Source of the DNA: Verrucomicrobiales bacterium
Lineage (GTDB): Bacteria > Verrucomicrobiota > Verrucomicrobiia > Verrucomicrobiales > DEV007
Assembly: GCA_022361255.1 (NCBI GenBank)
Contig: JAKSBG010000193.1
Coordinates: 1-45,842 of the forward strand
Length of the DNA: 45,842 nt
Direction of reading: 5' to 3'
Part shown: one piece after another, positions 1 to 45,842 of the stretch
Position numbering within the stretch: the first letter of the stretch is position 1
Layout: each line of letters begins with the position of its first letter
Position numbers and translations under genes: made by a program
The notes under the pieces: model-generated
What the model saw: only the letters and a program-made list of their open reading frames with translations
What the model was told of the DNA's origin: nothing
Databases searched by the model: none

Positions 1-466
1 CCCCGTCGCGAATCAAGTCGCTCCCGCAGATGTGAATGTAAATATCGCGAGGGACATCGACACCGCACATTTCGGGGCGGTAGTGCGCCGCAGAGAGAAT
101 GATGTCTCTCGGAATTACTCCATCCGAGAGAATTTTTCCTTCGTGGTAAATATCGTGGAGGAAGAGGTTCAGCGCGATAATTCTCTGCGTGAGGCCTGCT
201 TCAAGGGTTCGCCATTCCCCGTCGGGAATGATTCTCGGGATCAGATCGAAAGGGAAAATACGCTCGGTACCCTGATCGTCGTCGTAGACGGTGAAAGTAA
301 TTCCCTGTTCGAGGAATCCGCGGTCGACTTCCCGTTGGCGCTGCTCGAGTTCTTCCAGTGTCAGTCGGGAGAAACGGTCGTGCACCGATTCATAGTGGTT
401 TCTCGGATGCTCGCCTTCGCGAAACATCTCGTCAAAAAATGTCTCCTGCTGATAATTTTCAAACAT
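1..466 (-). CDS. Circularly permuted ATP-grasp protein (DUF404/DUF407 type), N-terminal part
   Basis: Reading the minus strand from an ATG at 466 gives 155 uninterrupted residues, then the window ends; the C-terminal two thirds are missing. The start (FFDEMF, then HPRNHY), GITFTVYDDDQGTERIFPFD at about residues 55-74, LIPRII right after, and a GLTQRIIALNLFLHDIY helix at 91-107 are hallmarks of the circularly permuted type-2 ATP-grasp family (COG2308). Members are thought to be ATP-dependent carboxylate-amine ligases; their substrates are unknown. It is transcribed away from a DUF2126 transglutaminase gene 209 bp away, and a second ATP-grasp gene fused to an alpha-E domain lies at 4112-6661, so the two belong to one functional cluster. 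Unlike that second copy, this one keeps the classical N-terminal motif. Catalytic residues lie outside the window. Confidence 0.9.
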   Translation of the reverse strand, partial: MFENYQQETFFDEMFREGEHPRNHYESVHDRFSRLTLEELEQRQREVDRGFLEQGITFTVYDDDQGTERIFPFDLIPRIIPDGEWRTLEAGLTQRIIALNLFLHDIYHEGKILSDGVIPRDIILSAAHYRPEMCGVDVPRDIYIHICGSDLIRDG

Positions 467-675
467 CGGTTTTTCTTTCGATGTATGGAAATAGCAGAGA
501 GCATGCCAGAGGACTGAGAAAGCTTTCCTCGAGTAGTCCTTCCGGGAAAGAGGCTACTGCTGCAGGTCAAAGAAATTCGCGGGGCAGGGATATTTCGAGG
601 GGATCTGACAAAGCGAAAAGGTCTGGCATCGGAATTGCTCTACAGGGGCTGCTTCGAACTTGTCTCAAGTTTTAC
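467..675. promoter_or_regulatory. Divergent intergenic region between two ATP-grasp/transglutaminase units
   Basis: These 209 bases separate the start codons of two divergent genes of the same cluster and should carry both promoters. I see no convincing -35/-10 pair. A perfect 6-bp inverted repeat with a 3-base loop (AACTTG-TCT-CAAGTT, 657-671) ends only four bases before the ATG at 676. It could be an operator or an RNA hairpin occluding the start, or chance. An open frame of the downstream gene extends upstream to 358, but using it would overlap the divergent gene, so 676 is preferred. Confidence 0.4.
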
Positions 676-3600
676 ATGTCCATTCAAGTTTCCCTCCTGC
701 ATCGCACGACCTATGAATACGACCGGGAGGTTGTGCTTCACCCGCAAGTCGTTCGCTTGAAGCCGGCTCCGCACAGCAGGACGAAAATCAATTCGTATTC
801 TCTGCGGATTTTGCCCGACAATCATTTCATCAACTGGCAGCAGGATCCATTCGGGAATTTCGAGGCGAGGCTCGTCTTTCCCGAGAAAACGAAACGCTTC
901 GAGGTGGTAGTCGATCTCGTTGCCGAAATGGTAACGATTAACCCGTTTGATTTCTTTCTGGAGGAATACAGCGAGACTTTCCCTTTCGAATATCCCGAGT
1001 CGCTCCGGATATCCCTTCAGCCCTATCTTACACCTTCGGATCCTTCTTCAGCAGTGGCCTATATGGCCCGCGAATTGCTGCCGGAATCGGAGATGCCGAT
1101 GATCGATTTTCTGGTCGAAATCAATCAGGCGGTGGAGAAATTGATCAACTACAATATCCGGATGGAGCCGGGGGTGCAGTCATGTGATGAGACCCTGGAG
1201 AAGCAATCCGGTTCCTGCCGGGATTCCGCCTATTTTCTGATCCAGTTGTTCCGCCACATGGGGCTCGCCGCTCGTTTCGTTTCCGGCTACCTGATTCAGC
1301 TGACGCCTGATGAAATGCCTCTGGATGGTCCGGGCGGGCCTTCTGAAGACTTCACCGATTTGCATGCCTGGACAGAAGTTTTCATTCCCGGAGCGGGGTG
1401 GGTGGGGGTGGACCCTACTTCCGGATTGATGGCGACAGAGGGGCATATTCCTCTCGCCTGTACCCCGGAGCCGTCCACGGCAGCTCCTATTTCCGGAAAC
1501 ATTGAACCGTGTGAATGTGAATTCTCTTTTGAGAACAAAATCACCCGCACGCGGGAAGCTCCGAGGGTTACCAAGCCGTATTCGCCGGAAGTTTGGGATA
1601 CGATTCACCGTACGGGACAACTCGTCGATGAACGCCTGGCAAGAGGAGATGTCCGGCTCACGATGGGTGGGGAGCCTACATTTGTATCAGTCGATGATAT
1701 GGAAGGGGAGGAGTGGAACACAGCCGCTGACAGTCCGATGAAGAGAGGTCTCGGATTTGAACTGACAAAAAAACTGCGGGATCATTTCGGTCCGGGGGGA
1801 ATGATCTGGGTGGGCGAAGGGAAATGGTATCCGGGCGAGCCGGTTCCGCGCTGGGCCTACGGTGTCTACTGGCGGAGAGACGGTTCCCCTGTTTGCTGTG
1901 AAGACGTGCTCGAACCCAATCCCACTGAATCCGGCAGCTACGGTGCGGAGGAGCCGGCACGATTGCTGGAGGAGGTTGCAAAGAATCTTGGCATTCCCCG
2001 GTCACTCGTCTGTCCGGTATATGAGGATGCCGACTACTATCGCTGGAAAATCAGCGGGCTGCCGGTTGACGCCGATCCGGGCAGTTTTGCGGAAGACGAT
2101 TCGATTGAGCGCAAGACGCTCGCCCGTTTGGAAAAGCGGGGGCTAGACACACCTTCCGGCAGTGTCCTTCCGGTTTTTGTCGACCAAAACAGTGGCTTGT
2201 GGCGGGGGGCAGAGTGGAAGTTCAGGAGAGACAAGTTGTATTTGATTCCCGGAGATTCTTCGATCGGGGTAAGGTTGCCGCTCGACTCGATCAGGGATGC
2301 GACGGAAAAAGACCTCATCGAAGTAAGGTCCCCTTTGGAAACGGATGAGGACAACTCCCTGCCTGAAGATTTTCTTGAACGATACCGGCACGGGGAGACG
2401 GAAGAAGTGGTGGCCTCAAGCGGAGGCGGATGGGTACCTCGTACAGCTCTGGCGGTGGAGGTAAGGGAGGGAAACCTCTGTGTCTTTTTTCCGCCGACCT
2501 CTACGCTCGAGCAGTATCTCACTCTGTTCGCAGCTGTTGAAAAAGCCTGTAAAGATACCGGGCTGCGAGTGGTGCCGGGAGGGTATGAACCGCCACCTGA
2601 CGCCCGGCTGGAGTCGCTGAAAGTCACACCGGATCCCGGAGTGATTGAGGTGAACATTCACCCTTCATCTTCCTGGGAGGAACTCGTCAGAAAAACGAAA
2701 GACCTTTATAAGCTGGCCCGGGAAACGCGGTTGGGTACAGAAAAGTTCATGCTGGATGGAAAGCACACCGGCACCGGTGGGGGGAACCACGTCGTTATCG
2801 GAGGGGCCACTCCTGCCGACAGTCCTTTCCTGAGAAGGGCCGATTTGCTCGCAAGCCTGGTTGGGTTTTGGCAGCATCACCCGGGGCTTTCCTATCTTTT
2901 CTCCGGAGCGTTTATCGGGCCGACGAGCCAGGCTCCCCGGCTGGATGAAGGGCGCGACGATCGAGTGTATGAGCTGGAGATTGCCCTTTCGGCTCTCCAC
3001 GATGGGATTTCCGAGCCGTTTCTCATTGACCGGATCATGCGTCACCTTCTGACGGATCTGACCGGGAATACTCACCGCGCCGAAATTTGCATTGATAAGC
3101 TCTGTTCACCTGATTCGTCTTCGGGACAACTTGGTTTGGTTGAGCTTCGAGGATTTGAAATGCCGCCTCACCGGGAAATGTCCCTGGTGCAGGCTCTTCT
3201 CGTTCGTTCGTTGATTGCTCATTTCTGGGAAAAGCCCTATCGCAACCGACCGATTCGCTGGGGCAGTACGCTACATGACAAATTCCTCCTTCCGCATTTC
3301 GTCTGGGAAGATATGGCGGAAGTGTGCGAAACCTTGCAGACAGGAGAAATTCCTTTTCAACTGGAGTGGCTGCGACCGTTCTGGGATTTTCGTTTCCCGA
3401 AATATGGAGAGGTCGCGAAAAACGGAGTGAAGATTGAGTTGCGGGGCGCATTGGAACCCTGGCACGTGCTGGGCGAAGAAGCCGGCAGTCACGGAACGGC
3501 GCGTTTTGTCGATTCCTCGATGGAGCGGCTTCAGATTCGTGTCAGCGGATTCGTGGAGGAGCGGCATGTCGTCACCTGCAACGGGCGCCGCATCCCCCTG

Positions 3601-4038
3601 TATCCCACCAATGCAAAACAGGAATGGGTAGGAGGGGTGCGCTTCAAAGCCTGGTCGCCCCCTTCGTCGCTCCACCCTATGATTCCTGTACAATCTCCTC
3701 TCGTGTTTGATCTGATCGACACATGGAGCCAAAAATCTCTCGGTGGCTGCGTGTATCATGTCAGTCACCCGGGCGGTCGCAGCTATGACACTTTTCCCGT
3801 GAACGCCCTCGAGGCCGAATCGAGGAGGGAGTCCCGATTCTGGAACGAGGGGCATACCCCCGGGCCGATTCGAACTGATCCCGTCCTTTTTGACCTCTCA
3901 GACGGGCCGGTTCGGACCATGGAGGAGCATGCCGGGGGCGAGGCTCCGCGGGTCGTTCCCTTCGAGAACATGAAGGGCGAGAATCCGCACACTCTCGATC
4001 TGCGAAGTCCTTCCGGGAATTCTCTGCTTCCTCAATAG
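676..4038 (+). CDS. Transglutaminase-like / DUF2126 (putative amidoligase) protein
   Basis: About 1,120 residues from the ATG at 676, where the bacterial transglutaminase N-terminal domain begins (VSLLHRTTYEYDREV). The transglutaminase core follows with an intact Cys181-His230-Asp246 triad (SGSCRDSAYF, DLHAWTEVF, GVDPTSG). From about residue 325 onward it matches DUF2126, with LTMGGEPTFVSVDDMEG near 327 and FIGPTSQAPR near 746; Pfam describes that domain as a putative amidoligase. No signal peptide is seen, so it is probably cytoplasmic. The pairing of a Cys protease/acyltransferase fold with an amide ligase suggests making and processing of peptide or isopeptide bonds. It heads a plus-strand run with the ATP-grasp/alpha-E gene (73-bp gap) and two more transglutaminases. 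Family identity is sure; the reaction is not known. Confidence 0.93.
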   Translation: MSIQVSLLHRTTYEYDREVVLHPQVVRLKPAPHSRTKINSYSLRILPDNHFINWQQDPFGNFEARLVFPEKTKRFEVVVDLVAEMVTINPFDFFLEEYSETFPFEYPESLRISLQPYLTPSDPSSAVAYMARELLPESEMPMIDFLVEINQAVEKLINYNIRMEPGVQSCDETLEKQSGSCRDSAYFLIQLFRHMGLAARFVSGYLIQLTPDEMPLDGPGGPSEDFTDLHAWTEVFIPGAGWVGVDPTSGLMATEGHIPLACTPEPSTAAPISGNIEPCECEFSFENKITRTREAPRVTKPYSPEVWDTIHRTGQLVDERLARGDVRLTMGGEPTFVSVDDMEGEEWNTAADSPMKRGLGFELTKKLRDHFGPGGMIWVGEGKWYPGEPVPRWAYGVYWRRDGSPVCCEDVLEPNPTESGSYGAEEPARLLEEVAKNLGIPRSLVCPVYEDADYYRWKISGLPVDADPGSFAEDDSIERKTLARLEKRGLDTPSGSVLPVFVDQNSGLWRGAEWKFRRDKLYLIPGDSSIGVRLPLDSIRDATEKDLIEVRSPLETDEDNSLPEDFLERYRHGETEEVVASSGGGWVPRTALAVEVREGNLCVFFPPTSTLEQYLTLFAAVEKACKDTGLRVVPGGYEPPPDARLESLKVTPDPGVIEVNIHPSSSWEELVRKTKDLYKLARETRLGTEKFMLDGKHTGTGGGNHVVIGGATPADSPFLRRADLLASLVGFWQHHPGLSYLFSGAFIGPTSQAPRLDEGRDDRVYELEIALSALHDGISEPFLIDRIMRHLLTDLTGNTHRAEICIDKLCSPDSSSGQLGLVELRGFEMPPHREMSLVQALLVRSLIAHFWEKPYRNRPIRWGSTLHDKFLLPHFVWEDMAEVCETLQTGEIPFQLEWLRPFWDFRFPKYGEVAKNGVKIELRGALEPWHVLGEEAGSHGTARFVDSSMERLQIRVSGFVEERHVVTCNGRRIPLYPTNAKQEWVGGVRFKAWSPPSSLHPMIPVQSPLVFDLIDTWSQKSLGGCVYHVSHPGGRSYDTFPVNALEAESRRESRFWNEGHTPGPIRTDPVLFDLSDGPVRTMEEHAGGEAPRVVPFENMKGENPHTLDLRSPSGNSLLPQ

Positions 4039-4111
4039 CAAATATGAACGAGGTTCAAAGATTGGCCGGACAATTTGTGAGCCGGTCGCCACCTCTTTTG
4101 CCCATTGAAAT

Positions 4112-6661
4112 GTGACCCGTCCGCCGATGGATCCTTCCTCTACCGTTGATCAAAATCTTCCGGAACAGAATCAGTCTGTTGCCAATGTCTACACGCCTCT
4201 CGCGAACCGGAGAGACGAAGCGGTCGACCGTGGGGGACAACTTCGTGAGGAGTGGGGAGCATTGTTTGAGTCAATTCAACGACACGGAGATGGAATTCTA
4301 ACCAAATGGAGAAACGAGTCCTCCCGTATCTCACGGGAACGGGGGCTCGCCTACCGGTCGGAAAGCATTCACGGGTCCGCAGAGTCGACGGCCGGATGGA
4401 GTTTGGATCCGGTTCCCTGGATCATTTCGCAGGAACACTGGTCTGCGATCGAAAGGGGACTTCAACAAAGAATTCGCCTCTACTGTGCGATGCTGAAGGA
4501 TCTTTACGGGACCGGAAGAATGCTCTCCGAGAACCTCGTTCCTTCACAGATCATTGAGTCGCATCCGGGATTCCTGCGTTCTCTCTATGACTGTCCACCC
4601 GATGCGCGTCGGCCCGGGTTGGGGCTGGTAGCAATCGATCTTGCCCGCGACAACGCGGGCCAGTTTTTTGTTTTGAACAACCGGACAGATTCCCCGTTTG
4701 GCGTGAGTCTAGCGCTCGAAAACAGAACCGTGGTGAACTCCGTTTTACCGAATCTTTTCCATCGTAACCGGGTTCGCCGAATCGGTCATTTTTTTGTTAG
4801 CTGGTTTGACCACCTCGCGTCTTTTTCCCCGCCGGAAAACCCTCATCCTTCGATCGCCATTCTCGATGCAAATTCGATGGATGAGGATTCCGAAATCAGC
4901 TTCCTTGCAAATTATTGCGGAATCCTGCGAGTGATCCCGTCGGACTTGACTGTCCGCGGCGGACGGGTGTGGTTGAAAACCGTTGGCGGGTTGAAACCCA
5001 TCGATGTTCTCTGGAGAAATATTGCGGGGCGCTCCCTGGATCCCCTCGAAACGGGCCATGTCGGGTCGCGGGGAATTCCCGGTAATTTTGAAGCTCTCAG
5101 AAAGACAAATGTTGCCATTGCGGGGCATCCGGGAAGCGAGGTCCTGCAGAGTCCGGGATTGTTTCCCTACCTGCCGAAAATTTGCCGGGCCCTCCTCGGA
5201 GAGGACTTACTGATTCCCCCGGTGGCCACCTGGTGGTGCGGACAGAAGAGGGAGCGGCAATACGTTCTCGAAAATCTCTCCAACATGGTCGTGAAATCGG
5301 TTGGCCCGCACAGGGAATTTGAAACGACGTATGGCAGCTTGCTATCACGGGACCAGCTCGAAGATTTGCGTTCGCGGATCGAGTCCCGCCCGGAAAAATA
5401 TGTGGGTCAGGAACGACTGACCTTTTCTACCATACCAATGTCATCCTCTTCCGGAATGACTCCGAGAGGCGCAGTGCTCCGGACCTTTGGATTTCACGGG
5501 AGAAAGGATATCGTCCATATCATGCCGGGTGGGCTGGCTCGACTCGGGACAACAAATGACGTCGTAATCTCGACCCGCCTGGGAGGGGAATCGAAAGACG
5601 TCTGGATTCGGCATTCCGAATCTGACTCCCTTGTTTCTCTTCCCAAGGAGCTGCGGCGCTTTCAGTTTGCTCAGCCGGAGACAACCAGCCACGCGGCGGA
5701 GAACCTGTTCTGGGCCGGGCGAAACGCCGAACGAATCGACTTCATTTCGCGTTTCCTGCACCGCATCATCACCGGTCGGATGTTTGGTTTCTATCACGAT
5801 CCGGACGGGGAGCTGCAGCACGAGAACTTCCTGGTGAAAGCGCTGTATACATTCTCCGGAGGCAATGCCTCGACGGTGGAGTCGCAATCAAACGGGGATA
5901 AGATCATGCGCCTGCTGAGCCCGGACAAAAAGAACTTTTCTTTGAGCCGTCAGATTGATCACTTCCGGCGAAACACCTCGGCAACCCGGGAGCACTGGTC
6001 AACTGCCTGTATCCGCGCGATTGAGAGTATCGAGCATGACTGGGCAGATTCGACGAGAAACCTTACGGACCTCTTTGCCTTCATGCCCTGCCTCGAGGAG
6101 TTGCAGAGAAACCTGGCCGCATTTTACGGAATCAACCACGATTCCATGACGCGTGATCACGGGTGGAGCATGCTCGAGTCGGGGCGATTGCTTGAACGTT
6201 GTGTCAACATCACCAGGCTCCTGCAATTCCGGCTGGAAGAGGCGATCCCGGACGTGATCCGGCAACTCATCGATGAGAGCATCCTGTTTCTCTTCGACAG
6301 TTTTGGAACGTACCAAAAAGCAAACCGGGCCGAAACGGAAACGAGAACGATTTTTCTGCTGGTTCTGGATGAATCCAACTACCCCCGTTCGATACGGTTC
6401 CTCTTGAATCGAATTCAGACGGCACTCGCCAAGCTGCCGGAAGCAGGAGACGAGGTGGCACATCCGGTGGAGTATATTTCCCGGCTCAGAAGCGGTCTCG
6501 ATGCCTGCTGTGAAGTGCTGCATTCGGATCAAGACTCCACCTTTCCAGTTAATGCTGCTGCCATGAGTGCTCGGCTCAAGGCTCTGGAAGAAGACCTCTA
6601 TTCTCTGGGCGACAATATTACCAAGGCCTATTTTAATTTGATCGGCGAGGGGAGGAAATGA
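4112..6661 (+). CDS. Circularly permuted ATP-grasp fused to alpha-E domain
   Basis: 849 residues from a GTG at 4112; an in-frame ATG at 4127 is an equally plausible start and neither has a clear ribosome site. Residues about 50-520 are a type-2 circularly permuted ATP-grasp (COG2308-like; WIISQEHWSAIERGLQQRI, RVIPSDLTVRGGRVW, KICRALLGEDLLIPPVATWW, SSSGMTPRGAVLRTF). Residues about 524-849 are an alpha-E domain (COG2307, DUF403), starting at SHAAENLFWAGRNAERIDF, a helical domain of unknown role usually encoded beside the ATP-grasp. The fused form occurs in other bacteria. The GITFTVYGD-type N-terminal motif seen in the partial copy at 1-466 is replaced here by an unrelated segment, so the two probably differ in substrate. 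It overlaps the next transglutaminase gene by ATGA, implying translational coupling. Confidence 0.93.
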   Translation: MTRPPMDPSSTVDQNLPEQNQSVANVYTPLANRRDEAVDRGGQLREEWGALFESIQRHGDGILTKWRNESSRISRERGLAYRSESIHGSAESTAGWSLDPVPWIISQEHWSAIERGLQQRIRLYCAMLKDLYGTGRMLSENLVPSQIIESHPGFLRSLYDCPPDARRPGLGLVAIDLARDNAGQFFVLNNRTDSPFGVSLALENRTVVNSVLPNLFHRNRVRRIGHFFVSWFDHLASFSPPENPHPSIAILDANSMDEDSEISFLANYCGILRVIPSDLTVRGGRVWLKTVGGLKPIDVLWRNIAGRSLDPLETGHVGSRGIPGNFEALRKTNVAIAGHPGSEVLQSPGLFPYLPKICRALLGEDLLIPPVATWWCGQKRERQYVLENLSNMVVKSVGPHREFETTYGSLLSRDQLEDLRSRIESRPEKYVGQERLTFSTIPMSSSSGMTPRGAVLRTFGFHGRKDIVHIMPGGLARLGTTNDVVISTRLGGESKDVWIRHSESDSLVSLPKELRRFQFAQPETTSHAAENLFWAGRNAERIDFISRFLHRIITGRMFGFYHDPDGELQHENFLVKALYTFSGGNASTVESQSNGDKIMRLLSPDKKNFSLSRQIDHFRRNTSATREHWSTACIRAIESIEHDWADSTRNLTDLFAFMPCLEELQRNLAAFYGINHDSMTRDHGWSMLESGRLLERCVNITRLLQFRLEEAIPDVIRQLIDESILFLFDSFGTYQKANRAETETRTIFLLVLDESNYPRSIRFLLNRIQTALAKLPEAGDEVAHPVEYISRLRSGLDACCEVLHSDQDSTFPVNAAAMSARLKALEEDLYSLGDNITKAYFNLIGEGRK

Positions 6662-7587
6662 GTGAGTCTTCCGCAATTCGATATCGGGTGGAGCACCGAA
6701 CGACCTATGCCTATCAGGGGAGAAACGATCTCTGTCACAGTCTTGCTCATCTGCGACCACTGGAAAATTCGACCCAGAGAATCGTTTCCCAGGAACTGAA
6801 TATCTCTCCGGAACCAGCCTATCACTCCCGAAGAAACGATTACTTTGGAAATGCTGTCGATTACTTCTCGGTCGAGACTTCTCACGAGGCCCTCAGTGTT
6901 CTGTCGGATGTCGTCGTAGAGAAATTCCCGACACAGGGAACGCAAATTTCTGACATGTCTGTGGGAACATGGAATGGAGAGCCTCCTCCTTTACCTAAGA
7001 CCGATGACACAGGAATCCGGCTCTCCGACTTTCTGATTGGGTCGAGAGCGTGCCCGCTAATTGCGGAGGCGCGGGAATTCGTGCGTCCTCATTTAATCCC
7101 CGGAACGAAACTCACAGAAATTGCAGGGGGAGTGATGAGCCAGGTCTACCGTGACTTCGCCTACACGCCGGGTGCCACGGACGTTCTGACACCTCTCAAA
7201 GACGTAGCAGGAACGAGAAAAGGTGTCTGTCAGGATTTCGCCCATTTTATGATAGCGGGACTGCGATCTGTCGGAATCCCCGCCCGGTACGTAAGCGGCT
7301 ATCTGGAGACGATTCCGCCCCCGGGAACGAAAAAGCTGCGAGGGGCTGATGCATCGCATGCCTGGGTGGAAGTCTGGATGCCGGGGGCAGGCTGGGTGGG
7401 ATTCGATCCGACAAATGACAAGCAGCCGGGAAATCAACATATCAAACTGGCCCACGGACGGGATTATTTCGATGTGCAACCGCTTCGGGGAATTTTCATT
7501 GGAAGCGGCTCACAGGCATTGTCCGTCGAGGTGGATGTGACCCGGTTCGATAAAGAGGGAGAAAAGGCAACAGCCGGCCGCCTATGA
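6658..7587 (+). CDS. Transglutaminase family protein (second copy)
   Basis: 309 residues. The N-terminal beta domain typical of bacterial transglutaminase-like proteins (YRVEHRTTYAYQG, residues 9-21) is followed by the core with Cys191 (KGVCQDFAH), His234 (DASHAWVEVW) and Asp250 (GFDPTND), so the papain-like triad is intact. This is the COG1305 type that regularly accompanies circularly permuted ATP-grasp and alpha-E proteins; known family activities are peptidase or acyl transfer. The start ATG overlaps the stop of the ATP-grasp/alpha-E gene (ATGA at 6658) and its own stop overlaps the next gene the same way, so the three are almost certainly one operon. No signal peptide or membrane segment is visible. 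The substrate is unknown. Confidence 0.94.
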   Translation: MSESSAIRYRVEHRTTYAYQGRNDLCHSLAHLRPLENSTQRIVSQELNISPEPAYHSRRNDYFGNAVDYFSVETSHEALSVLSDVVVEKFPTQGTQISDMSVGTWNGEPPPLPKTDDTGIRLSDFLIGSRACPLIAEAREFVRPHLIPGTKLTEIAGGVMSQVYRDFAYTPGATDVLTPLKDVAGTRKGVCQDFAHFMIAGLRSVGIPARYVSGYLETIPPPGTKKLRGADASHAWVEVWMPGAGWVGFDPTNDKQPGNQHIKLAHGRDYFDVQPLRGIFIGSGSQALSVEVDVTRFDKEGEKATAGRL

Positions 7588-8438
7588 AACTTTCCATTCA
7601 AGGTCAGCTGGATTACTACGTAGAGGAACCGGGCACTCTGCTGTTTGCGATTCGATGTCCGGACACTTCGCACCAGCGTGTCGTCAGAGATAATATCACT
7701 CTTTCAGAAAATGCCGTTTACCGGGATTCGTTTGCGGGCCCGGAGGGAAATCGTTTCACTTCTGTGTACGTTTCTGAACCGGGTGACTTCAGCCTGACAT
7801 ACGAGGCGGAAATCGAGACCTCCTACACTCTCACCGGGACCGGGGACGTAGAAAACCGGAGCATACATGAGCTGCCCGATGAAGTCTTGCCCTACCTGTT
7901 TCCTAGCAGGTATGCATCCGGGGACAAATTGCGCAACGCGGCTTTTGATCTGTTTGGCGTTGCCGGCCATCCTCTTCAGACTGCGGTGGCAATCGAACAA
8001 TGGCTCAACGGAAATTTGCATTATCAGGTGGGTGCTTCCACGGAACACTCGTCCGCCGTCGACACTTTTGTATCGCGAACAGGGGTATGCCGGGATTTTT
8101 CTCATCTCGGTATCGCTTTCTGTCGAGCGCTGAATATTCCGGCCCGCTACGTCAGCGTTTACAGCCCGGATCTGTCACCGCAGGACTTTCATGCCGTTTT
8201 TGAAGTCTATGCCGGTGGTAACTGGTTTCTTTTTGATGCGACCCGCCAGGTTCCCCTGAATCGGATCTCCCGCATTGCGACGGGCAGAGATGCGGGAGAG
8301 GTGGCTGCCGCTTCAATCTTCGGGAGAGTGACTTCCTACGGAATCTCTGTGTCCGTGGTCGAAATTTCCGGTGAATCAGATGCACCGCTTCATCGCGGAG
8401 ATCTCGAAGAGGCAGGAAATGCGATTCGAATCATCTGA
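7584..8438 (+). CDS. Transglutaminase family protein (third copy)
   Basis: 284 residues, ATGA overlap with the gene before it. The first ~100 residues are a divergent beta domain; the core has Cys169 (RTGVCRDFSH), His203 (PQDFHAVFEVY) and Asp218 (WFLFDATRQV), an intact triad. It differs from the second copy in spacing and in having ATR instead of PTN after the Asp, which marks another subfamily (small transglutaminases often found in the same clusters). Being last in the run 676-8438, it completes a set of three different transglutaminase-fold proteins in one operon. The region after its stop is AT-rich and has no obvious hairpin. Function beyond the fold is unknown. Confidence 0.93.
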   Translation: MKLSIQGQLDYYVEEPGTLLFAIRCPDTSHQRVVRDNITLSENAVYRDSFAGPEGNRFTSVYVSEPGDFSLTYEAEIETSYTLTGTGDVENRSIHELPDEVLPYLFPSRYASGDKLRNAAFDLFGVAGHPLQTAVAIEQWLNGNLHYQVGASTEHSSAVDTFVSRTGVCRDFSHLGIAFCRALNIPARYVSVYSPDLSPQDFHAVFEVYAGGNWFLFDATRQVPLNRISRIATGRDAGEVAAASIFGRVTSYGISVSVVEISGESDAPLHRGDLEEAGNAIRII

Positions 8439-8621
8439 GCAGACAGCACACTCGCCCTGGAGGAGGTTGAAGTATTTCAGGCCAAACCCGAAAATCGATC
8501 TCCCAACCAGTTCAAAAGCAAAAATTTCATTGTCGCCATTTATTTAAACTCGCGAAAATATTAAAATTTGAGAATTATCGTTGAGAAATTTTAAAATTTA
8601 ACTTTCACGAAGGGGATTTGC
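8439..8621. other. AT-rich intergenic region upstream of LysM gene
   Basis: 183 bases between two plus-strand genes. The part from about 8515 to 8605 is strikingly AT-rich compared with its surroundings and has runs such as AAATTTTAAAATTT that are self-complementary. It probably carries the promoter of the LysM gene, but I could not find a -35/-10 pair with acceptable spacing. A GAAGGGGA stretch at about 8609-8616 is the likely ribosome binding site for the GTG at 8622. Confidence 0.45.
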
Positions 8622-9437
8622 GTGGTACGGGTTTGCATGGTTGTTGGACGACTGTTTTTGTATCTTTGTATGACAGGGCTTTGCGGAGTTCTGTCCGTTG
8701 GCTGCCTCGGTAAAAAGGATAACACCACGACAGCAGTGGAAGAGCAGGCTCCTCCGCCGGCGGCATACCCGGACACACCGAATTACGCGGATTCCACTTC
8801 GGGCGGGGTGGCACAGACTCCTTCCGCACCACCTTCCAGCGCTCCATCGGCTCCGACTCCCGCAGCACCGTCAGCTCCGGCGTTTCAGCTTCGCGATGGC
8901 GAGCAGCTTGTAGAGCACAAAATTGCTCCGGGCGAGAATCTTTCCAGCATTGCGCAGAAGTACAACACAAGTTACCGGAGAATTCAGGCCGCCAACGGGA
9001 TGTCGAATACGAAAATCTACGCCGGTAAAACGATTCAGGTCCCCACATCCGCTCCGCCGTCGAATCTTGCAATGAACTCGAGTGCAGCGGCTCCTGCTCC
9101 GGCTGCGAGCTCACCCTACGGAAGCACAGGCGGTCGCTATGGTTCCGTGACGTCAACGGCTCCTTCGACTTCGGCACCGACGGGAAGTTACCCCGGAACA
9201 GTGGATCCGCCTCCCGTGTCATCCGGGGCGGGTGCTTACCCTTCCACGACAGCACCGCCATCTCCTCCGGTGAGTTCATCGCCTTATCCGGGCACTACTT
9301 CGGCAACCAATCCGGGTGCGACCTCCTACCGGCCCTCGACGGCACCGTCTGCTCCGACCGCACCGGTTACTCCGCCGAGTCCGCCTGCCTTTCCCACTCC
9401 GAATTTCGGTGGGGGAAATGTCCAGTTTTCCCAGTAG
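8622..9437 (+). CDS. LysM-domain protein with Pro/Ser/Ala-rich tail, possible lipoprotein
   Basis: 271 residues from a GTG at 8622, chosen because AAGGGG lies six or so bases upstream; an ATG at 8637 is the alternative. Residues 6-28 are hydrophobic and end in LSVGC, a possible but non-canonical lipobox (Ser at -3), so export is likely and lipidation uncertain. A low-complexity Ala/Pro/Ser stretch leads to one LysM domain at about residues 94-140 (HKIAPGENLSSIAQKYNTSY, then IYAGKTIQVP), which binds peptidoglycan glycan chains in known families. The remaining 130 residues are almost only Pro, Ser, Thr, Ala, Gly and Tyr, probably an unstructured spacer across the periplasm or cell wall. No catalytic domain is present. 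It stands alone between the transglutaminase operon and the molybdopterin gene. Confidence 0.85.
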   Translation: MVRVCMVVGRLFLYLCMTGLCGVLSVGCLGKKDNTTTAVEEQAPPPAAYPDTPNYADSTSGGVAQTPSAPPSSAPSAPTPAAPSAPAFQLRDGEQLVEHKIAPGENLSSIAQKYNTSYRRIQAANGMSNTKIYAGKTIQVPTSAPPSNLAMNSSAAAPAPAASSPYGSTGGRYGSVTSTAPSTSAPTGSYPGTVDPPPVSSGAGAYPSTTAPPSPPVSSSPYPGTTSATNPGATSYRPSTAPSAPTAPVTPPSPPAFPTPNFGGGNVQFSQ

Positions 9438-9468
9438 ATCGCAAACCGCGAGGAGTCATCTTTTCTCA

Positions 9469-9957
9469 ATGAGCGATTCTATCTCAGTGGGAATCATAAC
9501 GGTTTCCGACCGCGCCGCGGCCGGGGAATATGAGGATCACGGTGGGCCGGCCCTTTGTCAGGCCTGTGACGAATACGGATGGAAAGTCGAGGCGGAAGCC
9601 GTTATCCCGGATGATCTGAAAAAGATCCAGTCGACGGTGAGAGCTTTTTCGGCGCAGGGGTGCGGACTTGTTCTGACCACTGGTGGAACAGGAGTAGCGG
9701 TTCGCGACGTAACGCCCGAAGCGATCCGGGGAATCATGCGTGTGGAAATTCCCGGATTCGGTGAATCCATGCGGATGCAGTCACTGCAGATAACGCCAAA
9801 TGCGATTTTGTCCCGCAGCCTTGCTGCGATCGTCGACCGTTCGCTCGTGATCGCCCTGCCGGGAAAACCGAGCGGGGCGGTGGAATGTCTCGGCTTTGTA
9901 AAAGGGGCCATTCCGCACACGGTAAAACTGGCACTGCGCGTTCCGACTTCGTGTTGA
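9469..9957 (+). CDS. mog: Molybdopterin adenylyltransferase (MogA/MoaB family)
   Basis: 162 residues from the ATG at 9469, with AGGAG about 13 bases upstream. The MoCF_biosynth fold is clear: an N-terminal strand GIITVSDRAAAGEYEDHGGP, the LTTGGTG loop at about residues 67-73 followed by RDVTPEA, the IPGFGESMRMQSL segment, ILSR, and LPGKPSGAVECL near the C terminus. These match E. coli MogA better than MoaB. The family adenylates molybdopterin before molybdenum insertion. An open frame extends upstream to 9316 but would overlap the LysM gene, so the internal start is used. No other cofactor gene is nearby, so the neighbourhood says nothing further. It converges with the minus-strand glycosyltransferase ending at 9991, with 33 bases between. 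Confidence 0.92.
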   Translation: MSDSISVGIITVSDRAAAGEYEDHGGPALCQACDEYGWKVEAEAVIPDDLKKIQSTVRAFSAQGCGLVLTTGGTGVAVRDVTPEAIRGIMRVEIPGFGESMRMQSLQITPNAILSRSLAAIVDRSLVIALPGKPSGAVECLGFVKGAIPHTVKLALRVPTSC

Positions 9958-9990
9958 TTTGCCTCTGAAATGGGAGAAGTGGCGCAGGTG

Positions 9991-10824
9991 TTATCCAATA
10001 CGCTCGCGAAGATCAAAGACCTGTCTCCACTCCATGGAGATTGCTGCGGAAAGCCACGAGAAGAACCGTTCCTTCACGGGTTTCCACTCATTTCTCCTGG
10101 AGCGTTTCAGCCATGCGAGACTGAGGAATTTGATCGATCCAATCGGGCCGAGCCAGGCTACTGGAAGGCAGTATCGATAGGCCAGTTGGAAGACGATGTC
10201 GGCAAATTCGCGGTCACGTGCCGCTCCTCCCCTGAGGTGGGAAAAGCGAAAGTCGACCCGGGCGCAGCGGTCGCCCCTCCGGAGACGTTCAATGGCCCAG
10301 GCGTAGTCCTCAGAGGTATCTATCGACTCGTCGAAGTTTGTGCGATGCCACGCGGAGCGACGGACCATTCCCATGCTGTTGCTGTAGATTGATCCGAACC
10401 GCAGGCCTTTTCTCTGTAGCTCCGCCCAGTCAATGCAGTCGGAATAGTAGGAATCCCTGTCCCATTTTGCACTGGCACAGGAAACGTCCGGGTCTTCAAA
10501 ACAGGCGACAAGCTTTGCGAGCGCGTCCTCCGATTCCAAAACGGTATGGGAGCTCAGAACAAGGACGAGGTCAGTCTCAAGACGAGACATTCCAAAGTTC
10601 AATACTTTGGAATGATGATAGGGTTCCGACCATTCTGCAATGTCGGCTCCCGCTTCACGGAGAATCCGGTGGCTGGCATCTCTTGATTGATTAGCGATGC
10701 CGAGAATTTTGTCAGGCAGGACGGTTTGCCGTGCGAGTGCGGAAAGAACTTCGGGCAGGGTTTCGGCAGAATTCGAGAACCGAATGAGGATGCCGAGAGT
10801 GGGGCGGTCAGGTTTCATATTCAT
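9991..10824 (-). CDS. Glycosyltransferase family 2 protein
   Basis: 277 residues with a GT-A type start (PTLGILIRFSNSAETLPEVL) and the family-2 layout: a nucleotide-sugar binding region, LVLVLSSHTVLES where the metal-binding DxD motif normally sits, and SEDYAWAIERLRRGD (probable catalytic ED) at about 192-206. Replacement of DxD by SSH is unusual, though some family-2 subgroups tolerate it. The C terminus is basic and hydrophobic enough for membrane association, with no clear transmembrane helix. It is the leftmost gene of the polysaccharide locus and is divergent from the Wzy-like gene at 10936. It probably adds one sugar of the repeat unit; the donor cannot be told from sequence. Confidence 0.87.
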   Translation of the reverse strand: MNMKPDRPTLGILIRFSNSAETLPEVLSALARQTVLPDKILGIANQSRDASHRILREAGADIAEWSEPYHHSKVLNFGMSRLETDLVLVLSSHTVLESEDALAKLVACFEDPDVSCASAKWDRDSYYSDCIDWAELQRKGLRFGSIYSNSMGMVRRSAWHRTNFDESIDTSEDYAWAIERLRRGDRCARVDFRFSHLRGGAARDREFADIVFQLAYRYCLPVAWLGPIGSIKFLSLAWLKRSRRNEWKPVKERFFSWLSAAISMEWRQVFDLRERIG

Positions 10825-10841
10825 CGGTTGGAGTGGTTGGG

Positions 10842-10869
10842 TTGTGGCTCAACATGAAACCTTTATAGT
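10842..10869 (+). promoter_or_regulatory. Candidate sigma-70-like promoter for the Wzy-like gene
   Basis: TTGTGG at 10842-10847 and TATAGT at 10864-10869 with a 16-base spacer lie in the 111-base divergent gap, 66 bases before the ATG at 10936. The -10 match is good, the -35 weak. This is a by-eye match only. Confidence 0.3.
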
Positions 10870-10935
10870 CGTTTCCCAAGACCCGCAGTTGGGGGGAAGG
10901 CAAAGTTTCCAAACGGGACGAAGTTCAAGCGAGGT

Positions 10936-12354
10936 ATGAAGGACCTGTTAAAAATCGCAGTGGCCCTGTTTCTTTATTCGGGGCTGGCACCGCTTCTGGG
11001 CATCTGGCTGACTGGCCGGCGGGCCTGGCAGCGTGTGATTTTTGTGACGATGATTGTTCTGACAGGTCTTCGTCCGGGGAACTTCACCTTCATGATCAAC
11101 AGCGTCGAACGGTATCGGGGACATACCAAAGGTTTTGAAATTTCCCTGATCGAGGTGCTCGCGCTCGCTCTGATCGTTGCTATTACCCGCCAGCTACGAT
11201 CGGAACATCCAGCTCCGGGACGTCGTGTCGTGAGAGTCCCGGGGTTGTTCCTTTATCTGCTCTGGTGCTCGATGGCTTTGGTTTCCTTTGTCGGGAGTCC
11301 GGAGCCCGGATATGCCTGGATGGCTGCTTCACGCTTTTTTAAGGGGGCTCTCATATTTGCGGCGGCTGCTCTCTATTTGCGTGATGAAACCGACCTGCGA
11401 TGGGCAGTAGGGGGATTTGCGGCAGCGATTGGCCATCAGGGGCTGCTCACACTGAAGATGCGGGTGATCGACGGGATGTTTCAGGTGAAGGGTTGGTTCG
11501 AACACCAAAACCCGATGGCGATGTGGTGTTACCTCGGTGCCCTTCCTGTCTTTGCGATGGTTCTCCACCCGAAAGTGAAGGGAAAGTATCTCTGGCTGTG
11601 TCTCGCCGGCTATGGCGGGGCGGCTTTGGCCATCCTGGTGTCGGTGTCCCGGGCCTCCCTGGCTGCGTTTGCGGTCGGATCGGCCTGTTTACTGGGGCTC
11701 GCTCTACTCCGGGGATTCAATCGGCGACTATTGGGGATCTCCGGAATGGCGATGATTGCTGCAGTCGTGGTTTTTTTCTTCGGTCTCGATTCCTTTAAGG
11801 CTCGGCTCGCCGAGGTGGAGCAAAGCAGTCAGGAAGTCGAACTCGATCTGCGGGATGTTCTCAATTTGCAAAGCGCCGCTATGTTGCGTGACCATCCTGT
11901 TTTTGGAGTCGGGTGGAATAATTTCGGGATCGTCAACAGTCGCCCGCGGGGGGATCGCTACAGTGAGATTCTGGAAGAGTGGGACCGGGACCGCGGCTTT
12001 ACGATCTACGACGAAAACTACCAGGCGAACCCCCTCACGGAAAGCCTCTACTGGCTTTGGCTGGCGGAGACGGGGTGGGCCGGATTTCTCACCTTTGTTT
12101 TATTTATCGTTATATCTCTGACGTGGCCGCTTCGGGCAATGTTTCGGCTCAGGGGAACCCTTGCCGGTGCGATCGCCGGAGCAATCTTCATTGCCCTTCT
12201 CCTGTGTTATCTTCACGGTACGGTTGAGCGAATTCTCACTCAAACGAAGAACCTTTCGCAATGGATGATTTTGGTCGGGCTGGGAGCAGGGCTGCTGCGC
12301 TATTCACGTCTTTTCGCGGAGAACAAATCTCAGCGACGGCCAGCGGCGAGGTGA
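10936..12354 (+). CDS. O-antigen ligase / Wzy-like polymerase, integral membrane
   Basis: 472 residues with about ten to twelve hydrophobic segments. The central part resembles the Wzy_C / O-antigen ligase domain: WFEHQNPMAMWCYLGALPVF near 190, a VSVSRASLAAF motif near 240, then a long loop with DHPVFGVGWNNFGIVNS near 315-331 and the usual WLWLAETGW before the last helices. Ligases and polymerases of this superfamily join undecaprenyl-linked glycans in the periplasm. Its sequence also recalls the exosortase-associated ligase-like proteins, but no exosortase gene is present here. In a locus with Wzx, copolymerase and exporter genes, a polymerase role is most likely. It is the only plus-strand gene within the minus-strand arm, with its own divergent promoter region. 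Confidence 0.87.
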   Translation: MKDLLKIAVALFLYSGLAPLLGIWLTGRRAWQRVIFVTMIVLTGLRPGNFTFMINSVERYRGHTKGFEISLIEVLALALIVAITRQLRSEHPAPGRRVVRVPGLFLYLLWCSMALVSFVGSPEPGYAWMAASRFFKGALIFAAAALYLRDETDLRWAVGGFAAAIGHQGLLTLKMRVIDGMFQVKGWFEHQNPMAMWCYLGALPVFAMVLHPKVKGKYLWLCLAGYGGAALAILVSVSRASLAAFAVGSACLLGLALLRGFNRRLLGISGMAMIAAVVVFFFGLDSFKARLAEVEQSSQEVELDLRDVLNLQSAAMLRDHPVFGVGWNNFGIVNSRPRGDRYSEILEEWDRDRGFTIYDENYQANPLTESLYWLWLAETGWAGFLTFVLFIVISLTWPLRAMFRLRGTLAGAIAGAIFIALLLCYLHGTVERILTQTKNLSQWMILVGLGAGLLRYSRLFAENKSQRRPAAR

Positions 12355-12399
12355 TATCGGTCTTCGCGATGCACTGCGTCCTCGCGGAATAGCGCTGCG

Positions 12400-13740
12400 T
12401 CACCGGTCCCAACCGAGAGGTGTTCCCCAGTCAGGTTTGGCAGCGGCTTCACCTTCGTGAGCAGGGCGGAGAAGCCAGTCGTAAACCTCGAGAATTTGAT
12501 TCGTTTTGGCCTCCCAGGTGAGGTGATCACGGATATGTTCCTGCGCCGCTTTCCCAAGGGACGCGAGAGGAGACGGATCGTCGAGATATTGTTGAAAAAG
12601 CTGGCGCAAGTTGGAGACAATGGACTCCCTGTTGTCGAGGGGCAGGATATGACCGGCTCCCGGTGGCACGAGCTCCGGCGGCCCTCCATGGTCGAGAACC
12701 ACCGGGGAAACCCCGAGAGCCATTGCTTCCAGCACTGCGCCGCCCCCGAATTCCCGGATACTGGGGAAAGCGAAGAGATCGGCACGTGACAGTCTGTCCT
12801 GCAGGGAGCCGTGTTCTACCCAGCCTGCGAGAATGCCAGCCGGGTCGAGCCCCGCACCGGCGAGTTGTCTGGTCAGACTTTCACGGGCAGGGCCGTCACC
12901 GATAACATCAAGTTCGAGCCGGCCTTCTTGCAATAGCGGTAGCGCTGCCTCGATGAGCATATCTACGCCTTTCAGTGCGACCAGTCTTCCCACAAAGGCG
13001 ATCCGCAGCGGACCGGGCTCTCTGGGAGAGCGGGGAGTGAGAGGGAAGCGACCGGTGTCGATTGCGTTCTCGGGGAGAAAAATGCATTTGCTGTGCAGGG
13101 ACCGGGGCATCTCGCGCAAGGTTGCCCGCGAGCCAACCAGGATCCCGGAGGAATGTTTTCTCGCCGCACGAGCTCCCGGCAGAAAGCGATAGAAGGGGCG
13201 CAGGGATCCCCCGCGATCATTTTCCTCTTTCCGGATTTGATCGAATCCCTTTGGCCAGGGCACGCCTCCGTTGAGTGGGCCAAGAAGAAAAGGGATGCCG
13301 TGTGCTTTGAGCTTGCGGGCAAGAGGGCTCGGGGTAGTAGGGGAAAGGGGAAGAATCCGATGAACCAGATCAAACTCACCGCTCTTGATCCGGTCCCCCA
13401 GAGTGTCCCAGAGAGCCCTCTCGAAGGCAGGGTAGACGAGATTTGAGAAAGCTGCGTAGAGGCTCCACGAGAACTGGTCTCCGGGACTGAGAAGGCGAGT
13501 CGCCTTCCAGGCGATATTCTGGATCCGGCGGGTGTCGATCGCGGTGAAATCTTCACCTTCGACCAGGCCGGCTCCGAGAAAGTCATCCCGGTTTCGCCAG
13601 TGAGTTACGATGTGTGCATTTGTCTTCCGGGCGATGGCGGAAGCGCAGGACCATCCGACGAGAGAGGCGCTGGTAAGAGTGGGGTTCGCTCCTTCCGCTA
13701 TCAGGAGCGGTCGCACCTTTTTATCGGATGATCCTGCCAT
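12400..13740 (-). CDS. Glycosyltransferase family 4 protein
   Basis: 446 residues, GT-B fold. The C-terminal nucleotide-sugar domain begins at about 245 (LRIAFVGRLVALKGVDMLIE) and carries the EX7E-like motif FPSIREFGGGAVLEAMALGV followed by PPELVP near 365. The N-terminal half (acceptor domain) contains FDLVHRILPLSPTT and LLGPLNGGVPWP, seen in a GT4 subgroup of exopolysaccharide loci. The start ATG at 13740 is two bases from the stop of the export lipoprotein gene upstream (13743), so they are cotranscribed. It is the last gene of this minus-strand run and converges with the Wzy-like gene (45-base gap without an evident terminator hairpin). Donor and acceptor are unknown. Confidence 0.9.
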   Translation of the reverse strand: MAGSSDKKVRPLLIAEGANPTLTSASLVGWSCASAIARKTNAHIVTHWRNRDDFLGAGLVEGEDFTAIDTRRIQNIAWKATRLLSPGDQFSWSLYAAFSNLVYPAFERALWDTLGDRIKSGEFDLVHRILPLSPTTPSPLARKLKAHGIPFLLGPLNGGVPWPKGFDQIRKEENDRGGSLRPFYRFLPGARAARKHSSGILVGSRATLREMPRSLHSKCIFLPENAIDTGRFPLTPRSPREPGPLRIAFVGRLVALKGVDMLIEAALPLLQEGRLELDVIGDGPARESLTRQLAGAGLDPAGILAGWVEHGSLQDRLSRADLFAFPSIREFGGGAVLEAMALGVSPVVLDHGGPPELVPPGAGHILPLDNRESIVSNLRQLFQQYLDDPSPLASLGKAAQEHIRDHLTWEAKTNQILEVYDWLLRPAHEGEAAAKPDWGTPLGWDR

Positions 13741-13742
13741 GG

Positions 13743-14909
13743 CTACTCAGTTCCGAGGGAAACATTCAATCCAACCGGCGCGGCATTGGAGCCGGCTCCG
13801 GCATTACCACCTTCGTTGGCGGCGACAACGCGCACGAAGGTGTCGACGGCCTCGCGGCCGATTTCTTTAAAGGAGATCGACCCGTCTCCGGGCACATAAA
13901 CGATGTCGCCCGGATCGAGGCGTATGTTGGTGGCATTGCCATTCATGATCGCACTCGCGTCGACAATTGCGATTTTTGGATCTGTCAGGGATCCTCGAAC
14001 GATGGCAACCCGGTCGAGGCGGGCTGTGCGAAGAAAACCCAGCCCCCGACCCAGGGCTGCGGTCAATGTCATTTCGTTCATAAATCCGACCGGTCTCGGT
14101 TCGGTTACGGCTCCGAGAACATAAACTTCATTCGTCAGCGCGGAGGGCAAATAAATAAAATCATCCGGACGCAGGTAAACGTTGTAGGAGAGATCCCCTT
14201 TGCGAATCAGGGCTTCGAAATCGATCGGTAACATCTTTCCGTCGCGAACGAGGAAACTGTGTTGGAGGTCGGCCAGTTCTTCGGTGGTTCCGGTAAATCG
14301 TGACGTGAAGAGTCCTCCCGAAAGGGAAAGTGCATCAAGCACCTGCATTGGTGCATTGATTGGATAGTTTCCCGGTGAGTTGACCCGTCCGAGAATCGTA
14401 AACTGCTGGCTGGTTGCTTCCACGAGTGTAACGCTGACCTGCGGATTCCGGTAGAATCTGGTCAGGCCTGATTCCAGCTCTGCTTTCAGTTCCCGGGTCG
14501 ATTTTCCTTCCGCTTCGACTCCATCGAGTAGATCGTAGTAAATACGTCCGTCGGGGGTTACGAAAGTTTCCTCCCGGGTATCCGGTTCGCCGATAATTTC
14601 GAGCTCGAGTTGGTCTTCGGGACCAAGCCGATAGTCCCCGTCGGGAGGCTGTAGCATAGTGGGGGTCGGTTTACCGCGGGAGGCGGATTCTCCGAAATCC
14701 GGTTCGACCGGGGTGGGGGTTGCGACTTGCGATGGATTTTTAGACTCGCGCGGATGGAATGTGTTCTGGTGTCCCGTTTTGCAGGAGGACGCAATCAGGC
14801 TGCAGAGGAGAGAAATGAGAAGCGCGCGGGGAAATGTCCAGGGTCTTTCCCCTGCTTCAGCCGGAGAGGTATCCCGGTGGTGATTCTGTCTGATGGCGTT
14901 TCGGACCAT
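13743..14909 (-). CDS. Polysaccharide export protein, Wza/OPX type, likely lipoprotein
   Basis: 388 residues. A hydrophobic stretch at 29-42 ends in LIASSC (Cys43), an acceptable though not ideal lipobox. The Poly_export domain starts at about 93 (YRLGPEDQLELEIIGEPDTR), followed by two SLBB beta-grasp domains at about 168-250 (FTILGRVNSPGNYPI) and 261-340 (EVYVLGAVTEPRPVGF). A final helix (EIGREAVDTFVRVVAAN, about 349-365) and a Gly/Asn-rich tail may form the outer-membrane segment, as in Wza. Export proteins of this kind form the periplasmic/outer-membrane channel. From about residue 93 to its end it is clearly related to the last third of the fusion protein at 15728-18727, so the locus encodes two paralogous export modules. 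No stand-alone copolymerase accompanies it. Confidence 0.92.
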   Translation of the reverse strand: MVRNAIRQNHHRDTSPAEAGERPWTFPRALLISLLCSLIASSCKTGHQNTFHPRESKNPSQVATPTPVEPDFGESASRGKPTPTMLQPPDGDYRLGPEDQLELEIIGEPDTREETFVTPDGRIYYDLLDGVEAEGKSTRELKAELESGLTRFYRNPQVSVTLVEATSQQFTILGRVNSPGNYPINAPMQVLDALSLSGGLFTSRFTGTTEELADLQHSFLVRDGKMLPIDFEALIRKGDLSYNVYLRPDDFIYLPSALTNEVYVLGAVTEPRPVGFMNEMTLTAALGRGLGFLRTARLDRVAIVRGSLTDPKIAIVDASAIMNGNATNIRLDPGDIVYVPGDGSISFKEIGREAVDTFVRVVAANEGGNAGAGSNAAPVGLNVSLGTE

Positions 14910-14943
14910 GGGGGAAGGTCAGCCCTTTCCCTCCCAGCCTCCA

Positions 14944-14967
14944 TCCCCCCAACAGGGTGGGGTTGGT
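14944..14967. repeat. GC-rich imperfect palindrome at a gene boundary
   Basis: TCCCCCCAACAGGGTGGGG (14944-14962) followed by TTGGT lies in the 66-base gap between the response regulator stop and the export lipoprotein start. CCAAC pairs with GTTGG. It resembles similar C-run/G-run palindromes at about 24811, 28593 and 33830 and shares CAACAGGGT with the tandem repeats at 44270-44334. It is likely a member of a short dispersed repeat family; a terminator or processing role is possible. Confidence 0.4.
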
Positions 14968-14975
14968 CTTCGGAA

Positions 14976-15647
14976 TTATTCCCCGGTGTATTGAAGATAC
15001 TTGATGACCGCTTCGGTCCGGGAGCGGACGTGCAACTTGCGGTAGACTGACTTCAAGTAGTCACGAACCGTTTCGTAACTGATGTGGAGTTCGTAGCCGA
15101 CCTCTTTCGGCACCATTCCCTGGGCGAGAAGTTCGAGAATCTGGCTTTCCCGTGGAGTGAGCCCCGGAATTTCCTTTTTCTCGGGCTCGGCTGGTTCCTG
15201 AAACGACTGGATCACCATCCGGGCGATGTCCTGACTTAGCGGAGCCCCTCCCCCGGCAGCCTGCCGAATTCCCTCAGCGATTTCCGCAGGACTCGAAGAC
15301 TTGAGTAGATAGCCACTCGCCCCGGCCCGTAGAGCCGAAAACACCTTCTTTGAATCGTCGTGAATTGTGAGGACGACAAACGCAGTGTTGAGCAGGTGGG
15401 GGGAGATTTCTTTGATCCACTCGATTCCGGAAACTCCGGGGAGTTCAAGGTCGACGACGATGACATCGGGCTTCAGATCAAGCGCCGGTTTGACGGCGTC
15501 CTCAGCCGATTCCCATGCTCCGGCAAGGGTGAAATACCCGGGCTTGCTCTCGATGAGGCGGGAGACAAAGAGCCGAAGGGTGGGGTCATCTTCAATAATC
15601 CCGACACTCAGGTTACGGATTTCTTCTTCGGTATCACTTTCCGCCAT
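14976..15647 (-). CDS. NarL/LuxR-family response regulator
   Basis: 223 residues from the ATG at 15647; an open frame reaches 15788 but would run into the upstream gene, and the receiver domain starts right after the chosen Met. The receiver domain (about 14-135) has the acidic pair Glu19/Asp20 with Asp21, phospho-acceptor Asp66 (VIVVDLELPG), Thr94 and Lys116, all intact. A LuxR-type helix-turn-helix follows at 160-220 (LTPRESQILELLAQGMVPKE, then YETVRDYLKSVYRKL). Phosphorylation normally promotes dimer binding to promoters. There is no adjacent sensor kinase: the only kinase in the window is the H-NOX-linked hybrid kinase at 29275-32646. Position inside the polysaccharide operon suggests it controls the locus. 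TATAGT lies seven bases upstream of the ATG, too close for a normal leader. Confidence 0.93.
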   Translation of the reverse strand: MAESDTEEEIRNLSVGIIEDDPTLRLFVSRLIESKPGYFTLAGAWESAEDAVKPALDLKPDVIVVDLELPGVSGIEWIKEISPHLLNTAFVVLTIHDDSKKVFSALRAGASGYLLKSSSPAEIAEGIRQAAGGGAPLSQDIARMVIQSFQEPAEPEKKEIPGLTPRESQILELLAQGMVPKEVGYELHISYETVRDYLKSVYRKLHVRSRTEAVIKYLQYTGE

Positions 15648-15727
15648 GTTGTAACTATACCGCCATCGCAGCGGTTGAGCTACTTCGAAATGTACGGCAT
15701 TAGTTACTTTAGAGACGGGTATTCCAT

Positions 15728-18727
15728 TCAGCGGCGTTGCGGAAGGAGGGGGCCGTTGATGATTGGCCCGATATTCGCACCGGCCCATGAGGAAACGGTC
15801 CCCTGGCAGAAGGTGTCGAGCGCGATTCCAAGAAGCTCTTCCGCTCTTGCCCAGGGGTGGTCGGCAATAAAAACGATGTCTTTTGGTTCCAGCCGAAATC
15901 CAGTGTCGCGGGCCGTGAGAGTTCGCTGCATATCTACGACGAAAGTTTCCGGTTTCTCAAGGGATCCACGGATCACGAGAATGCGTTTGCGGTAGGCTTT
16001 TTCGCTGAATCCTCCGGCCTGGGCAATCGCACTGTGAACCGATGTATGGGCCAGCAGCCCCTGAGTTCCCTGCATTTTGACATTTCCAAACACGTGGATT
16101 TCGTTGGAGTTGGCGGAGGGAAAATAGAGATAGTCACCGGCGGCAACGGAGAGATTCTGGCTCATATCCCCGCGGAAGAAGAGAGCTTCGAAATCGACAT
16201 TGAGCCGTTTCCCACCTCGAATCAGGAAGCTGCGCCGCAGGTCGGCCAGCTCAACCGTGTTCTGCTGAAAAAGGCCCGTTTCAAGCCCTCCGGCAGCGGC
16301 AACGACATCCGTGACTTTCATGGGGCGCTCAAGCTGGATGGCTCCCTTTTTCACGATTTTTCCAAGGACGTAGACGCGCTGGCTCCGGAAGAGGTGCGGC
16401 GTGACAGTGATGCGGATGTTGCGATAGTAGCGGGAGAGTTCCCGATTCAATACCGTTCTGAGTCCGTCGATACTGAGTCCTGCTGCAGGAATCGCCTGTG
16501 CCTGGAGGTAGGTAAGGGTGCCATCAGGACCGACCGTGACGCCTTCCCGGGACAGTTCCGGCTCACCGGCGAAGCGGATGTTAACTTTGTCACCCGCACC
16601 GAGAAGAACCGGGGTCGCCGCCTCAAGGTGGGTGGCCGGAAGAAATGAGGCAAGGGCAATCCCCGCAGTAACCGCAAGTTTTTGAAACCGCTCCAGTTTT
16701 TGCAGAGGACGAAGACTGTAGGTCGGGCATTCTTCGAGCAGCGCTCCGGTGAGGGAACACCCTGCGGCATCATAGAGGCGGGTCTGTTCAGAGCAGGGCG
16801 CCACCTTTTCCAGACCTTTTCCGATCCAGAGAAGGTTGGGCAGGTTTTCAGCAAGCAGCAGGGTTTCCGGCGCTCCGGGATCAGGGAGTTCGATGAGAAT
16901 CACCAGCTGACTTGAGCTTGTCCAGTCGTTCACGGCATCGAGAAACTGACTGCGTTGCGTGGCGTTCCATTCCCAGTCGTCCTCGACGTGGATATGCAGA
17001 ATTTTTTCCGGACGTTCCGTAAGTACTTCCAGAATCCGCTCCGTGACGTCGAGAGCAGATTCAAGACTGACAGAGTGTTCGGTTTTTGTGCGTGAAACGA
17101 GAAGGGCGGATGCCCCCCGTCGGGCCGCCGCTTCCGCGAGTAGAGCGGGGAGGGCACTTTGGTGCGATGTAAGCAGGCCGCAAACCTTCGCCTCGCATGA
17201 TTCCGCACGGCGGAGTTGTGGCAGAAGGCGCGTCCAGGTAGTGAATGCCCACTCTTTGCGTGCTACCGGATCTTCCAGCGTCGCGGCCTCGACGTGTCCG
17301 AGAACAGGGAGTTTCGTGATCCTTTTGAGATCGTCCGCAGACTGAATCCGGTTGCTGAGGAAGATAGAGACGACGGAAAGGAATACGATCAGGCCGGCAC
17401 CTCCCGCGAATCCGGCACCTGCGGCCAGCATCGTTTTTTGCGTGGGAGTCATCACAGCCACGTCTTCGATGCGGTCTTTGGAGAGAAGGCGGAAGGCTCC
17501 TTCGGCACTGTCCTTGACGAGGGTGGCTTCGCGCAGTCGAGCCGCAAGAAGGTTGCGTGAGGTTTCTGCAGCAACGCGTCGTGCCCGGATACGGGCAAGC
17601 TCCACGGACTTCCGGGGCAGTTGATCCAGCTTCTCCCCGACAGCGAGCCGAACTTCGTCCAGCTTTTCCAGCTGTTCCGCAAGAGCGCGTTTCTCCCCGC
17701 GAAGCTTGATGAGATCGAGGTAGAGGCTCTCAGCAATGGCATTCTCGCCGGGACGGGGCGGTTGGGAGGCGGTGGCGGGGTTCTGGATTTCCGCCTCTGC
17801 TTCCAACTCGAGAGACCGGACTGTCGCGAGAGCATTCTGCAAAGTCGGATGCTCGTCGGTGTAGCGTAGCTGAAGAGCGGCAAGTTCCTCGCGGGCCTCG
17901 TGAAGTTTCGCCGCCGCCGGGCTGACTTTGGCCAATTCGTCTTCAATTTCCCCGATACGGAGATCGAGAGTCTCGTGGTCGAGGCGAATCTCCTGGTAAC
18001 GAAGATTGTGATTGGCGAGCTCTCCGAGCAGGGCGTCGGTTTGCTTGTCAGGATCCACAATGTCTTCCTTTTTCGCGTAGGCGAGCAGCTCGGCATTGAG
18101 GCGGTCGATTTCAGATTCGGCTTGATCGATTTCCTTTTTGAGGAGACCTGCCATGGTGCCGGCATCGTGTTGCTGAATAGACCGGGAAAACTCGAGGACT
18201 TCGCCGAGATAGGCTTCCAGGGCGACGAGAGAGGTTTTTCGATCCTGATCCGAATTGATCGAAACATGAATGATGTCGGTGTTGCGCTGAGGGTTAACCG
18301 AGAGCCCGGCTCGCAGTGCCCCCTCATTCATCAGACCCTCCATGCGCGTGACCGCTCCTTCGAGAACCGGTCCCGACCACATCATTGCGACCATATTGGG
18401 AATCGAGACCTCTTGGGGAGTGTAGGGGTCGCCTCCTTCACTCTGGCGGAGCGAATTTTGAGGGGCCAGTTTGATGAGTTGTGCCGAGGCGATGTGACGG
18501 GTTTCGAATTTTTTTGAAGCAACGAAACCAAAAAGAACGGCGAGGATGCTGCCGAGAAGGAACGCGGCCCAGAGCCAGCGGTAGATGGCGTCAGCGACGC
18601 GAAGAGGATCAAAGGGAAGGGAAAAGGAGGCCGGTTCAGTCGCAGTCGATTCGTCTTCACGAATCGATGCGTCCGCTTTCGCAAGCTGCGAGTGATGGGG
18701 ATGGATGACTGCGGTGCTCGATGACAT
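15728..18727 (-). CDS. Fused polysaccharide copolymerase (Wzz/Wzc-like) and export protein (Wza-like)
   Basis: 999 residues from the ATG at 18727; an in-frame ATG at 18787 would add 20 residues and deepen the overlap with the upstream gene. In order: transmembrane helix 1 at about 50-70; Wzz-like periplasmic domain; long coiled coil about 190-410; transmembrane helix 2 about 432-456; a P-loop-kinase-like domain about 475-665 in which the Walker A site is lost (GLLTSHQSALPALLAEAAAR, no GK[ST]); a signal-peptide-like helix about 683-703 ending HLEAATP; Poly_export domain about 705-780; two SLBB domains from about 783 and 877; a final helix like that of the separate export protein. Topology fits inner-membrane copolymerase, inactive cytoplasmic domain, then return to the periplasm. 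No Tyr-rich tail is present. One protein could thus bridge polymer-length control and export. Confidence 0.9.
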   Translation of the reverse strand: MSSSTAVIHPHHSQLAKADASIREDESTATEPASFSLPFDPLRVADAIYRWLWAAFLLGSILAVLFGFVASKKFETRHIASAQLIKLAPQNSLRQSEGGDPYTPQEVSIPNMVAMMWSGPVLEGAVTRMEGLMNEGALRAGLSVNPQRNTDIIHVSINSDQDRKTSLVALEAYLGEVLEFSRSIQQHDAGTMAGLLKKEIDQAESEIDRLNAELLAYAKKEDIVDPDKQTDALLGELANHNLRYQEIRLDHETLDLRIGEIEDELAKVSPAAAKLHEAREELAALQLRYTDEHPTLQNALATVRSLELEAEAEIQNPATASQPPRPGENAIAESLYLDLIKLRGEKRALAEQLEKLDEVRLAVGEKLDQLPRKSVELARIRARRVAAETSRNLLAARLREATLVKDSAEGAFRLLSKDRIEDVAVMTPTQKTMLAAGAGFAGGAGLIVFLSVVSIFLSNRIQSADDLKRITKLPVLGHVEAATLEDPVARKEWAFTTWTRLLPQLRRAESCEAKVCGLLTSHQSALPALLAEAAARRGASALLVSRTKTEHSVSLESALDVTERILEVLTERPEKILHIHVEDDWEWNATQRSQFLDAVNDWTSSSQLVILIELPDPGAPETLLLAENLPNLLWIGKGLEKVAPCSEQTRLYDAAGCSLTGALLEECPTYSLRPLQKLERFQKLAVTAGIALASFLPATHLEAATPVLLGAGDKVNIRFAGEPELSREGVTVGPDGTLTYLQAQAIPAAGLSIDGLRTVLNRELSRYYRNIRITVTPHLFRSQRVYVLGKIVKKGAIQLERPMKVTDVVAAAGGLETGLFQQNTVELADLRRSFLIRGGKRLNVDFEALFFRGDMSQNLSVAAGDYLYFPSANSNEIHVFGNVKMQGTQGLLAHTSVHSAIAQAGGFSEKAYRKRILVIRGSLEKPETFVVDMQRTLTARDTGFRLEPKDIVFIADHPWARAEELLGIALDTFCQGTVSSWAGANIGPIINGPLLPQRR

Positions 18728-19925
18728 GGGATGGGTGTCGGTTCGGGGCACTGTCAGTCTCAAAGGCGGGAGTCTCAATCCCCCCAAATGGAGGTCTCAG
18801 AGTGTTTCGGCACGTATCCAGCAGGGTTTGCGCGACATTCTCCCAGCGAAATTTTTGAGCATGCTCGAGTCCCTTTCTCCGCAATTCTGCCTGAAGCTCA
18901 GGATCTACGGCAATGGTTGCGAGGGATTCCTGGAGGGAATCGATGGACTCCGGATCGATCATCAGAGCTGAATCGCCCACTACTTCACGGAGAGCTCCCC
19001 GGTCGGAGCTGATCACCGGGCAGCCACAGGCCATCGCTTCGATTGGGGGCAGTCCGAATCCTTCGAAAAGGGAGGGGAAAATCATGGCACCGGCTTTCCG
19101 GTAGAGGTCGGGTAGCACCTCATCGGAAACGAATCCGGGAAATTCAATCGCGTCGTGATGCCTTGCATTTGCCGCCGCGTTTCGAATCACCTCCGCACCA
19201 TGCCAGTCTCCTCCTGCGAGCACGAGCCTCCAGTTCGAACCCGTCGCGGTTTTGAATCGATCAAAAGCTTCGATCAGGCGGACATGGTTTTTTGCGGGAT
19301 GCTCGAGCCGGGAGAGATAGAGAAAGAAAGGAGTGTCGGCGGGTGGAGGTGCCTGTTCCCTTTTCGTGGGAGTGAGGTTTCCCGGATGAAAGCGTTCGTG
19401 TTCGAGCCCGTTCCAGACAACGCGAATCTTTGCAGGGGAAATCCGGAAAAAAGTCTTGAGGTCTGATCCGGTAAAATGGCTGACGGTGAGAATGGCATCC
19501 TGTCTTTTCGCGAGAAACCGGGCAATGTAGCGACCGTAGAACATGCGGACCGGATCGTATTTTCCGGCAAGCCGGAATGGTGCGAGATCGTGAATTGTCG
19601 AAACCATCGGGCAGGGCGCAAAAGCGAGCATGCGCCGATAGGAAGGAATGTGGACGACGTCAGCGTTTTCTTTCCGAAGGAGGAAGGGGAGAACAAACTG
19701 ATGCCAGAAAATGTTCTTCACCGGGGAGCGCCATCTTTCTGCGACTGGTATGATGCGAACACGTTTGCTCGCGAAATCGAAGAGGGGAATATCCTCCTGA
19801 AGCACAAACAGGGTCAGGCGGTGGGAGCCCGGGGTATCGAGCAATGAGCGGACGAGTTCAAAGACATAGCGTGCAACGCCGGATTCTCCCCGTTGAATCA
19901 CGCTGGTTGAAATGGCGAGGTTCAT
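18657..19925 (-). CDS. Glycosyltransferase family 4 protein
   Basis: 422 residues from the ATG at 19925, which overlaps the stop of the upstream GT4-WecG gene (ATGA). The open frame reaches 20072, but the glycosyltransferase fold starts at NLAISTSVIQRGESGVARYV. The acceptor domain has VVHIPSYRRM and STIHDLAPFR; the donor domain has PFFLYLSRLEHPAKNHVRLI, then FPSLFEGFGLPPIEAMACGC (EX7E) and SSDRGALREVVGDSALM, typical of the mannosyltransferase-like GT4 branch. The fold ends near LLDTCRNTL; the last ~45 residues (from RPPFGGIETP) have no glycosyltransferase similarity, coincide with a GC-rich repeat-like sequence, and overlap the start of the fusion protein gene by 71 bases. The original stop may have been lost. 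Confidence 0.9.
   Translation of the reverse strand: MNLAISTSVIQRGESGVARYVFELVRSLLDTPGSHRLTLFVLQEDIPLFDFASKRVRIIPVAERWRSPVKNIFWHQFVLPFLLRKENADVVHIPSYRRMLAFAPCPMVSTIHDLAPFRLAGKYDPVRMFYGRYIARFLAKRQDAILTVSHFTGSDLKTFFRISPAKIRVVWNGLEHERFHPGNLTPTKREQAPPPADTPFFLYLSRLEHPAKNHVRLIEAFDRFKTATGSNWRLVLAGGDWHGAEVIRNAAANARHHDAIEFPGFVSDEVLPDLYRKAGAMIFPSLFEGFGLPPIEAMACGCPVISSDRGALREVVGDSALMIDPESIDSLQESLATIAVDPELQAELRRKGLEHAQKFRWENVAQTLLDTCRNTLRPPFGGIETPAFETDSAPNRHPSHVIEHRSHPSPSLAACESGRIDS
18775..18800. repeat. Short repeat-like sequence inside a glycosyltransferase C-terminal extension
   Basis: TCAATCCCCCCAAATGGAGG (18775-18794) followed by TCTCAG is a C-run/G-run element like those in gaps at 14944, 24811, 28593 and 33830. 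GTCTCA occurs on both sides. It is translated as RPPFGGIETP in the extra tail of the glycosyltransferase ending at 18657. The match to the other elements is partial. Confidence 0.3.
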
Positions 19926-21889
19926 GATGGCCGTGCAGGGTTGGAATTCCGTCGCAATTCCGTCCACGCGGCTGCGACAAAGACGGATAGATCGGTTGCG
20001 TATCTTTGAAAGAGGCGTCGCGGTTCCTGAAGAAGCCGGAATACCCATTCGAGACCGGAACGACGCATCCACCGGGGGGCTCGTTTCCTGTTACCGGCAA
20101 GGAAATCGACGGTTGCACCCAGACCGATTCCGACCGGAACCCCGGAGGTGGCGAGATGACGGGAAAGCCATTTCTCCTGTTTGGGGCACCCGAAGAAAGT
20201 CAGGAGAATGTCGGGCGACGCAAATTCGATCCGGCGGAGAATCTCGTCCTGGTCCATGTCTTCGAGAGGGGCAAAAGCAGGGGAGTAACTTCCGGCAATT
20301 TCGAGGCGGGGATAGTGATTGCCAACATTCTCCACAGCCTGTTCCAATACCTGTTCTTTGCCGCCCAGAAAAAATACGCGCCAACCTTTCCGTTCCGCGA
20401 GAGCAAGGAGGTGGGGCGTCATGTCTGATCCGGCAACACGCTCCGGCAACGCTTTTCCGAGAAGCCGGGAAAGCCAGACCAGGGGAGTTCCGTCGCAGAG
20501 AACGAGGGGGGCGTTTTCCAGAATTTCGCGCAGTTCGGGATCGCGGCGTGACTGAACGAGAAAGTCGACGTTAGCGGTCGCAATCTGGCTGGGCTGCCTT
20601 GATTCCACCATCTCCGAAATCCGGGCCAGAGTCCCTTCGAGGGAAACCCGGTCGAAGGGGATGTCGAGCATGCGAACGCGGTCGCGGTTCGGTGTCGACA
20701 TTGCGGGGTAGGAGTTTGCGAGGTCTTTTCCGATCGATTTCCACGCGAAGTGTTCATGCGCCTGACGAATACCGTTGGTCTGAAGGTTTCCCCGGAGGAT
20801 TTCCGAAGACAAAGCATCGACCACTTTTGCGGCGAACGCTCCGGCATCGTCGGCCAGCAAAATATCAGTTCCGTCTTTGAGATTCAGACCCTGAGCTCCG
20901 ATCGAAGTCGACACGACCGGAAGTCCCATCGAGAGGCTCTCAATGATTTTCAGACGTGTGCCTCCGCCGATACGAAGTGGCACGATCTGAATCCACGATC
21001 GACGGTAGTAGGGGCGAACGTCGGGAACCCCGCCTGTAACCGTGACGCCTTCTACTTTTGAATACTCCCGGATTTCGGGGCCTGCCTCTCTCCCGACGAT
21101 CAGAACTTTCAGTTCCGGTATTGCCTTCGCAATATGTTGGTGGATTTCCGAAAAATACCAGCGGATGGCGTCGATATTCGGCATGTAATCCATCGCACCG
21201 CAAAAGACGATCGTCGGGGAGAGGTCGGTGTTGTTGTGCGGATCGTGGCGGAAATAGTCGAGGTCGACTCCGTTGGGAACGACCTGGAGGGGAACGGAGC
21301 GACTGATAAATCTGCGGACGAATCGATGATCGTCCGGACCACAAAGAACCTGGCGTTGGCTTCTTCGGGCGACGCGCTTTTCGTAGAACCAGAGTTTTGC
21401 GATGTTCTCGAGGGCGAGAAGTTTTCCTTTCCACGAGCGAATGCCAAAACGGGTTTGCTGAGTCTGATACTGGAGGTCAACCCGGCTGCGATCGACGGTT
21501 AGAGGAATGTCTTTGTGTTCTGTTAGAAAATACTGAGCGAGCACGATATCGCAAACATGGACGGCATCGTAGTCGTAGCGCCGGAGTTGCTCCCGGATGG
21601 AATTGGCAACTTCTTCGCAGTTCCAGTGCTCGATCGTCGACGGTTTCGGTTGAAAGAAGCGCTGCGGGAAAAGCTTCTTCCATTTCGGGTGCGAGAACGG
21701 GACGAAACGAACCTCGCGACAGAAGGACTCAAATACCGGCTGATGTTCGAGTCGCTCACCGTTTTCACTGAGTGCGAGGAGGTCGACCGTGTGACGCTCA
21801 GCGAGCCCCAGGAGGAGGTGGAAAGTTCGCTGAAACGTCCCACGGTCTAAAGGAAAAGGAATGTAGGGGTAGATGACGAGAATGTTCAT
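19922..21889 (-). CDS. Glycosyltransferase GT4 fused to WecG/TagA/CpsF glycosyltransferase
   Basis: 655 residues from the ATG at 21889; the upstream part of the open frame (to 22120) is antisense-like and overlaps the acetyltransferase gene. Residues 1-395 are a GT4 enzyme (NILVIYPYIPFPLDRGTFQR, FCGAMDYMPNIDAIRWYFSE, VPLRIGGGTRLKIIESLSMG), of the subgroup similar to sugar transferases of the PEP-CTERM/exopolysaccharide loci. Residues about 405-640 are a complete WecG/TagA/CpsF domain (GT26): TANVDFLVQSRRDPELREIL, VLCDGTPLVWLSRLLGK, FGCPKQEKWLSRHL and GLGATVDFLAGNRKRAPRWM. GT26 enzymes add N-acetylmannosamine(uronate), glucose or similar to a lipid-linked sugar. The junction falls at Met397, exactly where a free WecG could start, which suggests fusion of two neighbouring genes. 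Two successive sugar additions by one protein are plausible. Confidence 0.92.
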   Translation of the reverse strand: MNILVIYPYIPFPLDRGTFQRTFHLLLGLAERHTVDLLALSENGERLEHQPVFESFCREVRFVPFSHPKWKKLFPQRFFQPKPSTIEHWNCEEVANSIREQLRRYDYDAVHVCDIVLAQYFLTEHKDIPLTVDRSRVDLQYQTQQTRFGIRSWKGKLLALENIAKLWFYEKRVARRSQRQVLCGPDDHRFVRRFISRSVPLQVVPNGVDLDYFRHDPHNNTDLSPTIVFCGAMDYMPNIDAIRWYFSEIHQHIAKAIPELKVLIVGREAGPEIREYSKVEGVTVTGGVPDVRPYYRRSWIQIVPLRIGGGTRLKIIESLSMGLPVVSTSIGAQGLNLKDGTDILLADDAGAFAAKVVDALSSEILRGNLQTNGIRQAHEHFAWKSIGKDLANSYPAMSTPNRDRVRMLDIPFDRVSLEGTLARISEMVESRQPSQIATANVDFLVQSRRDPELREILENAPLVLCDGTPLVWLSRLLGKALPERVAGSDMTPHLLALAERKGWRVFFLGGKEQVLEQAVENVGNHYPRLEIAGSYSPAFAPLEDMDQDEILRRIEFASPDILLTFFGCPKQEKWLSRHLATSGVPVGIGLGATVDFLAGNRKRAPRWMRRSGLEWVFRLLQEPRRLFQRYATDLSVFVAAAWTELRRNSNPARPS

Positions 21890-21900
21890 GGTGTCCGTGA

Positions 21901-22413
21901 CTATGGGGTAGCTAATACCCGCGCGGGAATTCCCGCAGCCCTCACATTTGGGGGGATCTCCTTTGTCACGACTGCGGAAACTCCGATCACGGCGTCGTCC
22001 CCGATGGTGACGGCTCCGACGGCTTTTGCGCCATCGCCCATGAAGACACCGTTTCCGAGGACAGGTCCCTGCCTGTTGCCATGCGCGAGAACCAGTCTGG
22101 TGTCCGCGTAGAGATCGCAATTTTTTCCCACTACCGATCCGGGTGCGATGATGATTCCAGTCGGATGCGGAAGCCGCAGTCCGGGGCCGATACGGGCCTC
22201 ACTGCTGATTTCGATACGGAAGAACCAGAAGAGCAGTTTCGCAGGGATGATCGTCGGGATCCGGTGCTTGCGGCACCAGAACTGGAATCGAATAAGAGCG
22301 ACGGCGTGAATGCTGTTGAGTGTGCCGGCCAGCAGTTTTCGCTTCCACCCGGGGAGGGCATTGTAGTCGGCGAGGTTGCGTTCGATGTCGCGGGAAAGGT
22401 TGGGGAAGATCAT
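21901..22413 (-). CDS. Serine acetyltransferase-like hexapeptide acyltransferase
   Basis: 170 residues from the ATG at 22413. A short helical N-terminal part is followed by a left-handed beta helix: RIGPGLRLPHPTGIIIAPGS (His83 is the probable catalytic base), then GVFMGDGAKAVGAVTIGDDA and the closing IPPNVRAAGIPARV. This is the CysE-related LbH fold widely used in polysaccharide loci to O- or N-acetylate sugars; real serine acetyltransferases are longer at the N terminus and would be expected near cysteine genes, absent here. It lies two bases after the stop of the nucleotidyltransferase-fold gene and 11 bases before the next start, so it is within the operon. An open frame starting at 22488 is rejected because it runs over the upstream gene. 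Confidence 0.87.
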   Translation of the reverse strand: MIFPNLSRDIERNLADYNALPGWKRKLLAGTLNSIHAVALIRFQFWCRKHRIPTIIPAKLLFWFFRIEISSEARIGPGLRLPHPTGIIIAPGSVVGKNCDLYADTRLVLAHGNRQGPVLGNGVFMGDGAKAVGAVTIGDDAVIGVSAVVTKEIPPNVRAAGIPARVLATP

Positions 22414-22415
22414 CG

Positions 22416-23486
22416 TTATCCGTGTCGTTGCCACAGGCCTACCCAGTTTTCGGGGCGGCACGAGGCGGGTTGATTTTCTTCCCGGCACCAGAGTTGGGAA
22501 CAGAGCAGGTCGAGGAGACGTTCTCTCGGGTGCGAATCATCAAGCAAACCTGCAGGCCCACTGTCCCGGAAGTTGATCAGGCGGTTCCGTAGATTAAACG
22601 GAGTGGACGTCTGCGATCGAATTTTGAGATAGTAATCCGCCGAGGGAATAAACCGTCCCAGCCTTTTGGATTCGATTTGCAGGAAAACTTCGAGAAGCTG
22701 ATCTGAAACGTCCTCAAGGCAATCCTGCAGTTCCTCTTTCGAGCATTCGGGCAGGTGCGGATGAAGTTTGAATTCCACGCCGGCCCAATGGTGCTCTACG
22801 ACTTCCTTGTTTCTCTGCAGCGAGACGAGTCTCTTGTGTCGCTCAAGACAGCTCCAGTGATATCGCCCCCGGCTCGCGAGAATGGAATCGCCCATCGCAA
22901 GCTGCGCTTTGGCGAGATTTCTGAATACAAAATCTGCGTCTTTGCTGTCGAACGAATCCTGAGAAAGCCGGCGCTTCGCGAAGAGAAGCCCCGATGCCCG
23001 GTTCATCAGAAGTCGAGTTGCCTCCGATACCGGAAGATTCTTCGGGTCGGCGTGGTGCTGGCAGTTCTCGAGAAGACTTTCGTCACCGAGGACCCAGAAG
23101 TGTCCCATCAGGAGGTCGTAGTAAAACATGGAGGGATTTGATCGCTGAATTTCCCCCGACCCGAGCAGCCGGATTTCAACGTCGATGTCATACTTCTCCG
23201 TCAGGCGGATCTCGAGAGCGTGAATTTTCCGGTTCCAGCGTTTTCGGAGAATGTGCCTGGGGCCGTGGGCGAAGGCAAAGAACTCGACATCATTGTATGG
23301 TTTATCACCCGCCTCAGTGTGAAAGACTCCACCTTCCCCTCTGCCATACCCGCCAGCGAGGGCGATCCCTTTCAGGGTTTTCGGAGACATGATTGCAAGC
23401 AACTCTTCCCGAACGTCCCTGCAGATTTCTGCGATACGACACTCGAGAAATTCATCTCCGTCTCTGGTAAAAAGCTGGCTGCTCAT
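22416..23486 (-). CDS. Nucleotidyltransferase-fold protein of unknown function
   Basis: 356 residues. The N-terminal third has the polymerase-beta-type nucleotidyltransferase pattern: IALAGGYGRGEGGV (about 41-54), then YNDVEFFAF (about 64-72) and IDVEIRLLG (about 99-107), giving the G-rich loop and three candidate carboxylates for metal binding. The rest is helical with many charged residues and aromatic pairs, and matches nothing I recognise. It does not resemble sugar-1-phosphate nucleotidyltransferases, which have a different fold. The start overlaps the stop of the GT4 gene before it (ATGA), and the acetyltransferase follows two bases after its stop, so it is firmly in the polysaccharide operon. 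It might modify a sugar or an acceptor, or regulate the locus; nothing in the sequence decides this. Confidence 0.72.
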   Translation of the reverse strand: MSSQLFTRDGDEFLECRIAEICRDVREELLAIMSPKTLKGIALAGGYGRGEGGVFHTEAGDKPYNDVEFFAFAHGPRHILRKRWNRKIHALEIRLTEKYDIDVEIRLLGSGEIQRSNPSMFYYDLLMGHFWVLGDESLLENCQHHADPKNLPVSEATRLLMNRASGLLFAKRRLSQDSFDSKDADFVFRNLAKAQLAMGDSILASRGRYHWSCLERHKRLVSLQRNKEVVEHHWAGVEFKLHPHLPECSKEELQDCLEDVSDQLLEVFLQIESKRLGRFIPSADYYLKIRSQTSTPFNLRNRLINFRDSGPAGLLDDSHPRERLLDLLCSQLWCREENQPASCRPENWVGLWQRHG

Positions 23487-24754
23487 GCTGCGAGAAAATC
23501 AGGTAGTCCGGAGGGGATCCACTCATGAAGAGTTTCGACGAGATAGTCTTCAATCTGGTCGACGATCACCGGAAGAGGGAACCGTCTGGTCACTTCCTCG
23601 TGGCCATTTGCTGCGAGGTCGCAGGCGAGGCGGGGGGCGCTGACGAGACGGCGAACCTGGGAGACGAGGTCAGAAGTGTTGCCGGCTTCGTAGGTGAGAG
23701 CATTCTCCCCTTCGCGAAACAACTCGGAACTGCCCCCCGTCATCGTTCCAATCACCGGGATTCCCGAGGCCATGGCTTCAAGCGGGGTGAGAGCAAAGGG
23801 TTCTTCCCACTCAGAAGGGAAAATCAGGGCGTCGTGGCTCCGGTAGACATCGGGCATAGCACCTGATGTCGCGCTCCGGAAGCTCACCGGAAGTTCGTTT
23901 CGTGAAGCAAAACGGCGCAGGCTGTCGACGTAATCCGGATCCCCGTTGCCATATATGTTGAGCTTAATGTCTGGATTTTCCTTCAAGGATGTCATCGCTT
24001 TCAGGGCGGTGAATATGCCTTTGTCAGGAGAGAGCCGTCCGACATAGAGAAGCTTCGAAACAGCTGCCGGAGTATCCCGCGGAGTGCCATGGAATTTCGA
24101 CGTATCTACCGGACAATGAATCACATCACCGTGGGCGACGGAGTAACCGGCATCTGCCGTGATTCGTCTCATTTTCTGGCTGCAGAAATAAATACGCTGA
24201 AAGTCGATGTGCTGCAGAGGATTGGTAGGAGCCTGGTCCTGCCACCGTCTCCGGTGTCCATCCAGATTCCAGAGCCCCCTTTGTATGCGGGCAGGTACGG
24301 ATGGCTGCTTCCGGTTCCACCAGTCGAGCCAGACGTCGCCTTTAAGACTTCTGGCGATCCAGTGGTCGGACACGTCGAATACGAACGGGATGTCCAGTGA
24401 CTGGAGCGTCAGGATGAGCGACTTGGAAATTCCTCCAAGATTCCAGACGTGAACGAGGTCGGGATTGCAGCGGCGGATCGCGTTGCGAAGAATATCGTTG
24501 TTATGTTCCTCCAGGCTGACAAGGTCTCGAATCCCCAACCAGGGATGGCCGAAGAATCCGTGAAGACGAAGGCTTCTCTCGACAGGGTAGGAGGTCGGAC
24601 AATCTGTGTTTGCAATGACCTCTTCGTGATTGGAGGTCAGAACGGAAACGTCGTGGCCGCGTTCGATCAGGGATTCTGTTACATCACGGCAGCGCAGTTC
24701 GTAACCACCGATTGAGTGGGGAGGGTAGAGATTTGTCAGGACAAGGATTTTCAT
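23483..24754 (-). CDS. Glycosyltransferase family 4 protein
   Basis: 423 residues, GT-B fold. The N terminus KILVLTNLYPPHSIGGYELR with RGHDVSVLTS is typical of GT4; the region around 115-190 is expanded (VWLDWWNRKQPSVPARIQRG) in the subgroup that glycosylates large acceptors. The donor domain begins at about 235 (SKLLYVGRLSPDKGIFTALK), followed by FPSEWEEPFALTPLEAMASG (EX7E) and MTGGSSELFREGENAL. It starts a tightly packed block: its stop overlaps the nucleotidyltransferase-fold gene by four bases, and 96 bases separate it from the glycosyltransferase upstream. Likely one step of repeat-unit assembly on the cytoplasmic face; the sugar is unknown. Confidence 0.92.
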   Translation of the reverse strand: MKILVLTNLYPPHSIGGYELRCRDVTESLIERGHDVSVLTSNHEEVIANTDCPTSYPVERSLRLHGFFGHPWLGIRDLVSLEEHNNDILRNAIRRCNPDLVHVWNLGGISKSLILTLQSLDIPFVFDVSDHWIARSLKGDVWLDWWNRKQPSVPARIQRGLWNLDGHRRRWQDQAPTNPLQHIDFQRIYFCSQKMRRITADAGYSVAHGDVIHCPVDTSKFHGTPRDTPAAVSKLLYVGRLSPDKGIFTALKAMTSLKENPDIKLNIYGNGDPDYVDSLRRFASRNELPVSFRSATSGAMPDVYRSHDALIFPSEWEEPFALTPLEAMASGIPVIGTMTGGSSELFREGENALTYEAGNTSDLVSQVRRLVSAPRLACDLAANGHEEVTRRFPLPVIVDQIEDYLVETLHEWIPSGLPDFLAA

Positions 24755-24807
24755 AGCTGAGTATGTTTGGAGGTTGATAGATCCTCTTCCAGCTTCCGGG
24801 TTTGGTC

Positions 24808-24830
24808 ATTCCCCCCAGCTGGGTGGAGTT
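24808..24830. repeat. GC-rich palindrome between two glycosyltransferase genes
   Basis: ATTCCCCCCAGCTGGGTGGA (24808-24827) centres on a perfect CCAGCTGG palindrome. It lies in the 96-base gap between the genes ending at 24851 and starting at 24754, downstream of the former, so it could be an attenuator within the operon. It belongs with the similar elements at 14944, 28593 and 33830. Confidence 0.4.
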
Positions 24831-24850
24831 CGACTTTCCGCGTTCGCTTT

Positions 24851-25720
24851 TTACCGGGAGGCTGCGGCGGATTCGAGTCCGGCCACAGTGCCGGCCAGAT
24901 TTCCACGACGTTGATGCCATCGAATTTGCATGGCGTGGGGTAACTCACCCACCCGCCCGTTTGCGACGCAGTAGTGGAGATCTTTTTTGAAATCTTTTAC
25001 CCAGCCAAGAGCGACGTGGGAGACCCAGCTCGGGGCGATCTTCCCCGGTGAGGACTTTGCGATCGCCTTCGCGTCCCCGAACGATCGTTTGAAGATTTCA
25101 GGGGCGGTGTAGTTATGGCTGTGCATTACGATGGATTCGGCAGCGTAGGCAATTTCGTAGCCTGCATTCCGGCACCAGCGGGTGTATTCGTCATCTTCGG
25201 CGTACTGGAGATCTTCGCGGAAAGGGCGTTCTTTCCACACGCTCTTCCGGACACCGCTGCTCACCATGCTGAAGAAGTGATCCCAGGAAGCGGACTCCCT
25301 GTGCTTCCCGAAACAGCGCTCGTAGTCACATGCGTAGACGGCTTCGCAGTCAGGTCGGGGAATCTGGCAACCGAAACAGGCACCGACCCCCGGTTTTGAA
25401 AGCGCTTCCACCAAAGCGCTGAGCCAGTTTTCATCCTGCGGCGTCGCGTCGGCATTCAGAAAGATGCAGAGCTCCGTGTCTGCCAGTTCCATTCCGCGGT
25501 TCAGAACTTTTCCGGGAATGTAGGTGCCGGGTTCGATTTCGATGAAGTGAAGAGGGTGCGCTGCGCGGATGAGCTCCTGTGAGCCATCGGTGCTGCCACT
25601 GTCGATTACGATAAGTTGCCAGTTCCGGTAGCTTTGCATCTCCAGTGCGGGGAGTGTGTCGCGGAGTGCCCAGGCTTCGTTGAAACTGCGCATGATGATT
25701 GTCACGGGAGGTTGCTTCAT
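24851..25720 (-). CDS. Glycosyltransferase family 2 protein
   Basis: 289 residues from the ATG at 25720, which overlaps the stop of the flippase gene (ATGA). The open frame reaches 26017 but the extra part is antisense-like. GT-A features: PVTIIMRSFNEAWALRDTLP, LIVIDSGSTDGSQELI, LCIFLNADATPQDENWL (metal-binding NAD in place of DxD, about 93-95), and LQYAEDDEYTRWCRNAGYEI with the catalytic ED. The C-terminal 70 residues are helical (SHVALGWVKDFKKDLHYCVA), typical of rhamnosyltransferase-like GT2 enzymes. It is placed directly after Wzx, as expected for a repeat-unit glycosyltransferase. Donor not determinable. Confidence 0.92.
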   Translation of the reverse strand: MKQPPVTIIMRSFNEAWALRDTLPALEMQSYRNWQLIVIDSGSTDGSQELIRAAHPLHFIEIEPGTYIPGKVLNRGMELADTELCIFLNADATPQDENWLSALVEALSKPGVGACFGCQIPRPDCEAVYACDYERCFGKHRESASWDHFFSMVSSGVRKSVWKERPFREDLQYAEDDEYTRWCRNAGYEIAYAAESIVMHSHNYTAPEIFKRSFGDAKAIAKSSPGKIAPSWVSHVALGWVKDFKKDLHYCVANGRVGELPHAMQIRWHQRRGNLAGTVAGLESAAASR

Positions 25721-27276
25721 GATAATTTGGCCAGTCGGGGAATTCGTTTGGAAAGTGCAATGCGGAACCGGTGTTGTTCTTCGTTTGTCAGGCCGAAGAA
25801 GAAGGTGGAGAAAATAGCGATCACTCCCGCGCTGGATCCGGAGATCGCGAGAAGGACGAAGGGCGAATCGAATAGCGGCACAATAAAGGCCTGAGCCCCT
25901 GTGAGAAAGACCAAGGGAGCGAGCGCGGAGGAGAGTGCAGGGGCAATGCTTGCCCGAAAGTAAAGTCGGAGGCTCATTCCGGATTCTCTTGCCATCCAGG
26001 GCCAATAGTGTTTCCAACCGAAATACAAAGTGGGAAGCAGAGATCCCAGAGCGACTCCCACAACGCTTTTTGTTGAGATCACGAGGAGTATGCTGAGCAG
26101 AAGGTTGGCAATAGCTTCGGCAGCGCCGAGACGTGTCAGTTTTCTCTCATGTCCCGTCATCATGAAGACGCGTCGGGAAACGCTGTGGGTGAGAATGGCT
26201 GTGTAGTACCAGATGAGAAGGATTTGGCCAATCAGCCAGGTCTCTCTTGCGAGCGTTCGGTCTCCGGTGAGGAGCGTGATAAGGGCTTCCAGATGAAAGG
26301 CGCAAAGCAGGTAAAGGGGGGTGGCGAGAAGGGCACTCCATCGATTTCCTTCCAGCAACAGAATCCGCAGACCCCTGCCGTCTCCCGAAGCATTCAGCGA
26401 CGCGGCGGCCGGGGAAAGAGCCTCCTGCAGTTGACGGGTGAAGTCGCGAAACATCTCTGCAATTTTCGCTCCTGCCTGATAAAGAACAATCGCACCGACT
26501 CCCAGTGATGCCGTAATTACGAGCTGATCTGTTCTCGAAAGGGCGAGATTGATGAGGATTCCGCAGTAAGCGAAAACCGAGAAATGTGCTACTGATCGAA
26601 GAGTGGTAATCGAGAAGAGACGCGGCGAGATCCTGATTTTCGGCAGGGAGCGAAAGGCAAAGAAGGCGGCGCAGAGATCGGGAGCCAGGGTCGATCCAAT
26701 GGCAATGAGAAGAAGGGTTGTAAAACTCCAGCCAAGGTTTACTCCGGCAACCACGAGAACCAGGCGGACCGAAACCGCTGCGATTACGAGCCAGTTTGCG
26801 ACGTGAATTTTCTGCTGTCCCCGCAAGATCTCAGGAAAAATTCCGAGGGGAAACGAAAGGCTGACGCCGGCGAAAAACAAGCCGAGTGCCACTCGGAATT
26901 CCTCTTCCCTTCCATCGGGCAGGCCGATCCATCCGATCCATGTCGCAGAAGTGGCGAAGACGACGACAGGTAGCGCGACAGCGATGCCGATGTAGAAGAA
27001 TAGAATCGACGAAAGGATACGGCTCAGCTCGCTCCACGATTCCGCGACCACGAGCTCGGCAACACGTTTCTGTGCGGCGAATCCGAGTCCGAAATCAAAG
27101 ATGACTCCCATTCCGAACAGACTCCAGAGAAGTGCCCAGAATCCGAATTCCTCTTCCTCGAAGTATCCGTAGAGAAGGCGGAATGTCAGCAGTCCGGCGA
27201 CGAGAGCGACGGATGTGCGAAGATAATTGGAGACCGTATTGCGAACGATCGTTTTGGACATGGATAAGTCAGCCAT
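25717..27276 (-). CDS. Wzx-type polysaccharide flippase
   Basis: 519 residues with about twelve to fourteen hydrophobic segments and the N-terminal motif NTVSNYLRTSVALVAGLLTFR, followed by FGFWALLWSLFGMGVIFDFG, which is the standard opening of Wzx/MOP-superfamily flippases. These move undecaprenyl-pyrophosphate-linked repeat units across the inner membrane. The ATG at 27276 is used; an ATG at 27261 is possible. The start overlaps the stop of the GT4 gene upstream by eight bases and its stop overlaps the GT2 gene by four. Together with the sugar-phosphate transferase at 33884, the Wzy-like protein and the export modules it completes a Wzx/Wzy pathway. Confidence 0.9.
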   Translation of the reverse strand: MADLSMSKTIVRNTVSNYLRTSVALVAGLLTFRLLYGYFEEEEFGFWALLWSLFGMGVIFDFGLGFAAQKRVAELVVAESWSELSRILSSILFFYIGIAVALPVVVFATSATWIGWIGLPDGREEEFRVALGLFFAGVSLSFPLGIFPEILRGQQKIHVANWLVIAAVSVRLVLVVAGVNLGWSFTTLLLIAIGSTLAPDLCAAFFAFRSLPKIRISPRLFSITTLRSVAHFSVFAYCGILINLALSRTDQLVITASLGVGAIVLYQAGAKIAEMFRDFTRQLQEALSPAAASLNASGDGRGLRILLLEGNRWSALLATPLYLLCAFHLEALITLLTGDRTLARETWLIGQILLIWYYTAILTHSVSRRVFMMTGHERKLTRLGAAEAIANLLLSILLVISTKSVVGVALGSLLPTLYFGWKHYWPWMARESGMSLRLYFRASIAPALSSALAPLVFLTGAQAFIVPLFDSPFVLLAISGSSAGVIAIFSTFFFGLTNEEQHRFRIALSKRIPRLAKLS

Positions 27277-28558
27277 GAGTCGGGGAAAGAAAATTTCGGG
27301 CTAGCATCGAGCTCTGCTGTTTCGATTGATGAAATCTTTCAGCTTCCCGGTAGAGCCCCTCGAGGCGTGCCTCGATGATGCTCCAGTCGTAGAAGCGCAA
27401 AGCTTCGCGCCGCCCCTCGTCGGCGAGCTGTAGTCGCAGTTCCGGGGACTTTACGAGAGTCCGCAGCTGATGAGAGAATGCTGTCCCTGAGTCAGCGAGT
27501 AACCCGGTCCGTCCGTCGCGAATGAGCGTTCGAAGCCCCCCGACTGCGTTTGCTACGACTGGTTTCGATGCGCTCCAGGCTTCCAGCGCTGCAATGCCGA
27601 ACGGTTCGTGGGAGGAGGGAAGGGCGAAAATATCGCATCCACGGTAGGCTGAGAGAAGGTCGGGGTCATCCGGAGCGAGACCGGGGATCAGCGTGATTTG
27701 GTCTGCGACGCCACTGTCCTTGATTCGCGATCTCAGTCTTCCGGCATACTCAGGCTGTGTCTCGGGACCGATGAGGGCTAGATGCACAGATGGAGTGTCA
27801 CGCGCGATGTTTTGAAATGACTCTACCAGGCCAAGCTGATTTTTCTGAGCATCGATCCGCCCGACGTTCAGTATCAGTGTCGCGTCGCGGGGGATCTTGT
27901 GTTTTTCTCGAAACTGCTTTGGATCACCTTTTTCAAACTTCCCCGTGTCCACTCCGTTGGGCAGGTAGGAGACCCGGTCATGAGAGAGTTGTCGGGCTGC
28001 GGCTTGCGCTTCACTGTCTCCTACACAGATCACCATATCAGCTCTTTCGAGTAGAGACCGTGATCCGAGAAGTGCCCCGAATGGTTTTCCCCACTCCCAT
28101 TTTCCCTCAACCGGACGACTCATACCCTCGATCTCAGAGGAAGGGACGTCGAACACTCCTCCGTGCAGGGAAACGACAACCGGTTTGCGTCGAATCCGGG
28201 CGGCAGTGGCAACTGTGCCCCCCAGTCGCTTGAGAGAATGCGCGTGAAAAATCCTCGGACTTTCTTCTTTCAGAAGTGCCGTGAGCAAAGGGAGGGAGAG
28301 CAGGTTGCCGCCCTTCTTGTCAAGCTGGAGCCGGTTTTCTGCGGAGAGCCCGAGATAGGGGTAGCAGTAGCGATGCCGCTCCACTGGAATTCCTTCGATT
28401 GTTTCTTTGGCTTTCGCCGCCAGAGCCAGGGAGGTTACGACTTTCGGCGCGAAGCCGGAGAGTTGTTGCCGCTTCGCGATTTCCTGAATCACTGTTTCGG
28501 TTCCCCCCCATTCATCACGGACGAACCGGCGGGGGACATGGATAATCGATTGGGTCAT
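27269..28558 (-). CDS. Glycosyltransferase family 4 protein, first gene of the minus-strand arm
   Basis: 429 residues. The N-terminal domain has IIHVPRRFVRDEWGGTETVI and IFHAHSLKRLGGTVATAARI; the donor domain has LILNVGRIDAQKNQLGLVES near 230, FALPSSHEPFGIAALEAWSA (EX7E) near 316-335 and KPVVANAVGGLRTLIRDGRT right after. It resembles D-inositol-3-phosphate glycosyltransferase-like members of GT4, but so do many exopolysaccharide enzymes. It is the head gene of a nearly unbroken run of minus-strand genes down to 13740's partner and is divergent from the H-NOX gene, separated by 165 bases; control of both arms probably sits in that gap. Confidence 0.92.
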   Translation of the reverse strand: MTQSIIHVPRRFVRDEWGGTETVIQEIAKRQQLSGFAPKVVTSLALAAKAKETIEGIPVERHRYCYPYLGLSAENRLQLDKKGGNLLSLPLLTALLKEESPRIFHAHSLKRLGGTVATAARIRRKPVVVSLHGGVFDVPSSEIEGMSRPVEGKWEWGKPFGALLGSRSLLERADMVICVGDSEAQAAARQLSHDRVSYLPNGVDTGKFEKGDPKQFREKHKIPRDATLILNVGRIDAQKNQLGLVESFQNIARDTPSVHLALIGPETQPEYAGRLRSRIKDSGVADQITLIPGLAPDDPDLLSAYRGCDIFALPSSHEPFGIAALEAWSASKPVVANAVGGLRTLIRDGRTGLLADSGTAFSHQLRTLVKSPELRLQLADEGRREALRFYDWSIIEARLEGLYREAERFHQSKQQSSMLARNFLSPTHG

Positions 28559-28723
28559 GAAAAAGCATTCGCCATCGGGAAGGCTTTCTCTATCCCCTCA
28601 GGTGAGGGACGGTCCCCTCAATTGGGGGGGCATGTGAAGGCTTGCGTATTACTGCGAAATCTGGGATCTTATCGACGTGCCTGATTGTCGGCATTTCTAA
28701 ACTAATCGAACCCACCGCGCTCC
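28559..28723. promoter_or_regulatory. Divergent regulatory gap with two GC-rich hairpins
   Basis: 165 bases separate the ATGs of a GT4 gene (minus) and the H-NOX gene (plus). At 28594-28607, CCCTCAGGTGAGGG is a perfect 6-bp stem with a two-base loop; at 28614-28629, CCCCTCAATTGGGGGG is a near-perfect palindrome. Terminators are not expected between divergent genes, so these are operators, REP-like elements or attenuators. A weak -35-like TTGCGT at 28642 has no good partner -10. Neither gene has a clear ribosome binding site. Confidence 0.5.
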
Positions 28724-29278
28724 ATGTACGGACTTGTGAACAAAGCAGTAGAAGATCTCGTCGTTTCCAATTTTGGTGAAGATAAATGGGAGGCCATTAA
28801 GAAACGGGCAGGAGTGGAGGAGGAAGTGTTTATCAGCAATGAAAGCTATCCTGATGACCTCACCTATGACCTCGTCGGAGCGGCTTCTGAAATTCTTGAA
28901 ACGCCTGCCGAGAGTATTCTGATTGCTTTCGGTGAACACTGGGTCCTGAAAACGGCAAGTGAGAGTTACGGCTCGATGATGAAAGCCGGTGGACGTTCTC
29001 TGAAGGAATTTCTCGTGAATCTGCCAAACTTTCACACGCGGGTCTCCATGATCTATCCGGATCTCAAGCCCCCGCGTTTCGAGTGCGTCGACGTTGGCGA
29101 GGACTGCCTCGAACTGCGTTACTATACTCATCGCCCCGGCCTCACTAATTTCGTGGTTGGTCTGGTTCAGGGCCTGGGCAAATACTACGACACACCGGCC
29201 ACCTGCGAGTTGATCGAAAATCGTGAGGAGAACGGTGAATGTGACCGCTTTCAGGTTAAATGGCAGGCTGAGTCGTGA
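28724..29278 (+). CDS. H-NOX heme nitric-oxide-binding sensor protein
   Basis: 184 residues, the usual length of stand-alone bacterial H-NOX proteins. The N terminus [20 protein letters not shown] is diagnostic. His104 in [18 protein letters not shown] is the proximal heme ligand, Pro116 the conserved heme-distorting proline, and Tyr133-x-Thr135-x-Arg137 the heme-propionate clasp (consensus Y-x-S-x-R, Ser replaced by Thr). The following helix [13 protein letters not shown] has no Tyr where O2-binding members have one, which favours NO over O2 as ligand (inference). Family members bind NO and then inhibit or activate a partner kinase or cyclase. Its TGA overlaps the GTG start of the HNOBA hybrid kinase, the expected partner. 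The gene heads the plus-strand arm of the polysaccharide locus. Confidence 0.95.
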
Positions 29279-32200
29279 TTACAGAACCGTCAGTGTCTGC
29301 ACAGGAAGGCTTGTCAGCGGACGAGTTTGCAGCAGTGTTTCCATTCTACTTCGCCTGGGATGATTCCGGTGAAATCCTCGATTGGGGGAAATCTCTGGAG
29401 AAGACATGCGGTAACCTACGCCCGAACTGTCGTGTCTCTGATATCTTCAAACTGATCCGGCCGGAAGGCACTTTCGAGGACCTGGGGGTTGAGGCATCCT
29501 CCGACCTCCTCTTCCTTTTTGAACATCGGGACAGTGGAACCAAATTCCGCGGGCAAGTGATATCCCGTCCCGGAGAATCGAGAAATCTGATGCTCTGCTC
29601 CCCCTGGCTCCAGAGCAGTGACGAGTTGGATCGCCTGGGAATTACTTTTGGAGACTTTGCCATTCATGACCCGTCGCTGGATTTGCTTCAACTGGTGCAG
29701 ACGCAGCAAATGGCGAATTCGGATCTGCAGAAACTGGCAGACCGGTTGACTGCGAGTCGCGCTGACCTGAAAGCGCGGGAGGAAGAGTCCCGGAAACTGG
29801 CGTTGGTTGCATCAAGAACCGACAACGCGGTTGTGATGACGGACAGCAGCGGAAACATTGAGTGGGTCAATGACGGTTTTTCGCGGATGACCGGGTGGAC
29901 GCTCGACGAGGTGGAAGGAAAATCCCCCGGGAGTTTCCTTCAGGGGCCGGGGACCGACAGGGAAACGGTCGAGTATATGAGTCAGCAGCTTTCGGCCGGA
30001 AAAGGATTCACTTCAGAAATCCTGAACTACCACAAGATGGGGCGTCCATACTGGGTCTCTCTGGAGGTGCAGCCCATTTTCGGTGAGGGCGGGGAAATTA
30101 CGAATTTCATGGCGATCGAAACCGATATCACGCAGAGAAAGCGGGACGAAACCCGGCGTGAGGTGCAGTTGGACGTATCGCGGGTTTTGAACGGCGATGG
30201 AAGTCGCACGGAAACTTCAGGAAGAATTCTCGCGGCTATTGGTGAGCGGCTTGGCTGGTGTGTCGGGAGTGCCTGGTTGCTGAATGAAGAAACGCGAACT
30301 CTCCAACTCATTCAGACCTATCTCGATGAGACGAGCGAGAATCAGGCAGCATTGAAGCAATTTCTGAAGACTTCATCAGAATATCAGTTTCACATCGGGG
30401 TGGGCTTGCCGGGGCAGGTTTGGGAGGCCGGCGAAACCCGTTGGGTCGAGAACCTGCATGAAGTCTCAAAATGCTGTCCACGCGCGGCAGCCGGCTATGA
30501 AGCCGGATTAGGTGGTGTCCTCGCGTTTCCGATTTTGCAGGGCGGCCAGGTCCTGGGAGTTTTCGAATTTTTCTGGGGATACAATGATCCCATCGATGAC
30601 TTTTTCCCGCGTGTTCTTACCGGTATCGGGGCTCAGATCGGGCAGTTTTTTGCAAGAAAGGAAGTCGAGTACGATGTTCTTGCCGCCAAAGAGCAGGCCG
30701 AATCAGCAAACCGGGCAAAAGGAGAGTTCCTTGCCACAATGAGTCACGAGATTCGCACGCCGATGAACGGAATTATTGGTATGGCGTCTCTGTTACTGGA
30801 TTCCGAGATGAAGGGAGCCCAGCAGGAGATGGCTTCGTCGATTCTTTCAAGCGGTGAAGCACTTATAACAATAATCGATGACATTCTCGATTTCTCCAAG
30901 ATTGAGGCGAGAAGGCTCGAAATTGTGAGTGAGGTGTTCTCTTTGGACGCGGTAATAGACGGTATCGTCGATCTGCTCTATCACAAAGTTCAGGAGAAAG
31001 GTCTCGAAATGAGTGTTGTTATAGAGCCGGGAGTGCCCTCATCCATCGTGGGGGATTCGGGCCGCCTTCGTCAAATCGTTTTGAATCTGCTTGGAAACGC
31101 AATCAAGTTTACGGACGAGGGAGAGGTTAACATCTTTGTTAGATGTGCCCCTGACAACCGGGGCGAGCGAATTGAGATTGTGGTTGAGGACACCGGGATC
31201 GGGATGAACCGGGACCAGTTGAATCGCCTGTTTCGACCATTTTCACAAGTCGATGGATCGTCCACTCGCCGCTACGGCGGGACCGGATTGGGCCTCGCAA
31301 TTTCCAAACGTCTCGCGGAATTGATGGGCGGAAGAATCAGCGTGACCAGCGAACCGCAGAGAGGTTCGGTGTTTTCCCTGGTGCTGCCGACGGGAAATGC
31401 CACCAGCGAGAGTGAGCCGGTTTTGCCGTCGGAGATTCGCGGGAAACGGGTGCTCATTGCTGACGAAGTTTCTCTTTCCCGGCATGCTGCGGTTCTGGCA
31501 CTGGCCGGCACAGAGTATCCTCCGCTCGCGGTTGCGAGTGATCGGGAAGCGATTCACGAACTCAAAATGAGGCGGGGGCAATGGGATGTTCTGCTAATCA
31601 GCAGTCGTCTTTTCGGAGATGGGATCTCCGATGTTTTGAAGGAAATGGACGAATCATCGACTCGTCCCCGTGTTATACTTATGGGCCAGTTTACAGATTC
31701 GATGAGGGATCGGGCGGTTCTGAATAAGGAAGACACCCTCCTCTACAAACCCCTCCGGCGCCGGATGCTCTTTGAGGCGATGATGCGGGGCACCTCCCCG
31801 GAAAAAGCGGAGGTTGAGACAAAGAAGCAACGTCTCATTGCCGATGAACTGCCGCACATACTCATCGTGGAAGACAACGAGGTGAATGCACGGGTGGCCA
31901 TTATGCATCTCGAGAAATTGAGCTTTCCGTATGAGCACGCTCCGAACGGAGCGGAGGCAGTCGAACGTTTTCGCAAGGGAGTATATGATGGAATTCTTAT
32001 GGATTGTCATATGCCGGTGATGGACGGCTACGAGGCGACAGGAGCGATACGCGAGATCGAATCAGATGAAACATGGTCGCGTCCACCGATTCGTATTATA
32101 GCGATGACAGCGAATGCCATGGCCGGTGAGCGCGAGCGGTGCCTGGATGCGGGAATGGATGACTATCTTTCAAAGCCCCTGCGATCTAACGATTTGCTGG

Positions 32201-32646
32201 AAGCTCTGTCTTTGATTCAACCCGCCGGGTTTCCTGAGAACCCGGCAGCCGGGTCTTCAAACATTTCGGGAAAAGAGGAGGATCCCGGAGTGGAGGATTC
32301 TGCACGGGTGGCTGTGATGCGACTTGCAGAGGAGTTGGACCGGGATTCGGCGATGCAGTTGATTGATAGATGGATCGAGGACACACCTCTACGTCTCGAT
32401 GAGATTGATGAGGTCGCCGGTGGGGAAAACCAAAAGGAGTTGAAACGCCTCGCCCATTCTCTGAAAGGGGGCAGTGCTCTCTTCGGGCTGGATACCTTTC
32501 ATCAACTTTGTTACCAGCTTGAAAGGATGGCGGAGGATGAGGAAATTCCCGGGCAGGTTTCCCTGGCTGCATCAGTCCGAAGTGAATTCGCGCTCGCGAA
32601 ATCTCAATTGAAAACCCTGCATTCGGAGCTGGAGAAAAATTCATGA
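29275..32646 (+). CDS. HNOBA-PAS-GAF hybrid histidine kinase with two receivers and Hpt domain
   Basis: 1,123 residues from a GTG that overlaps the H-NOX stop (GTGA). Order: HNOBA domain about 15-135 ([59 protein letters not shown]) as in soluble guanylate cyclase; coiled coil to about 170; PAS about 175-290; GAF about 295-455; HisKA with His491 ([11 protein letters not shown]); HATPase with Asn608 and [19 protein letters not shown]; receiver 1 about 720-840, in which Ser776 replaces the phospho-acceptor Asp; receiver 2 with Asp910 ([15 protein letters not shown]); Hpt with His1061 ([13 protein letters not shown]). No transmembrane helix, so cytoplasmic, as H-NOX is. Expected function: NO-bound H-NOX alters autophosphorylation and a His491-Asp910-His1061 relay passes phosphate to a separate receiver. 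Candidates are the STAS-receiver protein (35952) and the NarL regulator (14976). The stop overlaps the next glycosyltransferase start. Confidence 0.95.
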
Positions 32647-33827
32647 AGTTGCTGTACGTGCACGAACGGTTCGGTGCTCTTGCCGGTGCGGAGGCCAATG
32701 CTTTTATCACTGCGGAGCAACTCGGAAAAAGAGGACATGAAATCGGCATTCTTCATGGCCCGGGGACCGGGAAAAATGAGGAAGGTTGGAGGGAAGTGTT
32801 TCCGAATGCCTATTCGATTGATGCGGATTCAGTAGCCTCGACGAATCGGGCAATCGAGGAATTTTCGCCGGATGCTATCTACGTTCACAAGATGGCCGAT
32901 CTCGATGTGATTGAAGCTCTTGTTTCCAGTGGTCGGCCGCTGGTTCGCATGGTTCACGATCATGATATCTACTGCATGCGCAGCTACAAATACAACGTGT
33001 TCACCCGGAAGATCTGCACGCGTCCGGCAACATGGTATTGTCCCACTGTGTGTGGAGCGTGTGTAGTTCGGAATCGTGACGGGGGATTTCCGTTGCAGTA
33101 TGTCAGCTACGCGGAAAAGAAACGTGAAATTGCCCTGAACCGCGAGTTTGACCGGATGGTGGTCGTGACGCGCTACATGAGAGACGAGTTGCTGCGGAAC
33201 GGGTTTCATCCGGAACGGATTGAGATTCACGCGCCGGTTCCGAGGATGGGAGAAGAGGGGCTTCGCAGCAAATTCAGTGAGCGAAACCTCATTATTTACG
33301 CAGGGCAGATCATTCGGGGCAAAGGGGTGGACGTGCTTCTCGAATCCCTTGCCCGCGTGAAGAATGACTTTGAGTGCATTATTCTCGGAGACGGGAATCA
33401 CAAAGAGCACTGCGAAAATTTGAGCAAAAAACTGGGTCTCTCTGACCGGGTTCACTTTCGGGGATTTGTCCCCCAGGAGGAGCTGAAGAGTTTTTATCGA
33501 GATTGCAGTGTTGTGGCGCTCAGTTCGCTCTGGCCGGAACCGATCGCAACGATTGGACTGGAAGTGATGCGCTACGCTCTCCCGGTTGTGGCTTTTGACG
33601 CAGGGGGAATCAAGGACTGGCTGGAGGACGGTCACAACGGCTATCTCGTTCCCTGGATGGATCGCGATGCATTCGCGGGGAGAATCGATGAACTTCTCGA
33701 GGACAAGGCGAAGGCCAGAGAGATGGGGGAGAAAGGCTTCGAGCTAGTCAGTGAGCGATACGATTTCGACGGTTACATCGGCGATCTCGAGAAAATGTTT
33801 ACCGGAGTTTCTTCGGAGACAAAGTGA
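32643..33827 (+). CDS. Glycosyltransferase family 4 protein with cysteine cluster
   Basis: 394 residues; its ATG overlaps the kinase stop (ATGA), which ties signalling and glycan genes into one transcript. N terminus [20 protein letters not shown]; donor domain from about 217 ([20 protein letters not shown]) with [20 protein letters not shown] (EX7E) and [17 protein letters not shown]. Between the halves, [15 protein letters not shown] is followed by a Cys-rich stretch: Cys111, Cys125, Cys133, Cys137 and Cys140. This insertion is known in a GT4 subgroup and may bind a metal or form disulphides, though the enzyme should be cytoplasmic. A GC-rich palindrome lies just after the stop. Sugar specificity unknown. 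Confidence 0.92.
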
Positions 33828-33828
33828 T

Positions 33829-33862
33829 TCCCCCCTCTTGAGGGGGATTACAGATGGGGGTG
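33829..33862. repeat. GC-rich hairpin between glycosyltransferase and sugar transferase genes
   Basis: TCCCCCCTCTTGAGGGGGAT (33829-33848) folds as a 7-bp CCCCCTC/GAGGGGG stem with a two-base loop and is followed by GATGGGGGTGG. It starts just after the stop at 33827 but has no T-run, so it is a poor intrinsic terminator. It is the clearest member of the palindrome family also seen at 14944, 24811 and 28593. An ATG at 33854 inside it is in frame with the next gene. Confidence 0.5.
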
Positions 33863-33883
33863 GTGACGATAGTTTTCGTCGTC

Positions 33884-34633
33884 ATGAACACCACTCCAAC
33901 TTTTTCCCGAAAGTCCTACCGTCAGCTCAGACGATCTGTGAGCCCGGTTGGTAGACTCCTCCTGGATTCCTTGTTTTTCTTTCGCCGCATTTCCTGGTGG
34001 TCAGTGAATCGCGGGAGAAGGTTGGCCAAACGTGGTTTCGATCTCGTCGCGGCAACGATCGTTCTACTGATGAACGCTCCGTTGATGGTGTTTGTGTCGC
34101 TTTTGATTCGTCGCGACGGTGGGCCGGTTCTTTTCCGTCAAACCCGGGTAGGGCTCCACGGCGAAGAGTTTCAGATGTGGAAATTCCGGTCCATGTGTGT
34201 TGACGCGGAGGATCGGCTCGCGGCTCTTCTCGAGCAAAACGAGAAAGACGGCGGAGTCACATTCAAGATGGCGAATGATCCGCGCATCACTCCGATTGGA
34301 CGGTTTATCCGGCGGACTTCAATTGATGAACTTCCTCAGTTGTTCAACGTCCTGCTTGGTGACATGTCCATCGTGGGACCTCGCCCTCCGGTTCCACGGG
34401 AGGTTTCCCTCTACGGCGTGGACGACAGACGACGATTTCTCGCCAAGCCCGGCTTGACCTGTCTCTGGCAGATCGGTGAGCGGGACGGACGGCTTTTTGA
34501 GGTCTCGGATCGCAACACGATCGATTTTGGAGAGCAGGTCCAGCTCGACGTTGACTACATCGAAAGACAAAACCTTTGGCAGGATATTCGAATCGTTCTC
34601 AAAACGCCTCCCGCCATGCTCCTTGGTAAGTGA
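33884..34633 (+). CDS. Undecaprenyl-phosphate sugar-1-phosphate transferase (bacterial sugar transferase)
   Basis: 249 residues from the ATG at 33884; an in-frame ATG at 33854 lies inside a repeat and is less likely. After a basic N terminus, KRGFDLVAATIVLLMNAPLM (re-entrant hairpin) opens the bacterial sugar transferase domain, with GGPVLFRQTRVGLHGEEFQM, WKFRSMCVDAE (the Asp-Glu catalytic pair), ITPIGRFIRRTSIDELPQLF, NVLLGDMSIVGPRPPVP and KPGLTCLWQIGER. Such monotopic enzymes start repeat-unit synthesis by moving a sugar phosphate from a UDP-sugar to undecaprenyl phosphate. The extra four-helix N-terminal part of WbaP/WcaJ is absent; this is a short, PglC-like core with a small leader. It is the priming enzyme of the locus. 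Confidence 0.92.
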   Translation: MNTTPTFSRKSYRQLRRSVSPVGRLLLDSLFFFRRISWWSVNRGRRLAKRGFDLVAATIVLLMNAPLMVFVSLLIRRDGGPVLFRQTRVGLHGEEFQMWKFRSMCVDAEDRLAALLEQNEKDGGVTFKMANDPRITPIGRFIRRTSIDELPQLFNVLLGDMSIVGPRPPVPREVSLYGVDDRRRFLAKPGLTCLWQIGERDGRLFEVSDRNTIDFGEQVQLDVDYIERQNLWQDIRIVLKTPPAMLLGK

Positions 34634-34653
34634 TTTCCAACCCTTTTTCCGAT

Positions 34654-35952
34654 ATGAACGTCATTCTTTTGTGCCCGAACCAACTGCCGGCAGGGCGTCT
34701 TTTTCAAAAGCAGGCCCCCCTGGCCCTTGTCCCGCTTTTCGGGCGGTCAGCCCTGGATCGTGCATTGGAATCTCTCTCCCGTGAAGGAGCGGGCGAAGTG
34801 TTGGTTGTTTCCCCTGATCGTCCCGGGAAAATTCGTGCCGCCATTGAGTCGACCTCTTCCTGGGGACTGAAGATCGATTGTGTTGCGGCGGATCGGGAAC
34901 TTGATGTTGAGGAAGCGATTCTGAAGTATCACGGGGAATTTGAGTCGGATGCTGAAGTTGTCGTTCGTAAAGTAGAAGAATGCCTGAAGCCTCTCGCAGG
35001 TCTTCCGGGCCGGGTTCATTTCTCCAATCATCAGTTTTTCATCGACCGCTTAAAGGAAGGGTCGATGCCTGTACATTTGACGATACGTGAGAAAGCACCG
35101 GGAGTTTGGGTGAGCAGTCGTGCCAGCATACATCCCTCGGCTACCATCGAATCCCCTGTCTGGATCGGGCCTCATGTTCGTATCGGGCCGGACGTTCGGA
35201 TCGGAGCAGATTCCATTGTGGAAAACGGTAGCATTGTGGATCGCGGAGCACAGATTGAGGGGAGCTGGATCGGACCCGATACTTATGTCGGGCAAAGAAC
35301 TGAAATAGTGGATTCTCATGTCTGGGGTAACACGGTTTGCCGTTGGAAAGACGGAAGTTTCATTGAAATCGGTGACGACTTTATTCTTGCAGACTTGAAA
35401 CGGGACAATTGGGTTCCATCCGTCGGATGGCTGTCAAGAGTCCTTGCCGCCGGCCTGCTTTTCACAACAAGTCCTCTCTACGCATGGTGGAAAGTTTCCC
35501 GTTCCAAAGGAGAAGAGTTGTTCCGGTTCCGTCGCGTAGTTCTCCCCGAGGTGGGGAGCTCCCGTCTCCCCGATCGCACCGTTCCCCTGCGCACCCTTGA
35601 GGGGGTGGAGGGTCTTGCCTCCCGTTGGCTTGAGTTGCGGGAGGTAGTGCGCGGCCGAATGAGTCTGGTCGGAAATCGCCCTCTTACTCTTGACGCCATT
35701 TCCTGCCTCGGAGGATCCCGGGCCCGGAAGTGGATGGATCACCCTGCCGGCGTATTTTCGCTGGGCGATGCCGAGGGCGTCGACGGAAACGATCACGAAG
35801 TCTCGATCGCCTATTCACTCTGGTTCTCCAGTCACAATTCTCTCCGGATTCGGCTCTCGGTTTTGCGCCGCTGTCTCGTGAGGCTTGCGGGGGAAATTCT
35901 TTTCTCCGGGCACAACTCTTCAACACCTGAACCTGCATCCCAACAAACCTAA
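34654..35952 (+). CDS. Composite protein: nucleotidyltransferase-like, beta-helix and degenerate sugar-transferase domains
   Basis: 432 residues from the ATG at 34654. Residues 1-145 look like a sugar-nucleotidyltransferase Rossmann domain (VPLFGRSALDRALESLSREG, then VLVVSPDR), but the Gly-rich GxGTR signature is absent (VILLCPNQLPAGRLF), so catalysis is doubtful. Residues about 155-240 are a left-handed beta helix (IHPSATIESPVWIGPHVRIG). Residues about 285-420 resemble the C-terminal half of bacterial sugar transferases: RFRRVVLPEVGSSRLPDRTV, then LREVVRGRMSLVGNRPLT (cf. DMSIVGPRP), but without the WKFRSM/DE pair. It follows the priming transferase by 20 bases and abuts the STAS-receiver gene (TAATG). 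It may be a regulatory or scaffolding relative of the priming enzyme, possibly binding sugar nucleotides. Confidence 0.7.
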   Translation: MNVILLCPNQLPAGRLFQKQAPLALVPLFGRSALDRALESLSREGAGEVLVVSPDRPGKIRAAIESTSSWGLKIDCVAADRELDVEEAILKYHGEFESDAEVVVRKVEECLKPLAGLPGRVHFSNHQFFIDRLKEGSMPVHLTIREKAPGVWVSSRASIHPSATIESPVWIGPHVRIGPDVRIGADSIVENGSIVDRGAQIEGSWIGPDTYVGQRTEIVDSHVWGNTVCRWKDGSFIEIGDDFILADLKRDNWVPSVGWLSRVLAAGLLFTTSPLYAWWKVSRSKGEELFRFRRVVLPEVGSSRLPDRTVPLRTLEGVEGLASRWLELREVVRGRMSLVGNRPLTLDAISCLGGSRARKWMDHPAGVFSLGDAEGVDGNDHEVSIAYSLWFSSHNSLRIRLSVLRRCLVRLAGEILFSGHNSSTPEPASQQT

Positions 35953-36656
35953 TGAATCCTATTCCTCTTACCGGGCCGTCCTCTCTGGAACGGCGCCTCG
36001 CAATCGGCTGGATCGCTGAAGTCAGAAAAAAACTTCGCGGGCGTAAAGGCCGTATCGAACTCGACCTGTCCGAAACACGCAACATCGATGCATCAGGAGT
36101 CGCTGCGCTTCTCGAACTCAACCGGTGGCACCGCGATTCCGGAATTAGGCTTCGAATATTTAATGCCTCTGCCGAAATTCTCCAGATTCTTGAGATCATG
36201 GGAGTACACCGGGAGTTCGAGTTCGCGAGCCGATTGTCTGGTGATTCTTCGAACCGGCGCGCTCCGCTTCTGATTGTTGAGGACGAACTGATTATTCAGA
36301 GCGTTACCAGCATGGTATTGAAGCCTCTTGGACATCCTATCGTGATGGCAGACAACGGGATCGATGCTTTGTCGCTGGCAACGAGGGAAAAGCCGGGCTT
36401 GATCGTGCTGGACTACATGCTTCCACTCATGGATGGCGAGGAGGTTCTTCGAAGGCTGAAGCTTTCCGAGGATACCAGCGACATCCCGGTCATCGTGATG
36501 ACTGCCAATTCCATCGTGGCACTGGGGGATACAAGTCGCTTTCCGGAGGCTTCTGCTGTCTTTTCGAAACCGTTCCAGGCACGCGAATTTCGCAGAGAAG
36601 CAGCCCGGTTGATCTATGAATGTTCGAATTCGATTCAGGAGGAGGTGAGCGCATGA
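35952..36656 (+). CDS. STAS-receiver fusion protein
   Basis: 234 residues. Residues about 10-95 form a STAS (anti-sigma-factor antagonist) domain, with LDLSETRNIDASGVAALLEL carrying Ser48 at the usual phosphorylation site. Residues about 105-222 form a receiver domain with Glu110/Asp111, Asp154 (LIVLDYMLPLMDG), Thr184 and Lys206 intact. No DNA-binding or enzymatic output is present, so output probably goes through binding of a partner such as an anti-sigma or switch protein, with two inputs (Ser phosphorylation, Asp phosphorylation). The start overlaps the preceding stop by one base and its stop overlaps the next ATG (ATGA). It is the nearest free receiver domain to the H-NOX-linked kinase and a likely phosphorelay target (inference). 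Confidence 0.9.
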   Translation: MNPIPLTGPSSLERRLAIGWIAEVRKKLRGRKGRIELDLSETRNIDASGVAALLELNRWHRDSGIRLRIFNASAEILQILEIMGVHREFEFASRLSGDSSNRRAPLLIVEDELIIQSVTSMVLKPLGHPIVMADNGIDALSLATREKPGLIVLDYMLPLMDGEEVLRRLKLSEDTSDIPVIVMTANSIVALGDTSRFPEASAVFSKPFQAREFRREAARLIYECSNSIQEEVSA

Positions 36657-37879
36657 AATCTTCGTCTGTTTCCCTCTTCCTGATGGTGGATGCCTGCGGT
36701 TGGGAGATTATCAAGGATCAACCGTTTCTACAGAAAGTAGCTCCGCACCGCCATAAACTGAGGAGTGTCTTCGGTTACAGTTCGGCATGTGTGCCAAGCA
36801 TCGTCTCGGGAAACTGGCCTGATCAGCACGAGAACTGGTGTTACTTCATTTTCGATCCCGAAAATTCACCGTTCCGCAGTTTGCGATGGCTCCGGTTTCT
36901 TCCGAAAAAATTGACCGGAAGGCGTATCGTTCGTCGTCTTCTCACGAAGATTGCAAAATGGAAGCTGGGTTTCGAGGGATATTTCGATCTCTACAACATT
37001 CCGTTTCAGCACATTCACCTCTACGATTTTACGGAGAAAAAAAGCCCGTTGCGTCCCGGCGGCATGAATTGCGGAACAAATATTTTCGACGTTTTGCAGG
37101 AAAGAAACGTTCCCCATTTCGGGTCAAATCCTGATGTCACAGAAGAAGAGAATCTCAGCGCGGTCCTTTCAGAGCTGAAGGAAGGGGAGATTGAGTTCGC
37201 ATTCGTCTACTGGGCCGGCCTCGACGGGTTGCTGCACCGTGTCGGCAATGATGCCCCGGAAATTCCGGAAAAACTCGAGCACTATGAATCGTGGATTCGC
37301 GAGGTGTATGATACGGCGAGCCGTAGTTACGAAAATGTCGATTTGTATGTTTTCAGTGACCACGGCATGGCGAACTGCGACAAGCATCTTGATCTTGCTG
37401 CTTTGATCGAGACGCTTCCCCTTCAATTTGGTCGCGACTACAATGTGGTTTATGACAGCACGATGGCCCGCTTCTGGTTTTCAAGCGACGAGGCGAGAGA
37501 GCTGATTGCCGCTCGTCTCGAGTCAGTGGAAGACGGCCGAATTCTGACGAACGCGGAGCTTCGAGAATTGCGCGTGCCGGTAGAGAAAGACCGTTTCGGC
37601 GAACTGATATTCCTCGCCAGTGAGGGGGTTCTCATTGTTCCCAGTCACATGGGCGAGCGTCCCATTCGGGCAATGCATGGCTACCATCCCGATGACCCGC
37701 AGAGTTACGCGGCTTTGCTCACGAATGTCCCGGCACTTCCCTGTGAGGTCGAGGCGATTCCGCATATCCATCGTCTCATGTTGGATTCGATCAATGGGAC
37801 AGGGATGAACAAAATTTCAAAAACAAACCAATATGATGACAGCAACAGAAAAGCTGGCCTCGAGGCCATCGCGCAATAG
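36653..37879 (+). CDS. Alkaline-phosphatase-superfamily phosphodiesterase/sulfatase-like protein
   Basis: 408 residues from the ATG at 36653, preceded by GGAGGAGG. The superfamily pattern is visible: first metal ligand Asp13 (FLMVDACGW), a nucleophile region VFGYSSACVPSIVSG (Ser43, Ser44 and Cys46 are candidates), a metal-ligand pair WAGLDGLLHRVGND near 195-208, VFSDHGM near 239-245 and MHGYHPDDPQ near 342. The pattern fits type I phosphodiesterase/nucleotide pyrophosphatase-like proteins encoded in capsule clusters; the Cys-x-Pro-Ser element recalls sulfatases, but the following Arg is Ile and the motif is shorter. No signal peptide, so a cytoplasmic role: transfer or removal of a phospho-substituent on the glycan or lipid intermediate. 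The stop lies 47 bases inside the FkbM gene. Confidence 0.85.
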   Translation: MKSSSVSLFLMVDACGWEIIKDQPFLQKVAPHRHKLRSVFGYSSACVPSIVSGNWPDQHENWCYFIFDPENSPFRSLRWLRFLPKKLTGRRIVRRLLTKIAKWKLGFEGYFDLYNIPFQHIHLYDFTEKKSPLRPGGMNCGTNIFDVLQERNVPHFGSNPDVTEEENLSAVLSELKEGEIEFAFVYWAGLDGLLHRVGNDAPEIPEKLEHYESWIREVYDTASRSYENVDLYVFSDHGMANCDKHLDLAALIETLPLQFGRDYNVVYDSTMARFWFSSDEARELIAARLESVEDGRILTNAELRELRVPVEKDRFGELIFLASEGVLIVPSHMGERPIRAMHGYHPDDPQSYAALLTNVPALPCEVEAIPHIHRLMLDSINGTGMNKISKTNQYDDSNRKAGLEAIAQ

Positions 37880-38612
37880 TTTCCCGGCAGGATTAACAGA
37901 TGCCTGGAAGGAACTACTGATTCGGATCCGGTTCCGCTTTTATCTGCCGCGAGTTCGACGGGCTCAGCTGGCAGGGGTGAAACTCGAAATGGAGGGACTC
38001 TCTCCGATGATGAAGAACATCATCCTGTCCGGACGATATGAATATCAGGAGAGGATACTTTGCGCAGAGGCAATAGGCTCCGACGATGTGGTTTTGGAAC
38101 TGGGAAGTGCGATCGGATTTGTGGGCCTCTATTGCCGGAAGAAACTGGGGGTTAAGTCTGTCTATGGGGTAGAGGCAAATCCTCAAACGATACAATTGCT
38201 CAACAGGAACTATGCGGCCAACGATTGCGATCCCCGAATCATTCATGCAGCCGTCGCTGCCGAAGATGGCGAAATTGAACTCGATACGAGCGGTGAGTTC
38301 TGGGAAAACAGGGTTGGGCAGGCTGGTGGAAAATCGGTTAAAGTTCCGTCCCGAAAGTTGTCCTCTATTCTTGAACAGTTGGAGGAATCACCCACTGCGC
38401 TGGTTTGCGATATCGAAGGAGCGGAAACGCAGTTGGATTTCTCATCTCTCCCTGCATCCGTCCGAACAATTGTGATGGAGCTTCACCCGGAATGGACGGG
38501 GCAGGAAGCGGCTGCTGCGACAGAAAAGCGGATGGAGGACGAAGGATTTGTTGTGGTAAAAAGGCTCGATAACTCCGTCCTTCTCACCAGAAACCCCAAA
38601 TCTGATTCCTGA
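37833..38612 (+). CDS. FkbM-family methyltransferase
   Basis: 259 residues. The SAM-binding fold has VVLELGSAIGFVGLYCRKKL (motif I) near 89-108, VYGVEANPQTIQLLNRNYAA, VAAEDGEIEL, and LVCDIEGAETQLDFSS near 190-205, which is the FkbM signature region. Members methylate hydroxyl groups, often of sugars in glycans. The first of two adjacent ATGs (37833, 37836) is used, giving a 47-base overlap with the phosphodiesterase-like gene; a later start is not supported since the N-terminal basic helix appears in frame without a break. It is the last gene of the plus-strand arm and converges with the antiporter gene with only eight bases between stops. Confidence 0.9.
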   Translation: MMTATEKLASRPSRNSFPAGLTDAWKELLIRIRFRFYLPRVRRAQLAGVKLEMEGLSPMMKNIILSGRYEYQERILCAEAIGSDDVVLELGSAIGFVGLYCRKKLGVKSVYGVEANPQTIQLLNRNYAANDCDPRIIHAAVAAEDGEIELDTSGEFWENRVGQAGGKSVKVPSRKLSSILEQLEESPTALVCDIEGAETQLDFSSLPASVRTIVMELHPEWTGQEAAAATEKRMEDEGFVVVKRLDNSVLLTRNPKSDS

Positions 38613-38620
38613 CCCTCCGG

Positions 38621-39883
38621 CTACTTCTCCGTGACAGGTTTGCTTTCCTTCAGCGTCGAACGATACAGTTTTCCGACGGAGAGTCCCTGCACGGCGATGG
38701 AGAAAATCACGATCATGTAGGTGAGTTTCAGGAAGAGGCCGCGACCGGCTTCTTCCGGAAGCGCGAGAGCGAGTGCTACAGAGATTCCGCCGCGCAGACC
38801 TCCCCAGGTCAGCATTTTGATCGTGCCTCCACTGAAACTCCGGAACGGTTTCAAAATCGAAACAGGAACAGAAACAGCTGCGGCGCGGCAGGCGAGAGTG
38901 ACAACGATCATGATGAGCCCCAAAAGGAAAGTCTGGATGGTGAACTGATTGGAAATGATGAGCAGCTCAAGACCGATGAGTGCAAACAGCAGGGCATTGA
39001 GAATTTCATCAACCAGCTCCCAGAACAAATCGAGATGTTCCCGTGTCGTGTCAGACATCGCGAGAAGGCGACCGTGATTGCCAATCATGAGACCCGCCAC
39101 GACCATCGCAAGGGGGCCGGAAAGGTGCCAGTGCGAGGCGAGGGCATAGCCCCCGGTCACCAGCGCCAAAGTGATGAGAACTTCGACCTGGTAGTTGTCG
39201 ATATTTCTCAGAAGGTAGTAGCTGAGAAATCCAATCACGGCTCCGAATGCCATCCCGCCTAACACTTCCACGAGAAACAATTCTGTGATGTGTCCTGCTG
39301 AAACTCCGTGGTCGCCGGTTGCGATGGAAAGCAGCGCGAGGAAAACGACAACGCCGACCCCGTCGTTGAAAAGAGATTCACCGGTGATCTTGGTTTCCAG
39401 TTCTTTGCCCACTCCTGCTTTCTTGAGAATTCCGAGAACAGCAACCGGGTCGGTAGGAGAAATCAGAGCTCCGAAAAGGAGGCAGTAGATAAACTTGGTT
39501 TCGATGCCGAAAAGAGGAAGCAGGAAATAGGTAGCCGTTCCAATCAGCGCAGTCGACAGGACGACTCCCACGGTCGCCATCAGGGCAATGACCCATTTCT
39601 GTTTGGCGAGATCAGAAAGATCCACGTGAAGAGCCCCGGCAAAAAGCAGATAGCTCAGCATCACTTCCAGCAGGACATCGGAAAAGTCGATCTGACCGAT
39701 GATGCTTTCGGCGAATTGTTCGATCGAGGGAACAAACATTCCCACTACAATGAGAATGAAAGAAACGACCAGGCTCATCAGCATAATGCCGATCGTGGTG
39801 GGAAGTTTCAGGTAACGGATATTGAGATAGCCGAGAACGGCTGCGATTACGAAAAGGACGGCGATGAGTTCGAAAAAGGACAT
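38621..39883 (-). CDS. Na+/H+ antiporter, CPA1 family
   Basis: 420 residues from the ATG at 39883; an upstream in-frame TTG at 39955 is less likely because the transmembrane domain starts at MSFFELIAVLFVIAAVLGYL. About twelve helices. Diagnostic CPA1 motifs: LISPTDPVAVLGILKKAGVG near 140 and ESLFNDGVGVVVFLALL near 170 (acidic residues that bind the cation), and GGLRGGISVALALALPEE near 370. Family members exchange Na+ (or K+) for H+ at the inner membrane. The short C terminus lacks the cytoplasmic tail of eukaryotic NHEs. It follows the BatA-like gene by 68 bases on the same strand and may be cotranscribed, but the functions are not obviously linked. Confidence 0.92.
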   Translation of the reverse strand: MSFFELIAVLFVIAAVLGYLNIRYLKLPTTIGIMLMSLVVSFILIVVGMFVPSIEQFAESIIGQIDFSDVLLEVMLSYLLFAGALHVDLSDLAKQKWVIALMATVGVVLSTALIGTATYFLLPLFGIETKFIYCLLFGALISPTDPVAVLGILKKAGVGKELETKITGESLFNDGVGVVVFLALLSIATGDHGVSAGHITELFLVEVLGGMAFGAVIGFLSYYLLRNIDNYQVEVLITLALVTGGYALASHWHLSGPLAMVVAGLMIGNHGRLLAMSDTTREHLDLFWELVDEILNALLFALIGLELLIISNQFTIQTFLLGLIMIVVTLACRAAAVSVPVSILKPFRSFSGGTIKMLTWGGLRGGISVALALALPEEAGRGLFLKLTYMIVIFSIAVQGLSVGKLYRSTLKESKPVTEK

Positions 39884-39951
39884 GTCAGAGAAGCGTCGCG
39901 CAGTAAAAGGGAAAATGCGGGAATGTAAAAAGAGAAGTTCCGGCAGTTCTG

Positions 39952-41760
39952 TCAAGTGGCCCGGGCCGCCGGCGAGCGGTGGTCGGCCTGCTTGAGAATG
40001 TGCCAGGTCAACAGAGCTACGAGGAGAAGCCCGATCGCCCAGAGTTTCCAGAGCGGATCGGTAACCGTCTGATGTTCGATGATTTCTTTCGGCAAACCCG
40101 AAATGTCGGAGCGTGTTGCCGCTTCGGAAAAGTCTGCTTCCCGCGTGTCAGCGAAGTTCGCGGAGCCGTTGAGAAGCGGGCGGTTTCCCTGACGGACAGT
40201 GAAAAACCCGGGTTGCGAAGGTGCCTGAATCAGCGCGGCGCGATTGAGAGGAAATGTTCTTTCCCCGGCATCGCTGCTGAGGATGAGAGGCGCGGCGTTC
40301 TCCCCTGTCTCAAACGCGAGTTCGACCGGCTGTCGAAGTTCGGCGTTCTCATTCCTTGCCGCAATTTTATCAGCACGGACGGCGTCAACAAAACGGTGAA
40401 TCAAAACGACGAAAGAGGGGAGGCGTGCCGCGTTGGATTGAATCACGTCGAAGTTGAAAAGCAGCTGTCTGATCTCTCCGGATTCCCGTAGAAGAATGAG
40501 AGGACGGTCTCCCTGCCAGAGAAGGGGAACATCCTTTTCCCCGACAGGGATGGAGGCGGTGGATTTTGCGATCAGGCCCTGCCAGTTGAGCCCTTCGATT
40601 AGTCCGTGATTCGCGGCGACGATGGGACCTTTGAAAAAAGTGCGGGGGACATTTTTTTGATTCAGAAGGACCACCGATACGGGAGGGGCGGGCTGTGGGT
40701 CGAGCGGATTGTAGGTGGAGAAAACGAGGTCCGGCCGGGATGTCTCGTCTCCGCTGGATTCATCGCTGCTGAAAATCGGCGCATTCTCAAGGCTGCCGAT
40801 GATATCAGCGATGAGTTCGCTTGCGTTGGGCGCTACGTTGTGGGCAAGGGTGATCTCCTTCGGCTCGGGGCGGATCACGAAGAGCGTGTCATCCCTCGTG
40901 AACCGGTCCGGCTCGAGCACCAGTTGAACGCGGCTCGCCCCGGCGGGAAACACTCCCGAGAGCGTCCGCGTCGCGCCGGGGTCGAGAGTGATGGATCGGG
41001 CCGAAGTTCGTTCCTGCCCGGCCGCGAGAAACCATTCTCTTGTTTGTTGCGTGTCAGAGTAGTTGCGGACCGTGACTTGCCAGGTGGGATCACTTCCCTC
41101 TTCAGGACTGCGAACGGAAAGCCCGGCAAAGCCGACATTTTCAATAGTCTCGCCGATGCTGAGCAGAGTTGTTCCGTAGGGAAGCGAGTCGTTGAGGTGG
41201 TCGGTCACATAAATCAGCGCGCCGGAGGTTCCGGCAAGGCTGCGCCCGACCCGGAGCGCGCCCTCGGGTGAATGCGCACTGTTCGAAGGTTGCCATCCTT
41301 CAAGAGAGTCGACGAGTTCCGAAAAGGTTTCGCCCCGGTAGAGTTTTTCTCCCTGGAGATGGGATTCGAGAACGGTGTAGGCAGCCTGACCGGTTCGGGC
41401 GGTGAGTTTTGGAATTTGTTTTTCAATCGCTTCCACTGCGGCTTCGCGAAAAGCTTCCATCGAGGCCGAGCTGTCGAGAACGAGAACGATACGCTGCACC
41501 GAGGACGCCGAATTCCAGCGCGGTGCGACGAGTAGCCAGGTCAGAACGAGAACGGAGAGAAGTTGCAACCAGAGCGGCAGGGAATTTCTCAGTTTGTCGA
41601 TTTTCCGTCCGCGAAGACTGCGCCGGTCGATGGCGTCGAGCAGGAAAAGAGTGCTCGAGGGAAGGCGTTGTGACTGCCTCTGCAGAAAATGGATCAGCAG
41701 AATTACGGGGATTCCGAGCAGGGCCCAGAATCCGGCCGGGTTGGAGAAAAAGACGGGCAT
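39952..41760 (-). CDS. BatA-like VWA-domain membrane protein
   Basis: 602 residues. N-terminal aerotolerance/BatA domain with transmembrane helix at about 8-26 (NPAGFWALLGIPVILLIHFL), the RRSLRGRKIDKLRNSLPLWL segment and a second helix at about 62-80. A von Willebrand A domain follows with a MIDAS motif DSSAS (IVLVLDSSASMEAF, about 93-106). The central 400 residues are beta-rich (periplasmic, Ig-like stretch NVGFAGLSVRSPEEGSD) and a last helix lies at about 573-592 (WAIGLLLVALLTWHIL). Such proteins occur with MoxR ATPases and DUF58 proteins; here MoxR is not visible, but the DUF58 gene is immediately upstream (one base between). The set may function as a chaperone-like or envelope-stress module; exact role unknown. 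Confidence 0.88.
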   Translation of the reverse strand: MPVFFSNPAGFWALLGIPVILLIHFLQRQSQRLPSSTLFLLDAIDRRSLRGRKIDKLRNSLPLWLQLLSVLVLTWLLVAPRWNSASSVQRIVLVLDSSASMEAFREAAVEAIEKQIPKLTARTGQAAYTVLESHLQGEKLYRGETFSELVDSLEGWQPSNSAHSPEGALRVGRSLAGTSGALIYVTDHLNDSLPYGTTLLSIGETIENVGFAGLSVRSPEEGSDPTWQVTVRNYSDTQQTREWFLAAGQERTSARSITLDPGATRTLSGVFPAGASRVQLVLEPDRFTRDDTLFVIRPEPKEITLAHNVAPNASELIADIIGSLENAPIFSSDESSGDETSRPDLVFSTYNPLDPQPAPPVSVVLLNQKNVPRTFFKGPIVAANHGLIEGLNWQGLIAKSTASIPVGEKDVPLLWQGDRPLILLRESGEIRQLLFNFDVIQSNAARLPSFVVLIHRFVDAVRADKIAARNENAELRQPVELAFETGENAAPLILSSDAGERTFPLNRAALIQAPSQPGFFTVRQGNRPLLNGSANFADTREADFSEAATRSDISGLPKEIIEHQTVTDPLWKLWAIGLLLVALLTWHILKQADHRSPAARAT

Positions 41761-41761
41761 G

Positions 41762-42652
41762 TCAGGCGAGTTGAATCGCGTCGGCGGGAATGGCTTCGCG
41801 TTTTACTGCTTCTTCAAACGGACGCTCCGCAGATATGCGGGCGAGAGGGATGCGGGCGCGAATCGCCGCGGCCTTCCACCGGTCGAAGTGCCTACGGTAG
41901 GTTTCGAGATAGCGGCGCAGCAGGGAGGGGTCGACGCGCCGGTCGTGGCGTGTCGAGGTTTCGGTATCGACAAACTCGTAGTTGCCGTCCCACCCCGGGT
42001 CGGATTCGGTTTGCGAGTAGGGGCACAGAACGACGGCGCGGCCGTTTCCGTGCTGCAGCGCGCGGACGGTTGTCTCCGGCGGGGCCGGGAAAAGGAGATC
42101 ACTCACGAGCACGCGCATGGATCTCGCACGAAAGGGAAGGGCGCTCAATTTGGGCTCGGCGGAGGAATCGGTATCCGGCATTTCTTCAGCAATTCCGCTC
42201 CAGTGTCCGGAAATCAGAGAATGGTTTTCAATCGGCTTTGCGTGTGCTCCTTTCACGAGATAGAGATGCGCCGAGGCTCCCGCTTTCTCGGCCGCGGTGT
42301 GGCAGAAAATGAGCAATTCCACCGCGCGCGCCGCCTTTTCGGGAACGGCGAACATGGATCCTGACACATCAAAAACGATCTCCACGACAGGGCGGACTTC
42401 TTCACGATAGAGCTTCAGCGAGTAGTCTCCTGTCCGGGCGTAGGCCTGCCAGTTGATGTGGCGGGGATCATCGCCGGGAAGGTAGTTGCGGTGATCCTGA
42501 AAATCGAGCGAGCTTCCCACCCCGAGACCGGCGTAGTCTCCCGGATTGCCGCGCCAGTTCCGGTCTTTCAGAGGCAGAGTAAAGAGATCTGCGTATCTCC
42601 GCGCCCGGGTGGCGATGGCGTCGCTGTCGACCGATGGAGGCAGGAGAGACAT
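41762..42652 (-). CDS. DUF58 domain protein
   Basis: 296 residues. LGVGSSLDFQDHRNYLPGDD (about 47-66), then RHINWQAYARTGDYSLKLYR, is the classical DUF58 signature; after it VEIVFDVSGSMFAVPEK contains a MIDAS-like DVSGS of a VWA-type fold. Lies one base upstream of the BatA-like gene and three bases downstream of the ABC permease stop. DUF58 proteins are typical partners of MoxR AAA+ ATPases and BatA-type proteins, with roles in assembly or activation of envelope complexes in the few cases studied. No transmembrane segment is evident, so it is probably cytoplasmic or peripheral. Confidence 0.92.
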   Translation of the reverse strand: MSLLPPSVDSDAIATRARRYADLFTLPLKDRNWRGNPGDYAGLGVGSSLDFQDHRNYLPGDDPRHINWQAYARTGDYSLKLYREEVRPVVEIVFDVSGSMFAVPEKAARAVELLIFCHTAAEKAGASAHLYLVKGAHAKPIENHSLISGHWSGIAEEMPDTDSSAEPKLSALPFRARSMRVLVSDLLFPAPPETTVRALQHGNGRAVVLCPYSQTESDPGWDGNYEFVDTETSTRHDRRVDPSLLRRYLETYRRHFDRWKAAAIRARIPLARISAERPFEEAVKREAIPADAIQLA

Positions 42653-42655
42653 AGA

Positions 42656-44254
42656 TTAATCGGGAGATTTGACGAGGGCGGAAAAGAAGGCGCGAACGCT
42701 GCGAAACTGGCGGAGGAGGGGAAAGGAAACGCACAGGGCAAAAATGAGCACGACGATGATCAGGTGAACCGGTTCATCGACATCGTTTCCATCCATCCCC
42801 GCAGCGATGAAGACTGACGGAATGGGCACGGCGAGGTAGGCGATTTCCTCCCAGTGCCGAAGCGCATTTGCGATCGCCATGACCATGAGGGTGATCCCGA
42901 AGAGTGCTGCCTGTGTGAAAAGGTAGATCCCGAAAGTGTGATTCATCGAACTGTATCTCGCGAAGAACAGATGCATGATCAGCAGCGGAAAAATAATGAG
43001 GTTTGCCATCGACGCGAAGACCACCACATCCTCGATCTGGTCGAGAAAGGCGTCCCCGGTAACCGCTCCGTAGACAACCGCGCTTCCCCACCAAAGGGCG
43101 GAACAGAAAATGAAAAAGAAGATGCCGCTGATCCAGCCGGGGCAGAGAAAGACTCCGGGCCAGCGAAGCAGGAGATTGTTCCGGAACGGTGTGCAAACCC
43201 TTCCGAAAACGGGGAGTGGTTCTGTCAGGGCATCGATACAGGCGAGACCGAGAATGACTCCGGTGATGGAAATGACGGCCTCCTCGGCGTCGAAAAAATA
43301 GAAGACCTGGAACAGCAGCGCGAATCCGATCGCAATGAGCCTTTTTCTCGTAGCCTGGTTTTCCGAGAGCGGAGCGATCCGGCTTGCTCCGAAAGAGAGA
43401 AAAAAGAGAATGCCGTAAACGGCCGTCACTGCCAACATGATGCCGAGGGTAGCATCCGGGGCCCGTCCGTATCGGCCGAAAACAGAATTCCCGACAGCAG
43501 CAAATGCGGAAACCGCCAGAATCGCGAGCACGAAAAGGAGAATGCCGCGCAGGATGATGCTCTTAAAAACGGAGCAACCAATCGTGATGGCGGTGAGCAG
43601 GCCGGAAGCAAGTCCGACGCATCCGAGCGCCGCAATGTCGGTGACGAGATTCACATTTCCGATGAAATAGCGGATCACGAGATAGGGGAGAACTCCGACG
43701 AGAAAGAGCAGGCCCTGAGCATTGAGCGCCGTCCACTTGCCGAGCGTAATCCTCCATCCGTTGAGCCGCGTCAGCTGGATCAGGTCCATCGTGTTGAGCT
43801 GGTATTCCCCGCTCAGCGCATTGAATCCGCGCAGTGGTTGAATGATCAACAAAGTGGCGGCGATGAAGAACCAGAAAAATCCATTCGAGTCATTCGAACC
43901 CGGATTGGCCAGACCCGCGAGCAGACAGAGAATCATGAATGTCTGCAGCAGGATAAACGCGATGACGAACAGATTCGTCCGCAGGCCCTGACGCAGTTCT
44001 TTGACGAGGACCGGACTCAGGCGCGAAGGGAAATCGGCCAGCTTTTGTTCAAGCGGGACCGCTGCCGGAAGCGCCGGTGCGGCCGGTTTTGCAGGAAGCT
44101 CTGGAGGGGTAGGGTTCAAGGTTGAAGTTTCAAGTTTGAAGAGTTTGAAGAGTTTGAAGAGTTTGAAGAGTTTGAAGAGTTTGTAGAACGGACTTCCCGG
44201 TCCGTTTTGCAGCCGTCCGGGTCGGTGCTCTGCAGAGCGGATCGGGAAATCCAC
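42656..44254 (-). CDS. ABC transporter permease with repeat-encoded N terminus
   Basis: 532 residues from the ATG at 44254, with about twelve hydrophobic segments starting at residue ~90 (FVIAFILLQTFMILCLLAGL). LSPVLVKELRQGLRTNLFVI and FNALSGEYQLNTMDLIQLTR are typical of ABC-2-like permeases that pair with a stand-alone ATPase, here the gene at 44341-45432. The first ~45 residues read through a tandem 9-base repeat and give (KLF)n at about residues 25-41; a TTG at 44119 would start the protein just after the repeat, at LNPTPPELPA. Which start is used cannot be decided: no good ribosome site is seen for either. Substrate unknown. Confidence 0.85.
   Translation of the reverse strand: MDFPIRSAEHRPGRLQNGPGSPFYKLFKLFKLFKLFKLFKLETSTLNPTPPELPAKPAAPALPAAVPLEQKLADFPSRLSPVLVKELRQGLRTNLFVIAFILLQTFMILCLLAGLANPGSNDSNGFFWFFIAATLLIIQPLRGFNALSGEYQLNTMDLIQLTRLNGWRITLGKWTALNAQGLLFLVGVLPYLVIRYFIGNVNLVTDIAALGCVGLASGLLTAITIGCSVFKSIILRGILLFVLAILAVSAFAAVGNSVFGRYGRAPDATLGIMLAVTAVYGILFFLSFGASRIAPLSENQATRKRLIAIGFALLFQVFYFFDAEEAVISITGVILGLACIDALTEPLPVFGRVCTPFRNNLLLRWPGVFLCPGWISGIFFFIFCSALWWGSAVVYGAVTGDAFLDQIEDVVVFASMANLIIFPLLIMHLFFARYSSMNHTFGIYLFTQAALFGITLMVMAIANALRHWEEIAYLAVPIPSVFIAAGMDGNDVDEPVHLIIVVLIFALCVSFPLLRQFRSVRAFFSALVKSPD
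44133..44186. repeat. Tandem 9-base repeat (AGTTTGAAG)
   Basis: Five perfect copies of AGTTTGAAG (44133-44177) and a sixth with one change (AGTTTGTAG, 44178-44186). Degenerate related sequence (GGTTCAAGGTTGAAG) flanks it at about 44114-44128. Since the unit is a multiple of three, copy-number change would keep the permease frame; in the permease frame it encodes Phe-Lys-Leu units. Confidence 0.95.
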
Positions 44255-44269
44255 TCTGCCGGCGGGCCT

Positions 44270-44334
44270 GGTCGGGATTCAACAGGGTTGGGTCGGGGAT
44301 TCAACAGGGTTGGGTGTTCGAGGTAACAGGGTTG
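44270..44334. repeat. Three tandem 21-22 base repeats upstream of the permease gene
   Basis: Copy 1 (44270-44290) begins GGTCGGGATTCAACAGGG; copy 2 (44291-44312) differs by one inserted G; copy 3 (44313-44334) keeps GGT at its start and AACAGGGTTG at its end but differs between. They fill the gap between the ATPase stop (44341) and the permease ATG (44254). CAACAGGGT also occurs in the palindrome at 14944. Confidence 0.9.
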
Positions 44335-44340
44335 GGTCAT

Positions 44341-45432
44341 CTAATTCACAATCGCTCCGCCGGAGGCCTCGATTTCTCCGAGGATTTCGATGAAGGCGTC
44401 TTCGAGTTTTCTTTCCTCCTGGTGAAAATCGATCACGGAAAGGTCGGATTTGATCATGCGGCGCAGGACGCTGGCGATAACGTCGTTTTCGACGGAGTCG
44501 ATTTCAATCCGGCCGCCCTGCTTGGTGGCGTCGATGTATTTGACGTTGGGTGAAAGTTCCGCCCACTCGCGAAGTTTGTCGGGGTCCTCCATGATCTGGA
44601 CATTCACGACGGTGTTTTCTGCGGATCCTTTGCGGAGGCTCTCGGCGGAGCCATGGTGAATGATTCGGCCGCTGTTGATGAAGAGCAGACTGTCGCACAT
44701 TTCCCCGAGCTCGGAGAGAATGTGGGAACTGATGAAAACGGTCTTTCCCTCCTCGGCGAGAATGCGGATGAGGTGCTTGAGCTCAACCCGCGCTTTCGGG
44801 TCGAGTCCCGCAGCCGGCTCATCGAGAATGAGGACGTCGGGATCGTGAAGCAGCGCCCGCCCGAGGCAGAGGCGCTGGCCCATGCCTTTACTCAGCTTGT
44901 CGATGAGACGGTCAGAGAGACTGGTCAGGTCGGTGAACTCCATCACGTCGAGAATGCGATCAATCCGGTCCTGCCCTTTGAAGCCGAGAGCACGCCCGAA
45001 AAAGTCGAGATACTCGAGCACCGTCATGTTGCTGTAGGTGCCGTAGTGATCCGGCATCCACCCGATTCGCTGACGGACTTTGGCAGGGTAGGCGACGACG
45101 TCGTCCCCACAGATTTTTGCGCTGCCCCGGGTCGGATAATCGAGGGTCGCGAGGATGCGCATGGTGGTCGTTTTTCCGGCACCGTTTGCTCCGACAAATC
45201 CGACGACCTGTCCGCGTTCGACGGTGAAGGAAATGCCCTGAACGGCGTGAAGACCATTGAAGCTTCTCCAGAGGTCGGTCACTTCAATAGCTGGCGCATC
45301 AGCGGGATCGGCCACTTTTTCCTCCGGCTTTTCCTCAACCGTGGCGAGACCGTCGGGAACCGGGGTTTCCCCTTTTTCGACTTCCTCCACGGGCGTTTCC
45401 GCTTCGACCGGCATTTCATCGGAATCACTCAT
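44341..45432 (-). CDS. ABC transporter ATP-binding protein
   Basis: 363 residues. Walker A GANGAGKTT at 81-89, Q-loop region RIGWMPDHYG, signature LSKGMGQRL at 180-188, Walker B LILDEP at 201-206 and the switch His237 are all intact, so it should be an active ATPase. Residues 1-48 are an acidic Glu/Pro/Val-rich extension (VEAETPVEEVEKGETPVPDG) not found in most relatives. The C-terminal 100 residues form the regulatory domain common in the CcmA/YhaQ/drug-exporter class. The ATG overlaps the end of the upstream gene by eight bases, and the permease gene follows after the repeat-filled 86-base gap; together they form one exporter. Related ATPase-permease pairs near DUF58/BatA genes also resemble gliding-type Gld transporters, but that is a guess. 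Confidence 0.92.
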   Translation of the reverse strand: MSDSDEMPVEAETPVEEVEKGETPVPDGLATVEEKPEEKVADPADAPAIEVTDLWRSFNGLHAVQGISFTVERGQVVGFVGANGAGKTTTMRILATLDYPTRGSAKICGDDVVAYPAKVRQRIGWMPDHYGTYSNMTVLEYLDFFGRALGFKGQDRIDRILDVMEFTDLTSLSDRLIDKLSKGMGQRLCLGRALLHDPDVLILDEPAAGLDPKARVELKHLIRILAEEGKTVFISSHILSELGEMCDSLLFINSGRIIHHGSAESLRKGSAENTVVNVQIMEDPDKLREWAELSPNVKYIDATKQGGRIEIDSVENDVIASVLRRMIKSDLSVIDFHQEERKLEDAFIEILGEIEASGGAIVN

Positions 45433-45842
45433 TCAGCGCGGGCGGGGTGGAGGTTTCGGTTGCGGCAGGGGGAGTCGGTTCGCTTCCATTCGTGAGAACG
45501 TTTCCACTGATGAGGAGAGTCTCGGTCTCCCAGTCGATGCCGCTATGGGTTTCGAGATAAAGATCGGAGGCTTTGCTGCTTTTCGCGAAGAAGCGTCCCG
45601 GCTCACTGGCGAGAAAGCGGATTCTTTTTCTCATCCGGTCACTGAAGTCGCCGCTGATCTCGGTGATCCATTCTTTGTGGGCGTCTTTTTCGATGGCTTC
45701 GAGAGGAACCGGGCTGCCGGGGGCAACGGCTGCTTTTTCCGGCGTCTTCCAGAAGCTGCCGTCGGCCGCTTGGTAGACCAGGGTTTCAATGGTGGTGGGA
45801 AAGCTGGAAACAAGTTTCGGGGCTCCGTTTTCGGCGGTTCCA
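45425..45842 (-). CDS. Unrecognised protein, C-terminal part
   Basis: The open frame enters from the right edge and ends at 45425; 138 residues are visible and the N terminus is missing. It contains LVSSFPTTIETLVYQAADGS, an FWKTPEKAAVAPGSPVPLEA segment, RMRKRIRFLASEPGRFFAKS, LETHSGIDWETETLLISGNV and a Pro/Thr-rich tail ending PPALNE. The alternating hydrophobic pattern and repeated Trp suggest a beta-rich envelope protein, perhaps of the DUF4340 kind often encoded with ABC-2 exporters, but I do not recognise it. It overlaps the ATPase start by eight bases, so it is the upstream gene of the same operon. Confidence 0.6.
   Translation of the reverse strand, partial: GTAENGAPKLVSSFPTTIETLVYQAADGSFWKTPEKAAVAPGSPVPLEAIEKDAHKEWITEISGDFSDRMRKRIRFLASEPGRFFAKSSKASDLYLETHSGIDWETETLLISGNVLTNGSEPTPPAATETSTPPALNE

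Follow-up and report, generated by a model that had tools for sequence, protein, structure and literature searches.

A Verrucomicrobiales gene that joins a copolymerase, a pseudokinase and an outer-membrane exporter in one frame, with a signal-peptide-like segment before the exporter

PCP (copolymerase) and OPX (exporter) proteins are textbook separate partners. How, then, should a gene be read that encodes both in a single frame: as one long chain, or as a precursor of two proteins? The window, that is, the whole stretch of 45,842 nucleotides analyzed here (contig JAKSBG010000193.1 of assembly GCA_022361255.1), carries such a gene on its minus strand, in a frame that is open from the ATG at 18727 to the stop at 15728-15730 and contains 0 ambiguous bases. 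An earlier note on this DNA had described one uninterrupted frame with the order Wzz-like domain, P-loop-like domain without Walker A, signal-peptide-like helix, and Poly_export plus two SLBB domains; both the frame and the order were borne out, as follows.

15728..18727, minus: fused ORF of 999 aa, comprising PCP, pseudokinase, predicted internal signal peptide and OPX (ORF, Pfam, NCBIfam)
18515..18577, minus: TM1, residues 51-71, N-in/C-out (hydropathy)
17435..18514, minus: periplasmic PCP part, a Wzz-like base and helical arm, residues 72-431 (TIGR03007 138-482; Wzc/PslE profile matches)
17354..17434, minus: TM2, residues 432-458 (hydropathy)
16724..17353, minus: BY-kinase-like domain without Walker A or the Walker B Asp, residues 459-668 (CapB 3bfv profile match; motif alignment)
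16619..16723, minus: junction with the predicted internal signal peptide, residues 669-703, made up of n-region TYSLRPLQKLERFQK, hydrophobic core 684-699 and c-region HLEA
16616..16621, minus: predicted signal-peptidase cut A703/A704, HLEA^ATP (score 3.46 versus a family mean of 5.77)
15731..16618, minus: OPX (exporter) part, residues 704-999, with Poly_export, SLBB_2, SLBB and a C-terminal amphipathic helix at about 962-980 (Pfam; Wza; Foldseek)

Not all of the domain names proposed in the earlier note were recovered by Pfam. Poly_export (704-776), SLBB_2 (783-868) and SLBB (878-921) were identified in the OPX part, while Wzz, GNVR and AAA_31 had no Pfam match in the 999-residue ORF, and the PCP part was instead recognized by NCBIfam TIGR03007 (XrtA chain-length determinant; residues 138-482, E 1.6e-14). 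Among PDB entries, a profile of eight homologues matched Wza (5.9e-36), Wzc (7nhr/9exq, about 5e-12), PslE (9v75, 1.3e-11) and CapA1-CapB (2.9e-6). The OPX part matched Wza with an E of 2e-20, and Foldseek of its model returned Wza 2j58 (E 1.5e-18); this OPX-only AlphaFold2 model (pLDDT 58) was used solely to confirm the Wza fold, and a full-chain model, built from two sequences (pLDDT 35), was discarded. Since the OPX part had no Pfam match to Wza_C (PF18412, the Class 1 outer-membrane helix) and ends in a short amphipathic helix only, it is classed by its domain content as Class 3-like. Two TM helices, placed by hydropathy only, flank a helical periplasmic PCP domain as in PCP-2a; the chain would thread through TM1, the periplasmic PCP part and TM2 into a cytoplasmic pseudokinase.

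The same single-frame fusion was found in 15 further genomes of Verrucomicrobiota, the phylum sampled for fusions, for 16 main-lineage fusions including the window's. The nearest homologues were those of G032 (65% identity), G015 (62%) and G045 (55%), the last from another family of the order; more distant fusions were encoded by 12 genomes (G050, G037, G065, G171, G527, G538, G585, G661, G654, G620, G616 and G544). A sequencing or assembly error that erased a stop between two genes might be suspected from the fragmented assembly of the window's genome (548 contigs) and from two split relatives, G436 and G484, in which PCP and OPX1 genes lie in one frame with a single in-frame stop between them. 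Against this exceedingly improbable explanation, the frame recurs in 15 other genomes, and one of these, G171, is a single contig. The shared frame excludes both a lost stop and a misassembly, and the fusion is a real gene architecture. Flags of a TGA inside the gene in G065 and G171 were set aside as probably due to a match overrunning the gene's own stop (for G065, from the coordinates). The middle domain was strong in 20 of the 384 sampled genomes of the class, at 21 loci (13 fused and 8 split); G527 has one copy of each form. Within the genus of the window's genome, 3 of 34 genomes had the fusion, which marks the polysaccharide cluster as accessory, and a contig scan for the fusion found one copy only, apparently at the same locus as in G032.

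Split orthologues, in which a PCP gene precedes an OPX gene that encodes a signal peptide of its own, were found in 13 genomes. Their gene order (PCP, then OPX1 with its signal peptide, then OPX2) supports the path to fusion suggested earlier, from a PCP gene and a downstream exporter gene that brought a signal peptide along. Of the 13 split pairs examined, 7 have a four-base overlap (ATGA) between the stop of the PCP gene and the ATG of OPX1. At least 5 fused/split changes on well-supported branches were counted on the OPX1 tree and at least 4 on the PCP tree, counts that carry no direction (fusion versus split), and a single fused clade was rejected, that constraint costing 85 log units on a reduced OPX tree (AU p 2e-83). 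On these trees, fused and split forms interchange repeatedly at one junction across Verrucomicrobiota, as would be expected if both forms yielded the same mature proteins.

The middle domain was detected only by a profile of eight fusions, which matched residues 459-668 to CapA1-CapB 3bfv (E 4.5e-6) and Etk 3cio (E 0.018); by these matches the domain that follows TM2 is a BY-kinase relative. In the motif alignment, none of the Walker A, A' and B motifs was found in the window's kinase-like domain, so that the earlier description of a dead kinase, with neither Walker A nor the Walker B Asp, held up. Walker A is wholly lost in the window's clade. Elsewhere, most fused and split relatives, G065 and G171 among them, have Arg in place of the P-loop Lys and others have Cys or Ala, Lys being retained only in G037, G050 and G616; almost all family members, most split relatives included, have another residue instead of the Walker B Asp. 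Because most split relatives are likewise without the Walker B Asp and the P-loop Lys, the decay of the kinase is no peculiarity of fused genes, and pseudokinase status is a family-wide trait independent of fusion. The Tyr-rich C-terminal tail is also absent, residues 640-703 holding just Y652 and Y670. With the kinase dead and its tail occupied, phosphorylation cycling of a Tyr tail could not operate here. Elsewhere in the window's genome, BY-kinase matches exceed the TIGR01007 cut-off at two places (C65:7918-8499 and C133:13888-14466 of G000); the pseudokinase is thus not the genome's sole copy.

What the mature products of the fused gene might be turns on the third hydrophobic helix (684-699), which in the window's ORF is followed by HLEAATP and which had been taken for the relic of a signal peptide from a once separate export protein. 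This segment is internal rather than N-terminal, and its n-region is positively charged in nearly every fusion. Its core averaged 15.6 aa among the fusions, versus 19.5 for TM1 (p 0.002) and 23.1 for TM2; the signal peptides of split OPX1 proteins averaged 15.4. Cleavage-site scores, from a matrix that approximates general knowledge and compared across related, non-independent sequences, averaged 5.77 for the third segment of the 16 main-lineage fusions versus 5.61 for split OPX signal peptides (p 0.95), with TM1 (1.76, p 3e-5) and TM2 (1.60, p 2e-4) of the same chains scoring lower. The observed mean was reached by 0 of 2,000 c-region shuffles, and the outcome was the same for ten spread-out representatives; with the (-3,-1) positions only, p was 0.11 against TM1 and 0.03 against TM2, and 101 of 2,000 shuffles reached the mean. 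A loose count of A-X-A motifs did not discriminate (random-position rate 0.47; TM3 versus TM1 p 0.23) and was for that reason replaced by the scored site with controls. Low conservation is usual for signal peptides. Here, junction identity was 24-34% versus 71-79% for the OPX part, the lowest conservation along the chain if the N-terminal tail is set aside, and signal-peptide features were kept there despite this fastest evolution.

A divergent second lineage (G311 and G291) also encodes PCP, kinase and OPX in a single frame with the same layout, and its junction has a lipobox-like SSGC or FTGC, as do its split relatives (G153, G139, G246 and G185), in which the PCP occupies another, overlapping frame and the OPX is a lipoprotein. 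Long frames in three of these (L087-L089, in G153, G139 and G246) resembled fusions by ORF length, yet were assigned to the split form, the PCP being in another frame. Among other OPX-related ORFs, L091 (G334; 836 aa) and L094 (G175; 632 aa) had several repeated SLBB-like matches. Its length and cleavage-site score being those of standalone signal peptides, the internal signal peptide of the main lineage still looks like a working one and not like a relic. Given this intact-looking segment and the lipobox of the second lineage, "single-chain" may describe the gene and not the mature protein. The gene probably encodes a polyprotein from which signal peptidase would release two products, a PCP-pseudokinase of about 77 kDa and an OPX protein of about 32 kDa.

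Separate OPX could also arise from an internal translation start near the signal peptide, which would yield both the full-length chain and OPX from one frame. In-frame ATG, GTG or TTG codons do occur near the junction in some relatives, and the ATGA overlap is where OPX begins in the 7 split pairs; but in the window, as in G050 and G544, the 30 codons that precede the core include none of them. The OPX part of the window would thus be made only within the fusion, and a start of this kind is quite improbable.

The chain might, on the other hand, remain uncut, with the third segment as a permanent membrane anchor and eight copies forming a conduit that is tethered to the inner membrane, its PCP and OPX rings covalently linked. 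An uninterrupted ORF conserved in 16 genomes would fit such an arrangement, as would the weak cleavage motif of the window (L-E-A^A, at 3.46 weaker than most; the site in G616 is also poor) and the long linkers between helix and OPX in several members (about 75-105 aa in G037 and G050). In the window's clade, however, only about 10 residues, or at most about 35 Å, separate the end of the hydrophobic core from the OPX fold. By cryo-EM, Wza and Wzc form an 8:8 complex that extends through about 250 Å of periplasm and in which Wza D1 sits at the tip of the Wzc forearm (PMC12881504), and the periplasmic part of Wza measures about 100 Å (PMC9601211); D1 would stand far above the inner membrane, by about 60 Å or more on any estimate. 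With so short a tether and D1 on the forearm tip, an uncut chain would, if the Escherichia coli geometry applies, be unable to place OPX in the known Wza position. The short signal-peptide-like core and c-region kept family-wide, the internal lipobox of the second lineage and the free interchange with split genes also speak against a permanent anchor, and we regard the uncut chain as doubtful. A covalently continuous conduit of eight copies, starting at the cytoplasmic pseudokinase, crossing the inner membrane and the periplasm and leading towards the outer membrane, seems unlikely; were the chain indeed uncut, the inner-membrane and export rings of the secretion machine would be one protein.

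If the polyprotein reading is right, TM1, the periplasmic PCP part, TM2 and the cytoplasmic pseudokinase would be translated first, in a Wzx/Wzy-type system, and the third segment would then act as an ordinary Sec signal peptide and take the chain out again, so that the OPX part reaches the periplasm. Signal peptidase I would cut after A703, releasing the OPX part as a periplasmic ring subunit of about 32 kDa and leaving a three-helix PCP-pseudokinase of about 77 kDa, in a strict 1:1 ratio that would match an 8:8 PCP-OPX assembly. By analogy to EcpK and HfsB, the pseudokinase may support the PCP as a scaffold without catalysis, and one could speculate that an adjacent lipoprotein, OPX2, completes the outer-membrane end. 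PCP and OPX have been joined and separated repeatedly at one junction with the secretion signal kept within the chain, lending natural covalent support to PCP-OPX pairing and to its 1:1 ratio. The gene is a rarity, a candidate bacterial polyprotein that is cellular (non-viral) and would be processed by ordinary signal peptidases; the need for kinase cycling in export also becomes testable in one gene.

Several other genes of a polysaccharide cluster surround the fusion, including several glycosyltransferases and the following.

14976..15788, minus: NarL/LuxR-type response regulator directly downstream of the fusion (Pfam Response_reg and GerE; synteny, conserved in the window's clade)
13743..14909, minus: OPX2, a second, separate Poly_export-SLBB protein with a lipobox-like N-terminus (Pfam, NCBIfam)
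25717..27276, minus: Wzx-like flippase (MatE, NF041503)
10936..12354, plus: Wzy_C-type polymerase or ligase (Pfam Wzy_C, E 1.3e-11)
33854..34633, plus: initiating sugar-phosphate transferase (Bac_transf)

At almost every locus read, fused or split, OPX1 is followed by an OPX2 that usually bears a lipobox. In the window, the response regulator separates the fusion from OPX2, an ORF of similar size occupies the same place in G032, G015 and G045, and at loci of the G171/G065 type OPX2 is directly next. Also inside the cluster are a GT4 and a WecG/TagA/CpsF glycosyltransferase fused in one frame (19922-22120, minus), with ORFs of similar length at the corresponding site of the clusters in G032, G015 and G045; an ORF with STAS and receiver domains (35952-36656, plus); and a BarA-like hybrid histidine kinase (29275-32646, plus).

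Among known systems, PslE of the Pseudomonas Psl pair PslE-PslD is one of the closest solved PCPs (9v75, E 1.3e-11). PslE (PCP) and PslD (OPX) are encoded by separate genes, unlike the fusion described here. Wza-Wzc, the OPX-PCP-2a pair of E. coli group 1 capsule and colanic acid, has homologous PCP and OPX modules, and its 8:8 ring assembly (PMC12881504) is expected to be shared. In contrast to that pair, one frame encodes both modules here, the kinase lacks Walker motifs and a Tyr-rich tail, its C terminus leads into a predicted signal peptide, and there is no Wza_C match. PCP-2 proteins that have a BY pseudokinase, whether joined or separate, have already been described, namely EcpK/EpsV, HfsB/HfsA and the joined SMc01795, and they resemble the present protein in a PCP-attached BY-kinase fold without catalytic motifs; here the OPX is joined too, and the portions of that account consulted mention no such joining (PMC12004946). 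Class 3 OPX proteins, including the D1D2 type, share the Poly_export-SLBB architecture without Wza_C but are separate secreted proteins or lipoproteins, and the portions consulted of two surveys contain no fusion to a PCP (PMC9603273; PMC9601211). A published PCP-OPX fusion was not found in the literature searched, and attachment of the OPX is, as far as that literature shows, the new part. The FbcH cytochrome b/c1 polyprotein of Bradyrhizobium, whose cleavage by signal peptidase was shown experimentally, likewise combines an integral membrane protein, a signal peptide and an exported partner in one ORF. Its proteins are unrelated to PCP and OPX, and cleavage of the present gene product is predicted; what the two would have in common is an internal signal peptide between two partner proteins.

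Follow-up and report, generated by a model that had tools for sequence, protein, structure and literature searches.

The gene that directly follows an intact priming transferase (PGT) in a stretch of 45,842 nucleotides from a Verrucomicrobiales bacterium (contig JAKSBG010000193.1; hereafter the window) codes for a protein with a degenerate PGT domain of its own, which we call the partner. Because members of its family are almost always encoded directly after a priming PGT, and usually beside a signalling switch, the partner probably belongs to a previously undescribed system of on/off control of slime production in this group. In our reading, which we hold with moderate confidence and infer from the anatomy of the protein and the linkage of its gene, the PGT encoded at 33884-34633 has the partner as a subunit that regulates or scaffolds without catalysing, and phosphorylation signalling via a STAS protein switches the initiation of polysaccharide synthesis. 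Priming by PGTs is the first step in the synthesis of exported polysaccharides and uses a limited lipid carrier, and its post-translational control is known in only a few cases (PMC12802240). If our reading is right, a dead PGT serving as a dedicated subunit next to a STAS switch would amount to a new principle of control. The place of the STAS-receiver protein in this system and the conservation of the arrangement across the phylum are new with respect to a preliminary description of the partner gene.

The gene lies in a row, all on the forward strand and with short gaps or overlaps, that runs from an H-NOX protein and a hybrid histidine kinase through a family 4 glycosyltransferase (GT4), the PGT, the partner and a STAS-receiver fusion to a phosphodiesterase-like protein and an FkbM-type methyltransferase (Table 1). 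The PGT and partner genes are separated by 20 nt, and the stop codon of the partner gene overlaps the start of the STAS-receiver gene at 35952. A second possible start for the partner is a GTG at 34630; the ATG at 34654 agrees with the PGT-partner spacing of 22-28 nt in three close orthologues. The loci L032 and L033 share the gene order of the window, and L031, L035 and L036 share part of it; the H-NOX and hybrid kinase genes are conserved in L032, L033 and L036, and the PF01663 phosphodiesterase-like protein shows 62-72% identity in L031-L036. The presence of an H-NOX protein and its associated kinase in a PGT row suggests a nitric-oxide-responsive control of the polysaccharide.

Table 1. 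Features of the window and, in the last six lines, short variants of the partner in other loci (positions of the respective locus)
Feature	Position	Strand	Evidence or remarks
H-NOX (haem NO-binding) protein, opening the row	28724..29278	+	PF07700, E 2.2e-49
Hybrid histidine kinase: HNOBA, PAS, GAF, HisKA, HATPase, receiver, Hpt	29275..32646	+	
Glycosyltransferase family 4	32643..33827	+	66-79% identical in L032, L033, L035, L036
Intact small monotopic PGT (priming transferase), Asp148-Glu149	33884..34633	+	PF02397, E 2e-63
Partner protein, 432 aa: pseudo-NTase, LbH, pseudo-PGT	34654..35952	+	
Domain 1, residues 1-115: N-terminal half of NTase fold, G-loop absent	34654..34998	+	TIGR01208, hhalign, PDB profiles
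Domain 2, about residues 146-235: left-handed beta-helix, hexapeptide repeats	35089..35358	+	PF00132
Domain 3, about residues 250-411: degenerate monotopic PGT domain, full-length	35401..35886	+	Pfam, hhalign, PDB profile
Hydrophobic stretch aligned with PGT re-entrant membrane helix	35425..35508	+	Pro274 is the Pro of DX12P, Ser261 stands for its Asp
Ser323-Arg324 replacing the catalytic Asp-Glu	35620..35625	+	alignment
RMSLVGNRPL, residues 335-344, matching DMSIVGPRP of PGTs	35656..35685	+	
STAS-receiver fusion	35952..36656	+	PF01740 34.5 bits (cut-off 22.6), PF00072 59.5 bits
Type I phosphodiesterase/nucleotide pyrophosphatase-like protein	36653..37879	+	PF01663, 64 bits
FkbM-type methyltransferase	37833..38612	+	also in L031, L032, L033
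Short variant, L010	920-1639		
Short variant, L011	1240-1953		
Short variant, L084	2823-3539		
Short variant, L085	2694-3461		
Short variant, L086	913-1608		
Short variant, L194	2170-2880		

The partner family occurs across its phylum: a search of 56 related genomes recovered full-length homologues of 26-45% identity from several families of the order, and with a profile of seven sequences (A1), matches at E <= 1e-15 were obtained in 55 of the 386 order genomes and in 72 of the 387 phylum genomes, two sets that overlap. The family is sparse in the genus of the window, with strong matches in 3/33 same-genus genomes, its own included, and a contig scan yielded a single relative, L031, from a Verrucomicrobiales MAG. 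Outside the phylum, only three partial Streptomyces NTase-LbH matches were obtained from the plasmid collection, and no second full-length partner was found in the window's own genome. For the partner counts given below, 108 distinct members were aligned after the removal of fragments and short variants, partner ORFs of <330 aa or <60 bits being left out (the split gene of G055, the fragments L062, L065, L083 and L089, and the variants L010, L011, L084, L085 and L086); further profile-matched genomes (G142, G152, G191, G214, G507, G652, G689 and G697) are not part of this count. By inspection the members were grouped into a window-order clade, to which the window partner belongs (25 members), a third clade (27) and a deep clade (56). 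The short variants, of about 231-255 aa, consist only of the pseudo-NTase and the LbH domains and each adjoin a PGT; judging from them, the dead PGT domain may have been gained or lost as a module. At L034 (3876-5117, G055) an in-frame TAG splits the partner gene, which is possibly a pseudogene or an assembly error.

The first domain is related to the nucleotidyltransferases (NTases). Positions 21-100 of the NCBIfam RmlA model TIGR01208 align with partner residues 22-101, and a profile-profile comparison with NTases in hhalign gave 95.3%, the match corresponding to the N-terminal half of the NTases; five sequences were taken as NTases for this figure, one of which (the second entry of L168) probably falls outside the NTases, and a rerun with four looked alike. 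Over the NTase part, profile A1 matches eIF2B epsilon (5b04_I) and GMPPB (7d72) in the PDB, and its best solved relatives for the NTase-LbH part are eIF2B epsilon (3-164), nucleotidyl transferase family proteins and GMPP subunits. The GGxGxR nucleotide loop is found in none of the 108 aligned members, and the window partner lacks the catalytic lysine of NTases, having PL in the place of PK. An identity as an active NTase was rejected on the residue counts (GGxGxR 0/108). The second domain, a left-handed beta-helix (LbH) whose hexapeptide repeats were detected at residues 163-195 by Pfam (PF00132, E 2.6e-11), resembles the sugar acyltransferase models LpxD, LpxA and NeuD. It has no conserved catalytic histidine in the alignment, the best histidine column being filled in 32 of the 108 members, and an identity as an LbH acyltransferase was rejected, since the repeats are present but this column never rises above that number. 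An AlphaFold model of the partner, for which only two sequences served as input, was unusable (pLDDT 40.2, pTM 0.27).

In the window itself, the third domain scores 22.3 bits against Bac_transf (PF02397), below the cut-off of 27, with residues 328-407 matched on positions 94-173 of the 179 in the model; the orthologous domains of G044, G164 and G121 exceed the cut-off with 39, 37.9 and 35.2 bits. A PDB profile search with A1 recovered PglC as the best solved relative of this domain (298-423; E 3.8e-5), and hhalign aligned it with 105 PGT domains at 98.2% (E 4.7e-14, 150 columns), spanning columns 48-235 of 240 and beginning at the re-entrant membrane helix. All 108 rows were offered for this comparison, those under half-filled being excluded, and of the PGT set two domains come from partner-less loci of the window's own genome (L115, L117) and five adjoin the variants L010, L011, L084, L085 and L086. 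The control pairs, namely domain 1 or LbH with PGT and domain 3 with NTase or LbH, gave 0.05-3.9%.

In PglC numbering, the residues that mark monotopic PGTs (monoPGTs) are those of the DX12P motif, the dyad D93-E94, K59, R88, R111 and D168, with K59, R88 and R111 orienting the substrate (PMC12802240). The equivalents of K59, R88, D93, E94, R111 and D168 are each conserved in 105/105 PGT domains of the fetched loci. Among the partners, the catalytic Glu occurs in 0/108, its position being held by Arg in 72 and Lys in 17; the dyad Asp is kept in 44, of which 41 are among the 56 deep members; an R111-type Arg is present in 19, the window partner included; the R88-type position is Val318 in the window and is not a conserved Arg across the partners; and the stretch that holds the PglC-Lys59-type lysine is a gap in the partner alignment. 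Domain 3 is homologous to PglC and WbaP (PF02397) over its whole length and retains the re-entrant-helix Pro in 25/25 of the window's clade. Unlike these enzymes, the partners are without the catalytic Glu, mostly without the Asp, and without an aligned K59-type lysine or a conserved R88-type Arg, and their PGT domain is fused behind the NTase and LbH domains. The most conserved residues of the partners, Gly340 (105/108), Gly172 (99/108) and Gly334 (99/108), look structural. An identity as an active PGT was rejected on the residue counts (catalytic Glu 0/108), and an apparent SxDExP in L097 was discounted, as it is located past the aligned motif, after the GNRPL-equivalent. At residue 324 (35623-35625 of the window), the position of the catalytic Glu, 89/108 members have Arg or Lys; this striking and conserved reversal of charge may be functional in its own right.

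These results bear on several claims of the preliminary description. It had read 34654-35952 as coding for a protein of three domains, the first of them without a nucleotide-binding loop: the ORF is intact and its coordinates are correct, the architecture is recovered by Pfam, NCBIfam and hhalign of the domain profiles, and the loop is missing in all members (GGxGxR 0/108). The comparison with PglC that it had suggested did reveal the PGT homology of domain 3 (8e37_B, E 3.8e-5; hhalign 98.2%), and its equation of RMSLVGNRPL with DMSIVGPRP agrees with the alignment. Its statement that domain 3 lacks the Asp-Glu region stands as to the catalytic residues, but the region itself has been substituted (IDELPQL to ASRWLEL) rather than lost. 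The inference of a pseudoenzyme now extends to the entire family, the Glu being gone in 108/108 partners and the full active site present in 105/105 PGT domains. At the level of sequence, we consider both this status and the pairing with the PGT to be established.

The clades differ in the part of domain 3 that aligns with the re-entrant membrane helix. The Pro of DX12P is present in 53/108 partners, including 25/25 of the window's clade, with the Asp mostly lost; that this segment inserts into the membrane is inferred from the sequence alone. A hydrophobic helix is kept in 24/25 members of the window-order clade and 55/56 of the deep clade, and in the third clade only 6/27 have a helix hydropathy of at least 1.6. 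As the hydrophobic helix is mostly gone there, a membrane-embedded pseudo-protomer cannot be universal.

The preliminary description had further placed the gene directly after an intact priming transferase, as borne out by the Bac_transf match of its neighbour (E 2e-63), and had proposed that the product binds or regulates the priming step, which gains support from the linkage and the adjoining switch genes, in the absence of interaction or activity data. A PGT is encoded directly upstream on the same strand in 104/108 partner loci, in some of them with a STAS gene between. Among the four exceptions, L120 ends at a contig edge, and L166, L167 and L168 have a partner without an adjacent PGT, with small PGTs elsewhere in those genomes. 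A single contig of G502 (L168, G502:C547) holds two genes for partner-like proteins: one has a STAS gene but no PGT at its side, and the other lies just before a small PGT, in the reverse gene order. The linked PGTs are small (103/104 ORFs <400 aa; median 248.5), and 29/30 control PGTs are 458-536 aa in length. The control loci, taken from relatives of G044 together with three loci of the window's own genome, were reduced from 33 to 30, as three proved to be partner or short-variant loci; they are few, comprise the best-scoring loci with mostly large PGTs, and are unmatched for size or depth. In addition to the linked enzyme, the window's own genome codes for three other intact PGTs. In a quick PGT tree, 29/30 controls group in a single clade (97% support) that excludes the partner-linked PGTs; the own-genome control L118 has a very long branch and does not join the control clade. 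The distances of PGTs and partners correlate (Spearman 0.60), a value that cannot separate co-evolution from shared ancestry, and the median p-distance is 0.80 for the partner versus 0.49 for the PGT.

STAS proteins, RsbW-like kinases and SpoIIE phosphatases are parts of a partner-switching system, in which the STAS phospho-switch is normally an anti-sigma antagonist. Within 1.5 kb of the partner, local profiles detected STAS genes at 74, SpoIIE at 56 and RsbW-like at 38 of the 108 loci; any of the three was present at 83/108 partner loci versus 0/30 control PGT loci. The 25/108 loci without a recognised switch gene in this range include several with short flanks, and the window, L031 and L032 were counted as negative because their STAS-receiver proteins, revealed by Pfam and BLAST, score below the local profile. 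At many deep loci a STAS protein of about 113 aa is encoded between the PGT and the partner, and elsewhere the STAS gene lies after the partner, before the PGT or divergently upstream; this varied position argues against the simple inheritance of one frozen order. L035 and L036 have the row PGT, partner, STAS, a protein combining RsbW-like kinase, GAF-like and SpoIIE phosphatase parts (assigned by eye and local profile), and then a receiver; L034 has a STAS protein and a SpoIIE-receiver protein, the latter confirmed by Pfam; and many deep loci code for a receiver-SpoIIE protein before the PGT. No RsbW or SpoIIE gene was found within 5 kb of the window partner, where a hybrid histidine kinase is encoded instead.

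The domain identities, the family-wide catalytic loss, the PGT-partner adjacency and the co-location with STAS, RsbW and SpoIIE genes are observed, and on them we base the following mechanism. The degenerate PGT domain, keeping the fold and the putatively membrane-inserted part, would take its place next to the active PGT as a pseudo-protomer; the LbH domain would set the oligomeric state; and the truncated NTase domain would serve as a surface for docking, by analogy with the NTase-LbH subunits that have a regulatory part in eIF2B and GMPP. GMPPA and eIF2B gamma/epsilon are NTase-LbH proteins that serve as regulatory subunits; their NTase domain is complete and a PGT domain is absent from them, and the partner has half an NTase domain plus a pseudo-PGT. 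The STAS protein is predicted to bind the PGT-partner complex and to turn initiation on or off, with the partner, directly or together with the PGT, as the putative contact point of the phospho-switch. In the relatives, the RsbW-like kinase and the SpoIIE phosphatase would set the phosphorylation state of the STAS protein; in the window, it would probably be set by the fused receiver, fed by the H-NOX/hybrid-kinase relay. The physical complex, the domain contacts, the sign of regulation and the feeding of the STAS-receiver by this relay are inferred, without interaction or activity data. The description of small monoPGTs as functional monomers (PMC12802240) counts against the subunit reading, as do the three loci with a partner and no adjacent PGT, the 25/108 loci without a recognised switch gene, the absence of RsbW and SpoIIE genes within 5 kb in the window and the sparseness of the family in the window's genus.

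LbH domains commonly trimerise, a property that would also suit a structural or chaperone-like assembly factor, which would stabilise the PGT or recruit the next glycosyltransferases, with the STAS and kinase genes acting elsewhere, for instance on transcription of the cluster. The adjacency of PGT and partner in 104/108 loci, the GT4 gene conserved just upstream in L032, L033, L035 and L036, and the 25/108 loci without recognised switch genes within 1.5 kb would fit such a role as well. We nevertheless regard it as unlikely, given the switch genes that stand beside the pair in 83/108 loci and in several arrangements, compared to 0/30 other PGT loci, and the STAS gene that lies between PGT and partner in a deep clade. 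It appears very unlikely that the partner keeps a catalysis of its own, such as an LbH acyltransferase activity on the nucleotide sugar used by the PGT: neither the resemblance of its LbH to sugar acyltransferases (the LpxD, LpxA and NeuD models) nor the fusions of small PGTs with sugar-modifying domains described in PMC12802240 outweighs a histidine column of at most 32/108, a G-loop in 0/108 and a PGT Glu in 0/108.

The presence of eIF2B epsilon and GMPP subunits among the best solved relatives of profile A1 could point to a metabolite sensor akin to GMPPA, binding a nucleotide sugar or product, with the STAS input secondary or absent; with the NTase half truncated and the nucleotide-binding loop absent throughout, we give this scarcely any weight. 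The high divergence of the partner (median p-distance 0.80, versus 0.49 for the PGT) and the gene split by an in-frame TAG in G055 are what one would expect of a decaying, functionless relic of a former NTase-LbH-PGT fusion enzyme, but this is hardly credible at all in view of the 108 counted members, whose reading frames are open for at least 330 aa, of the recurrence of this architecture and location in distant families and classes, and of the conservation of non-catalytic residues (Gly340 in 105/108, Gly172 and Gly334 in 99/108 each).

The reading of the partner as a PGT subunit under a STAS switch is made plausible by two known systems: EpsW directly activates the PGT EpsZ, and the STAS protein SypA belongs to a polysaccharide locus, the syp locus, for which we know of no pseudo-PGT partner. 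EpsW is a response regulator that activates EpsZ post-translationally in Myxococcus xanthus (PMC12802240). Like this pair, the window has a receiver domain, here on the second gene downstream of the PGT, and, as proposed here, a priming monoPGT that is controlled after translation by a signalling protein dependent on phosphorylation. As to the differences, EpsZ belongs to the large monoPGTs and EpsW consists of one receiver domain, and the window PGT is small with a dedicated dead partner; the EpsW-EpsZ pair has no pseudo-PGT subunit, and STAS is not mentioned in PMC12802240. In Vibrio fischeri, the STAS protein SypA of SypA-SypE is under kinase/phosphatase control in a polysaccharide locus (PMC4517449, PMC8256260), and its target is unknown (PMC8256260).

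No description of a module of PGT, dead-PGT partner and STAS was found in the literature, as covered by open-licence PMC papers. As a concrete and testable candidate, this module bears on the target of polysaccharide-locus STAS proteins such as SypA, and the same logic, if true, could supply the missing target of SypA-type proteins in other polysaccharide loci. More tentatively, and with rather less assurance than doubt, we suggest an undescribed class of glycan-initiation control across the phylum, in which one live and one dead PGT would be combined in a heteromeric priming enzyme and STAS would act directly on this complex and not on a sigma factor, the H-NOX relay of the window conferring a response to nitric oxide. 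H-NOX ORFs also directly follow the partner at two other loci, L094 and L097.
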